Origin: Kappaphycus alvarezii
Taxonomy: Eukaryota > Rhodophyta > Florideophyceae > Gigartinales > Solieriaceae
NCBI GenBank assembly: GCA_002205965.3
Contig: NADL03000073.1
Location: forward strand, 248,001-312,000
Length of the DNA: 64,000 nt
Direction: 5' to 3'
The notes beneath the pieces are model-generated. The model saw only the letters and a list, made by a program, of their open reading frames with translations. It was not told the DNA's origin and did not search any database. Below, in pieces: positions 1 through 64,000 of the stretch (positions are counted from its first letter, which is position 1; each line of letters starts with the position of its first letter). Made by a program: the position numbers and the translations under genes.

Positions 1-606
1 ACGAAGCTATATTCACGGACCAAATAAATTCCTGGATGGACTAGAAATGAGAAAGGTTGATCTTGAAAACAGAAATTGGGTACGCAGGAATCAAAAGGCT
101 TTTACACTGTGGAATGGGAAACTCTTCCGACACACTAAAGCAGGTCCTCTTCTAGTGGCCCCTTTGAAAGAAAGAATCAAGATCTTGAGGACTTTTCATG
201 ATGAGTTAGGGCATTGGGATCTCGAAACAACCAAATCATTCATTACGGAGAAATTCTGGTGGCCCAGTATCCATAAAGACGTCTATAATTTCGTGAAAAG
301 CTGCGATAACTGTCAAAAATGCACTCCGATACGAAATATATGAGACAACTCTAAGCTTTCCAGTTTCCGGTCTTTTTGAAACCTTTTCAATTGACTCTGC
401 CGGCCCATTCAAGAAAACTCTTCCTCCTTATAGGGGTGGAACATCTTACTGGATGGCCAATAGCAGTTGCAGTTGAGGAGGCAAATGCTGAGGTGGTCCT
501 GAGATTCATCGAAAAAGAAATAATTGAACCGTTTGGTCTTCCAAAAAGGATCATCTCGGATAACGCCCTTTGTTTTACTGCAACTTCACTGCTCCGTTTT
601 TTGGAA
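1..606 (+). mobile_element. Ty3/gypsy fossil fragment, integrase region (family G1)
   Basis: The translated stretch carries the integrase zinc-binding region (HDELGHWD, then CDNCQKC) followed by the start of the catalytic core (HLTGWPIAVAVEE and RIISDNALCF). It is closely similar to the integrase regions of the two larger copies at 30.9-32.2 kb and 43.8-44.4 kb, so it belongs to the same family, here called G1. It enters the window from the left and ends abruptly at about 606, where opposite-strand LTR sequence of the same family begins. Broken; a few breaks are visible. Confidence 0.85.
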
Positions 607-1445
607 GAGATTTTCCATGTCTCCCTCCCCCTCATCCTTTTCGTTTTCCTCTTCGTCCTCCTCCTTATCCTCCTCTTAATCCTTGTCAGAAGAGTCAAAG
701 ATGACGATTACTCCCTCGGTCTCCCCTTCGTTCTGCACAGCACCTCCCCCACCGTTGTACACTAGTGGTTACCGCGGGTCCACCAAGTTCTCCTCTTCAT
801 CCTCCTCTTCCTCTACCTCTTCTGCTCCTCGAAGAAGTGCCGGCGGACCCACTCCCGAACCCGTTCCCGGTGCATTCTACTACAGAAGTCATCATGATCG
901 GTTGATCCATTGGCCATCAGGGCCAGCGCTTTGAGGGTGCGACGGCCTCGCGATGACTTGGCGATGGTGAGGGACTGGCGTCATGTTGAGAAAAAAGGGG
1001 TGAGACGATGGGGTAGTTGATGGCGAGGGGTCTTTCTCAACGACGTTGATTTCGAACTTCAAATAGGGCGAAGTCTTCAAAAGGTGTCACGGCCTTGGAA
1101 GAAATAAGAAAATATGAGGCAATGCCGCGTCGTTGAATTTGCATGCAATCATGGAAATAACTAAACATCTGCTTTATAAAATGTCAAAACTGAGTTTGGA
1201 GTACCTGTATCACGAGTCGAAAGATTTTTCTTGGAGAGGGAGGACCAAATGCTCAAAGATAAAATAGAAATGGAGTTTCACGGTGAATTCGGATTCATGA
1301 GGAAAATTTGTTTCATGATTTTGTTCGTAAAAGAAAATTGAGGGAAGATTTGAAAACTCAAAGGGAAGGAGAGGACAGAGTTTTATAGAGCTGACCGCTC
1401 TCCTTCAGAAAGGACAGTTTCTAAACAACAGAGCGCACAAAAAAA
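607..1445 (-). mobile_element. Decayed long-type (U3-B) LTR fragment carrying the acidic ORF
   Basis: Read on the minus strand, this aligns along its length with the first half of the complete solo LTR at 47,956-49,458. The shared parts are the U3 start near 1,445, the leader, an ATG near 984, the N-terminal motif ALALMAN.STDHDD, an acidic run and a VIVIFDSSDK motif. The R-U5 half is missing, and the fragment is joined head-on to the integrase fragment at 606. It is an old fossil with several breaks. A SUMO-interaction-like motif is still readable. Confidence 0.75.
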
Positions 1446-1702
1446 TTTGCAAGATTCCTTGCTTGTAGTCAACCCACGTCGCTTCGCTACAGTTTGCGGG
1501 GAGAATGGAAATCTCACGGGATTCATATGATTGTTGCTCAGCCACACCCTTGCTTTGGCTATTTCAGTTCAGTGGACTGTCCGTATATTGATCATCCATA
1601 GTTTCGGCTCGGTCTTCGTCACCTCCGATTTGCTGTATTTTGGTACTACCACATTTTGGATATTTTCCTGCACTCTTGTCACGGAGCCCCAAATTGGTTT
1701 AA

Positions 1703-2068
1703 AATCTATCCTTAATCAATAACGCAGGATTCCCACCTGGCGGCACCAACTACAGGACCGCTGCTATGTCGGCTTCCAGTCAGCTTATTTTATTCCCTTC
1801 ATGTGAAGATTCTTTGCGACGACTCCCCAGCGTGACAATTTGCTATTTTAGAAGGCACGGTTGTTTCACCATCTGGACTAATATGGGCGACTTGCCAGAG
1901 TATGATATTATGAGACTAAATTATCCCGACACAGAGTGTGTTGCAAAAGGCAAGTGTTATACTGAAGTATGGCCGTTGGAACGAGGAGAGATGAATAAGG
2001 AAGGGATGCCCAAGTACCGACAAGCGATTAAGAAGGTGCAACATCTACTATCGATGCTCAGAGACTAA
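1703..2068 (+). CDS. Small hypothetical open frame
   Basis: An open frame runs from 1,703, with its first ATG at 1,766, and ends at TAA before 2,069 (100 codons from the ATG). The second half is hydrophilic (NYPDTECVAKGKCYTEVWPLE, then a lysine-rich end). I recognise no family, and no second copy is evident in the window. It lies between two decayed LTRs, so it may be a chance frame or a piece of an older element. Confidence 0.25.
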   Translation, partial: NLSLINNAGFPPGGTNYRTAAMSASSQLILFPSCEDSLRRLPSVTICYFRRHGCFTIWTNMGDLPEYDIMRLNYPDTECVAKGKCYTEVWPLERGEMNKEGMPKYRQAIKKVQHLLSMLRD

Positions 2069-2084
2069 CGTAAAACAAATGATT

Positions 2085-3820
2085 CTTAGATCAAAATTTT
2101 ACTTTCAACTTCTCGACTATTGGTGTCTGCACTTGAAGGCAATAAGCAAAGTTGTGTCTCATCAGGCATTTAGTAATCTGTTTGTTTATTACATTATTGG
2201 AACTACTCATTGATTGAATTTTTTGCAATGGTTTATTGCTTTAATCTACTGTACTAAGTTAATATTTCATACATAACGCAATTTTGGTGATTATCTGATA
2301 TGTAGCAGCTATGGTACGATGTTTGTGCGTAATTGAAAAGTCATAATCCTTACAAGGTTTTGGAATTGATGGACAAAATTTTATTCATCTCTTGAGAGTT
2401 ACTTGAATTCGTATTGATTTCTGTTTATGTTACTTGTCATGACGTGACTACTTTCTGGCCAATCGTGTGGTCTTGTTTAATGATATTGAGATTTTTATTT
2501 CTTAGAACTACCAAGTCTTTATAAGATAAAGCTGCGAGGTGTTCGAACCGAAAGTATTCAACCCATCCCTTGACAGAAAAAAAATCCCTGAAGAAAAGTC
2601 GACAGCTTCATTCTCAACAAAAAATTAGCCAGAAAGCAAAATTTTACTGTAAGTTGTCCCAAAGTGTTTGCTCTTTCCCAAAAGAAGCGGTTAACACAGC
2701 TTACATGAACGTTTTTGTTAAGTCTAAAGTCTCAAAAAACATTACAAATATCATTAAATGCAATTAAGGGTTACTTCTGGAAGAGAAAGGCTAACAGTAG
2801 AAAATATAAGGATAAATTTCTATATTTACTCCTCGAAATCTTCTTCCTCGACATCAGAGCCGAAACATTCTTCAAAAATATCCATACACCAAATGCAGTC
2901 CCTACAAAATCTGTGAAGCGACCCAGAATCATTTACGGCCTCTTCTAGCACATCAAGAGCCTCCAATCTCCCCTGAAGTCACTCAAACTTCGCTTTGTTC
3001 CCAAGAGAATATTCCTAGATTACGATTACTCTCTCACTCTCCCTTCTGTTTTCCACAGAAAGTCCCCCACGGATATGCACTTGTGGCTCCCATGAGTCCA
3101 ACCAATCCTCCTCATCCTCCGATCCCTTCACATCCGCCTCAGCCTCCTCCGGCTCTTCTTCCTCCTCTTCCTCTTCTTCCTTCTCTGCATTCTCTGCCTC
3201 CTCTAAAAATATTACGGAAACCACTCCCGCTGGCTTTCCCGGTCCATCCTTCTGCATTAGATCTCTTAGTAAGTTCGACCAATGGCCATAAATCTAGGTC
3301 ATTCATGAAACGGCGAGCTCTGAACTAATTGGTGATTCTGAGAGACGGGCGGAAGTTGGTCATGTTGATGAAAAATTGGATGAGCCGATAGAGATGTTAA
3401 TGGCAGGGTTTTTGTTTCAATAACGTTGCCATCAAAATATAAATAGAGTAACTTCTCCGGTAGCTTTCAAATACTTGGACGAAATGAAAATTCTAGGCAA
3501 TGTTGTGGCTCAGAACTTGCATGCATTCAGGGAAAAAATAAAAATTATATTCGATAAAATATCAGAACTGAATTGGGAGGACGAAGCAGATCACGAGTCG
3601 ATAATTTTCTTTTCGACTTTTTGAAAATACATTCGTGCAGTGAATTTGGATTCATACAGGAAAAGGATTGTCGGATTTTTTTTACCAAAGAAAAGTTAGG
3701 AAAGTTTGTTTGAAAAAGGAGCGGGCAAGAATTTATCACCGGATGACGGTAACAGTAGTTTTGCAAAAAAGATCTGTTTCGTAATAACAATTTGCACATT
3801 CGAAAACAACTCCAAGTAAT
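2085..3820 (-). mobile_element. Old U3-B LTR remnant with acidic ORF, interrupted
   Basis: On the minus strand, 3,820-2,700 aligns with the U3-B leader, the acidic ORF and the post-ORF part of the LTR. The readable pieces include DWLDSWEPQVHI, a glutamate run and VIVI. The stretch 2,085-2,215 resembles the R region, with its degenerate version of the TTGGGTCTGAAGTTGACTC block. About 480 bp of unrelated DNA (2,216-2,700) separates the two blocks and is probably a later insertion. It is much more diverged than the copies at 28.5 and 48 kb, so it is an old fossil with many breaks. Confidence 0.6.
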
Positions 3821-4739
3821 CAGTTGCGAAAAAGAGCTGTTAAAATACTGACAAGAACTACTTTCAGAATAATGAGGAAGTTTTCGCCGCAATAGACACC
3901 ATAATTTTTGTTCTTAAAGCAACCAACATATCTGAGGACAAGATGAACCGAAAGTCAATCTCTGAGCTTCGGTAAAAAAAGTTCTCTTTAACAGCGTCAT
4001 GCTCGCTCAACCCTTAGCTGAGACGGGATTAAGCGAGTAAGTAGTGGCTGGTTGCAGTTTTCAGCTCAAAATAAAGAAATAATATTTCATACAATCAATT
4101 TTTATCCTCTGGTAGGATTGGGAGAACTTAGCCTATATCAAAGTTGCAGCATTGATAATTGGAGGATTTTTGGATTATTTAATGTATTGGGGATATGATA
4201 GTTAAGAGATCGGCCTCTTCTAAAATAAAATTTAGGTCTAGACATAAAATGATTTACCTCAACAAATTGGATACCGGTTTTTGGGGTTTGACTGCGCAAA
4301 AACCTGATTGTAGATTTGTAACGTTGGATTCTGCTCCATCAACACCCTCGTACTCACACCGCCTACCTATATCATTAACTGCAAATTTCAGTTACTTAAA
4401 TTCTCTTTTATGAATCCTAATGACCCCATGATTCTTGCTCCTGCTCTTTTATCTGCAATTCTGACGATCTCTTATTTTCAGAAACGAATAACTAGGGATC
4501 ATCGAAGTAGAAACGATCGAAACATCAGAAGAAAGGTCCCACGGATTCATAAAACTTCAACTTTCGCGTCGCTTCTCAGCTCCCGTAGTGACCAGTCTCT
4601 CAGTACGCTAATCGAATTTTAACATGTAGGATTAACATGGAGGGTTCAACTTAAATTTAGAGGGCTTCGCTCCATTACACAAAAATTGTACCTGGTAACT
4701 ATCTTATGAACATATTATCATACTCAACTTAAGCAACAA
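3821..4739. other. No recognisable feature
   Basis: This stretch has only short frames of 60-75 codons with no recognisable motif, and no repeat shared with the rest of the window was seen. Confidence 0.5.
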
Positions 4740-5392
4740 ATTTGGCAGACCGAGGAGTCTACGGGCATCCGCTCCCTTGGAATTATGCTGACTCGGAATG
4801 GAGCAAAAGAAGCAGAGTTTGTTCTTCGTATGATCTTTGGGACAAACGGATCTGCTCGCGGCCTGTTTCTCAGGTTTAGGAAGCCCATATTCTAAACGCT
4901 CGGAAGCGTGATCCGCTAGGTAAGGTGGGAAATTCAACAGTAGAAGAGGAGCCAATAGAATTAAAATGTGCTTTTCCAGAAATTTATTCAATGCTAAGCG
5001 ACTATTACTGTGTAGCAAACTGACTTAAACTATACCTGCGACAGGTCGCGGACGCCAGTATTCAGAATGTGCTCTACATTGAATGGACTCACGACCATTA
5101 TGAAGGAAATATTTTCGTCTTTGCTCCTAGCAGTGTAGCGATACGTTTTTCGATAAACGCTCAGGTTTCTAAGCACTATTCTGCTATAACGGAGTGGGGT
5201 GGTGTATATGAAAGGCTTAACAAACTCTTTCATATTCTTAGCAGAAAAGGTGTTGTCCCTTTCATTACTAGATCTTCCCCAGAAAATGCGGTAGAGGGTG
5301 ATGTAATAACTGCATTTTTACTGCCCTGTAACAAGCTAATTCTAAAGCCTGAATCGGTTATGAGAGTTTTTCAAGGATATTGGCGAGCCTGA
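4740..5392 (+). pseudogene. Unrecognised degenerate coding region, about 215 codons
   Basis: A single plus-strand frame stays protein-like for about 650 bp, with roughly two interruptions. Its last ~107 codons are uninterrupted and end at TGA 5,390-5,392. The composition is that of a globular protein, with alternating hydrophobic and charged residues (for example VLYIEWTHDHYEGNIFVFAP and EWGGVYERLNKLFHIL). I do not recognise the family. It has no counterpart elsewhere in the window, unlike nearly all other coding-like DNA here, so it could be a decayed host gene, an exon, or part of an element present once. Confidence 0.4.
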
Positions 5393-6884
5393 AGGACCTT
5401 TTTGTTCAAAAAGAGCGGGGTGAATGGAAAATTGTGCTCATCTGCATAGTTTTTTACTTTTCAACCTTCGATCAATTCCATTTGAGATCTACCAAATTTT
5501 GAACGCTTGCATGACGTACTTCAGTGTGAAGTGAAGGAATTTTTTGTAAACTTAAACAAAAATCTATTTCTTGGCTTCAGGAAAGTGCTTTGCCGTATCT
5601 CCTACCTGATTTCCAAGTAATGGTGCTATCAACATCTGCATCGTATTATCACCTAGTCTCCTGTTTTCTTCTCTTCGCGCTCTCATCAGCTCGCTGATCC
5701 TCTTAGATTAGATGATCCTCTTCACGTCTCGATTTTCATTCTTTCCGTCCATCGTCATCTGGGGATGTTATGCATCAGGCCGCATCTGCTTGTGTATATT
5801 AGAATATTGAATAAATTACATTATTTCCATCTCGCTCATTGGATTTAGTATGATTCTAAGCGCTTTGTTTACGAGCTAGTTGCCTAGGAGAGGGTGCTAT
5901 AATCTGATCTTAGTATCAGCGTTGGATACAAACAGGCTGTATTTTTGGTTTCAATTATCGCTGTAGCACCATCTTCGTATCTTTAAAAAGCATTAAAAAT
6001 CGCGGCATCATCATTTATGTTATCCGTATAATATCATTCAGAGTCAGAAAAATCTCCAATTTCCGTCATTTCGGTCATTTGCCCTCATATCTATTTTGAC
6101 TTCCGAACTTCTTGGGGTTTAATAAGGTCTCTGATAGGGACAGTTGCTCCGCTGCGGATAGCATTTGACTAAGTCAGTTTGCATTTCGGTGCCGCGCTGG
6201 ATATCTCGACTAGTGTAAATTCGTTACCTTCTCCTACTTATGTTTACGAAGCGGCATGAGTCCTTCGAGAATTTCCTGTAGATTTTAAGTTCCCTTTCGA
6301 GAAACCACTATCAATTCTATTCTGTTGTCCCCTTTGAGATTTTTTGACTTTATCTTTTCGATATGTGCGATTTAGTGGCAATATAGAGGAAGGTTTACTA
6401 CTCCTCGAATTGCTCCGTTCCTGGAACCCAGATTTGATGTAGAGTCCACCAAAAGTATGTCCCTCTTGATGATGCGCGTGGAGGCGAAAATGGAGATATG
6501 TGTGACAATGAAAACGGAGAGGTGAGGGGTAACCCGAAATCTCTCTGTCCATGTCTGTACGTTGCGTAAAGCTATACTATTTTTTCCATTTCCTTTTTTT
6601 ATTTACAGCTATCTCCCTCTGTAACTGTGATTCTTCAGTCTTTCCTTGTTATTTGATCTTCTTCGATCCTAAATATCATTTTACATAATCAAGATTTACA
6701 CACATATTTCTAGAAATAAATCATGTTTTAAGGGCAATTTCACTTATGTATGCTCCAAGACTAACTTCTGACTTTTTTTGATTCGGAAGGCCTTCTATTC
6801 TCAGGCCTTAGATGCTATTTAAACAAACTAGGGCGGGCTAAACTTTATAAATGCTCCTGTTGCAACAATCGGGGAGAGGGTGGC
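5393..6884. other. No recognisable feature
   Basis: AT-leaning sequence without a convincing gene. A minus-strand frame of 102 codons at 6,244-6,552 has low-complexity, basic, histidine-rich content and no motif. I treat it as chance. Confidence 0.5.
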
Positions 6885-7662
6885 CCCAAAACTTGTCTAC
6901 GGGATGGAAAAAGGGGAGACCGAGGACGACTCCAGAGAGAAGGAAAAAATAGGAGGCCGAGGAGGGAGGAGAGGAAGATAGGGAGTCCATGGACGAAGAA
7001 GGAGGCCTCGAACCAGGTCATATGGGAGGGGAAGGAGTTAAATGGTTCGACCAGGTGGTCCCAACCATGGACCCGGCTGGCGGGGAGTCAGATGATCTAA
7101 ATTTTTTGCAGGGAAGGGCGGACAATTGTGGCCCATCCGCAGATAATTGGGGGGATTACATGGGAACATATGATGTCTTCAGGGAAGTGCAAGGTTCTGG
7201 TCTAGAGGATGACTACTTTGATAAGTAGATTCATTCATTTTCTTTCAAATATCTATTGTCAAACTCTTTCTGCCCAAATAAAGCCTTGTACTAATTTTTC
7301 TAATACTTTTAGCAGTTTTATTGAGATTTTAGTTTGAAGAAAAATGTCTATATAAACCAAGTAAATTGTGTCCTCCATGAGAAGGAAAGCAGGATGGCAG
7401 AAAAATTTAGGTCCGGTCCCGAATAGTTAGGAAGTTGAGAGTCAAATTCATACCCAAGAAAGTTTTTTGCTACGCCAGTCGCAGAGGATAGGTGGTAGAG
7501 CCGGCCCTATAGAATCGCCTACTAGAGCAGTCACTCAGCTTTCACGCATACAACTTTGCAACACCTTTTAACGTCTACCATAGCACTTTAGTCGCTCGCA
7601 ACGACTCCCACATCTGGTAGTTAGTGGCTTCCTTTTCAATCGAGGCCAGTTTCACCCTATCA
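6885..7662 (+). mobile_element. U3-B LTR fragment, 3' half
   Basis: The plus strand carries the C-terminal part of the acidic ORF (the FDQVVPTMDPAGGE block, ending about 7,228). The common downstream LTR part follows: a TATATAA element near 7,351, the GAGAGTCAAATTC block, the TACCATAGCACTTTAGTCGC block, and a terminal CCCTATCA at 7,662. The left side is truncated inside the acidic region. It directly abuts R2-like LINE sequence on the right. Diverged fossil with several breaks. Confidence 0.7.
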
Positions 7663-8870
7663 GATCTGTTTGAAAATCATGGAATTTCAGCAGGGCTCAA
7701 CTTTCCCGATTTTCCTTGAACGTTGTTTTCCTACCTTTTCCTGGTTGTGGTCCGGCCCCATATAATGTGCAGCAAGGGAAAACATCGGGGGACTTCTATT
7801 CGAGCTGGTCCTGCACCCCGTCATATTTAAGATCCAGGAGTTCCTACGATCGGGTAACCAGGAAGACGACACTGTGAGTAACTTGTTGCTCTATGATACC
7901 ATGATGACGGTTACATCACTTTGCGCCACGACCAAATCGCCCGCGCTGTTGAAATACTCTCGTCGATAGACGCCACCAGCAGAGGACTACACCTATCCCC
8001 GGCCAAGTGCAAGTTCCGATTCCCTACCGCGCCGCTGGCGCCAGTTCAATGCCTATATCCGAAGGGGCTGAAGCAAGAATATAGCGAGGGTACACGTATG
8101 CTAAACGCCTCTACCAGTTCCTCAGACTGGACGAACAAATTCTTTATTACTCCCGTTCAGTCTCTCGAAACGTTCCTCGAGGCCGTCATAGAAAGCAATA
8201 AGCAAGTTTCTTTTCAGCTTTTGCGCAATTTCTTTGGGGTATGCAAGATAGGACATCTCCTCCGTGCGGTGCCACCTCTTCCGCGGCGAAGGGCGCCGCT
8301 ATTTTTGACGCTATGTTGGAGCGAATTCCTCGGACACTCGCCCGAGGAGTACTAAACTCGGGTATATTCCGAGAACTCCAACTACCAGTGAAACCTGGAA
8401 CCTAAGGAACCCATCATCTGTGTAGTGTTCAAATCAGCGAAAAGCACCGCGGGCCGCTTTTCTTGCCTCCAGCGCAGCTGCCAACAGGCTGGCTACCGAA
8501 ATCTTTCCGGTACCTGTCACGGATATTGCGACGTATATTGAAGCTGTTCGCGCCCAATGAATGTGGTCAATCTCTTGCTTGCGTCTACGAATCGTCCCTT
8601 CGGTGTATTTTGCTCAAACAAAATGCCTCTGCAAGAGACATCAACAGAAGCAATCCATGCCGCAGTACAAGAAAAGATACCCCCCGTGTAAGGATAGAGT
8701 CAAGCTTTCCGGGCTTCTATGGACCTTCCCGGCGCAAAGGAATGGGTCTATTGTGCCCCGTGCCCCAGCCTCGGGCAAACGCCAGTTTAGGTTCGCCTCC
8801 TCGGCATAGTAAAAGTACTTTTCAGAAAGGCTTGGTCACCCACTCTAATAGTATTATTAGTGTGACGTAG
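7663..8870 (+). mobile_element. R2-like LINE fragment (copy a), reverse transcriptase part
   Basis: Translated pieces match the better-preserved LINE copy at 46.4-47.9 kb in the same order. The RT motif B region (QQGKTSG, then LLFELVLHPV) comes first, followed by a catalytic-loop region. Next are RHDQIARAVEIL and SRGLHLSPAKCKFRFPTAP, then KQVSFQLLRNFFGVCKIGHLLR and the linker before the zinc motif. The longest open piece is 7,921-8,355. The frame is lost several times and the endonuclease end is missing. The catalytic YxDD box is not recognisable (region near 7,890). Non-functional. Confidence 0.7.
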
Positions 8871-9284
8871 GCGGTTGTCAAAATTTCACTTGTATCGCGC
8901 TTTGATCTTGCCCAGTTCAGTCTTAGCTGTAAAAAAAAGCGTTAATGTTTAACCTGCCCAAGTCTCTTTTAAATATTAAGGAGAGTCCATACCGAAATGT
9001 CGGGCTCCTGAGACAGCGACAGCGGTTTTGGAGGTAAAACCATTTGAAATGGTACGAGACTCGCTGACATAACTTTCGTGTTGCACTATTGTATTAGAAA
9101 ATCCCAGAAACTGTCCCAATGCCACTGATGATCTGCAAAGAAGTACCTTAGTGCCCTCAGCATAGCCCTGTTCAAACGACCCACTTGACCATTTTCTTGT
9201 GATTGTTACATGGTCGTAAATGAGTTAACTATTCTGTAAATCTGGTCGGTGTCTTGGACCTTCTTGGCCGTGAATTGAGAGCCT
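8870..9284 (-). mobile_element. Ty3/gypsy fossil (family G3), integrase end
   Basis: On the minus strand the translation gives a typical gypsy integrase core end: YQGSQFTAKKVQD, ENGQVGRLNRAMLRALRYF and DHQWHWD. An integrase C-terminal stretch with SLSQEPD and RLNWARSKRD follows. This is not family G1. It is probably the same element as the RT piece at 11.9-12.8 kb, the two being split by later LTR insertions. Old, with many breaks. Confidence 0.7.
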
Positions 9285-9982
9285 TGATAGTGATAAATCG
9301 TAGAGATAGAAGATAATAAGAACCAATTACCCCAGAAAGAAGGTGTTGCAAGTGAAAAAAGTGCTACCGTGGTATAGTTGGGCGAACAGACAGAGGTGGG
9401 TAAGGGTGACATTTGAGAGGGCTACAAGAGAGTATAAAAGGGACAGGGTCTACAAGTGATGCTCTGTGATCATAATAAGGAAAATGTTTCTTGGGACTGA
9501 AATTGACTCTCAGTCTCTTAACTACTCGGGACTTGGCTTGAAGTTTTCTGCCAAAATTGCTTGACTTCCAGAATAGGAAGCAATTTAGTCAGCTTATTCA
9601 GACTTTTTGGCTAGCCCTAAAGTCTATAAAAAAATACTACGAACCATAAAATGCATTAAAGGGAATTGTGTGAACGAAGGTGACTAGTAGCAGATATTTT
9701 CTCAAGGTAAATATCTAGATGGCATACCCATGCACGCCACCCATCGGCCAGGGGTGGGAATTGATGTGGCTATTATATAGACTTTTCAGAGTCACTCTTA
9801 GTATCACCCAGAACCTGGACGTCTACTGACATCTATTAATGACAGTGTGTCATAAAATAAAAAATCAACCCGTAAATTTGCCACACTCATCCAAATTAAA
9901 AATATCTCTCAAATTCAGATACTGTAAAATATCTTGCAAATTCAGATACTGTATCCGAAACAGATCTTCTTTTAGATTCTTT
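9285..9982 (-). mobile_element. G1-family LTR of type U3-C, right end lost
   Basis: The terminus TGATAG at 9,285 is followed by the R-U5 block common to all G1 LTRs (CTACCGTGGTATAGTTG, GACTCTCAG). Next come the TATA region, the ATCTCAAGGTAAATATCTAG block and the type-C U3 with GCCAGGGGTGGGAATTG. It aligns with the 5' LTR at 36,015-36,730 up to about 9,982, where similarity ends. It sits inside the G3 integrase fossil. No target duplication could be checked because the distal end is missing. Confidence 0.7.
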
Positions 9983-9989
9983 TCCAAAG

Positions 9990-10710
9990 AAAACTTTAGT
10001 GCATATAAGGCTGCTTACAGAAAAGGGGGGAACTATGGGGTAGTATTCTTCGTCGTCTAACACTTCTAGTGTTACAAAAAACAAATAGACAGGGTTATCG
10101 TATACGAAAACCAATGGATCGCAAGTGCCCTGCTTATAGAGTTGAAAGTAATCAACTTGAAATTTACATTCCTTAAGAGCTTAAAAAGTGATCCTTGGTG
10201 ACAAAGGGGTACCTTTTACCACGATTTAGTTGTTAACATTTCAATGTCATGCATGGCTGGGGAAAATGCTGTCTTAAAATGAGGCACATCCTCTTTCCAC
10301 CAGGGTATCCACGCATCGTCGCATGCTTTCTGAAGCGCTGTAATAGTTTATGAAGAGACAAAGCTATCAGAAAAAGATTATTTTGCTCCATTGTACGGAA
10401 GAAGTAGCCGTTTCGAACAATAAAAAGGGAAATACCTTCTTCCAGTTGAGAAAAACCCACACGATTGCGCAAAGGCGTCACCATATAGGCATTCGAAGAG
10501 TTTCTCGAGCACAATAGCGCTTCAATAAATATAATCAGACAGCTAACTATCTGCAATTTTGAAATCATCTTCATACGAGTAGTCAGCTTGTAAGTAGTGA
10601 TTGTAATTGCCCTGAAAGCGGGGGTTTTTCTTCCCTACCTATTCTGTCAAAAAGCATGATATTTCATAACCAATATCAGCTTCGATTTCTGCGAGCTTTT
10701 TAAATTCCTA
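9990..10710 (-). pseudogene. Unrecognised degenerate coding-like stretch
   Basis: Minus-strand translations show protein-like pieces (113 open codons at 10,574-10,233, plus shorter pieces on both sides) without a family I recognise. The left edge (10,021-10,070) contains the recurrent ~50-bp motif also seen at 38.54, 46.34 and 49.75 kb. It lies between two LTR remnants and may be another piece of a broken element. Confidence 0.25.
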
Positions 10711-10959
10711 GAAAGTACAATCTTTTCCGTTAAGTTTGCCTTTTTTTACTCGGCAGTATGATTATTTACAAAGAAGCGAAAAGGTCTATTCGAATAAATC
10801 GGCGATATTAAGATTCTCTGGATCATTTACGTTTATATTTAGATAGAATGTATCGCAAGCGACGAAATTGCAATCAAGGTATTATTTTGAGACCACGAAG
10901 ATGTGAGTGACGACGGGGGGGCAGGGGGCTACAATTAATTATATAAGGATTACTCTCTA

Positions 10960-11852
10960 ACACTGGTTCTGAAGTAATAACCCCAAAAATGCTCCTTAGG
11001 TTAAAGTTTGAATTTCAGCTTCCCAAATATTTTTGTCTGTACTTGAAATTTCTTTTTAAGTAGACTTCATTATCCTAGAGGAAGCGTGGCGCTCAGCTTT
11101 TATGGACTTTTCGGATAACCCGAACTTCTCAAACAACAATATGAAATACCATAAAATGAATTGAACGGAATCTTATGGTCAAGGAATACTAGTATAAAAT
11201 ATTCTCAGGATAAATACATAGATTTATTCCTTAAAATCTTCGTCCTTGAGATCAAAGTCAAACAAATTCCCCAAAATATCCATACTCCCAGTGCAGTACC
11301 TATAAATTCTGTCGTAAGGGGCAGAATGATAGAAAACCCATTCGGACATGTCAGTTACTCCTCACGTTCCTCAAACTAGGCTCAGTTCGTAATACAGGAG
11401 TCTTAGATTACGATTAAATCCGAAATCTCCCATCCTTTCTTCACAGATTCTCCCTTACGGTTGTGGACCAATGTATCCTAATGTTAAACCAGGCCATCTT
11501 CATCCTAGGATCCCTCCACATCTTTCTTAGCATCTTCTGACTCCTTGGCGTCTTCCGCCCCCCTCAAAAGTTGGCGGTGAACACACTACAGAACGCGGTA
11601 CCGGCCCATCTTTCTGCGGTATTTTTAGTAGTCAGCTGGCCCATTGGTCATCAAAGCCAGACCTTTGGTAGAACAACGGGATCTTGTTGATTCGACGATG
11701 CTGAGGGGTGGGCAGATGTTGATCATGTTTATGAAAAGGTAATGTAGTTTGCGGTTTAGCCGATGGAGTGTTTGACAGCAGATGTGTTGCTTCAACGATG
11801 TTGCTGTCGTCCACTAAAATTGGGGTATTCCCTGGATAATATCCATGGCCTT
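10960..11852 (-). mobile_element. Old U3-B LTR remnant with acidic ORF
   Basis: On the minus strand this follows the U3-B order: an N-terminal ATG near 11,726 with CCCTCAGCATCG-type sequence, the ALMTNGPADY-like motif, an acidic coding run, an LIVI motif near 11,410, and the C-terminal acidic block. The TATGGACTTTTCGG and TTAAAGTTTGAATTTCAGC equivalents of the TATA and R blocks follow. It appears to be inserted in the G3 gypsy fossil. Very diverged, with many breaks. Confidence 0.6.
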
Positions 11853-11854
11853 GG

Positions 11855-12760
11855 CAGAATCTAAACGTATGTTACGCTTTCTTAAGGGCAGGTATTTCTT
11901 TTTCATTATCCTCCAAGGTATCAAGCCGAATGATATTGCCAAGGCGTCTCACTGTAGAAGTGAATAATTTATACTTCTTGAGTTTCTTGGAAATTATAAT
12001 CTGCTTTATTTGCAGAAAGAATTTCTTCGGCATAGCATCAATGGTAATCCATTATTTCGAGTAAGTCACAACAAATTGGAAAAATGAAAGGAAAATTTGC
12101 CACTTAAAACGCTCTAATGTCCTTTGAAACGTCTCTATTGATTTATTGAAATCGAGAGGTATTCTATTGAAACGATAAAAGCTAGTATGGCAGACGAAAG
12201 TAGCTTTACCGTTATGGTATTCTGAGATTATTTTTTGCAAATATCTTAATTAACAGTCTGTTGATATGAGCTTGGGTGCCTTGCCATGGATATGGATACA
12301 ATCTTTCTAGAGAGAAAACTAATACTTTTCCCTTACTGTAATGAGGTTTATACATAGATCGCCAACACAAAAACGGAGTTCCCTGTCTGGTTTTGGAACC
12401 AGCACTCACTATGATTCCTAATTCCATTGTGCTGGTTCAATGAATCCTAATTTTAGCATGCGGTCGAGCCCTTCATTTTCAATCGCGCGTTGCTGCGGAC
12501 CGGCACTATAAGATGGGTACTAAAACGGCAAATAGTCTTGGGTGCGCTCAAATCGGTGTTGAACAACCGTGAAAATTTCGAAAAGATAACCAAATTACAT
12601 CGCAGGGTACTTGCGCAGCGAATTCAGAAGCCCTTTCCGGTGTCATGTTATAAATGTGGGGCATTCGATTCCGTTGCAGATGGCTGTGCTTTGTAACCTG
12701 ACTTGATATCAGGTTTGGTTTGGTCATTATGCACTTCTTGTGGTGCTTATTTTTCGTATT
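11855..12760 (-). mobile_element. Ty3/gypsy fossil (family G3), reverse transcriptase part
   Basis: Minus-strand pieces in order give the RT entry (VPVRS, YRAGP-like), LDRMLKLGFIEPAQW, KATFVCHTSFYRFNRIPLDF and FQRTLERFKWQIFLSFF. After the RT active-site region comes LKKYKLFTSTVRRLGNIIRLDTLE, which is the end of the RT palm and thumb in this class. Family G3 is distinct from G1 and from the element at 17-24 kb. Its integrase end is probably the fragment at 8,870-9,284. Old and heavily broken. Confidence 0.7.
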
Positions 12761-13935
12761 TAAACGCATCTTTATTCAATACTGAGAACTTTTACCACAA
12801 CTTGACTTTGTTTACGACAAAAGCGGTGGACTCGTTGGGAAACGCTATAGGATTTGCATTTTTATCGTCTGACGAAATTTCGAAGGTATTTTCCGCCACT
12901 CAGGTGCTTTCAAATATATAAATCTTCGGTTTATTCCTTCGAATCCGTGTCTTTTCTGAACAGCATGATACCCGTAAAGCATTATGCAATTGACAGTTGT
13001 GCTTTTGTGCTTTTGGGGCCTGATGATTCTTCACCATTGGTATGGTAATTTGAACAGTATTTTCAGCAAAACTCTCGAGAATCTCGGTGAGCGACATCAT
13101 TTTTCTCTGTATTATATCATTTAGGTTGGTAACTGCGGTCGCTGCAGCCAGTTTTTTTGAAACCAAATAGGGCTGTGATTCATTTCGCAATTAATGGGCT
13201 GAAACCCAGCAACGGTCAAACATCGGCAACTACTTTGGCGGAAATTACTCCGTGCAGGTTGAAGTATGGTTTATGTACCAGTGGTTTCAATAAGATTATG
13301 CTGGAGAGGCCAATAGTGACTTCAACCCAGGTTTGCGAATCAGGTGCAACATTTCCTCCTCTGAAAATTCTGACCAATGTCGAAATTCTCACCCGATTTC
13401 ATAATGTTTTGCAGTTTCCTGCACTATAGTTGGTGATCATCATCTCAAAGGTCTGCTTGTGACATGTACTAAAGATTCAACTTCGAGTATGAAATTACAC
13501 GTGTAAAGATAAATGGCTCTCAATATGCGCTTCCAATAGACTCATTAGAAGATTAATGGTGCGATAAATCGTTAAAAAACGATAAAAATGAGATTGATTA
13601 CAAACTGTCCAAGACGGGAAATGACCAAACATACGCAACGTTTTGCTATTCCCATATCCGATTGCTGGAGATCCGCTTCCTTTATTTCAAAATCCGGCGG
13701 TATGTCTCCTCTGTGAATAAAATTGGGGCCATCCTCCGTGTCCAGATCTTTGGGTGTACCATAAAGGTTTGTAACGAACAAAGAAACGATGTTGGCAAAA
13801 ACTTTGTTGTTTGTCATAACCAAAACAAACACAAATGAATGTTTGTTTGGAAGATTTTATTTACTAATAGGAGCTCGTACTGAGCGTTTTCACCTGCGCA
13901 TACACCTTGATTCCATGCTAAATTGACAAGCTGAA
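12761..13935. other. No firmly recognisable feature; possibly 5' part of the G3 fossil
   Basis: Several 60-95-codon frames occur on both strands. The minus-strand ones (13,190-12,900 and 13,832-13,572) are in the position expected for gag and protease of the G3 gypsy, but I see no zinc knuckle or protease motif. I make no functional call. Confidence 0.3.
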
Positions 13936-13939
13936 AGTA

Positions 13940-14060
13940 TTCCATTTCAAATAGTCCATAATATACTTTTAATGACGTGGATATAACTGAACCACATCTT
14001 CCTTGTATTAAAATAACCCAAAAATTTCCCCTTTTACTGACCTCTCAAAGGTAAATAGAA
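13940..14060 (+). mobile_element. Remnant of the 3' end of the 23.7-kb copia-like family, with an unoccupied site
   Basis: The sequence around 13,976-14,035 parallels the end of the copia-like element at 27,655-27,690 joined directly to 28,052-28,075. Shared blocks are GTGGATATAAC, CACATCTTCC and AATAACCCAAAAATTT. The 360-bp LINE piece present at 27.7 kb is absent here, so this is a paralogous empty site. Confidence 0.6.
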
Positions 14061-14929
14061 AGCCATTTGTCAGTTTTCCGCTGCCTTCTGGTCCTCTGAG
14101 TAGCAGTTCAACCCCGAATGAGGGGAACTTCAGTGCGAGAAGGGGATATAGGGGCGCTTGCTTTCACTCCTTTTACGTCAACCAGTCGATTTCGGCGTTC
14201 CAATGCAGAGCATGGCACGAATGTTCAAATGCGAATTTGCGGGTACCCGTTTGAAAATTGACCAAATATTTTTAATCTCTATCCCGGTGTCCTACAGTGA
14301 TGCTGAATTGTGGAGCAATATTTTCTATTGAGGCTCACAATCATGATTCTTGTGAATCATCAGGGAAAAAATTTATCTATTTTACACTAGACCTATTTTA
14401 TGCAGTGTGTTCAGCGTGAAATAATTTTTTATGTCCTACAGTTGGGTTTTTATATTACACAGGCTATAAGTATTGCACTTATGCTGCCAACAAATTATTA
14501 TCTGGATGAGTGATTACTTGGAAAATACTGCAATAATTATTGTTGAGCCTAAATCATGTCTACCAAAATTATTGTACGGCTTACCTGATTTTTTTAGCAG
14601 GCCCAACCTGGCGTAGAGTATAAATTACCCTAGGTTATTAGCAATACTTTTTTATATCCTAGGGCCATCGAAATATTCCCCTCGATCAGCTATCATTAAA
14701 TTTGGTTTTCTATTCATTATTCATTCTAAGTCCAATTGTGACATTTATTCATTTAGTCAAGTTGGATTTATTTATTTTTTGGATCTACGTATCCCAATTA
14801 TTTTGCAACCCGCGCAAGTTCTATGCTTAAAACAGATTCGAAGGTGATGAGATCCCAAACCTTAAAGTAGTGATACCTTTTTGAGTCTAAACAGTCTATC
14901 TTCCCTAAACAATCTCCCTTTCCCTCCTA
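14061..14929. other. AT-rich stretch without recognisable feature
   Basis: AT-rich, with frequent stops on both strands. There is a sharp shift to GC-rich coding sequence at about 14,930, where the LINE begins. Confidence 0.5.
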
Positions 14930-16050
14930 GACTGCCCTTCTCCAACCTTTATTCTGCCACGCTCGGCGCCTGCGCCCCATTAGGCCCGGGCGACGGGCAC
15001 TCGCGTCCTCGCGCGTCTTGCGGATCGTACACTTACGTCTACGGAGCTCTAGTTGCATCGGCTAGGTATATGGCCTTCTCAAGTGGCGGTTTCTCCCGCG
15101 CCAGGAAGGCTCTCACCTTCAAACAAGTACCACAACGCTCAGTGCACCCTGCTGCTGTCAACCCTGGCGATTATCCCGCCAGCATGGGAGGGTTCCTGAG
15201 CCAAACGGTCCTGCTGGTCGTACCCAAGGCCGTTCTTCTGGAGCACTTGTCTTCGTCGCTGTCGCTTTCTGTAAGTATCGCGCTTACAGCGAAAGTTTTT
15301 CACGCGATTACACCCATGGCTCGCCACGGTTGTGATGGTGGATTTTTATTTCCCCTCTTTTGCCGGGCATCGCTCTACTGGCACAGCGCGCAGGACGGCA
15401 CTTTGCTGCTCTTCATTTGCCCTGGATCTACTCGCTGTCCGGTCTGCTCCCGCCGCTCGGCCGACATCGCACCCGTCTTAGATCTAAGTAGTCAACACGC
15501 GTTGACCTGCAAATACGAAGACGGAATGACTCGTCGTCATCAAATCCTCCACAACGTTCTTACCCGCTGCTGCGAGGAAGTTGGGATCGTCGCCCTCGTC
15601 GATCATCCGCTCCTTTACCAGGTCCCCAAGTCATCTGGGCACTCGGAGTCCCCCGCGATACGAATGGACATTTACATACCCGCTGCATACGAGCTTCACA
15701 GTACTGATGTCCCTGTCCACGTTACTGTTGCCCACCCCTCCGCACGCCGCCACATTTCGCCAAGTACGGTTACCGCAGGCGCTGCCGCAACACTCGCAGA
15801 GCGCGAGAAACATCTTCATTACGGCATTTACTCCAACCAAAACGATATACTCCTCTCCCTCGTCGGGATCGATATCTATGGCGCCTTGGGCGACGACGGC
15901 AAAGGTTTTTCCCGCCGCATTGCTTCCCTCGCTGCTTCCCGTCGCGGTTCATCCCCTCAACAGGAGCCCCGCGACTTCGTTACCCGTTTTGCGTTTAGTC
16001 TCCAAATAATGCAGGCGCGACAGGTTTCTACTCTCCGCCCGCATCCGTAG
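14930..16050 (+). CDS. R2-like LINE ORF, C-terminal part (zinc motif plus endonuclease)
   Basis: About 370 uninterrupted codons. The open frame extends to a TTG at 14,881, but LINE homology starts near 14,930, so the true start is lost by 5' truncation. A CCHC zinc motif (CPVC, then QHALTC) lies near codons 187-211 counted from 14,881, followed by RRHQ. The restriction-like endonuclease comes next: RMDIYIPAAY near codon 261, VPVHVTVAHPSA near codon 285, and AEREKHLHYG. In the copy at 37.4 kb the second motif reads VDVTVAHP, so this copy has His where the catalytic Asp is expected and may lack endonuclease activity. R2-type proteins nick the target with this domain and then prime reverse transcription there. 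Confidence 0.75.
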
Positions 16051-16174
16051 TTAATTTACGAATACCCTCCGCACGCTTCTGTGCAACATTGTACAACCCA
16101 TAAAGATTTACCACCACGCTCTTTGCTCTTTTACTCGTCGTAAACACGAACTGTGGATGTGTAAAGTTGAGTAG
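14930..16174 (+). mobile_element. R2-like LINE (copy b), zinc motif and restriction-like endonuclease end
   Basis: A 5'-truncated LINE containing the C-terminal part of an R2-type ORF and a 3' UTR up to the target duplication at 16,175. The coding part is GC-rich with C-ending codons, unlike the AT-rich DNA on its left, which marks the truncation point near 14,930. Downstream of the stop, the segment around 16,075-16,110 resembles the 3' UTR of the minus-strand copy at 36.7-38.3 kb. No (TTC)n tail is seen here because the end is followed by the CAGTG target site of the solo LTR. Confidence 0.75.
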
Positions 16175-16179
16175 CAGTG
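16175..16179. repeat. Target-site duplication CAGTG (left), matching 16,874-16,878
   Basis: CAGTG directly precedes the LTR terminus TGATAAGG and is repeated directly after the other terminus ATATCA. A perfect 5-bp duplication is the usual product of gypsy integration. Confidence 0.85.
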
Positions 16180-16873
16180 TGATAAGGGTAAATAGTTCTG
16201 GAGAAGAGATACTCAGAACCAATTGCCCCAAGAAGGAGGTGTCGGAAGCGACAAAAGTGCTACTGTGGTATAGTTGAACGAACAAAAAGGAGTGGGTAAG
16301 GAAGACAGTTAAGAGGGCTACAAGAAAGTATAGAAGTGGCAGGGTCTACCACTGATGTTCTGCAACCAGCGTAGGAAAAATGTTTCTTGGGTCTGAAGTT
16401 GACTATAAGCTTGCTACTACTCGGGACTTGACTTGAAGTTGTCTGCCAACTTGCTTTATGCTTTGTGTGCGACTTAATTTGTTGATCGCCCCGCTCGGGT
16501 ATGCTCGCTCACAATTACTCCTACCATTTCATGCAAAAAACCCCTTATACAGAGTTTTCAACCCTCACAATTTGTAGCACCTAGACAGTACCTATGTGCC
16601 ATATGTATCTGCACCGCTACAGTACAGTGCAAAGCATCCCTCTAAAAATAATTGAAAATAAAATTGTAATTACAGTGACAGAGCGGCTAGCGCAGCATGC
16701 CAGCTCATCCAGCGCCCATCCAGCGCAGCATGCAAGCTCACCCGGCGCAGCGTGCCAGCTCACCCGGCGCAGTATGCCAGCCCATCCAGCGCAGTATGCC
16801 AGCCCATCTAGCGCAGCATGTCAGCTCATCCAGCGCAGCATGCCAAATAATATCTAGAAGTTACATTATATCA
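16180..16873 (-). mobile_element. Solo LTR of G1 gypsy, type U3-A
   Basis: A complete LTR of 694 bp with termini TGATAAGG and TTATATCA, flanked by CAGTG on both sides and with no internal region, so it is a recombination-derived solo LTR. It aligns end to end with the LTRs of the plus-strand element at 39.4-45.2 kb in inverse orientation, including the TATA region and R-U5. It is clearly more diverged than that pair, so older. The U3 carries the GC-rich tandem repeat at 16,690-16,850. Confidence 0.9.
16690..16850. repeat. Tandem ~20-bp GC-rich repeat in U3-A
   Basis: About eight imperfect units related to GCGCAGCATGCCAGCTCATC. The same array occurs in the opposite orientation in both LTRs of the element at 39.4-45.2 kb. 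Confidence 0.85.
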
Positions 16874-16878
16874 CAGTG

Positions 16879-17155
16879 TTCGGTAGCACAGGGAGGAGGC
16901 TAGAGCACAGGGGACGTGTGAGGGATACAGAGGAAAGGAAGGCAGCCGCCGCCGAGAGCTTAACCGAGCGCGACCCGATGCCGAATGTTGGCTTGCGGAG
17001 CCCAAAGGGCGCAATGGGGAGTTTAAATTCCTGAAAAGTTTCGGCGTTCAGAACCCAGCCCATCAACACCCTCAACGTGTCTTCAACAGCGGTGTCGAAC
17101 TCCGTAGCTCCCTTGAGAGTGGAACTAGGAGGAACTACACCTAAGAGGTAGTTGA
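16879..17155 (-). mobile_element. R2-like LINE fragment (copy k)
   Basis: On the minus strand the translation LLGVVPPSSTLKGATEFD, then LRVLMGWVLNAETFQEFKLPIAPF and AAAAFLSSVSL, parallels the region after the RT thumb in the copies at 8.2 and 46.9 kb (LLRVVPRLAPEER, LARGVLDSG.FRELQLP). The fragment is cut on the left by the target site of the solo LTR and on the right by the gypsy at 17.16 kb. Confidence 0.65.
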
Positions 17156-20100
17156 TCGGACATACACCAAAGCGGGTCCGGTTATCGCTGTTGATGTTGA
17201 GAATGCCAAGGATCTCACCGACGCATAAATCAAGACCTACATCGAGTCCCTTGTGGCTTCTTCCGGTGGTGCTGAAGTGGATTCTACGATTATCGAGAAG
17301 GCGCTCGCCGGCTTCTCGGTGCCGATGCATATTGCCAATGCTGACGCCAGAATCACCCGATTTTGCTCTGACTTCTTCGAACACCTTGAGGGAGTCGGCT
17401 GTGGTGCTTTTCGAATCGACAATCCGAAGAAGACTGTGTATCTTCTCCTATCTCGCGTCGCTCCGGTTGCTCTCAAACTCGAGGTTCGTAAGAGAGTAAG
17501 GTACGATGAAACCTTGGAGACGAACGTTCGCAAGTTCATCAAAGTACTCTCCCATGAAGCCGTTGACTGCCAGGCGTATGCTGTCGATACGAAGGAGACT
17601 ACAAAGTCTAACACGAACCCTTCGCCGTCGGATACGAAACAGCAGAAGCAAGGTAATACCAAACCGAAAACAAACAACGGATCCTCTACTAAGGGATCTT
17701 CGAGCAAGGAGGCTCCTTTATGTATGGGGTAAGAACATTGCAATAAGGGTACTCGTCACTTCCTTCGCCATTGAAAAGATTGCCCGAAAGATGAGAAGGA
17801 TCGATTGTTCGAACTGCATTGACAGCAGAAGGACAAAGCGGCAAAGCGGACGACTGATGCTACAAAATCTGAACAGAAAATTGTAGTCTTCAACGCTAGA
17901 TTCGGAGGCATCTACCGCACGTCATTATGCGCCGACAACTGCGCTGATGACAATATTCTCGACTCGTTTACTGTTAACGCCATGAAGAAGGCTGGTGTCG
18001 AGCATAATGTTGAAGATCTCGTTCGACCTCGAGAGTTCTAATTGGCTGCTAGTCTACTCGAAGTAAATCATGCTATGCTGAAATGCACAAAGTTCATTAC
18101 CGTGAATACCGAACTTCACATTCGCAATGGTTCTGCTTTGACCCTCCGTGGTGTACGCTGGCTTGTAACCGAACAAGCTGTCGGTGAGCCGCTACTTGGA
18201 CGCCACGTACTCGAGTTCCTTGGCTTTAACACTAGGGATATCCTCGCTGCTGCTGCTGAGAAGTACTCGGGCTTCGTAGAAATCCCCAATGCATTGACAT
18301 CGTCTACTGAACCGAGATGGAAGGTAGCGAAGATCATTGAAGGCGTCTACTACTCCGTTGGGGGCGCCGATGACGCGGATTTTGATAAAGATGATGTTTG
18401 GCTCGACCTCGGACTTGAAGACGCATCTGAATAGCGCAAGGTCCTCGACGACAAGGTGAACGAAACCGAAGCGTATGGTTGGTATACCAAAGGTCAGAAT
18501 AGTTTACGAAAACCCCTGATCGAGTTCGATGACGTCATCAAGACGAAGTTGGACAAAAATGAGCCAGCTGATATCGCTCCGCTGAAAGTCAACCTTAGTC
18601 CGGACTGTGTTCCTGTCCGAACGAAGCAACGACGATACCCTCCACCGAAGAAGGAGTTCATGAGTCGATATGTGAATCAAATCCTCAAATTAGGATTCGT
18701 CATGTCCCCAGAATTGGTATCTACTCCGCTTATCGTACCGAAGCATCCGCCTGAGATGTATAGGCTTACCGTCGACTATCGCCCCGTCAAACATGCCACA
18801 ATTCAGACGTTCTGGCCCATGCCTAACATCGAAGCAGAACTCGCTGACGCCATAGATGCAAAACCTTTCGCCTCCATCGACTTCTGCAGTGGTTACTGGG
18901 AAATCCCAATACATCCGGACAGGCAGCCGCTCTTCTCGTTTAAAACTCCTGATGGAGTCCTGATGCCGACCGAAAAGACGCAAAGAGGACCGAATTCCGC
19001 AGCCAACTTCAGGAAAAGGTTGCGGAATGCTTCAACGAACTTCGCGACAACTTCAAGGCATGGATCGACGACTTCATGATCTTTGCCTGCGATGAGTATC
19101 ACCTCCTTGAAATCCTTCGCAAGTTTTTCACCATATGTCGTAAGCGCAGACTCATGGTCTCCCTGACAAAGTCCGACTTCTATCGCAAAGAAGCTCACTG
19201 GTGTGGGCGAATCATAGAAGCCAACGGAATCCGATTCAATCCTGAGAATAAATCCGGATTACAAGGGAGCGATCTACCGAAGTCCGCCGGCGATCTATGC
19301 GAGTACGTCTATGGAGTCAGCTAGATTGCCACTAGCATACCGAGGTTTGCTGAACGTGTCGGTCCTCTTCGCGACCTGTTGGAAGCAGCCTATGCAAAAG
19401 CCGGTGGGAGTCGTAAGAATAAGGCTATCGCAAAGATCCCGTTAGTTGAAATCGGCTGGAACGACACTCACGAGAGGGCATTCTTTAACGTACAACAGCA
19501 AATCCAGGAAGCTACCTGACTTTTCCACCGCAACACGAACAAAGTGCTTTGCGTACACACCGACGCATCCAGCAGACACTGGGCTGTGTGTGATACGAAA
19601 TGCACAAGCACTGAACTCGTGAAGCCTTCCGCCGATCAATCCCATGAAACTTTGGTTTTCCTCAGTGGTACGTTTTCTAAGCGAGAGGAAAATTGGTCGA
19701 CCTACGAACGAGAAGCATATAGAGTGGTGCAAGCATTCAAGAAGCTCGACTACTTGCTAACATGCGATGCTACGACTCGCGTATTCACCGATCACCGCAA
19801 CTTGATGTTCACTTTCAATACTATCGCAATAGAGCCATCTCTTGGCAGATACAAAGTCCTAAAGGTGATACGTTGGGCATTCTTTCTTAACGGATTCAAC
19901 GATCGCATCGAAAATGTACCTGGAGACCGAAACATCTGGCCCGACATAATGACCTGCTGAATGAAAGGATACCGAAAGCCACCTGCTATCCGAAGGGTGA
20001 ATGCGCCCCGTCCTTTCACTGGTGTCACTGTTCCTCCAAATTCCCCGAAGTTTGAACTGCCATCCGTTCGAAAGATCATAGAGTCCCAACGTGAGCACTA

Positions 20101-20903
20101 AAAGTATGCACCGCCTATCGCGCAGTCTGACGAAGCCGGGGTACTACGTATCAAGGCGAAAGCATAGGTTCCCGACGACTGTGTTGACCTCAAGTTCCGC
20201 CTCTTCACTATCGCACACGCTGGGTCAGCTGGCCACCGTGGTTCCGATTCAAAACTGAATGCACTCCGTGAGCAGTCTAATTTGACCGACCTGCGCGATG
20301 ACGTCCGTACATTCGTAGCTTCGTGCCTACTATGCGTCTTCGCGAAAAGCGGCAATAAGGTACCACGTCCGCTTTCAACAACGCTGCACGCCGCCAAGCC
20401 TAACCAGACTATTCACTTCAACTATTTATATCTTGGTGACGGCGATGATGGTAACAGGTATGCACTGGTTATCAAGGACGACCTTAGTGGATACTGCGGG
20501 CTGGAACAGAATACCTCTGCCAACGCCGAACACACGGCAGAAACACTGGAAAGATGAAACCACGTATTCACCACACCAACGACTTGGGTATCGGACCAAG
20601 GCTTACACTTCAGCAACTAAGTAATGGAGAAACTCCCATCAACGCACCGCATCAACACAATTTCACTGTTGCTTACTTTCCGTGGGCCAATGGTACTGTG
20701 GAATCGCCTATGCGCTCTGTTCTATCTCTTACTCGCGCTATGGTCGCAGAGCTGAAACTCGCCCCGCAATATTGTACAGTAGTATCGCGATAGTTGTAAT
20801 ACACCATAAGCGTAGAGGCACTTTATTTGAAACAGACCTCCGTTTCCCGACTCGGAAAACGCCAAGAAATAACTAAAATTAAACATCATTTCAAAAAACC
20901 ATA

Positions 20904-22789
20904 ATTGAAACGGATATTTTCCCTGGCCAGGGCATCAGGCCTTGTTAATAATACTTTATCTGTGAAGGCATACAGAATCAGTAGAACAAAGGCGAAAAAC
21001 ACCCCAGAGACTGTCGTTCTACGCATTCCAGTGTGCAAATCATGACATCCAGCAAACATAAGTACACAGCATTGACCATGTTGCAAAAGCAACAGACATG
21101 CATCCACCACTCAACTAAAAAGGACAAGGGAAACAAACCCTCACTTTCGTAGCTCGCTGAATGGGCCAAAGCAAGGTTCAAACAAGCCATACCCCGAACA
21201 AAGCAACAATTTCCCGCATACTTCTCAAACAACGGAATTGGTCGCTAAACCAAAGAGTGTAATTTCGAGGCGCACTCGGGATAAGAAAGGGGCTAATCAT
21301 TCCCTAAAGGGAGCCGTATTCCGCGGGGTTATTGACCAGCAATCTAATCGCCGGAACATAAACGGCTCAATGATATGTGCAAAAGCACGCAACCTTCAGG
21401 ATAAAACTAATTGCCGTTTGACAGATGACAAGAAATCAATCTGAAGTTCTCCGATGGTTGGCTCGCAAACTTTAAAAAACAGTGGAGACTACCGGTTTTC
21501 AAGTATCATGGCGAGAGTGGGGATGCAGACGTTACAGCACTGGAACCGAAACTACCAAAGTTGAAAGAGGCCTTGTCTAAATATGATCCAAAGGACGTTT
21601 TTCATTGTGATGAATCTGTACTTTTCTATCGGATGGCACCGGATGTAACTCTTGCCACAGAACGTTTGCTATGAAGGAAAAAAGCAAAGGACAGAATAAC
21701 TTTCATGCCATGTTGCAATGCGGACGGTTCCCGGCGCTTTGAGCTGATGCTGATAGGAAAGTCGAGCAAACCGAGATGTTTTGAAGGCAATAAAGGGATA
21801 AAACTGGGATTTGACTACCACGCGAATAAGAAAGCGTGGATGACCGCAAGTCTTTTCCGAGAACGGTTATCAATGTTCGACCAGTGGAGTGGTTCTATGT
21901 CGAATCTAAAACGGCTCTAATAATGGACAAATGCAGCATGCGTGTGCGTCAAACCCTACCGCAATGGAAGTAAACTACTGTGTTTTATCTTCCACCGAAT
22001 ACCACGTCAAAGCTATAGCCAATGGATGCCGGCATTATTGCAGCAATGAAAATGCGGTTCCGATCTCTGCAAATGGAAAGAGCTGCTGATTTAGAATGCC
22101 AAAGACTTATACAAAATTTATGTGCTCACTGCTATGAAATGGTTGGAGAAAATTTGGAGGGAGCTACCAGAGAGCATCATTACTAATTGCTGGAGGCATA
22201 CAGGGCTCCTCGAGTATCCTCAGTGTGGGAGTGATCTGATGGCTCTTTCCAATATTTGAAATCCTGCAGATGAGAAAATTCAGCTGGAAGTAGAAGAAAT
22301 CATCGCAGTGCTTGTGCCTGTACGCTGCTTTATGGGTATATCGGAGCTACTTAACCCAGTGGGCGAAAACGACTGCATTGAATTTGCTACAGATGATGTA
22401 TTATTGTTCGATGTTGTTGATCGTAATGAGCTGGCCAAGGATGATAAGATTTATCAGATTTGCACTGCGATGCCATTAGTAGTGATGACATTGGGCTGCC
22501 GTCTGTCTGTGAGCAATTGCGTGTGTTGTCCCTCGCAAAACGTATTTTGGGGGCACTGCTCTGAGGTGAGCAGTCAATCTTTGAAGGCTTTAAGGGATGC
22601 CCAGCATTTCCTTAGACAGCGGCTCAGCTCTAAGCAGCAGAGGAGGATCACTGACTTCTTCATGTAAACCTCGTTCAAATTGGACGCTTATGCTCTTGTG
22701 TAAAAGGTATACAAGTTGCACACGTGTATCGTGGTTATTGACACCGCACTATAATTGAAACGCAAGGCATGTAACGGAGATGTTTCAAT
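20904..22789 (+). mobile_element. Tigger/pogo-family DNA transposon inserted in the G2 gypsy
   Basis: The 1,886-bp element is bounded by ATTGAAAC at 20,904 and the inverted GTTTCAAT ending at 22,789, with a TA dinucleotide outside each end, as expected for the pogo/Tc1 superfamily. A second direct copy of ATAATTGAAACG lies just inside the right end at 22,751. Beyond the first eight bases the inverted ends match poorly, so the element is old or its boundaries are approximate. It contains one decayed transposase gene in the sense orientation. Confidence 0.75.
21230..22667 (+). pseudogene. Tigger/pogo transposase, decayed
   Basis: The N-terminal CENP-B-type DNA-binding region is visible as VIDQQSNRRNINGSMICAKA near 21,340. 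The second helix-turn-helix follows as LKFSDGWLANFKKQW near 21,442. The DDE core shows VFHCDESVLFYRMAPDV (first Asp, ~21,610), RITFMPCCNADGSRRFELMLIGKS, and YHANKKAWMTASLF. Next are LIMDKCS (second Asp, ~21,920) and YLPPNTTSKL followed by PMDAGIIAAMK (third Asp, ~22,030). All three Asp codons are present, but in-frame stops occur after ATERLL (TGA, ~21,674), after PQWK (TAA, ~21,972) and after NTTSKL (TAG, ~22,017), and frames shift further on. The C-terminal part (22,308-22,667) is open for 119 codons and ends in SSKQQRRITDFFM. Not functional. Confidence 0.8.
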
Positions 22790-23734
22790 TATCGCGAGAC
22801 TATTGCACTCACGTCATGCCTCTGGTTGCTTCGGCTCTCAACGAAACGGGCCTTGAACGACTTGGAAAACGACCTGATGGAATCGCTTTGAGTCCTCTCG
22901 AAGTAATGACTGGTATTAGTACGAGTCGTGGTATACACCTAGTTCTCCGCTCCTGCCCGGATATTACCGTGGCTAAAATTATTGGCCAAGCTAGTACAAC
23001 GCAAGTCCTTGCAATTCGAGACCTACAAGCCGCACTCGACAATGAGCACAAGGATTCTCGTGCTTTATCTCTTCGCCGAGAGCGTGCTATCGCCTCGCAC
23101 AATGAAGCGACGAACATTATCACTACTTCTCTCGACATCGGATACTTTGTTCTTGTACGTCGTTCGAACTACCGTGGCCACAAGATCCGCTTCCGATGGT
23201 TCGGACCCTGCCGCATCGCTAAGGTCTACAGCCCACTTGTCTATGGGTGTCGCGACTCTCAACGGCGCTAGGACGGAACGCGTACATTGCGCACGCCTCA
23301 CTAGGCATCGAGATTCACTCCTCGGCAATGAAGTACCCGTCTACATGGTGGAACTTGCTGAGACAACTGAGCAGCGGTACGAGATTTTAGAGACAATCAA
23401 GAACGTTGAAGAACTCCCGGACGGGCCTATTCTCTCAAGTTCAATGGAAAGGTCTCCCCGACAAACGTGACTGGACCTGGCAGCCAATTGCCGAACTCTA
23501 CGCCGATATTCTCGACATGGTTTTTGAATTTCTCCTCAAATTCCAAGCTCAGGAAATCTATCGTCAACAAAAGCAAGCGCCAGCTGCGCATTCCCTGAGT
23601 ACTGTCAACCTTTTCGCCCAACAAATCTCATCGGGGGATTGTTGCAAGCTTGCGCACGTTCTCGAACACGCACGGATCTGGTCTATGTAATTTCGTATTA
23701 AACATTCTACACTTACAGTGCTTTAGATTTACCG

Positions 23735-26700
23735 GTGCTCTACTTGATACAGATCCATCGGGATGATGTGATCAGGATCCGGATTTCGTCCGAAATAAAA
23801 ACCCAACCCGACGACGGCGAACCGACGACGGAAGGGAAGACAAAAATTGACACAGCAAAAAGGGGCGCGCTCTTGTCCACGACTCTGCCGAACTACCGCT
23901 CTGCGTTCGGACTCGAGAGCAACAAGGAAGCATCGAAAATACTATCTCAAGCTGTTGCTGGCTACAACCCGTGTACCATCCTTGGACGCCCCACGCGCGT
24001 ATAATACGCGGAATTGGGTACTAACATTCAACATGGAACTGGTAGATGGCAAGTTTGTTTCAGAGGGAACTACACACCGTTGGAGTAAATTCTAGGCGAC
24101 GGGGCACCAAACAGTGGCATTGGATCCGTAGAACGCATTCTAATCGTGAGACTGGTGTGTCTAGCATGCAACAGTAAGCTGGAACCGATCCCCGTGTCAG
24201 TCATGGACCTATTATACTGGCAGTATAGCACAGGCGAGCACAAAAGTCAGGCTCGGAGGATATTAAGATCCGTCGTGTTTGATGCTGTAATAGACCAAGA
24301 TAATCCAATACACATCAGGAACTTGGACATCGGAGGTTCCTCGAAGTCGATTGTCGGTCGAAATGCAACTCGTCGTTGCGGCATAATTCACACGAGTCAG
24401 AACAAATTGATGCTACCACCAGACTTTACTAGTACTCCTCCAGGGTAGATCACTGTCGTCCACCATGATATGCACACATATATACCTCATTCATTGTCCA
24501 CTTTAGACGCTGGCACTATTACAGAAGAGGCAGAACTACGCTGCCGGGTGCCCTGGTAACAGTCCCAAGAGACATCCTCAAGCCGTGGCGTGAAACAAAG
24601 AAGATCATGGAAAAGGTCTGTAAGAACATTTGCGTTCATTTGACGTACACGGTAATCAAGGACATACTGCAACGGAACGGAATCTGGAACGACCATGTGA
24701 ACAAATATCTGCAGTCCGTAATGGAGAGGTGTACCAACTGTAGGACGTCCACCAGGTCTACTGCAACCCATCAGGTGTCCTTGAGCTCCATGAATTGATC
24801 ATTTAACGAAGTTGTGTGCGTCGACCATATGTATCTTGACGAAAACTGTGTCACGCATATCATGGATACAGCTTCACGATACTTTATTGGCGAAGTAGTC
24901 TAAGAAAAATCTATGCCCAACGACATAGTCGTTTTAGGCGCACATTGTATCACGCCGTTTTGGACGCCAAGCACTATTGAATACGACCGCGCATTCGAGA
25001 ACCAGGCCTTTAAGTCCTACCTGGAGGACTAGAACATCGAAGGAAAACCACTATCCCCCATCAAGGACAATACAAGAATGTGCTGGAATCGAAGCACAGG
25101 ATCATCCGCGACGTTTTCGAACGCCTGAAGACATCCATCCCCCACGATGACAGGGCCTGTATAAGCGCGTTGAATTCTCGACGAGCTCTTAGGATCTCGA
25201 ATGACCTCTATGGTAACGAGGTACTGTCAGTGTACGAGTTGGAAAAGGGGCACCCACGATCTATTGAAGTCGAGAAATCACCGGAGTTGCTCACACAGGA
25301 CCTCTTTGCAGCAAACGGGACCTTGCTTGCGAAACTCAAACTCACGTTCATGCTCAGATCCAAGCAACCCAGGAATGTCCAATCGAAGTCAGAGATCTGG
25401 TTCAGGCATTTTTGGTTAAAGAAAAATCTAAGAGGGACCAGTGGACGGCTTACCGCAATTTGCTGACATTTGACCTCTCCAATAGTTTTGTAACTGTTCC
25501 AGGAGTCAGATACCGCAAGATGACAGCATCTATAGAAGATGAGAGCCCTGCTATAAGCCAGGAAAAGCTAGCCGTTGTTGTGCAAGACACCATAGATGAG
25601 ATGGACCGGAACCTAGACCATGCTGGGCACCACTTGGATTACAAAACGGACCAGTCAAACATCGAGCACCAAGAATGCCGCATCCCGGCCAACGGTAGGC
25701 GCGAAGACCCAGACCACAAAACAGACGGTCTCGGCCCTCATTTTCCCTCCGTGGGCGACATGATCGAAGCGTACTGCCCCATGGATGACAAGTGCCACCC
25801 TGGAACCGCACAAGACCACGAAAAACAGACAAGCAAAAACGACACGAAATATAATTATGAACCAGGGAGTCACTACTTCTCCAGGGTGAGGTGTGAAATT
25901 ACGTTTCGCCGCAACAGGAAGCACTAAATCAGGAAAACGCCCACTCTGGACGCCAACTCGAAGCTCAGCGGGGTAGAATTATCCCTGGAACAGGAGCTGC
26001 AGAGTGATGAGAAGCAGCTCATCGAACAGTACCACCGAGTGTTCCGAACCACTGAATTCATGTTGCACCAAGCACACGGGCTCCCTCCGTCTGACACACA
26101 GAACGCCTATAAGGAGGAGGAAACCTCGTTCAAAGACAATTCGGGGCGTGGCAGTATCACAATACTCAGGAACTCGAACATTGTAACGAGCCATCTCTTT
26201 CACAAGGTGAATAAATGCCAAGACGTATCTCTCACACTCAAGGCCCGCATCGTCGTACACAGGCGCAAAGAACGCTATAGAAAATCCTTAAGACGGACTC
26301 GACAATCTGCATGCCGCTGGAATCAGCATACTACTGTCACTGGCCATTGTGTTTCGGTGGACCGTGGCCAAAATCGAGTTTAAGAGCGCATTTTTTCAAA
26401 TACCAGCGCACCGAGACGTCGACGTGAACTACCCGGAGAGTTTATATATTCTCGTAGCCATTATTGGTTACTGGTGTCTGCCGTGTATGGACCGACAATT
26501 GCAGGCGCCAAATAGCAGAAACTTGGCAACGATTTTCTCCACGCGTTTAACTTTGGGCAACTGGTTCAGGTGCACAATTGTTCTACATGAAGACGGCCGG
26601 AGACACCTCAATCATAGGAGTGAAGGTAGTGGACGATATATTGCTCGTGGGACAGTGGGAAAATCTCTTAACAATCTTTGAACAAATCAAGCAAATTACA

Positions 26701-27690
26701 AACACGGCACAATAGTTTATGAGCCGGGTCTAATCCAATTCTATGGATTGAAAATAGCGCAGGATCAAGAAATGAATGTGCCCATCGCCGGGGATTCCAA
26801 AAGGCAATCGTATGCAGAGCCGTCGACCTTTCATACCTGGAGCAAGGCACTTAACTGCCCACTCAACAGCATCAAAGCCGCAGCTTCTCAGTCACTCAAA
26901 AGCTCCATCGAATGACTCATTATTGCAGCATCACCTTGTGCGTTCTTCTCTCTCCATTTTCAACAAAAAGAGTCAATGGTCTTAGCTAATGACTTATTAC
27001 TGAAGACCAACATGCTCAGGGGCCTTAAAATCGCCGCACTTATATTAAATTCAACATCCCCGCAGATGAAGGGCAATACAAAGCGTCTGTTGAGGTTTTC
27101 TCTAATGCTAGCCGCCTCAACTAGCATGGTCAGCTTTGATTCATAGCTAATTTTTTTTGGAGAGATGAAAGTCGATTCGGTCTTTTACGTTCTGGCTTGA
27201 AGTTCGCGCAAGTCACGCCGACAGGTAAAATCTATCGCTTCGGCCGAGATTCTCGCAGCTGGCGAAGCTATCGACGAACAAAAAGCGTTGGAAAAGGGAC
27301 TAAGGGAGCTATTAGGGGTTTGTGTGGGCTTATGGATAGTTGGGGACTCGAATAACTTGTAGCCAACTCAATCTACATGCCGAAATGCAGTAGATCGCGC
27401 AATCCGTGGCAATATTGCAGTCATTCGTTACGAGTTCAAAACTCGCCACGTGCATCGGATGATATGGGTTCCGGGAAAAGTCAACCTCGCTGACCCTTTG
27501 ACTAAGACAGACAGTTCCATGTCAGGACCTTTAGAGTTGATGATGTACAATGAAACGATACCCCTAGATTTTCATCAGACACTGTGTAACAGGAAGGTCA
27601 TGTACTGTAGTGTTACCCATCAGCGACGACTTATCCCACATAACGCATTAGCCGCGTGGATATAACCGACCACATCTTCCATGCATTAAA
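23735..27690 (+). mobile_element. Ty1/copia-like fossil (family C2)
   Basis: The order is of copia type, with integrase before RT. A protease-like region (IRNLDIGGSSKSIVGR) lies near 24.3 kb. The integrase has a zinc region (CTNCRT), VVCVDHMYLDE, EYDRAFENQAFKSYLED and LESKHRIIRDVFERL with RALRISNDLYGNEVLSVYEL (24.6-25.3 kb). An RT region spans 26.2-26.7 kb, and an RNase H end near 27.47 kb reads IWVPGKVNLADPLTK. I could not identify its LTRs. A 5'-truncated LINE sits at the right end. A related 3'-end remnant lies at 13.94-14.06 kb. Old, with more than ten breaks. Confidence 0.75.
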
Positions 27691-28051
27691 AAAGAAGAAG
27701 AAGAAGAAGACTTTACCAAGCAGAAAAGGGGGGGCTAGCGGCCCTCAAAAGGGGAAATTATCCGAGCCAGGAGCGGTTGAGTTGTCGTCGGTTGATCGCG
27801 ACAGAAGTTCGTTGTTGTATGAGCGAACTGATAATCGTGAACAAGCGATCGCGCCCGAAGGCAGGGCTACTGCCTTTCCGTAGAGCGATGTACTCAGAAA
27901 TTATGGACAGACCTCGTTCGGCACCGGGACCGGCAGACCCGTATATATCGAAAGCCATCGGGTGGAAGTCGATACGTAGTTCGGCGCAGAGGTGGCCATA
28001 GCGGAGAGATTTCGCGCGCTCAGATGCAGTAAGGGCAGCGAGGGGCGTGTG
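27691..28051 (-). mobile_element. 5'-truncated R2-like LINE with (TTC)n tail (copy c)
   Basis: On the minus strand, an open frame ending near 27,758 encodes the end of the endonuclease domain: LTASERAKSLRYG, HPMAFDIYGSAGPG, ERGLSIISEY. This aligns with TLAEREKHLHYG, GIDIYGALGDDG and FSRRIASL of copy b. A short 3' UTR follows and ends in five TTC units and T-rich sequence at 27,691. The related site at 14,007-14,016 lacks the insert, showing that the 361 bp were added between ATTAAA and AAAATAACCC with a short A-rich duplication. Confidence 0.8.
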
Positions 28052-28504
28052 AAAATAACCCAAAAATTTTCCCCCTGTGTAACCGTTCGGACAAATCCGA
28101 CCTATGGGAAAACATCTAAAGAAGGGTGAAGATAGAACGAAATGATCCTTCACGGCAAACAAGCGAGCTGAACTTGCCTATGGACGTCAAGGCTACAGCA
28201 CGGCACGCATCCGTAATGGAAGCTGGACAGAGTAGCTCCGATGTGCCGGCAACAGTCAATTTGCATGTGACCACTATACTACTTAGGTTGGTGAGAGGAT
28301 ACCTTCCACGCAGGCGCGCAAGCCTGTAGAACCTACCAGAATATGTTTGAAGAGGTAGTTTTAAGGCGGCGCCCGATCCCAATACGCTGGCAACAGAAAA
28401 GAGAGGGAAGATCAATTCCAGTAAATTGTCTTTACTATCGCAAGAAAACACCCGTTCAAGCGCGAGCCTTTGATAGTATTGGCATTTGGAGACCAGGTTC
28501 TATG
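28052..28504. other. No recognisable feature
   Basis: The left edge continues the AATAACCC block of the copia-like end. The rest has a 111-codon minus-strand frame without recognisable motif. It ends at the CAAGG target site of the gypsy insertion. Confidence 0.4.
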
Positions 28505-28509
28505 CAAGG
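28505..28509. repeat. Target-site duplication CAAGG (left), matching 36,731-36,735
   Basis: CAAGG directly precedes the LTR terminus TGATAGGGG at 28,510 and directly follows the other outer terminus ACATCA at 36,730. Confidence 0.85.
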
Positions 28510-30063
28510 TGATAGGGGAAAATCGTCGGGAGAAGAGATACTTAGAACCAACTACCCCAAGAGGAGGTGTTGCGAGCGACAAAAGTGCTACCGTGGTATA
28601 GTTGAACAAATAAAAAGGAGTGTATAGGGAGACAGTTGAATGGGCTACAAGCAAGTATGGAAGGGGCAGGTCTACCACCTATGCTTAGTGACTAGGGTAA
28701 AATAAATGCTTCTTGGGTCTGAAGTTGACTCTCAACTTCCTAACTATTTGGGACTGAGCTTGAAGCTGTCTGCCAACTTGCTTGACCTCTCCATGAGGAA
28801 GCGGTTTACTCAGCTTATATAGACTTTTGGCTAACCCTAAAGTCCGAACAAAACTACAGAAGGTACCAGGAAATGCATACAAACAATTTGTGTGGATGAT
28901 ATACTCTAAACAAAAGATACTTAAGAAACTAACAATCAATGAGGTCCTCTTATTTCCCATTCTCTAAATCAGATCCAAACAACTCCTCTAAAATATCCAT
29001 GCTGTCCAAGCAGTCCCCACAAATATCTGCGAATGGCTCACAGCTCTCTATTCCCTCCTGGGAGATATCTAAACTACTAAAGATATCTCCATCCGGTTCC
29101 AGCGTCGGCACCACTTGATCCATACTCTCCAGTCCAGGCCCCACCAGTACAACACTTTCCATGCCCCCATTTCCCTCATCCAACTCGTCCTCGTCCTCGT
29201 CATCCTCCTCTTCCTCCTCTTCCTCCTCATCCTCATCCTCATCTTCATCCTCATCCTCCCGTCCTCGTCCTCATCTTCAACCTCATCCTCATCCTCATCC
29301 TCCTCTTCATCCTCATCTCCCCGTCCTCCTCGTTATTAACCTCATAGACCAATCCAGGGGCTACCCACTCCTCAAAGGTCTCCCCAGCTCCCTCCTCGAT
29401 GTCCCACTCCTGACCCTCAGGTACCTCCTCGGCCTCATCCTCGACGAAGAGCTTGCGGACGAATTCTATTATCTTCTTCTTAGTCTGCCGTCTCAGGTAG
29501 TCGTCTGCATCCGTCGGGCCATATACTGCGAGCGCAAGGCCGTTTAAGGGGCGAGAGGGGCGGTTTTTAGTGATGGGGGCGGAGGGGCGAAGGTTGCTCA
29601 TTTTGGTTGTAAATGATTGTAGACGGAGGATAGAGGGTGTTTTGGGTGTGTTGGGGAAGAGGAGTGATGAGTAAAATGATCAGGGACGTTTGAAACTTGG
29701 AATAAAAAGGTTTAAATAGGCTCCCGGGGCAGGTTCTATCGATTAGGAATAGGTAAAATAAATCTGCAAGGGATTTTTAGTAGTGCATTTGCGCCCTTTT
29801 TCTCAAAAAAAAAACGAATTTGGAGAGGAGGTAAGGAAAAAGGGAAAAAGAACTTGATTCGGGATCGATTCAGAGGGGTAGATACAGTATAAAAATATCT
29901 AGATAAAATGGAAGTAAATTTGGGGAGGACCGCGGTAATGATAAGCGAGGTTCAGGGAGGACGAGGAAGGACCGGAACTATAAGCAAATTTGGACAAGGA
30001 GAGGTAGTACAGTAAACTATAGGCCTGTAGATGACGGCGACAAAAAAAAATCTGCGCCTAACA
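28510..30063 (-). repeat. 3' LTR of the chimeric G1 element, type U3-B (1,554 bp)
   Basis: On the minus strand it starts TGTTAGGCGC directly after a run of six G and ends CCCCTATCA. Its last ~430 bp (TATA region, R and U5) match the 5' LTR of the same insertion, but the upstream ~1.1 kb do not. They match instead the solo LTR at 47,956-49,458 and include the acidic ORF. A TATATAAG element lies near 28,818-28,826 on the minus strand. Confidence 0.85.
28950..29601 (-). CDS. LTR-encoded acidic protein (copy in the 3' LTR)
   Basis: A sense-orientation coding region inside U3. It begins MSNLRPSAPITKNR, followed by the family motif RPLNGLALAVYGPTDADDYL and a stretch with KKIIEFVRKLFVEDEAEE. A strongly Asp/Glu-rich low-complexity middle follows (GA-rich triplet DNA on the minus strand). 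The C-terminal block is SMDQVVPTLEPDGDIFSSLD, then CGDCLDSMDILEELFGSDLE. The end resembles an acidic amphipathic activation segment (DILEELFGSDL), which is inference. Other copies carry a VIVISDS motif in the middle; I do not see it in this copy. No known family is recognised. It is in about two open pieces. It belongs to the LTR of a retroelement, so it is treated as a fossil. Confidence 0.6.
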
Positions 30064-30098
30064 CCCCCCGGACTTAGGTCGAACGTCCCGTCTCGTTC

Positions 30099-30527
30099 TC
30101 AATGCTCTTGTTGTTCTTGTGGGAGTTCTATCCATTCATCAGGGAGAGTATAGGGTTCACTATAAGGATATGGTAGTAGCTCATTTCCAATATGATGAGA
30201 GAGTGTGTACCGTGCGATGACCGGCTCATCTCCTTGGTCAAGAGTTTCGTAGATTCGGCGTATGGTTTCACAGTGTTCTCTAATGAGCTCCTCCCGTTTC
30301 ACTTCTCCAAACCTTCCAAATGTGAGGTAATAAACGTAGTATGCAAACTTTTCTGGCAACGGGTCCAGAAACGGGTATCTGAAGGAGAAAAAAACTCGCA
30401 ACATAAGGACTGAGTCCTCACGAGTAAGGTGCGCCCCGTGAATGGTCTGGAAGCACATGCAAATACTAATCGCAAAAAGGAAATTACTTCTGCTTCTCGT
30501 GGGTCCTCTGTCATTTGGCGAAGCCAA
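30099..30527 (-). CDS. Terminal pol domain of G1 gypsy, subfamily B version
   Basis: A 142-codon minus-strand frame just upstream of the polypurine tract of the 3' LTR. Its SICMCFQTIHGAHLTREDSV and LMLRVFFSF match ICLCFRTLNGPLLPEEDF and LIRVLFSF at the end of the integrase frame at 30,874-31,866, but with considerable divergence. It therefore represents a second, different version of the same C-terminal domain. The end (HHIGNELLPYPYSEPYTLPDE) matches the sequence before the 3' LTR of the plus-strand element at 44.43 kb. The function of this tail domain is unknown to me. Confidence 0.6.
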   Translation of the reverse strand: MASPNDRGPTRSRSNFLFAISICMCFQTIHGAHLTREDSVLMLRVFFSFRYPFLDPLPEKFAYYVYYLTFGRFGEVKREELIREHCETIRRIYETLDQGDEPVIARYTLSHHIGNELLPYPYSEPYTLPDEWIELPQEQQEH

Positions 30528-30873
30528 CGTCTAATTGGTAGCCGTCAGTCGGCTCTAAAGTACTTGTAGTACATGGGAAAGCAATGCAGCAGGCTGTGAA
30601 GTGGCCGGCCTTCCAAAAAAGTACTCGAATCCTTGCGTCGTCACGGAGGAAAGACACCCGCACTATAAGCTATGTTCAAGCTCAGGGAAGAGATCAAGGA
30701 GGGCCATCCATGCACGTCGTCTAGTCCCTTACCATCAGAGGCCTGAAGAATTCCTTCTCACACAGGACTATGCGCAACCACGGGCATACTCATCTTTAAC
30801 TATAGAATGATTCCTATGGGAGGAAAAGGGGCCTGGGAAACCGGGGTAAGGCGTAACCTCTCAGTCGCACATC

Positions 30874-32207
30874 TTAGTTTTTCTTGAGAAATACGTAAAT
30901 TGGACGGATAATATTCAGATACGTTTGCGAAAAGTCTCCAGCAGCTACCATTCCATATCGTCCTATAGAGTAATGATGTATTACCTCCACAAACTCTGGA
31001 CCTGCTTCCGTGAACCTTCCGTTTTGGAATGAAAATAGAACTCTTATTAATAGTCGGAAATCTTCTTCAGGTAGCAATGGTCCGTTCAACGTACGAAAAC
31101 ATAGGCATATATTAATGTAGAAATGGATGATTACGTGGAGTTCGTAGTAGTCCTGCGTAATCGAGATGATCCATTCCCAGGCCCTTTTTCCTCCTATAGG
31201 ACTCATTCTATAGTTAAAGATGAGTATGCCCCGTGGTTGACGTCGGTTCGAGTACTTGGTTTGGAAGGCCGGCCACTTCACAGCCTGCTGCATTGCTTTT
31301 CCATGTACTACAAGTACTTTAGAGCCAACTGAAAAGGTTCTGACTGCAGGTTCTGCATCCTTATTTCTTGTCTGTGTTAGCGCGCGGTGTGATCTCCAGC
31401 CTTCGGTGGCCAGTAGTTCAACTTCCCTACTCTCTTCATCGATAATATTTGTTTCCATGTCTCTCTGTAACATTCTAGGAGCCCTTCCGTACATTAGCTC
31501 GAATGGTGAGCGTCCATTTCTTCCTCTTCTTCGACGATAGCCGTATAACACTTTTGGTAAGGCATCTTCCCACTGGATTTCATTCTCCGACATAGTTTTC
31601 GATATTGCTCGTTTGATGGTTCCAACCATCCTCTCCGCTTTCCCGTTGGACATAGGAGCGTATGCGAGAACGGTCTTCAGCTGAATCCCTTTCTCTTCCA
31701 AAAAACGAAGCAGTGAAGTTGCAGTAAAACAAAGGGCGTTATCCGAGATGATCCTTTTTGGAAGACCAAACGGTTCAATTATTTCTTTTTCGATGAATCT
31801 CAGTACCACCTCAGCATTTGCCTCCTCAACTGCAACTGCTATTGGCCATCCAGTAAGATGTTCCACCCCTATAAGGAGATATTTTTTCCGGAAGAAGTTT
31901 CCTTGAACGGGCCCGCAAAGTCAATTGAGAAGGTTTCAAAGAGACCGGAAACTGGAAAACTTAGAGTTGTCTTATACTTCCGTATTGGAGTGAATTTTTG
32001 GCAGTTGTCGCAGCTTTTCACGAAATTATAGACGTCCTTATGGATACCGGGCCACCAGAATCTCTCAGTTACGAATTTTTTGGTTGTTTCGAGATCCCAA
32101 TGCCCTAGCTCATCATGGAAAGTCCTCAAGATCTTCATTCTTTCTTTCAAAGGGGCCACTAGTCGGGGACCGGCTTTAGTGTGCCGGAAGAGTTTCCCAT
32201 TCCACAA
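30874..32207 (-). CDS. G1 gypsy integrase
   Basis: The zinc-binding part shows FHDELGHWDLETTKKF and CDNCQKF. The catalytic core shows HLTGWPIAVAVEEANAEVV, RIISDNALCFTATSLLRFLE and YAPMSNGKAERMVGTIKRAI, which carry the second Asp and the Glu of the DDE set. A C-terminal domain follows with FELMYGRAPRMLQRDMETN and VGSKVLVVHGK. The extra tail after it (about 110 residues, ending RPIYVFLKKN) is not a standard integrase domain. Encoded in about two open pieces within the fossil. Confidence 0.8.
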
Positions 32208-32394
32208 TGTAAAAGCCTTTTGATTCCTGCGTACCCAATTTCTTGTTCAAGATCAACCTTTCTCATTTCTAGTCCATCGAGGAATTTGATCAGTCCGTGA
32301 ATATTAGCTTCGTACTCGTTATCGTTCGGCAACTGCAACTCGGCGACTCCGACGATGTCCTCCGAAGCTTTTTCATTTGGAATCAGTGCGTCCC

Positions 32395-33714
32395 TCAAGC
32401 GGGATAGGTAATCGGCAGGCTGATTATTGCGTCCGGGTCTATACACAATTTCAAACCGATATTCTGCGAAAATGTCGAGCCATCGGGCCAAGCGGTGATG
32501 TACATCCTTCTTTTGGAATGCTGTTTAAGTGCCTGGTGATCAGTTATCAAGACAAATTTCTCGAGTGATAAAAGGTATACGCGAAACTTTTTCAGCGCGA
32601 AGACGACAGCTAGCGCTTCTTTCTCGCAGACTGAGTATCTCTTTTCCGCATCATTCAGAGTTCGGCTTGCGAATTGAACAGGGTGTAGTCTTCCGTTTTC
32701 ATCTTTTTGGGACAAAACGGCACCCAAAGACCGTTCTGAGGCATCTGTCTCCACAACGAATGGTCTCTTGAAATCTGGGTACATGAGAACTGGGGGGACA
32801 CATAGCTTATCTTTAAGCTCCTGAAATGCAGTTTCCATTTCCTTGTTCCAGTAAAATTTTCCGTTCTTCGTAGTGCTGGCATGTAACGGTGCTGCAGTCT
32901 TGGCGAAATCTTTGATAAATCTTCTGTAATATGAGGCCAGTCCTAAGAAGCTTCGGACCTCCGTCTTTGAAGCGGGCCTTGGTGCCAACTTTATTTTTTT
33001 CGTTTTCTCTGGATCCACTCTAATTCCCTCTTGGTCGACGATATGACCGAGTAATTGGATAGAAGTTTTCGCAAAGAAGCATTTGCTCAACTTAATTTTC
33101 AAGCTATACTCCGATATCCTCTCCACAACTGTCTTGACGTGCGAGATGTGCTGATCCAATGTTTCTGAGAATATGACGACATCATCGATATAGACTCTTG
33201 CGAATGGAAGTCCTTTCAAAACCTCGTTCATCATTCTTTGGAATGTAGCTGGTGCATTCATGAGACCAAAAGGCATCACTTCGAACCTGAACGTACCGGC
33301 TTTGCTGGTAAAGGTTGTTTTTTCCTTACATTTTTCATCCAATGGAATCTGCCAATAGCCAGTGTAAAGGTCAATTGAGGTGAAATATCTCCCGTCCTTC
33401 AGGTCCTCGAGGATCTCCTCCATGTTCGGAATCGGAAATCGATCGGGTATCATTCTCTGGTTCAGTTGTCGGTAATCGACGCAAAAACGCAGCTTTCCAT
33501 CCTTCTTTGGTGCGACCACAACTGGAAACGACCATGGGGATGAAACTGGTCGAATAATATCATTTTTCAGCATACTTGTAACATTTTCTGAGATAAATTG
33601 GTCATATTTTGGCGGTTGACGTCTAGGCTTGTGGTAAATCGGTTGAGTGTCGGTAAGTTCGAACGAGTGAGTAACCGGTACACTTGCTTGTCTTAAATCT
33701 GAAACTCCATGCAA
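32395..33714 (-). CDS. G1 gypsy reverse transcriptase and RNase H
   Basis: A 439-codon open frame. RT motifs in order are VVVAPKKDGKLRFCVDYRQL, RYFTSIDLYTGYWQIPLDE, MPFGLMNAPATFQRMMNEVL and the active site ARVYIDDVVIFSE with YIDD. The connection shows LLGHIVDQEGIRVDP and SFLGLASYYRRFIKDFAK. The RNase H start is FVVETDASERSLGAVLSQKD, with KRYSVCEKEALAVVFALKKF and LITDHQALK. The longest well-preserved coding region in the window. Confidence 0.9.
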   Translation of the reverse strand: MHGVSDLRQASVPVTHSFELTDTQPIYHKPRRQPPKYDQFISENVTSMLKNDIIRPVSSPWSFPVVVAPKKDGKLRFCVDYRQLNQRMIPDRFPIPNMEEILEDLKDGRYFTSIDLYTGYWQIPLDEKCKEKTTFTSKAGTFRFEVMPFGLMNAPATFQRMMNEVLKGLPFARVYIDDVVIFSETLDQHISHVKTVVERISEYSLKIKLSKCFFAKTSIQLLGHIVDQEGIRVDPEKTKKIKLAPRPASKTEVRSFLGLASYYRRFIKDFAKTAAPLHASTTKNGKFYWNKEMETAFQELKDKLCVPPVLMYPDFKRPFVVETDASERSLGAVLSQKDENGRLHPVQFASRTLNDAEKRYSVCEKEALAVVFALKKFRVYLLSLEKFVLITDHQALKQHSKRRMYITAWPDGSTFSQNIGLKLCIDPDAIISLPITYPA

Positions 33715-34192
33715 TTACTTCGGAAGATGTTAACATGTCGGATATTTTCAGTGGGGGCGGCGGGAAGGTGCTGCACTTTTCCTTGGATTTCTGCCATTTG
33801 GCGCCCTTTTTCTTCTTGATCCTCAACCTCAATATTTTGAAGGACCTCTTCCGTCGTGCTCACATCTTCATATATGGAATTCGACGTATTCTTATTTTCT
33901 TTGCAAAGGTAATCTTCTTTCATGCTCCGAATTCTGTCCTTTGATTCGATATCATCGCAAAAAGAAACACATTCGGGTTTCAAACTTATCCTAGAATTCC
34001 AGTCGTCATCTGTTTCAAACCCGAATCATAATCGTCCCATGCCATGTTCATTACCCCCAGGGTACCCTTTTCCACTTCCGAAAGTGTTAGTTGGTTCCGA
34101 ATCTTCGCTGTCATAGCTAGAAGTGAAATCTTCACTGTCCGTTTCTTTTAAATCTTCAGGATGCGTGCTTTTGTCGAAATCCAGGGGCATCT

Positions 34193-35590
34193 TCACGGTT
34201 CTGCCGTCAATATTAACTGAAACCATTTGGTTGCCCAAGTCAATGCATGTCCTAGTCTTTCCATGGTAGGGCAGCCAATGATTGCATCGAAAGGGAGATC
34301 CGGCATGACAAGAAAGTCTACATCAACTTTAGAGTCCCCAAAGAACACGGAAACCTTGTCAACAGTGCCCATGCATTTTGAGACGGTTCCATCCGCTACA
34401 GTTATTTTTCGAGTCGTTGGAGTAATTTCGAGACCTAGATCTGTCACCAAAGTTTCTGAAATGAGGTTTGGAACAGCACCCGAATCGAAGAGAGCTTGGG
34501 TTTTCATACCCAATACTTTGACTGGTACCAGCTTAAGACGTCTTGGTGCTGTCGAGGCCGATTGAAGAAACAGTTTCTTACCCTTAGCGGACTTATTAGA
34601 CCTGATAATTTTTTTGAGTTCTTTTCTCGCATCCTCTGCGTCGCCCCTCAAAAGTTGACCAAACGTTATCCCAGTTGGGGCCGATGCAAGCTCAGCCACC
34701 AAATTGTACCTCTTCACATACTCTAGTACGTCCTTAGAGATACTCTTAACTTTCTTACTCTTTTTCGTCTTCTTGGCCGGAGTGACTCCCACTCCTGGAA
34801 CAACTTGATCAGACCTCTTGGTTCGAGGAGGTACAGGTGCTGGGATATGCTCCAGCATTCCATACTCTAGCCTAGGTTTCTTCGATAAAATGTTCCCTTC
34901 CCCATCCCTTTTTGTCACATTGACTTGACTAATCTCTTCAGCGATGGATACGTTACCGGCATCCGTCAACCTTTGATCCCTTCTATTTTGTAAGATTTTC
35001 ACCTCTGGTCCTGACTCACTCCTTGCTTCCGATAAATTTGCTCTTCTGTTGTCTTTAGACCAGCAGTTACTTTCATGATGCCCATATCGACCGCACTTTG
35101 CACAACGAGTGTTTCTATGTGGATTATCAGGACACCTGTTTGCAAAGTGTCCAGGCTTGTGACAGTAAGAACAGACTTCTGCGGCCTTAGGGGCCCCAGA
35201 CTGGTTCTTCTTAATGGTAAGAGTAAGGCTTTCCAACTGCGAGGTTATCATGTCAAGTCGATTATCGAATCGGGTTTCCAACCTTTCTTCCAAGTTTTTG
35301 ACATCGCTCCTGACAGATTCTAATGCCGCTGCACTAGTAGCCGGCCTTTGATAATTCTTTTCAGGATGTACGATAGACATCGATGTGCGGGTTTCCCTCG
35401 GTACCTCACTCAGTGACTGAAACGTCTCCGAATTTTTGACAAATTCTACTATGGTACCCTTCAGTTCATCAAAAGTGTGAGGGCCCTTGATGAGGAGGAA
35501 ATCGGAGAGCCGCTTATCCCCCATAGCCGGCCTTACGCAGCATTCCGTACTTGGCTTGGGCGTTGAACCCAGCCTTTTCATAAAGATCAC
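34193..35590 (-). CDS. G1 gypsy gag C-terminal part with two zinc knuckles, and protease
   Basis: A 465-codon open frame. Near the first third it has two CCHC knuckles, CSYCHKPGHFANRC and CAKCGRYGHHESNC. A basic, lysine-rich linker follows, then an aspartic protease with the active site ALFDSGAVPNLIS and the downstream VDFLVMPDLPFDAIIGC motif. In gypsy elements gag and protease are commonly expressed from one polyprotein. Confidence 0.85.
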   Translation of the reverse strand: MIFMKRLGSTPKPSTECCVRPAMGDKRLSDFLLIKGPHTFDELKGTIVEFVKNSETFQSLSEVPRETRTSMSIVHPEKNYQRPATSAAALESVRSDVKNLEERLETRFDNRLDMITSQLESLTLTIKKNQSGAPKAAEVCSYCHKPGHFANRCPDNPHRNTRCAKCGRYGHHESNCWSKDNRRANLSEARSESGPEVKILQNRRDQRLTDAGNVSIAEEISQVNVTKRDGEGNILSKKPRLEYGMLEHIPAPVPPRTKRSDQVVPGVGVTPAKKTKKSKKVKSISKDVLEYVKRYNLVAELASAPTGITFGQLLRGDAEDARKELKKIIRSNKSAKGKKLFLQSASTAPRRLKLVPVKVLGMKTQALFDSGAVPNLISETLVTDLGLEITPTTRKITVADGTVSKCMGTVDKVSVFFGDSKVDVDFLVMPDLPFDAIIGCPTMERLGHALTWATKWFQLILTAEP

Positions 35591-36014
35591 ACAAGTACAC
35601 CAATGAGCTTAACAAATCGTCGAAGTTGAGCCGGGCCTCTATGGCGGTACGAATCATCTCATCTGGTTCTACCTCCTTAGCATACTCTTTCACAAGCCAC
35701 TCACATACCTCACCGAAGTTACGCCCATTCCCGTTAAGAGACCACCCGTCGATAAACTTGGACTTATATTTGTGCTTTGCGTCACCATGAAGATAGGCGA
35801 AGATACTTGCGGCCTTCTCTTCATCGCCCTTCTCACGCATCACAACGTTGACATATGTATAGAGAAACTCCTCAACGTCTTCATTCTTGCCCCCTGTGAA
35901 CGTTATACGAGCAGCGTTGAGATCCATGATTACAGAAAAGAAATCCCCTCGAAGGTTCCTAAGACTGCTCAACTCGAATACCTCGGGTGCAACCCCCTCC
36001 ACAAGAGTACCAAA
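35514..36014 (-). CDS. G1 gypsy gag N-terminal part
   Basis: A frame with a likely start at the ATG before DLNAARITFTGGKNEDVEEF, just inside the 5' LTR. It shows the capsid-like helical pattern of Ty3/gypsy gag: VEEFLYTYVNVVMREKGDEE, AASIFAYLHGDAKHKY and FGEVCEWLVKEYAKEVEPDE. It overlaps the next frame. The same segment is present at 40,141-40,450 in the plus-strand copy. Confidence 0.75.
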   Translation of the reverse strand, partial: FGTLVEGVAPEVFELSSLRNLRGDFFSVIMDLNAARITFTGGKNEDVEEFLYTYVNVVMREKGDEEKAASIFAYLHGDAKHKYKSKFIDGWSLNGNGRNFGEVCEWLVKEYAKEVEPDEMIRTAIEARLNFDDLLSSLVYLCDLYEKAGFNAQAKYGMLRKAGYGG

Positions 36015-36730
36015 TGATAGGGGTAAATCGTCGGGAGAAGAGATACTTAGAACCAACTACCCCAAGACGGAGGTGTTGCGAGCGACAAAAGTGCTACCGT
36101 GGTATAGTTGAACAAATAAAAAGGAGTGTATATGGAGAGAGTTGAGAGGGCTACAAGCAAGTATAAAAGGGGCAGGGTCTACCACTGATGCTCTGCGACA
36201 GCTTAGGAAAAAGTTTTCTTGGGTCTGAAGTTGACTCTCAACTTCCTACTACTCGGAGCTTGACCTGAAGTTGTCTGCCAACTTCCTTGACCTCCACTAA
36301 AGGAAGCAGTTTACTCGGCTTATATAGACTTTTGGCTACCCTAAAAGTCTCAAACAAACATACTAATAACCATAAAATGCATTCACGGAATCGTGTGAAC
36401 CAGAGAGACCATTAGAAGATATTTCCTCAAGGTAAATATCTAGGTGCCATACCCATGCCAGCCACCCATCGGCCAGGGGTGGGAATTGATGTGGCCATTA
36501 TATAGACCTTTCAGAGTCACTCGTAGTATCACCCACAACCTAGAACTGTACTGACATCCACTATGACAGCGTGTCCTAAAATAAAAAATCAACCGATGAA
36601 TTTGCCACACTCACCCAAATTAAAAATATCTTGCAAATTCAAAAACTGTAAAAATATCTTCCCAGTTCCAATACTGTATACAATTATGGTCCTCATCTAG
36701 ATTTTTTCGTGTGCGAATTTGCGCACATCA
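36015..36730 (-). repeat. 5' LTR of the chimeric G1 element, type U3-C (716 bp)
   Basis: It runs TGATAGGGG at 36,015 to ACATCA at 36,730, i.e. on the minus strand it starts TGATGTGCGC and ends CCCCTATCA. The R-U5 and TATA region agree with the 3' LTR, while the upstream ~290 bp belong to type C, as in the copy at 9.29-9.98 kb. A second TATATAA element lies in the C-specific part near 36,500 on the minus strand. Confidence 0.85.
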
Positions 36731-36735
36731 CAAGG

Positions 36736-38335
36736 CACGGTGAAAAAAAAGGGGGGAGAACTCTCGCGAGGAGAGGACGTGGGAGGATGCGGGAAAATGT
36801 AGCCCTGCGCAATATAGAAAGAAGTTTAATGCGTTCAGTATCTACTGGGGACTGCGCACGTCCTAACTATACGGATAAGATCTAACCGGGTGTGCTTCGA
36901 AGTGCGGTGATGGTAGAAGCATGAGGAAGCTCAGTGGTATAAACAATATAAAACCCACTCAGATCGCGACAGCTGTTCGAAAGTTGAGGGAAGATGGGTT
37001 CCCATAGAGAAGCTTATAGTTTAATTTAAGGGTAGAATAGTAGGCCGGTAGATCTTTACGAGTTGTACAGTATGGCACAGCAACGAGCGGATGGTGTTCA
37101 GAATTTAACTATGAATGCAGGCGGCGGGTGGAAACCTGTCGCGCCTGCATGACTTGGAGACTAATCACAAAAAGGATAGCGAAGTCGCGAAGCTCCTGTT
37201 TTGGGAGGAACCGCGACGGGAAGCAGCGAAGAAAGCAAGGCGGCGGATGAAACCCTGGCCGTCGTCGCCCAAGGCGCCATAGATATCCATCCCGACAAGG
37301 GAGGGGAGGATATCGTTTTGGTCGCAATAAGTGCCATAATGACGATGTTCCTCGCGCTCTGCGAGTGTCGCGGCAGCGCCTGCGGTAACCGTACTTGGCG
37401 AGATGTGGCGGCGAGCGGGGGTGGGCAACAGTAACGTCGACGGCGATGTCAGTACTGTGAAGCCCATAGGCAGCGCGAATGTAAATATACATTCTTAACA
37501 CGGGGGACTCCGAATGCACAGACGAACTGGGAATCTGGTAGACGGGCGGATGCTCGACGAGGGCGACGATCCCAACTTACTTACATAAGCGGTCGAGAGC
37601 GTTGCGGAGGACGTCATGTCGGCGAATCATGCCATCTTCATATTTGCAGGTCAAAGCGTGTTGGCCGCTTGGATCTAAGACGGGTGCGATGTCGGCCGAG
37701 CGCCGGGATCAGATCGCACAACGAGTAGATCCAGGGAATAGCGCGATGCCGAGACGGAGATCCAGAGCGACTTTCCGCGCAGAGGAGGACATGTACGTTC
37801 CGCGTGGGAGTGAGGAAGCGAAGAGAAACAGAGGACGAGGAGGATGTGCGCACGGAGAGGAGCCATGCTCGGTCGGGCGCTGCTGCGGACAGGAACAACC
37901 TGTCTGACTTCGATAGCATGAGTTAAGTATTGATCGCTGACTGGAGCCCATTACCGGGGACCGGGAAGAACAACGCTCGAAAAGTGCCATAGCTGTAGGC
38001 GACGAAGACAGCTGCGGGTTGTGAGGCGACAAGAGCGAGATGGCAGGCGGGGGGATCTCTTCCAGGTAGCGGTCGTGGGAAAAGGTCAGCAGGTCGGAGA
38101 AAAGTCCAAAAAATCAGACGCTGCGTAAGCAGCCTCAGTAATGTCCGAAGTTTGCCTGAGGCCTACACCACCCATTGAGAGGGCGAGAGAGGCCTGGAGC
38201 CAGGCCGGATCCAAGCAGGGCAATTGCAATTAGTGGAACGCTTCCCTCTGGTTCTGGTCGAAGCTGGCGGCGAGTACCGCAGATTAAGTGGGGAAAGCGT
38301 ACGTAGCAAAAGCATGACCTGGGAGGCGTTCACAC
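36736..38335 (-). mobile_element. R2-like LINE (copy d), zinc motif, endonuclease and 3' UTR
   Basis: On the minus strand the pieces parallel copy b: FPGSTRCAI for the zinc region, then HSESPVLRMYIYIRAAYGLHSTDIAVDVTVAHP for the endonuclease core (RMYIYI where copy b has RMDIYI; DVTV Asp retained), and VISLQVMQARQVSTRRLHS at the end. The 3' UTR runs to the CAAGG target site of the gypsy at 36,735. Frames change several times, so it is non-functional. Upstream (38.0-38.33 kb) the match to copy b is weaker. Confidence 0.7.
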
Positions 38336-38340
38336 AAAAG

Positions 38341-38490
38341 GGGAAAAGGTTTGGGTGTTTTACTCTTGGAAGATATATCCGGTCTATCCATGGTTTTCCA
38401 GACAACCGCAATCAATTCAAAAAGGGTATACCGACGCAGTAATGGGGAAGGAACTACGCTCCCTAAAATGCTACCTTCAGGCCACACACA
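38341..38490. repeat. Short interspersed repeat M1, truncated copy
   Basis: Starts GGGAAAAGGTTTGGGTGTTT, followed by the ACTCTTGGAAGATA and CAGACAACCGCAATCAA blocks shared with 45,932-46,161 and 49,539-49,747. The far end is missing here. In the longer copies the two ends are inverted versions of one another, suggesting a MITE. Confidence 0.6.
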
Positions 38491-38536
38491 AAAGCGGTGT
38501 AAGTGGAAAGCCATTGAGCAACATCCAAATCTCGAA

Positions 38537-38590
38537 AGGGGGGGAATGATGGGATAGTCTACTTCGTTGTCTGACACTTCTAGCGGGGGG
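38537..38590. repeat. Recurrent ~50-bp motif (R50)
   Basis: A G-run, GGAATGATGGGATAGT, ACTTCGTTGTCTGACACTTC, then a G-run. Related copies lie at 10,021-10,070, 46,335-46,380 and, partial, 49,748-49,776. Identity of the parent element is unknown. Confidence 0.55.
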
Positions 38591-39425
38591 GATCTAAACA
38601 GAGTTCGGAAGAAAGAAAGGAGAACAGAAACGAGTCTGCGCCTCCGTGACCCTGTGACTACATCGACGGGTCAAGGCAGGCGTGGAGGCATGCCGCATTA
38701 GACAGTACGGCTTGCTTGCTGCGTTTCTACGCATGAGGACCATTTTGGCTCTCGAGAAGCTCTCGATTGCCCTCGTGGCCACATTTCCTCCAAATACCGC
38801 GACGAACGCGTATGCCTCTAGGTACCATTCCCCCGTAACAGATATCGGCACTAGCCTCTTCCTTCTCTCAGCAGAAAGTAGCCCTTCGTTCCTTGTACGC
38901 TTTGCAGATCAGGCCGCGTTCAGGGAAGTTTGGGGGTGAAATGATTGGGTGGTTTACATTTGAAAGATACGTACGGCTAAGTTCCGGAGTTATCGAGATA
39001 GTGACTACGTCGTAAACATGAGTTATCACGTGCAGCAGGCCCCCACTCACCATCGCTACCTACTGAACAACCGCCTCGGCAAGGTCCAGCTCCTCTGCTT
39101 GGTCAACTGCGTCATCGACGACGACGCCGTCTTCAGAGTTGAAATCAGACCAATCCATCCATGTCAAAGGCATCCAGAGGTGCATAGTTCCGTACGGCCA
39201 CGTAAGAGCCAGACCTGTGGCCATCTCCGTCCTCGTAATAGCCTCACCCGCACGCCCAGTTGACGTCTGCGTCTGAATGAAGGTTGGAGAAGGGCAGCCT
39301 AGGAAGGAAGGGGAAAGGGTTTAAGGGAGATGTGTTTCAACCTCGCTGTGGGGTGTGCTACGCACAGTTTGGGGGTTGAAGTTCCTGATTCGGAATACGA
39401 CTGGCAAGGGATTAACGAAGGTAAC
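38591..39425 (-). mobile_element. R2-like LINE (copy e), endonuclease end, right part displaced by gypsy
   Basis: On the minus strand it starts at the GTTAC target site with VTFVNPLPVVFRIRNFNPQ and ends with LVPISVTGEWYLEAYAFVAV, then NVATRAIESFSRAKMVLM. These match DVTFVNPLAPS, RLVPVPISTLRG and VATRAIERFSK of other copies. Its 5' continuation lies across the gypsy at 45,210 and upward. A stretch around 38.95-39.29 kb does not match the other LINE copies and is probably a further insertion. Confidence 0.65.
39421..39425. repeat. Target-site duplication GTAAC (left), matching 45,210-45,214
   Basis: Perfect 5-bp direct repeat immediately outside both LTR termini of the element at 39,426-45,209. 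Confidence 0.9.
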
Positions 39426-40054
39426 TGATATAATGAAAATTGTAGATATTCCTTGGCATGCTGCGCTGGCTGAGCTGGCTGCGCTGGCTCAGTTGGCATG
39501 CTGCGCTGGCCGAGTTGGCATGCTGTGCTGGCTGAGTTGGCATGCTGCGCTGGCTGAGTTGGCACTGTACTTACAATTATATTTTTAAATATTTTTTAGA
39601 GGGATGCTTTGCACTGTACTGTGGCGGTGCAGATTTGGCACATAGGTACTGTATAGGTGCTACAGAATGTGAGGGTTGAAAACTCTATATAAGGGGCTGT
39701 TTGCATGAAATGGTAGGACTACTTGGGAGCCAGCATACCGAGCGGGGCGCTCAACAAGTTAAGTCAAACACAAAGCATAAAGGAAGTTGGCAGACAGCTT
39801 CAGCTCAGTCCCAAATAGTTAGGAAGTTGAGAGTCAACTTCAGACCCAAGAAGCATTTATTTTACCCTAGTCACTGAGCATAGGTGGTAGACCCTGCCCC
39901 TTCCATACTTGCTTGTAGCCCATTCAACTGTCGTCCCTATACACTCCTTTCGTTCGTTCAACTATACCACGGTAGCACTTTTGTCGCTTGCAACACCTCC
40001 TTCTTGGGGTGGTTGATTCTGAATATCTCTTCTCCCGACGATTTACCCCTATCA
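39426..40054 (+). repeat. 5' LTR, type U3-A (629 bp)
   Basis: Termini TGATATAATG and CCCCTATCA. The U3 contains the GC-rich tandem repeat (about 39,453-39,560) and a TATATAAGG element near 39,690. The R-U5 part is shared with U3-B and U3-C LTRs from the AAGTTGGCAGAC block onward. Confidence 0.9.
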
Positions 40055-43000
40055 TTTGGTACTCTTGTGGAGGGGGTTGCCCGAGGTATTCGAGTTGAGC
40101 AGTCTTAGGGAACCATTCGAGGGGATTTCTTTTCTGTAATCATGGATCTCAACGCTGCTCGTATAACGTTCACAGGGGCAAGAATGAAGACGTTGAGGAG
40201 TTTCTCTATACATATGTCAACGTTGTGATGCGTGAGAAGAGCGATGAAGAGAAGGCCGAAAGTATCTTCGCCTATCTTCATGGTGACGCAAAGCACAAAT
40301 ATAAGGCCAAGTTTATCAACGGGTGGTCTCTTAACGGGAATGGGCGTAACTTCGGTGAGGTATGTGAGTGGCTTGTGAAAGAATATGCTAAGGAGGTAGA
40401 ACCAGATGAGATGATTCGTACCGCCATAGAGGCCGGCTCAATTTCGACGATTTGTTAAGCTCATTGGTATACTTGTGTGATCTCTATGAAAAGGCTGGGT
40501 TCAACGCCCAAGCCAAGTACGGAATGCTACGTAAGGCGGCGATGGGGATAAGCGGCTCTCCGATTTCCTTCTCATCAAGGGCCTCACACTTTTAATGAAC
40601 TGAAGGGTACCATAGTAGAATTTGTCAAAAATTCGGAGACGTTTCAGTCACTAAGTGAAATGCCGACGGAAACCCGTACATCTATGCCGATCGTACATCC
40701 TGAAAAGAATTATCAAAGGCCAGCGACTAGCGCAGCAGCATTGGAATCAGTCAGGAGCGATGTCAAAAACTTGGAAGAAAGGTTGGAAACCCGATTCGAT
40801 AATCGACTTGACATGATAACCTCGCAGTTGGAAAGCCTTACTCTTACCATTAAGAAGAACCAGTCTGGGCCCCAAGGCCGCAGAAGTCTGTTCCTACTGT
40901 CACAAGCCTGGACACTTTGCAAATAGGTGTCCTGATAATCCACATAGAAACACTCGTTGTGGAAAGTGCGGTCGATATGGGCATCATGAAAGTAACTGCT
41001 GGTCTAGAGACAACAGAAAAGCAAATTTATCGGACGCAAGGAGCGAGTCAGGACCAGAGATGAAAATCTTACGAACAGAAAGGATCACAAGTTGACGGAT
41101 GCCGGTAACGTATCCATCGCTGAAGAAATCAGTCAAGTCAATGTGACAAAAAGGGATGGGGAAGGGAACATTTTATCGAAGAAACCTAGGCTAGATTATG
41201 GAATGCTGGAACACATCCAGCACCTGTACCTCTCGAACCAAGAGGTCTGATCAAGTTGTTCCAGGAGTAGGAGTCACTCCGGCCAAGAAGACGAAAAAGA
41301 GTAAGAAAGTCAAGAGTATCTCTAAGGACGTACTAGAGTATGTGAAGAGGTACAATTTGGTGCTGAGCTTGCATCGGCCCCAACTGGGATACGTTTGGTC
41401 AACTTTTGAGGGGCGACGCAGAAGACGCGAGGAAAGAACTCAAAAAAATTATCAGGTCTAATAAGTCCGCTAAGGTAAGAAACTGTTTTCTTCAATCGGC
41501 CTCGACAGCACCAAGACGTCTTAAGCTGGTACCAGTCAAAGTATTGGGTATGAAAACCCAAGCTCTTTCGATTCGGGTGCTGTTCCAAACCTCATTTCAG
41601 AAACTTTGGTGACAGATCTAGGTCTCGAAATTACTCCAACGACTCGAAAAATAACTGTAGCGGATGGAACCGTCTCAAAATGCATGGGCACTGTTGACAA
41701 GGTTTCCGTGTTCTTTGGGGACTCTAAAGTTGATGTAGACTTTCTTGTCATGCCTGATCTCCCTTTCGATGCAATCATTGGCTGCCCTACCATGGAAAGA
41801 CTAGGGACTGCATTGACTTGGGCAACCAAATCGTTTCAGTTAAATTGACGGCAGAACCGTGAAGATGCCCCTGGATTTCGACAAAAGCACACATCCTAGA
41901 TTTAAAAGAAACGGACAGTGAAGATTTCACTTCTAGCTATGACAGCGAAGATTCGAACCAACTAACACTTTCGGAAGTGGAAAGGGTACCTCGGGGGTAT
42001 GAACATGGCATGGGACGATTATGATTCTGGGTTTGAAACAGATGAGACTGGAATTCTAGGATAGTTTGACACCGAATGTGTTTCTTTTTGCGATGATATC
42101 GAATCAAAGGACAGAATTCGGAGCATGAAAGAAGATTACCTTTGCAAGAAAAAGAATATATCGGAATTCCATATCTGAAGATGTGAGCACGACGGAAAGG
42201 TCCTTCAAAATATTGAGGTTGAGATCAAGAAGAAAAAGGGCGCCAAATGGCAGAAATCCAAGGAAAAGTGCAGCACCTTCCCGCCCCGCCTCACTGAAAA
42301 TATCCGACATGTTAACATCTTCCGAAGTAATTGCATGGAGTGTTCAGATTTAAGACAAGCAAGTGTACCGGTACTCACTCATTTGAACTTACCGATACTC
42401 AACCAATTTACCACAGCCTAGACGTCAACCGCCAAAATATGACCAATTTATCTCAGAAATGTTACAAGTATGCTGAAAATGATATTATTCGCCAGTTTCA
42501 TCCCCATGGTCATTTCCAGTTGTGGTCGCACCAAAGAAGGATGGAAAGCTGCTTTTGCGTCGATTACCGACAACTGAACCAGAGAATGATACCCGATCGA
42601 TTTCCGATTCCGAACATGGAGGAATCCTCGAGGACTTGAAGGACGGGAGATACTTCACCTCAATTGATCTTTACACTGGTTATTGGCAGATTCCATTGGA
42701 TGAAAAATGTAAGGAAAAACAACTTTTACCAGCAAAGCCGGTACATTCAGGTTCGAAGTGATGCCTTTTGGTCTCATGAATGCCCAGCTACATTCCAAAG
42801 AATGATGAACGAGGTTTTGAAAGGACTTCCATTTGCAAGAGTTATATCGATGATGTCGTCATATTCTCAAAACTTGGATCAGCACATATCGCACGTCAAG
42901 ACGTTGTGGAGAGATATGCGTACAGCCTGAAAATTAAGTTAAGCAAATGCTTCTTTGCGAAAACTTCTATCCAATTACTCGGTCATATCGTCGACCAAGA

Positions 43001-43814
43001 GGGAATTAAGTGGATCCAGAGAAAACGAAAAAAATAAAGTTGGCACCAAGGCCCGCTTCAAAGACGGAGGTCCGAAGCTTCTTAGGACTGGCCTCATATT
43101 ACAGAAGATTTATCAAAGATTTCGCCAAGACTGCAGCACCGTTACATGCCAGCACTACGAAGAACGGAAAATTTTACTGGAACAAGGAAATGGAAACTGC
43201 ATTTCAGGAGCTTAAAGATAAGCTATGTGTCCCCCAGTTCTCATGTACCCAGATTTCAAGAGACCATTCGTTGTGGAGACAGATGCCTCAGAACGGTCTT
43301 TGGGTGCCGTTTTGTCCCAAAAAGATGAAAACGGAAGACTACACCCTGTTCAATTCGCAAGTCGAACTCTGAATGATGCGGAAAAGAGATACTCAGTCTG
43401 CGAGAAAGAAGCGCTAGCTGTCGTCTTCGCGCTGAAAAAGTTTCGCGTATACCTTTTATCACTCGAGAAATTTGTCTTGATAACTGATCACCAGGCACTT
43501 AAGACAGCATTCCAAAAGAAGGATGTACATCACCGCTTGGCCCGATGGCTCGACATTTTCGCAGAATATCGGTTTGAAATTGTGTATAGACCCGGACGCA
43601 ATAATCAGCCTGCCGATTACCTATCCCGCTTGAGGGATCCACTGATTCCAAATGAAAAAGCTTCGAGGACATCGTCGGAGTTGCCGAGTTGCAGTGCCGA
43701 ACAACGAGTACGAAGCTAATATTCACGGACTATTAAATTCCTTGATGGACTAGAAATGAGAAAGGTTGATCTGAACACAGAAATTGGGTACGCAGGAATC
43801 AAAAGGCTTTTACA

Positions 43815-44439
43815 TTGTGGAATGGGAAACTCTTCCGGCACACTAAAGCCGGTCCCCGACTAGTGGCCCCTTTGAAAGAAAGAATGAAGATCTTGAGGAC
43901 TTTCCATGATGAGCTAGGGCATTGGGATCTCGAAACAACCAAAAAATTCGTAACTGAGAGATTCTGGTGGCCCGGTATCCATAAGGACGTCTATAATTTC
44001 GTGAAAAGCTGCGACAACTGCCAAAAATTCACTCCAATACGAAGTATAAGACAACTCTAAGTTTTCCAGTTTCCGGTCTCTTTGAAACCTTCTCAATTGA
44101 CTTTGCGGGCCCGTTCAAGGAAACTCTTCCGGAAACAAATATCTCCTTATAGGGGTGGAACATCTTACTGGATGGCCAATAGCAGTTGCAGTTGAGGAGG
44201 CAAATGCTGAGGTGGTACTGAAATTCATCGAAAAAGAAATAATTGAACCGTTTGGCCTTCCAAAAAGGATCATCTCGGATAACGCCCTTTGTTTTACTGC
44301 AACTTCACTGCTTCGTTTCTTGGAAGAGAAAGGGATTCAGCTCAAGACAGTTCTCGACTACGCTCTTATGTCAAACGGGAAAGCCAAAAAGATGATTGGA
44401 ACTATCAAACGCGCACCTACTTTTTGGAATATTTTATAG
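43815..44439 (+). CDS. G1 gypsy integrase (plus-strand copy)
   Basis: Zinc-binding region with FHDELGHWDLETTKKF and CDNCQKF, then the core with HLTGWPIAVAVEE and RIISDNALCFTATSLLRFLE. Almost identical to the minus-strand copy at 31.2-32.2 kb. Part of a broken element; the C-terminal region is shorter than in that copy. Confidence 0.8.
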
Positions 44440-44561
44440 GTAATCAACTGCATCCCTATTCGTTTGAAAGGCCTCATGTTTTAACAATAAGGCAACTTAC
44501 ATTAATAGAAACAGAAGAAGAATGATGACGAGTCGGGACGTTCGTCTTGAGCGAGGGGGCG

Positions 44562-45209
44562 TGATATAATGAAAATTGTAGATATTCCTTGGCATGCTGC
44601 GCTGGCTGAGCTGGCTGCGCTGGCTGAGCTGGCTGCGCTGGCTCAGTTGGCATGCTGCGCTGGCCGAGTTGGCATGCTGTGCTGGCTGAGTTGGCATGCT
44701 GCGCTGGCTGAGTTGGCACTGTACTTACAATTATATTTTTAATTATTTTTAGAGGGATGCTTTGCACTGTACTGTGGCGGTGCAGATTTGGCACATAGGT
44801 ACTGTATAGGTGCTACAGAATGTGAGGGTTGAAAACTCTATATAAGGGGCTGTTTGCATGAAATGGTAGGACTACTTGGGAGCCAGCATACCCGAGCGGG
44901 GCGCTCAACAAGTTAAGTCAAACACAAAGCATAAAGGAAGTTGGCAGACACTTCAAGCTCAGTCCCAAATAGTTAGGAAGTTGAGAGTCAACTTCAGACC
45001 CAAGAAGCATTTATTTTACCCTAGTCACTAAGCATAGGTGGTAGACCCTGCCCCTTCCATACTTGCTTGTAGCCCATTCAACTGTCGTCCCTATACACTC
45101 CTTTTCGTTCGTTCAACTATACCACGGTAGCACTTTTGTCGCTTGCAACACCTCCTTCTTGGGGTGGTTGATTCTGAATATCTCTTCTCCCGACGATTTA
45201 CCCCTATCA
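44562..45209 (+). repeat. 3' LTR, type U3-A (648 bp)
   Basis: Same termini as the 5' LTR. It is longer mainly by one extra tandem unit (array about 44,590-44,720). The other differences are few and mostly changes in homopolymer length. Confidence 0.9.
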
Positions 45210-46380
45210 GTAACATCCAGGAAATCTATCCTGCCATGAGATACCACTGCTTGAATGTCTGGCGCGGACGATATCCAAGTCGGGGCCTGTGCTCTACCAC
45301 AGGGTGGCAGACAGCTTCTGAAAGATCGGCCGCAATAATCGAACTTGAGCGTCAATCTCGAAGGATTGGAAGATACATTCAACGGCAGTTTGGCGGCCTG
45401 CAAAAATTGGGAAACAAAAGAGTCCAAGCCAATCAGAGATTCTAACACGATGAAACCGGAAGGGGGTAGAAAAGGAGCAGGGAAGTGACAAAGGGGGTGG
45501 GAAGGGGAGAAGCCATAAACTTGGGTCTTGGAAAAGTTGAGCTGGAACCGAGTGGATCTCCTTCGAGCTTATTGAAACGGATGGAGGCGGTGGCTTGGGA
45601 ACTAGGAAGGAAAATGTTACCGTTACCTACATACTAAGCATTCAAGGCAGGTGAGAACTTCTCCTGTAACGATAATAAGAGAGGATGAAGAGCTAAGGCA
45701 AAGAGCGAGGGACCGAGATGCACCTTGCTGAGTGCCCTCTAAACTACGGACATGGTAGGGTCCTAAAGCAAGCTCTGTAGGAGCATCGTAACAGGAGTGT
45801 ACCCACCGTGCGAAGCCTGGGCATGCGTTTGTACGGCTTCCAGAACCGCTGGGGGAAATGCTAGTGAAGCGTTGCGAGCATCAATCTGGATCAACACGTG
45901 GTCGTGGTACTCGGAGCTCTGGGAAAAAGAGCGAAAGTTTTGGGTGTTGTACTTTCGGGGGGTTTGATGCAAAGGCACGCTGCAGCAGCCGTCATGTCCA
46001 TTGCGGCCTGCTTGATGGCTGGCCTGAAGTAGCATTTTAGGAAGCGTAGTTCCTTCCCCATTACGCTGTCGGTATACCCTTTTTGAGTTGATTGCGGTTG
46101 TCTGGAAAACCATGGGATAGGTCGGAAATATCTTCCAACAGTAAACACCAAACGTTTTCCCATTTGGAAGATATATCCGATCTATGGGAAAGACGACGCA
46201 CAGAATGAATAACTGCATCGGTGCCCTTCCTGACGCCTACCCCGACCTGATGGGACAGAAGGTAGGAGCGGAGGGCGGGGTGGCTTTTGTGTGCCGCGAG
46301 CCTAGAAATTAGGCGTCGGCAGAAAAGCCCAACAGTGGGGGAATGATGGTTTAGTTTACTTCGTCGTCTTATTCCCAGAG
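45210..46380 (-). mobile_element. R2-like LINE (copy e), reverse transcriptase part
   Basis: On the minus strand: RT entry TVGLFCRRLISRLAAHKS, then HQVGVGVRKGTDAVIHSVRRL (the signature of this RT class). After a short-repeat insertion come VLIQIDARNASLAFPPAVLEAV, LGPSLFALALHPLL and an active-site region AWYVGNGNIFLPSS where YxDD is expected, so the catalytic Asp residues are lost. The copy continues to GRIDFLDV at the GTTAC target site and then, across the gypsy, at 39,425. A 230-bp M1 repeat at 45,932-46,161 interrupts it. Confidence 0.75.
45932..46161. repeat. Short interspersed repeat M1 with inverted ends (fullest copy)
   Basis: 230 bp. The left end is CGAAAGTTTTGGGTGTTGTA, and the right end is its imperfect inverse, GTAAACACCAAACGTTTTCC. 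The interior is shared with 38,341-38,490 and 49,539-49,747. It interrupts the RT of LINE copy e between two conserved RT motifs. It has no coding capacity. A non-autonomous DNA transposon (MITE) is the likeliest identity. Confidence 0.6.
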
Positions 46381-46384
46381 TTAC

Positions 46385-47955
46385 ATCCATGGGTCTCATA
46401 TTGCTTTGCAAACGAGCCCGCATTCCTGTGGATAGGTAGTCACACCATAAGAAGCGTCTGCGGGACTCAACAGGGAGACAACCTTGGAAGCCTCCTCTTC
46501 GACCTGGTGCAGCACCCTATTATCCTCAGAATACAAGAACTCTTCAGTTCAGAGGAAGGGGAGAACAGAGATTTGGCAAAGTTGTTACTTCAACGGTGGT
46601 ACCACGATGAAGGGTACATTATCGGGCGCCACGACCAACTCGTCAAAGCCATCGAAGTACTTCGCTCCGTGGATGCTGAAAGCCGAGGACTGCACTTGTC
46701 GCTGCCGAAGTGCACCGTCCGGTGGCCTACAGCCCATCTAGGGTCAGTACAGAATCTCTACCCAGACGGGATTAAGCAAGAGTACAGCGAGGGTACTTCC
46801 GTCCTGAACGCCCGCGTCGGTACTAAGGAATACACCACACGGTCCCTTACGAACCATGTCTTATCTCTCAGACCATTCCTCGAGACCATTGCTGACCTTG
46901 AGAATAGGCAAGTGACGTTCCAGCTAGTGCGTAACTGTTTTGGCGTTGGCAAGGTAGGCGATTTGTTGCGGGTAGTGCCCCGTCTCGCACCGGAGGAGCG
47001 GAAGAGTTTGACAGGATGATGGAGGACTCTGTTCGAAAATTGGCAAGGGGAGTACTGGACTCGGAGTATTCCGAGAACTCCAGCTGCCGATCAGACCCAA
47101 GGACAAGAAAGAACCATCTCTTGGATCGGACTCACCTCCGCGAGGAACATCGCGGCTGCGGCATTCTTGGCTTCTAGCTCATCATCTAGCAAGCTTGCAA
47201 GACCTTGCTCCCAACTCCTATAAAGGAGCTGGAACATAGGAAGCAGCTGCAGACGCCCATCGGAGGTGGTCGACCTCTTGCCTGCCGTCTAGGACTGTCC
47301 CGTTCAGTGTAATTTGCTTGCATAAAACACCATCGCAAAAGACGCTGACGGACGCAATCCATGAAGCAGTGCAAGAACGAATTCCTCTTGGGGGTTCGTG
47401 GGGGCAGGCTTTTCGCGCGTCTATGCCCCTCCCGGGAGCTAAGGAATGGACGTATCGTCCCCAATGCCCCAGACTACAGACAAGCATTGAACCTCGAGAA
47501 TTCTCGGTGTGGATTCAATACTACTGCCAACCCCCACCTTTCACACTGGCACGCCATGCCGAGAAGTAATTGCCCGGACACACTCGATGTACATGGCGGT
47601 CATATCATGCACTGCTGGCATGGAGCCCACAGGATCAACCGACATGATCGCCAAGTAAACCTTCTCGCAAAGAGACCTGGCAAGAGCTGCTCGTCATCCT
47701 GTCGTAGAGCCACGCCATTGGTCTCCACCGCACGATACCAGACATCCAGGCAATGGGAAGCAGCGAAGGACCGACTTTTTTGATGTTACCTTCGTGAATC
47801 CCCTCGCTCCCTCCAACAGGAGAATGAGGGCTTTCAACCCCATGTCCTCTCTGAATGCGGTGCGAAATGCAAAGCAGAGAAGATACCAATCTTTCATCGC
47901 GACCTCCACCAAAGGTAGGCTCGTGCCTGTATCAATCTCCACTCTTGGAGGGTTG
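46385..47955 (+). mobile_element. R2-like LINE (copy f), RT, zinc motif and endonuclease
   Basis: The most continuous LINE copy. RT motif B is GTQQGDNLGSLLFDLVQHPI, followed by the active-site region RWYHDEGYIIGRHDQL (YHDE in place of YxDD, so catalysis is doubtful). Next are SRGLHLSLPKCTVRWPTAH, RQVTFQLVRNCFGVGKVGDL and GVLDSG-type sequence. The zinc region is NCPDTLDVHGGHIMHCWHGA, and the endonuclease end shows DVTFVNPLAPSNRRMRAFNP and RLVPVSISTLGG. An open stretch of 171 codons covers 46,507-47,019; frames shift afterwards. It is interrupted at GGTTG by the solo LTR and resumes at 49,459. Confidence 0.8.
47951..47955. repeat. Target-site duplication GGTTG (left), matching 49,459-49,463
   Basis: Perfect 5-bp direct repeat outside both termini of the solo LTR. 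The LINE endonuclease reading continues across it. Confidence 0.88.
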
Positions 47956-49458
47956 TGTTGTTACAAAAAAGGTCCTTTCTGTAGGAGAGTGGTCCTCTCC
48001 ACAAACTTCTGTCTTCTCCTTCCCTGTGAGTTTTCAAAAACAACTCACCCCATCAATTTCTTTCACGAATAAAATCATGAATCCAGTTTTCCCCATAAAT
48101 CCAAATTCTCTGTGCAACTCCATATCTATTTTGTCTCTGAGCATTTTGGTCCTTTTCCGAAAAAGGAATCTTTCCACTCGTGATCCGCTTCGTCATCCAA
48201 ATTCAGTTCAGATATTTTAATAAGCAGATTATCAGTTATTGCCATAACTGCATGCAAATTCAAAGCCGCGGCATTGCCTCAGATTTTTATAGTTTTTTTA
48301 CAAGGCCGTGAAACTTTTCGAAGACGTCGCCCTATTTAAAGTTCGAAATCAACGTTGTTGAGGAAACCTCCTCGCCATCAACTACCCCATCGGCTCATCC
48401 CTTTTCCCCCCTCAACATGACCAATCTCCGCCCGTCCCTCACCATCGCAAATTCATCCCGAGGCCGCAGCCCCTTCAACGCGCTGGCCCTGATGGCCAAC
48501 GGACCAACGGACTATGATGACTACTGTAGGAGAATGGACCGGGAACGCGTTCGGGAATGGGTTTGCCGGCACTGCTTCGAGGACACAGAAGAGGCAGGGG
48601 ACGTAGAGGAAGAGGAGGAAGAGGAGGCGGAAGAGGAGGCGGAAGAGGAGGACTGGTTGGACCCGTGGGAGCCACTAGTGTACAACGGTGGGGGAGCTGC
48701 TGTGGAGAACGAAGGGGAGACTGAGGGAGTAATCGTTATCTCTGACTCTGCTGACAAAGAAGAAGAGGAGGGTGAAGAGGAGGACGAGTAGGATGAGCCG
48801 GAGGGAGATATAGAAAGTGCTGGAATGGTGGGGAGGGGGCCGGATAGTATGGACCAGGTGGTCCCGACGCTGGAGCCGGATGGGGGCATCTTTAGTGGTT
48901 TAGATATCTCCCAAGAGGAAATAGAGAGTTGCAAGCCATTCGCGGATATTGTGGGGACTTCTCGGGGGAATGAATATTTTGGGGGAATTTTTTTGATTTT
49001 ATCCAGAGGACTAAAGATATTACGGAAGAAATCTAGATACTTATCCTGATAGTATCTGCTGTTTGTCTTTCTTGTTCACACTATTCCATTTTATGCATTC
49101 TATGGTTCTTAGTATGTTCTTTGAGACTTTAGGGATACCAAAAAGTCCATATAACTGAGTAAACTGCTTCCTGTTGTGGAGGTCAAGCAAGTTGGCAGAC
49201 AACTTCAAGTCAAGTCCCGAATAGTAGGAAGCTGAGAGTCAACTTCAGACCCAAGAACCATTTCTTACGCTGTTCACAGAGCATCAGTGGTAGACCCTAC
49301 CTCTTCTGCACTTGCGTGTAGGCCTTGCAAACTATCGTCCTTACCCAACCCTTCTTGTTCGTTCAACTATACCACGGTAGCACTTTAGTCACTTGCAACA
49401 CCTCCTTCTTGGGGTACTTGGCTCTATTTATCTCTTCTCCAGACGATTTATCCTATCA
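47956..49458 (+). mobile_element. Complete solo LTR of G1 gypsy, type U3-B (1,503 bp)
   Basis: Termini TGTTGTTACA and ATCCTATCA, flanked by GGTTG on both sides, with no internal region. The first ~460 bp are an AT-rich leader, then the acidic ORF occupies 48,417-49,049. The TATATAAC region (~49,149), R and U5 shared with the other G1 LTR types follow. It is inserted in the endonuclease end of LINE copy f. This copy defines the full length and ends of the U3-B type and shows that the acidic ORF lies wholly within the LTR. Confidence 0.9.
48417..49049 (+). CDS. LTR-encoded acidic protein with SUMO-interaction-like motif
   Basis: The start ATG follows a C-rich leader, CCCCTCAAC. The N-terminal ~65 residues are basic and motif-rich (TNLRPSLTIANSSRG, FNALALMANGPTDYDDYCRR and ERVREWVCRHCFEDTEE). 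A Glu-rich run comes next, then EDWLDPWEPLVYNGG, VENEGETEGVIVISDSADKE and another acidic run. VIVISDS followed by acidic residues is the classic form of a SUMO-interacting motif. The C-terminal part has SMDQVVPTLEPDGGIFSGLD and EEIESCKPFADI. There is no signal peptide or membrane segment. Family unknown to me. Possible roles are a regulatory factor acting on transcription or on host SUMO-linked silencing (inference). Broken, with about one break. Confidence 0.65.
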
Positions 49459-49545
49459 GGTTGCACCTAGAGGCATGTGCAGTGCTAATTGACGTGGGAA
49501 GGAACGTGGCCGTGAGGGCACTGGAGACGTAGGGAACGTTTCGGG
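49459..49545 (+). mobile_element. R2-like LINE (copy f), continuation after the solo LTR
   Basis: Starting at the right GGTTG, the translation LHLEACAVLIDVGRNVAVRALE continues STLGG of the left part. It matches YLEAYAFVAVFGGNVATRAIE of copy e. The LINE then runs into an M1 repeat. Confidence 0.7.
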
Positions 49546-49747
49546 GGGGTGATGCAAAGGCGCGCCGCAGCAGCCGTCATGTCCAATTCGGCCTGCTTGA
49601 TGGCTGGCCTGAAGGTAGCTTTTTAGGGAGCGTAGTTCCTTCCCATTACGCTGTAGGTATACCCTTTTTGAGTTGATTGTGGTTGTATGGAAAACCATGG
49701 ATAGATCAGATCTATCTTCCAAGAGTAAAACACCCAAACCTTTCCCC
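49539..49747. repeat. Short interspersed repeat M1 (third copy)
   Basis: Shares the TGATGCAAAGG, AGCAGCCGTCATGTCC, TTGAGTTGATTG and AAAACACCCAAACCTTTCCCC blocks with the copy at 45.93-46.16 kb in the same orientation. The left inverted end is partly lost. It is followed at once by the R50 motif. Confidence 0.6.
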
Positions 49748-49919
49748 TTCGTCGTCTGACACTTCTAGCGGGGGGAATCCAAATGGAGTTTGCGCCAACA
49801 GCGACAGGACGTATTCCCCCCTATGGCTTCGCCAGCACAGTCAGACTGCCTCCGCAGAAATACGGGCGGCACACGGCGGCGGTAGATCGCCGTTCAAACA
49901 GAGGTTAGAGACAGATTAG

Positions 49920-52900
49920 AAAAATGAATAAAATCTAGGGGCATATTGATTGGACTAGGCCAGTCCGCGCATTCAAGAGTGACCGACTGTGGACTGCTGT
50001 AATGCAGGGCGAGTTCTACTGTCCATGATAAATGCATTAGAACTATTTCAAATCCAAGTGGACACGGTTTGAGGGCTTTAAGCCTCTGTAATCACAGTAA
50101 GCGTTTGCATAGTTGCCTTGGCACAAAACTTCCGTCCCGGAATCGTTACTCACAAAACTTTGCTTGATATTCTTCTTATCTCCAATTCAATTTCGACAAC
50201 ATAGGCTTTCACAAGAAATTACATCCGAACTATGGTAAGCTACCAATGTTTGGGTCAATTTGACCTGCCTCATTATTAACGGAATATGGAAAATATTCGA
50301 ATACTGTGTGTATTTAAATGGAACTCCAAAATAAATTCGTTTTGATATTTAAACTCATAAAAAGTTTTTGGTTAAATATTTAAATATTAGATGCATACAC
50401 AATTAAATAATTCAGTTTTCTGGGTAAGAATCATAGAAGGATAGTTTTATTAAATAATACTAATTTTTGGAAAGTTGGCTTTGAACGTAAACGAAATATA
50501 TTTTCCAGTGGAATTTCTTGAAAAAATAATTATTCCTGTTTCTTAGTGCAGTATTTGTAGTGATGAACTGAATAAAAGTTTTTCTGATTTCTTCTCAACC
50601 ATCTAAAATGATTAAGACCAACATTTTTGTTCATAATTTAAAATCTTTGTACTTGGATATCATCCTTATCACTGCAAATGATTCAGAAAAATTATCTGAA
50701 TAAAACTTGTTTTTATCTCCGACAGTGAATCTTTAACATTTTGCTTTCAACTATATCATATGGCAATGTTTAAGGAAATAATTTAATTACTTCCAGTTTT
50801 GATTTTTCATCTTCCCTTGTTCTTTGCTTCAATAAAGCGTTGGGTCTAAACTTTAAATCTCTTATATTTTTAATCTACATAAGTCTCGAACATGATTCGA
50901 TTCAATAACGTAAATGTTATCCGCACTCACATCTTGTCCAAAAAATTATCCAATTACAGTAAGGTATTTTTTCGCTTACACTGATTCATATGGAAACCGT
51001 TTTAACGCAAGACAACGCAAAGTTGGAATAAAAATGAATAACCGTATTTTTCAACCGTTTCAGTTCATTATTTCATTTTTTCGTAAATTTTCAACTATAA
51101 AAAATATTCAAACCAATAAAGTGATATAATTACAGGGTGTAGTGCTGCCATTGGCTTGTTGGTAAAAGAGGGTGGCAAGGAACATAAAATCAGAAACTTC
51201 AGGACCTATAATTTAAACATCCCATCTGAACCTGATGGAAATGATTTTTCCATCACATTCTTTCAAAAAAAAGGATGACTAGGGTATCCCTCCATGTCTT
51301 GGGCTTTTTAATGTCATAAGTTTATATGAAATCTATACAAGCCGGCTAAACGAAAAATTTAAACTAATGCTCCTTAACCAGTTTAGGATTATGGGAACTA
51401 TTCTTGTTCATTTAATCAACCATTAGTATTTTTGCAAAGTTTCTTCGTGACGTTTACTTTGTAAGCTGAGGCTATAAGCCGAAAATCCTACCTCATATTT
51501 CATTGCATCGAGAAGCATAGGCTCGGCTTTTTCTATGTCCAAAAAGTATTTCTTGAACAACTTGTGGCTGACAGTTCCACTACTAGTGAAATCGCAGCAA
51601 ATATACTACCCCAAAATAGTAAGACATCAAACCACGATTAGCTAAAACAATTTGCTGCTTTGTGGTCAATAATAATGGAATGATTAATGATGGATAACTG
51701 TCTATTTTTGAAAAATAAGAGAAAGTACCGTGAGTTGAAGACAGTGATGTTTTCGGGGTATAAATTTGTTCATTATATTAAAATCATACTTATGCATATG
51801 AAATCTTACTGTAGTGTTCAGTTCTGTAAATAATTTCATTTCCGTTGATATCCCAAATTTTCGGATATGGAAATTTAATATATATTTTTTCATAAGGAGA
51901 AATAAAATTAAAGATATGGTCTTTTCCCTGAACTAAATCGAGAGAATTTGAATTTTTGTGCTCTGAAATACACTCACTGATGGTTTAATTCGCTCCAGTG
52001 TATCATTTATCTACGATTTAGGCTCTCTACAAGATTAAATTAGGAAGGTTAAATCATAAAGTTCTGAATATGGCAGAAAAAAATTTAATATTAGTATGAA
52101 AATTATTTCATATACCACAAAGGCAAGTTTGGTCTGTGTTTTGACTCGTACTGACTTTATTGCGGACATAAACAAAAATATAGAATTCTCATTACAATAT
52201 AGGGTATATATAATTGCTAAATATATAGTAATAGACATTTGGGCATAGCTACTGGTTTTTTGCTTACAAAAATGAGACACCTCCGAAACTAAGTCAAAAA
52301 AGACAAGTTCTATGTAAGAAATGTCCCGTAAAGCAAAGTTGTTTTATGCCCCATTGAGTATTATTGGAAATAAAGGCCAGAAAGTCCCTGCGAATATGAA
52401 TATATTAAAACAATGTTTAACCCCCTATATTCTTTAAGTTTCTCACCCGAAACATATATCCAATTAAATAATGCCGTATTTGTATCACGGAAAAGAAGTT
52501 TCCGTGTATGAAACTCCATTGACTGATATGAAGAATAGCTTGTCTAGCACGCATTGAAAATAGAATTTTCCTTTTACGTAAAATATTGAAGCATAAAAAC
52601 CATTGCAATTCAAAAGATGGTATGATTTCGTGGGTCCTAGTAAGCAATGACTCTGATGTTGCAAATAACAGTGACTGAAATCAGCTTACAAGCAAACAAG
52701 TTTGATTGGTTCGAGTTGAGTGATATCTAAGATATCTATATTCCTAATAATCTTGAGCGAGCTATGTATCCAATTGGACGACCCTAATATTTGATAACCA
52801 CTTCGTACGATGATCTCCTAATATAAAATATGATTAACCTAATATTTCTTTTTAATAAAATGTTCAAAGTTTTGTTATTGTACTATTGCTCAAAAATTGG

Positions 52901-55900
52901 AGACCGTACACTTACTGTATAAATATACAGTCAGGTTCGCTGCAATAAAATGAAGGGTATGGACTTTTATAATTTCTTATTAACAAATTAATGATATGAT
53001 ACCATCGATCGTAGTTAGGTAACCAGTTTGAATGATGAAAAAGCAGCCAAATTAGACGTCTTGCACTATGTTTGCAGAAGTCATGCCCGTACCAGCTCAA
53101 AATTGATTTTCTGAAGTTCGTTATAATTAACCAGGTTTTTCAGAATAAAAAATCTGGTTAATTATAATTTTTCAATCTTTTGACTTTTCAAAACTAGCTT
53201 TAATGAAAAATAAGTCTTGGTAGTGAACATTGCAGTAAATATCAGGTTGAAAATTACCCGTGTTATTCGGTTCATCCGTGATGAGAAGATATTTCACCTA
53301 TACTTTCGTAATAAAACCATTCAGTCCCAGCATCTGCTGCAAACCATCTTTATTCCGTCATAAACTGAAGTAGAAATGTAAAAAAAAATTTCCGGTCCAG
53401 TTTTATCTCTTTTTCGGAGCCCTATTGGGATTATTGAAGGTTTCAGTGTGCGAAAAAACTTATTCTCTCTACCAAAACACGATAAGAACATGTTCTGATG
53501 AATAGTAGCAACCATTCCCTGAGACACCTTCCCTGCAGCAAAAAATCTACGAGCCAACGAACTTTGCTCTTTTCCAATAGCAATGCTCCAAAATGAAAGC
53601 TTTGTACACCTGAGCTAGTTCCATTATCACGGTACAGAAAGAAAAAAAGAATTTGAAAGAAATATTTTCAACGTTAACCCTGACGCATTTAGTCACCTAA
53701 TTTCGTGAAATCTTTCGATTTTTCGAACACTCCTTCTTTATTACTCAAACAATGAACAAGAAAATCTGTCAACTCAATTTTTTAATGCAAAATCGGAATT
53801 TCTTATCACTCAGTAGTAAACTTGCTCAGTAGAAACATTCATATAGATTCATTTAGAGGTAGAGAAAATAAAGTTAATAATTTACAACTGATTATCATAT
53901 TACACTCTTCAAAGGGTCTTTAATACTTAAATTCTCACTTTTTAATTACGGGAAAATTCTTCAATGAAACACTGATGATAGACTTTTTCTGTCAAATTGA
54001 ACGGGAAAATTTTTAAGCCTCAATAATAACGTTACTATTCACCTAAAATTTTCGTGATTACTGGAAGGAGACTTATCTGATTATAATGATTAAAATTATT
54101 CACATTTCCGTCCTTTTGCTAGAATAATTTTAAAATTTTTTATAAACCTACTAATTTGCTTTTTTCGAAACCAAAGTCTACTTTTCAAGAAAATAAAGAA
54201 TCTTGAGGTAATTTTTATTACGTAAACATATTACGTTCCAAAAAAAGTCTTGCTGTGCGGCTTACTTCAGAAACATATTTCCAAGTGAAATGAAACTTTC
54301 ATATTAGAAAAAGAATCACCAACGACCATTTTTCCTAAACTAATTCCGAAAGATGTGGTTAGTAATAGGTTAAATATGACAATAACTGTATCGATCTACA
54401 CTTAATGTAAACTAATACTTAGAATAATCATCATTGTGCCGAAAACGGACATCGCAATGTCACTCCTGGCTTATCAATAATACTTGAAAACGGATTATTT
54501 ATGAGCTTAGAGTGGTTCTGTGTCTTGAAGGAGGTCTTCAAAATAAATAAAAAAATATTCTTGTATCAAATCGAAAAGAAGTTGTTTCAATATTATAGAT
54601 AGTATTTTTATTAATTCGTCTCAAATAAACGTAAATTAATTTCCTAAATTAAACAGGGAAATATTTTCATTAAAACAATCCTCTAAAATCGTAAAGCAAA
54701 ATGTAATGTTCATGTACAGAACCAATGTTCTCGAAAAGCTATAGTTTCACCTCCTTTGCTGAAAACAATTCACATTAGAAAAGTAATCGCAATCTTTAGG
54801 AAAAATGTTTTATCCAGAACTGGTAAACTTTTGAAATATATGTTGTGCATAGTCCATTTTCATCAAACAAGCAGTTAAATATATCTATTTTTATTGTAAT
54901 TAAGAAATCCTGACTATTTAGCAAATATCTTATATCAAATAGATATCAACAGTTTTACTATTCTTTTGAGGATAGAGGTGTACAGTATTGTTTACATCGT
55001 TCAATAAAAATACCCATAAAATATCAAAATCATTGTGACATTTTCTTTAAAACAGTGACTAGTTAATGCTATAATCGATAAATAGCCCTTTTGAAGGATA
55101 AGAGAATGGAAATGCTATTACTCTACCCGGAAAGAGAAGAGCTACTTGAGTAATACGCGAAGATGTAATTCAATTTCAATTAATTTGTTTCCGGTCTCGA
55201 TATTTTATTTACCCAGTGGCCAGACCCGGTCGGTATCAATGGAAGTTTTCTGAAAATTTCTCATTCATCATTTCCTTGCTGCCATTCTCAATATCAAACG
55301 GCCAAAATTAACCTCCAAAAGTCGAAAAGATAAAACCAGAGTATCTTTCCAAAGTTATCTTCGTCAAGCTTTCGGCAGCCTCACACATAATAGAGAAGCG
55401 CTGTGGCACGCTTAAATAAAGAAATGTAGCGAAGGCATCACGTTTTACAGGACATGAACATATTTTCAGTCGTATGCAAGTAGCCTTATTTTTCCAAAGG
55501 TTCTATTATAAGTAGACTGATTTCATATGACCAATGCACGGTTAATAGAAGTAATTAAGATCATCTCTGCGTAAGCAATAGAAACTCTTAGGAATTCCTA
55601 CTCCATTCCCATAGATATACACACCAAGATAGCCTTCATGTCAAATTTGGCCTATCTCCTAATGAGTTTGGACTCTTTAAAGTTTTTTTACTGTAGCAGA
55701 ACTGATGAGAAACAGCAGGAGAGAGAACTAATAATTTGATATCACAATTTTGAGTCCTACTGCTCCATCGAACAATATTTCACGCTGCTTCAAATCATTA
55801 ATCCATGGACTAAGCAAGAACTCCAAGTGATACCCACCTTTTCAACTAGATCCAGGCTATTCTTCTACCCTGGGTCCAAACTCCATGTTTAGCAATAAAA

Positions 55901-57000
55901 TGCGCAACCGGGCATACATTATTTTGTAAGGAATAATGCCCTGAAATTTGGTTCTTATTGAAAAATTAAGCTCGGTTCTAAACAATCGGGCTGTGACAGA
56001 GGTGGAAATATCAAGGGCAGAGTGATGAATGGATGGACTGAAGCTTAAATGTAGAGGCGCAGGATTAATTCTAACTGCTTTTCCATAAGTCAGGATTCCA
56101 GCCTACATATATTTCAATGATACAGCGCACGTATTATTATGGACCTATTGGTAATATTTTGAATGAAAGGTTCACATCTCATTGTAGTGTTTGCGTCTAG
56201 GCCTTGGTCACCGCTGCAGAATAAATAATGGCCCGAGGCATGACTATTTTCAAAACAAGTCATTTTTGGTAACTTCAATAGTATAAATTCTCATGCAATC
56301 AATTAGATGAAAAAGGATGAACGGCAAATGCCGTGGTGTGCTTCATAGTGCAACACTTTCGCTTCAACCATTGCATTGAACGGTGCGTGTTGCAACTCCT
56401 GGATGATAACTCATGCCTGACTGGGCCTTATCTCTGGACTATGACTATTACTTCAGTTTGTATTATGCACTTAAAGAACTGATATAGGTTACCAAATCGT
56501 AGTGTTGAATGAACGGGACGGGATGAACTGTTTTAAGAGAAGCGTGCGGTAAGCAAGGGAAATAATCAAGACGAAGCTGAGGTCTACTCAATAGTTTGTG
56601 AGGTTTTTTAACTCTGCAGGGGTTTCCTTCGCTAATCAATCAAGAACAGCACTTTTCATAGACTTCGTACCACTGAAACAATTATTCAATGTTCATTAGC
56701 TCTACATAGAGTGTAGACACATTTATATATAGCTATCGTCTATTCAATAGGGCAAATTTCATCAATTCATTACATCTTAGTGATAAATTGATGACCTGGG
56801 TATTTGTACAATGTTCCCACAAATGATACTCTAGTTAGTTTTTTATGGATCTAGCAGAACCCGTTCTCGGCTGTCCGAACTTTCAGTGCAGAAAGAGCAA
56901 GCTACCGAACCAGTAAAGTATAGCCGACAGACGCACATGGGGAATATCTATGGTCTATGCATCGCCCTCTGCCTTCTCGTCCATGACGGTCCATCCATTG
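49920..57000. other. AT-rich region without recognisable genes or elements
   Basis: About 7 kb of visibly AT-rich DNA in which no frame exceeds about 80 codons, and none shows a protein motif. None of the window's repeat families appears in it. It could be host intergenic DNA, very old decayed repeats, or a structural region. The right end (56.8-57.03 kb) becomes less AT-rich before the copia LTR. Confidence 0.6.
53121..53167. repeat. Perfect 14-bp inverted repeat with 19-base spacer
   Basis: TTATAATTAACCAG at 53,121-53,134 and its exact inverse CTGGTTAATTATAA at 53,154-53,167. The spacer adds TTTTT and AAAAA flanks that can extend the stem. It could be a hairpin, or the ends of a very short inverted-repeat element. 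Confidence 0.75.
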
Positions 57001-57029
57001 ACTCTATGTATGGGGCCAGAAAACCCGAC

Positions 57030-57297
57030 TTTGAGATTGAGACGACACAAAAGGAGTGAGCTCCTGTCCACAATACATCAGTAGATTCGGAGATGTGATC
57101 AGTAATACGCATGATGAAGTGTCACTTGAATAAGGCGTTATAATTTTGATTCTTTTTGATCTATGACAACGCACCGAGCCATATGTAATAGGAGATAGCT
57201 CGGACAACACACATCAGCAGTACGGTAGATAAAATGACAACAGTACTTAAGGACCTGGATCGCTAGGGAATAAGTAAAACTAAAAAAATATCTTGCA
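57030..57297 (+). repeat. 5' LTR of copia C1 (about 268 bp)
   Basis: Starts at TTTGAGATTGAGACGACAC and ends ATATCTTGCA. Matches 61,650-61,916 over its length. Confidence 0.85.
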
Positions 57298-57317
57298 ATA
57301 GGTTATGGGCCTAGATC
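57298..57317 (+). promoter_or_regulatory. Candidate primer-binding site, initiator-Met tRNA half
   Basis: ATAGGTTATGGGCCTAGATC directly follows the 5' LTR. GGTTATGGGCC is complementary to the anticodon stem-loop of eukaryotic initiator tRNA-Met (CATAACC region), as is known for Drosophila copia, which uses a cleaved tRNA half as primer. Confidence 0.65.
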
Positions 57318-60300
57318 TTTGGTTCTGACTACTTCAACAAATTCCTAAGAGACAAAAAATCCGAACTGTTTGACTTCGTTAACAACTGGGTGTTGTTCAG
57401 AGTAAGTGATTTTGTTCTCTATGCAGTAATGTCGGAAGACATGGAAATGCTTAAGTTCAGGGTAACTCCCCTGTCTACAGATAACTACTTTCAATAGTCT
57501 AACGACATGGAAGTAATCCTGAAAGGAAAAGGACTTTGGAAGTATGTAGTAAAGCCTTGGGAAACCGAGTCCGGATAGTTGACGGAGAAGAAGAGTCGAC
57601 AGTAATTAGTAGCAGTGACGCCCAACACGTGATTTGGCATACATTATGACCTCGGTTGCTCAGAGTTGCAAAGCAGCTGTACGCAAGATCAGATGTCCAG
57701 CAGAGGCGTGGACGACATTGAATACTATGTTCCATACGGTTTCAGAAGCCCCTTAGATGCAAAGCTGATAATGCTACAGAATATTCAGCTTAACTAAGGT
57801 GAACGTATCGTGGAATTAGAATTATGGAGTTAGAAATAGAATTTTGGAGTTAGTCAGTGAAATTGAATACGCAAGACATAGCTTATCTAAGATTGAGAAG
57901 AAAAGGGCATTTTGAGAGGACTGTCCAGAGAATTTGATGTAACGGCAGAAACTATAATGAGTTCCGACTGTAACTTTCATATAGCAATGTCAACATTGAT
58001 AGTGCATGAGTCACGTATCAATCAATATGGGGAAAAGAATGAGTTTGCATTGGTGACACGCGGCCTGACATATGTAAAGAAGTGTTATACATGTGGCAAT
58101 ACGGGGCACATGTCGAAGAATTGTTGGAAGAGAAGGAACAATTCTGGTAAGAATGATAGAGAAGATCGGAAAGAGAATAGAAAGTGTTTCAGGTGCTTTA
58201 AACAAGGGCATATAGCCAAAGATTGTCCTAGTAGTGATGCTAACGACAGAAAGCATAATGACAGCACTGCGATGATGGTTACAGTGTTCGATAAGTTAGT
58301 AGCTAAGGCTGGTAGGCGTCAATAAATTAAAAGGATTCTTGATTCAGGAGGAACACGCCATATGACGAACAAGCGAGAGAATTTCAGCAACTTCACTCGC
58401 GCTGATGGATGCATCATTGTTGGAAACCAGGAAGTCATGAAATCGGAGGGTCTGGGACAGTGAAAATATTTACCATGGTAGATGGTATAAGAAAACATGT
58501 TACCCTTCACGATGTGCTTTACGTGCCAGACCTCCTCTATAACCTAGTGTCTGTGTCACAAGCCCGAAAGCCCGAATTTAAGATTTTCTTTGACGAAAAC
58601 CATGCTAGGAAGGGCACAGGAAGGGTAGAGCTCATCCATAAACCATCAGATGAAGTAAAGATGGTTGGAACGGAGACACAGGATGGATTCTATGAACTAT
58701 TGATGAAAGTATGCAATGGAGAATCACAGATGGCTAAGAGTAACAAGGTGAAGCCGTGGCATGAACGGCTCGGTCATTGCGGATATGGACAACTGTGTCA
58801 GTCGCTGCCTCATGTCTCTGGTATCAACAGAGACCAGATAGGTGATATGAGTAGGGAAGTGTGCAGAGCGTGTGCACTTGGAAAGTCAGCACGCTTACCC
58901 CGGAAGCATAATCCAGACAAAATACCAACTATATGTATTACAAAACCTTTAAAAAGGATTCATACAGATTTAGTTTGACCGATAAAGGTGATGTCACTTG
59001 GAAAAGCTAAGTATTTTGTGACTGCACTCGACGAGCATAGTGGATAATCTCTCGTTAGATTCATCTACAGGAAGAGCGAAGCTGGTGATTATGTGATTGA
59101 AATGATCAAGGAGATCGAGAACATATCTAACAGTAAGACAGAAACGCTAGTTAGCATGGGCCGCAACTTAGTGAAGTGGGTTCGGTCGGATGGCGGTGGG
59201 AAATACGTTGGTCCCAAATTTCAGAACTGGCTGAAACAACGAGGTATCGTTCATGAACTAACCACCCCATACTCACCGGAACCAAACGGTGTGCGGAAAG
59301 GTTAACAGATCATTGATGGATATGACGCGGACGCTCCTGCTATCAAATCCATGAACAAAGCCTAACTTGTGGGCGGAAGCAGTGAATACTGCTTGTTCAT
59401 CCACCACCGTATAGTCCTCGCGCAGCTGCAAGCTAGAATGTACACCATTCGAGGATATTCACGGGAGGAAACCAGATGTTGGACACCTGCCAATTTTTGG
59501 CTCCAAAGCCTATGTATTCAAGCCTTCCAAAAGGGATCTGGAAAATTCGACAGTATAGCGGAGGATGGAATATTAGTTGGCTATTGCAGAGGTGATGCCT
59601 ACAGGATCTTGATGAATGATGGTAAGACAGTCATCGAGACAAAAAGATGTGAGGTTCCGATGAAGGGAATATGGCCAGCACTACACCAACGAAGGAGAAT
59701 GCGATGGAGTTTGATAACACGGACTCAGCAGCTGTTTTGGATGACCTCTTGGGGAAAAAATAAGACAGTACAGAGTCAGCACACAGAGTAAGTGCAGATA
59801 GAGAACCGACGAACGTGACCACAACAGACGGTAGCAGTATGAGTGAGCATGACGGTGACAGTCATGATGACAGAGGTGATGACAATGATGATATCAAATC
59901 TGGGATGAGGGCATCAATCTAGATGATCTGACTAATTATCCAGGTATTCGCCACAGTGAGAGGAATTCAGCTGGACAGCCACCGCAGAGGTATGGCTACG
60001 AGCAGACATATGTATTACTAGAACCAATAACGCTACAGAGGGCCTATCAGAGTGTTTTTGGACGGGATAAGTCGGGATGATGCGACTAAATGGCATGAAG
60101 CAATGGAATTCGAGATTAAGTCCCTAGAGAAACTGAAAACGTGGGAACTGGTAGAACTTCCTGAAGACCGAAGGTCATTCAGACCAAGTGGGTATATGAT
60201 CTGAAGCAAGATGGCAAGGGAAACATTGCGAGATATAAGGCTCGATTGGTTGTGAAAGGTTTATCTCAGATACCTGGGGTTGATTTTTCAGAGGTGTTTT

Positions 60301-61649
60301 CCCCAGTATCGAAATATGCGACGGTCAGATTCATGTTGGCACTGAGTGTGCACTATGAGTGGAAGAGGACACTAATTTATGTTAAGAGTGCATTTGTTAA
60401 TACACCACTCTCTGAGGAAAATACATTGGAGAACCTGAGGATTCAAAAATGAGCAGTTTGAGACGTATGTCTACCGTTTAAGCAAGGCTCTCTACGGCTT
60501 AAAACAGGCATCACGGAAATGGAATGATCCTCTCAATACGTTCCTGCTCGAGATGTGATGTGAGCAGAGTAAGGCAGATCCAACATTGTATGTGTTGAAA
60601 ATGAAGAATCACTTCGTTTTTCTATTGGCCTATGTAGATGACTTTTTAATCTTTTCTAATGAACAGGAAAGACTGAATGCAATGGTTGGAACGTTCTCAA
60701 ATAGATTTGAGATCAGAGAGTCGAGGACTATCGAGCGCTTCCTTGGGTATCGATTGAAGATAAGTGTAATTCGATCAAGATGCACAACAGGCTAATAATC
60801 GAAAGAATGCTAAAGTACTCCAAGATGAGTGACTGTAAGACTGTTGCAACACCACTACCCTCTGCATTAGATTTGGTGGAGAACGTTGGATCTGAGCTGA
60901 GAGATATCACACCTTACAAACAATTAGTTGGAACGCTTATGAACTTAGCGAACACAGTGCGACCGGATATTAGTCATGCAGCTAACTGTTTTGCTCGCTT
61001 CATGCATAAGCTAAGCACCACACCATAGACAGCTGGGAAGCATATCTTGAGATATCTTTACGGGACAAAGAATTTAGGGCTATGCTACAGAGCTGGTGGC
61101 GAGCTCAAGTTAGAAGCATACTCGGACTCAGACTGGGCACAAGAACGTCCAAGTCGGAAGTCGATCAGTGGTGACATCTTTATGTTGGCTGGAGGACCAG
61201 TGATTTGGCGCTCAAAGAAGCAAGCTTTAGTTGCACAAAGCTCAAAGGAAGCTGAATTTATTGCGTTGGCACTTTGTATTCGAGAGCTTCTGCGGTTCAG
61301 AAAATTTGACATGTTACTGAAGAAAGAGTTGAGTACGGATGGTGTGAAGAAGCTAGTTGATATCTCCATCGGTGAGGACAATAAGGCATGCATTACAGAT
61401 GCCTATAACTCGACTTGCACAGACTTGTCGAAGCATATTGGGTTTTAGGGGATTTAGGGGATTAGGTTTCCAATTCCTAGTCGATAATGTTGCAAAAGGG
61501 AACTTCAGCATACATTATGTAACGACCACTGCGATGGTCGCAGATATCTTAACGAAGAACTTAAGGAAGATCAAGTTCGAAGAATTGAGGAGGCTTACTA
61601 ACATGGCGTAATTAATATTGTAAGGACAAAGGTTGTGTCGAGGAGGAGT

Positions 61650-61916
61650 GCTCAGATTGAGACGACACAACAAGGGGAGCTGTTGTCCACAATATATCAG
61701 TAGACTCGGAGTGTGATCAGTAATACGCATGATGAAGTGTCACTTGAATTAGGCGTTATAATTTTGATTCTTTTTGATCTATGACAACGCACCCGAGTCA
61801 TATGTAATAGGAGGTAGCTAGGACCACACACATCAGCAGTACGGTCGATAGCATGAAAACAGTACTTAGGGGCCTGTATCGCTAGGGAATAAGTAAAACT
61901 AAAAACATATCTTGCA
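61650..61916 (+). repeat. 3' LTR of copia C1 (about 267 bp)
   Basis: Preceded by the purine-rich GAGGAGGAG. Starts near GCTCAGATTGAGACG and ends ATATCTTGCA at 61,916. Confidence 0.85.
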
Positions 61917-62234
61917 ATGCCCGAGTCATCTGGGCCCATACACCTGCTTCCGACAGAGTTACTCATGGAACCACACGAAGATTGAGCATCACTAACGCTG
62001 CACCGGTCCGCTAACAGTAAGCGCCTTTAACTTTGTTCGCTATTAAGAACCACTCCGGAACCGCCTCTGCGGGGTCTGGCCCTTCCTTTTCGAACGCGTC
62101 CTGTCATTACTTGCTAACTTACTGTCTAATTTTTCTCGTCACTCTCCCGGGCTCGGTCTCGGCACTTTTCGCCCCGGGATTTTGCTTCTTCACTTATCAA
62201 TCCACTTGCTATATTGTCGCTATGGCTGCGAGAG

Positions 62235-62660
62235 GAATACTCGCCACAAAAACCAGGTGACTTTACTGGGGAATGATCTTGCAAGAGCAGCCCGACGTCC
62301 ATTTATTGAATCTCGTTCACACTACCAAAACAGGACAAAGCCGGAAATCAGGGCGATGGGAGCTGTCGCTGGCATGGTTTATTTTTACGTAACCTTTGTC
62401 AACCCGCTCGCTCCCTCCGACGCAAGAGCCAGGGCTTTCAACCCACTCACAATCCTCAACTCAGCCCACGCAGAGAAGCAGCGGAAATACCAAAGGTTCC
62501 TTGCTGAGCTGCCTGGGAGAAACAGGCTGGTTCCTGTTCCCATCTCAACGCTTAGAGGATGGCATCCGGCGGCGTTCTCCGTCGTCAAGGAACTCGCGAG
62601 AACTGTTGCCACTCGCGCAATAGAACGGTTTTCGAAGGTTCGAGGCATTCTTTAACAGCG
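62235..62660 (+). mobile_element. R2-like LINE fragment (copy g), endonuclease end
   Basis: The translation NQVTLLGNDLARAARRPFIE, then YVTFVNPLAPSDARARAFNP, KQRKYQRFLAELPGRNRLVP and TVATRAIERFSKVRGIL* parallels copies e and f. The stop is near 62,655. At the endonuclease core it reads KPEIRAM and YVTF, where RPD and DVTF are expected, so the active residues are altered. The upstream part (62,030-62,235) is not clearly LINE. Confidence 0.7.
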
Positions 62661-62999
62661 GCACTCCGCATTGACAGTAACCTCCAATGCCGCTTGTTTG
62701 CTGGCTGGCCTACCTTCCACCATCTGGTAGATTGGAGTGCCATCTACAGTTTTCGACGCACTGTACGGTTTCACAATTGGCTTGGCCATTATACGGTATC
62801 TACGCTCAGGTACAAATTTACAGGGTACCAACCCACATATCTACCACAGTAAATTAACCCCCCATTTTCCCTTATCAAAACACACACAAGAGGTAAACAT
62901 GGGGATTTCATTTACAGTAATAAATAAGCTGGCTGAGACCAAGTCAAATTGTACGGTATTGTGCATTCACGTGAACTGCAGCGGCATGAATTGATTGTA

Positions 63000-63385
63000 C
63001 CTCACTCTACTGGAAGTTGAGGGGAGGCAAGAAAGCAAAAAAGTCGCTTTGGAAGTTACCAAGACTGCGTAGTGTCGCTGTAATAATATATTGCACCTTC
63101 GAAAGCCATCCAATTGCGGTAATAGCGATAGTTCAAAGCAAACGCCTCCGAATTCCAGTCTCTAAACGTTGAGATGGAGACAGGAAATGTCTCCGTCCCC
63201 CTTGGCAATCTAGCAGGAAATCAATGGTATTTCCGCCTCCTCTCCGCTTCAGCGGCTTTTAGGCTCGTGAGCGGGTTGACCCTCTTCGTCCTTCCATACA
63301 TGTGGTTAAGAGGGTCGACGAACGTTACATCGAAGTAGTTCATATCTCCGACAGCTCCCGTCGCCGTGGGGTCCTGTCTTGTTAT
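63000..63385 (-). mobile_element. R2-like LINE fragment (copy h), endonuclease end
   Basis: On the minus strand: NYFDVTFVDPLNHMYGRTKR, VNPLTSLKAAEAERR and ETFPVSISTFRDWNSEAFAL, parallel to DVTFVNPLAPS, RAFNPLTILNSAHAEKQ and RLVPVPISTLRGWHPAAFSV of copy g. It is more diverged than g and lies tail to tail with it. Several breaks. Confidence 0.65.
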
Positions 63386-63619
63386 AAAAAGAAAAACCAT
63401 TAACAGTATGCAGTATGAATCAAGGATAAGAAACTCTAAAATGAAGGTTTCTTGGCGGCCTACCCCGGCCCGATGTGTTACGATGCCCTAGACATCGGCG
63501 TCGCATCCGCGGTCTTGATTTTCGGCATAGCTCTACAGTCTGCTTCCTCCATACCCATTTCGTCTCAGCTGCCGAGGTCTACAACGCCCATTGGACATTA
63601 ATGCTCCGCTGAAACCCTG

Positions 63620-63955
63620 GATTCCCGTTGTGGGCTTTTTACCGCTCCAATAACAACACTAAACTAATCATGGAAGAAGTCGCCGACTACGCCACAGATC
63701 TTTCGGCATCCAGCTCCCGCCTTAACTCTACCACAATTTCCTACGCAATCCCAAAGCAGACCATGTCATCCAAGCTCCAGCACTGGACTGTCGGTTCGAC
63801 GTCCTACTGCTCGTCCCGGGCACGGAACTCAAGCCCTTGGACATACTGATCATTGTCTTCAATATCAAAGTGGTCTCGCGATTAAAGGCCATCGCAACTA
63901 CGAAGGACATTATGCAGAATGAAAACAATGACGACGTTGTACCCGATAGAGAAGT
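63620..63955 (+). mobile_element. Possible LINE reverse-transcriptase fragment of another family
   Basis: A plus-strand frame gives CRFDVLLLVPGTELKPLDIL followed by KAIATTKDIMQNENNDDVVP. This resembles the post-active-site palm of LINE RTs, where PL..L..LG. is typical. The match is weak and the frame is short. It is followed by a new LINE tail at 63,956. Confidence 0.35.
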
Positions 63956-64000
63956 AAATTAAAGAAGAAGAAGAAGAAGACTTTACCAATCAGGAAAAGG
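63956..64000 (-). mobile_element. 3' tail of another R2-like LINE (copy i), running off the window
   Basis: ATTAAA followed by five GAA units and GACTTTACCAA, then CAGGAAAAGG. This is the same sequence as the 3' end of copy c at 27,684-27,730, so the LINE lies on the minus strand and extends beyond the right edge. Confidence 0.75.

Follow-up and report, generated by a model that had tools for sequence, protein, structure and literature searches.

A family of Ty3/gypsy retrotransposons in Kappaphycus alvarezii carries a protein gene inside its long terminal repeats (LTRs). Comparison of its copies indicates that purifying selection acted on the encoded protein while the elements were active, and that copies decayed once they had inserted. 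We analysed the gene in a 64,000-nt stretch of contig NADL03000073.1, referred to here as the window, and in copies found elsewhere in the genome.

A solo LTR with an ORF in U3

The first-pass annotation had described a 1.5-kb LTR of type U3-B with a GGTTG target duplication and, wholly within its U3, a sense-strand ORF. GGTTG was indeed present at both flanks (47951-47955 and 49459-49463), and the absence of an internal region beside the LTR identifies it as a solo LTR. The placement of the ORF in U3 also held, since the frame ends ~100 nt before a second TATA-like box, downstream of which we put the probable start of R. The features of this LTR are as follows.

47956..49458, + strand: solo LTR with the gene, 1503 bp, TGTTGTTAC...CTATCA, with TGTT...ATCA termini
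48333..48340, + strand: TATTTAAA, a consensus match and putative promoter for the LTR gene, here 84 nt before the ATG
48417..48791, + strand: ORF, from ATG 48417 to the in-frame TAG at 48789-48791, 124 codons
48729..48749, + strand: VIVISDS, predicted SUMO-interacting motif (SIM), followed by acidic residues
48792..48946, + strand: same-frame continuation beyond the TAG and start of the C block, by comparison with relatives
49148..49155, + strand: second TATA-like box, here CATATAAC, probable promoter of the genomic RNA
49185..49458, + strand: R/U5, with a putative R start, common to LTRs with unrelated U3

The 124-codon ORF contains an N block, an acidic tract, DWLDPWEPLVYNGGG and VIVISDS. 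In its relatives the protein extends past the position of the TAG, and from about 48947 the copy at 48417 is frameshifted relative to them. We dropped ORF length as evidence for a gene: a sense ORF of at least 124 codons occurred in 36 of 1000 dinucleotide-matched random sequences. Length alone is therefore near chance and a poor proof of a gene.

We searched the genome (336 Mb, 884 contigs) with the LTR DNA and obtained 42 matches, with 40 scored of 5815 candidates; 30 LTR loci selected in this way, including the window's own copy, were fetched and aligned. TATTTAAA was exact in 19 of these 30 copies, at a distance of 78 to 86 nt from the ATG, and no copy had another ATG between this box and the start of the ORF. 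At the second TATA-like box, TATATAAG was exact in 13 copies and variants of it stood in the remainder. The second box lies ~100 nt past the end of the ORF and 37 nt before the point at which LTRs of different U3 converge. From the box at 49148 and this convergence of LTRs with unrelated U3, we infer that R starts near 49185, at the convergence point, and that the second box is probably the genomic promoter. The ORF was found repeatedly in U3 between the two TATA-like boxes, both of which are predicted promoters.

The distal part of U3 (47956-48300) was present in 20 of the 30 aligned copies, and in the others a different sequence stands before 48301. Promoter box, ORF and R/U5 are common to the copies despite this replacement, so U3 is modular.

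Copies of the ORF in the window

Five further copies in the window had been reported to retain portions of this protein at the corresponding place in the LTR. Our analysis, in which copies were identified by tblastn, alignment and reading frames, agreed on both counts and found no unbroken frame in any of the five. With the copy at 48417 included, a full-length unbroken frame was present in none of the six, all being broken or truncated. The further copies, and the second LTR that bears the ORF, are as follows.

28510..30063, - strand: second ORF-bearing LTR, the 3' LTR of a gypsy element, with target duplication CCTTG and an adjoining G-rich polypurine tract
28950..29601, - strand: ORF copy in that LTR, from ATG 29601 to a stop at 28952-28950, with a frameshift in the acidic tract
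607..984, - strand: ORF copy interrupted at 607 by a different gypsy fragment; a small deletion follows the ATG, and there are in-frame stops
2826..3363, - strand: ORF copy, disrupted by stops and a frameshift
11224..11726, - strand: ORF copy with several stops
6885..7228, + strand: ORF copy, C-terminal half only, with stop TAG at 7226-7228; its LTR ends at 7662

Codon-level selection

Among the 30 DNA-selected LTRs, the ATG was in place in 29. The frame was open for 186-200 codons in five copies (one of which starts with ATT), for 100-179 codons in three, and for fewer in 22. The first-pass annotation had proposed comparing codon-level change across the ORF with that in its flanks. We did this with 29 copies, having left out L006 as a 99.9% duplicate of L004 (same insertion). 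With the acidic tract left out, variants found in a single copy were spread evenly over first, second and third codon positions (98/100/104), which is the expectation for neutral decay after insertion. In contrast, variants common to at least four copies were concentrated at third positions (11/12/32; Fisher p=0.0014, where this and the other p-values serve as guides because shared variants may be co-inherited). The same difference was seen with the acidic tract included (single-copy, 129/116/127; shared, 17/19/40; p=0.004) and with L006 kept in (single-copy, 96/98/103; shared, 11/13/35; p=0.0007). Shared variants in the flanks were even (23/30/29; p=0.53), and a direct comparison of shared variants in ORF and flank gave p=0.014. 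The R/U5 control was less clean (5/8/15 over the three positions, 30 copies). When the LTR was divided into 50 overlapping segments of 162 nt, phase bias was strongest in three that all covered the start of the ORF, with the bias at the third position.

By block, shared variants numbered 4/4/18 in the N block and 2/0/6 in the middle block, and the C block alone lacked a third-position excess among them (5/8/8, 29 copies). The third-position excess stems from the N block together with the SIM-like middle block. Gaps gave a parallel result: all four shared gap runs in 48417-48946 were multiples of three, compared with 2 of 18 in the flanks (p=0.002, 30 rows), whereas rare gaps in the ORF were chiefly frameshifts (10 of 12). 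Thus, the comparison came out as expected for a coding sequence. Shared variants mostly date from the phase in which the elements were active, and they are third biased; we conclude that the protein was, as judged from these substitution patterns, selected in active elements and later decayed.

The six window copies, aligned without editing, were also compared in pairs. In each of the 10 comparable pairs, the N block (48417-48578) differed most often at the third position (for example, 15/15/28 for pair A-A3 and 22/19/29 for pair A-B), and differences in upstream U3 were even. We then used a permutation test that preserves the number and type of substitutions and scores conserved amino acids in the ORF frame. 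For the N block of pair A-B, 24 of 52 amino acids were conserved versus 13.8 expected (p=0.0003), and an excess was also found for pairs A3-B (p=0.0003) and A2-B (p=0.0007). For the C block, 36 of 50 were conserved versus 29.9 expected in pair A-B (p=0.004), and 19 of 50 versus 11.7 in pair A-C (p=0.002). The other two frames of the significant pairs gave no excess conservation in this test. N-block pairs A-A2 (p=0.29) and A2-A4 (p=0.46) were not significant, pair A3-A4 went in the opposite direction (13 conserved versus 17.2 expected), and the middle block gave no consistent permutation signal among the window copies. Four control comparisons in the window, from upstream sequence and the 3' flank, reached p of about 0.01.

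A search of the genome with the protein scored 150 places of 7096 candidates, a list that favours good copies; about 69 of the 150, by hand count, lacked a stop across the matched stretch. R/U5 lay directly downstream in 29 of the 30 protein-selected loci that were fetched (L035-L064; two duplicates and one the window's own). We excluded these loci from the selection test because picking loci for their protein similarity would in its own right bias differences towards third positions. The first-pass annotation had left room for the ORF being a captured low-complexity repeat whose N block is limited to this contig. That possibility was not borne out: the N block occurs at no fewer than 150 scored places in the genome, and P0001, a protein of another public contig, matches the N block with an E value of 3e-17.

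The encoded protein

Five open copies encode proteins of 186-200 residues with a pI of 4.05-4.13 and a charge of -35 to -43 at pH 7. Each comprises an N block, then a Glu/Asp tract, next a stretch like W(V/L)DPWEPLVYNGGG, the SIM-like region and a C block. The acidic tract is repetitive; the N block is non-repetitive and conserved. Helices were weakly predicted, two in the N block and one ending the C block, and structure models were poor (mean pLDDT, 54). We saw no signal peptide and no receptor-like domain in the protein.

In its best-kept form, the SIM-like region reads EGVIVISDSSDEDEE. In a phospho-SIM, a hydrophobic core precedes serine and acidic residues. By motif match, this core pattern was present in 25 of the 30 copies, with VIVISDS exact in 16, and the stretch resembles a phospho-SIM such as that of PML. 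The 40-nt bin that holds VIVISDS was the most conserved in 48417-49035 (0.89, versus 0.77 for the acidic tract); parts of R, which reach 0.91, are no less conserved. In the diverged copies at 29601 and 6885, the SIM-like stretch could not be seen. The SIM of PML is treated in the available part of PMC4276917.

Short proteins of other public contigs, P0003 and P0004, match the C block with E values of 3e-19 and 1e-9, respectively; P0002 is the window's own copy. No Pfam family reached its cut-off for the ORF protein or for the open copies, the best match below cut-off being BSP_II, an acidic protein (E 0.002; 18.3 versus 25.1 bits). A superantigen family was absent from the Pfam matches to E 0.1 or 1. 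A PDB sequence search with the protein gave E 0.26 or worse. No relatives were confirmed in viral contigs (also searched with the RT) or in bacterial and archaeal genomes, and a search with the longer frame, with X in place of the TAG, yielded no scored match among 159 candidates.

Elements that carry the gene, and elements that do not

The ORF-bearing LTR at 28510-30063 belongs to a gypsy element, and a sister of this element lies further along the window.

30064..36014, - strand: gypsy body whose 3' LTR holds the gene, with protease, RT/RNase H and integrase in gypsy order
36015..36730, - strand: 5' LTR of insertion 28510-36730, of another U3 type and without the ORF; CCTTG adjoining
39426..45209, + strand: sister gypsy element, LTRs short and without the gene; target duplication GTAAC

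In the body at 30064..36014, the protease, RT/RNase H and integrase domains run on the minus strand from 35590 to 30877, the order found in Ty3/gypsy elements. The RT matches Ty3 Gag-Pol (7q5b; E 2e-82), and the integrase match is slightly under the Pfam cut-off (30.2 versus 32.6 bits). The LTRs likewise have the TG...CA termini and 5-bp target duplications of this group, with pairs of GGTTG, CCTTG and GTAAC. One element, at locus L032 (contig C45), comprises an ORF-bearing 5' LTR, gag, RT and integrase, and also the first part of a 3' LTR whose U3 is the same as that of the 5' LTR. We conclude that the LTR gene is linked to the gag-pol of one element family.

The sister body at 39426..45209 is 95.5% identical to that at 30064..36014 over a 4696-column alignment. 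Similar gag-pol bodies carry at least three U3 types: A, which is short; B, with the gene; and C, which is short and has two TATA boxes. The gene is optional for the element, as closely similar gag-pol bodies also have gene-less LTRs.

Insertion 28510-36730 (- strand) has unlike LTRs, with U3-C at the 5' end and U3-B at the 3' end, yet CCTTG stands on both sides. Compared with the sister, its 5' R/U5 is 86% alike and the first 400 nt of its body are 97% alike, and identity therefore shifts at the border of U5 and the primer site. Strand transfer between two templates could be the source of the unlike LTRs; gene conversion is the other reading.

Proposed function and alternatives

The reading that we prefer, with a probability of about 0.5, is that a selected U3 gene with its own TATA box encodes a nuclear, acidic, SUMO-binding protein that regulates LTR transcription in trans. 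On the features described above, a plausible mechanism can be proposed. TATTTAAA, upstream of the genomic-RNA promoter, would start a short mRNA that terminates in the LTR's own R region. With such an mRNA, every LTR, solo LTRs included, could supply the protein. The product of ~200 residues, predicted to be mostly disordered, would begin with a short N block of helical form, followed by an extended Glu/Asp tract, the phospho-SIM and a C-terminal helix. It would contact SUMO-modified chromatin or transcription proteins, and such contact may keep the LTR promoter active, or un-silenced, in trans. Elements lacking the gene moved too. More tentatively, the LTR may be a self-contained gene made up of promoter, SUMO-binding regulator ORF and terminator; every solo LTR that outlasts its element body would then be a working gene in a large, self-spreading family, which travels as an exchangeable U3 cassette and provides the elements that can still move with a regulator acting in trans.

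Four alternatives were considered. The protein could act outside transcription, as an acidic nucleic-acid mimic or as a chaperone for Gag, integrase or cDNA, the SIM-like stretch being incidental. The strong negative charge of all five open copies and the lack of a confidently predicted fold suit such a role, but the bin with VIVISDS is better conserved than the acidic tract and than all else in 48417-49035, and we consider this reading unlikely.

Self-limitation, in which the LTR gene is a dose-dependent brake on the element and many LTRs restrain new insertions, seems quite unlikely. Ty1 p22, which acts in copy-number control, is the model for such a brake. Each solo LTR would supply the gene, with a dose that rises with copy number, and gene-less bodies exist. 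However, the sequence gives no hint of a capsid-like or inhibitory domain and has no Pfam match at cut-off, and selection for a brake must work via the host or among elements.

It is improbable that the upstream TATTTAAA is the genomic promoter, which would make R long and place the ORF in R/U5 as the genomic RNA's first cistron. This box is well kept, but a second TATA-like box stands behind the ORF, and 37 nt later LTRs of unrelated U3 converge at the joint expected from strand transfer through R. Moreover, in LTRs of types A and C no such ORF precedes gag.

In the last alternative, the ORF is no gene but an acidic stretch, arisen by chance or captured, that a regulatory U3 has kept as DNA only. 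This would fit the near-chance ORF length, the six broken window copies and the repetitive acidic tract, but the codon-phase signal in shared and not in single-copy variants makes it highly improbable. The triplet gaps, the frames that are open in 5 of 30 copies and a conserved, non-repetitive N block also stand against it.

Relation to known systems

To our knowledge, protein genes within LTRs are known from a few retroviruses. Retroviral nef overlaps U3, and foamy virus genes extend into U3. The first-pass annotation had named mouse mammary tumour virus (MMTV) sag as the known retroviral case; nef makes it not the sole parallel. The comparison is nevertheless apt. According to the available part of PMC9412291, the Sag ORF lies in MMTV U3 and is driven by P2, a promoter that is also in U3; the gene described here likewise has its ORF in U3, where an additional promoter is predicted for it. 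It differs in that its carrier is a Ty3/gypsy element and not a retrovirus, and in that its Pfam lists contain no superantigen family.

In plant LTR elements, additional ORFs lie in the internal region, mostly between pol and the 3' LTR, according to the portion of PMC7264820 that was accessible. Grande gene23, treated there, is likewise an accessory gene; it has its own promoter, as is predicted here, and the Grande product is nuclear. Unlike the present gene, which is in sense orientation and within the LTR, it is antisense and lies between pol and the 3' LTR. A gene inside the LTR is present in two copies per element and also in solo LTRs. In crapaud, a fungal LTR element of Podospora anserina, most of the variation falls in U3 upstream of the TATA box, and 7 of 150 full copies have unlike LTRs, as in insertion 28510-36730; in contrast to the present family, no ORF in the LTR is mentioned in the available text of PMC10787394. 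Retrosat2 of rice is also a long-LTR element with an extra, lineage-restricted ORF, ORF0, but this is not placed inside the LTR in the part of PMC3485330 available.

A search of the open-licence literature, mostly judged by listings, found no precedent for a protein gene within a Ty3/gypsy LTR. Hence, a U3 gene as a kind is known from MMTV; as far as we found, the novelty lies in the carrier, the protein and the scale. A gene under selection in these LTRs would mean that a retroviral invention was repeated in a cellular retroelement lineage, and that solo LTRs are possible protein genes, with a dose that rises with copy number, and not spent promoters. Closely similar gag-pol bodies with and without the gene offer a natural experiment. 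LTRs are usually masked as non-coding in repeat annotation, so such genes could escape notice elsewhere.

Other repeats in the window

A repeat at 14881-16112 (+) and 37736-37047 (-) is 84% alike over 693 bp and holds part of a 389-codon ORF with no Pfam match. Another, at 7894-8771 (+) and 46597-47475 (+), is 63.5% alike over 891 columns and contains ORFs of no assigned kind; its second copy lies immediately upstream of the solo LTR at 47956-49458. At 57034-61918 (+) is a decayed copia-type element, with 265-bp direct repeats at 57034 and 61654 that are 91% alike, and between them matches to CCHC, Pol_BBD, gag_pre-integrs and SH3_retrovirus, the last two just under cut-off.
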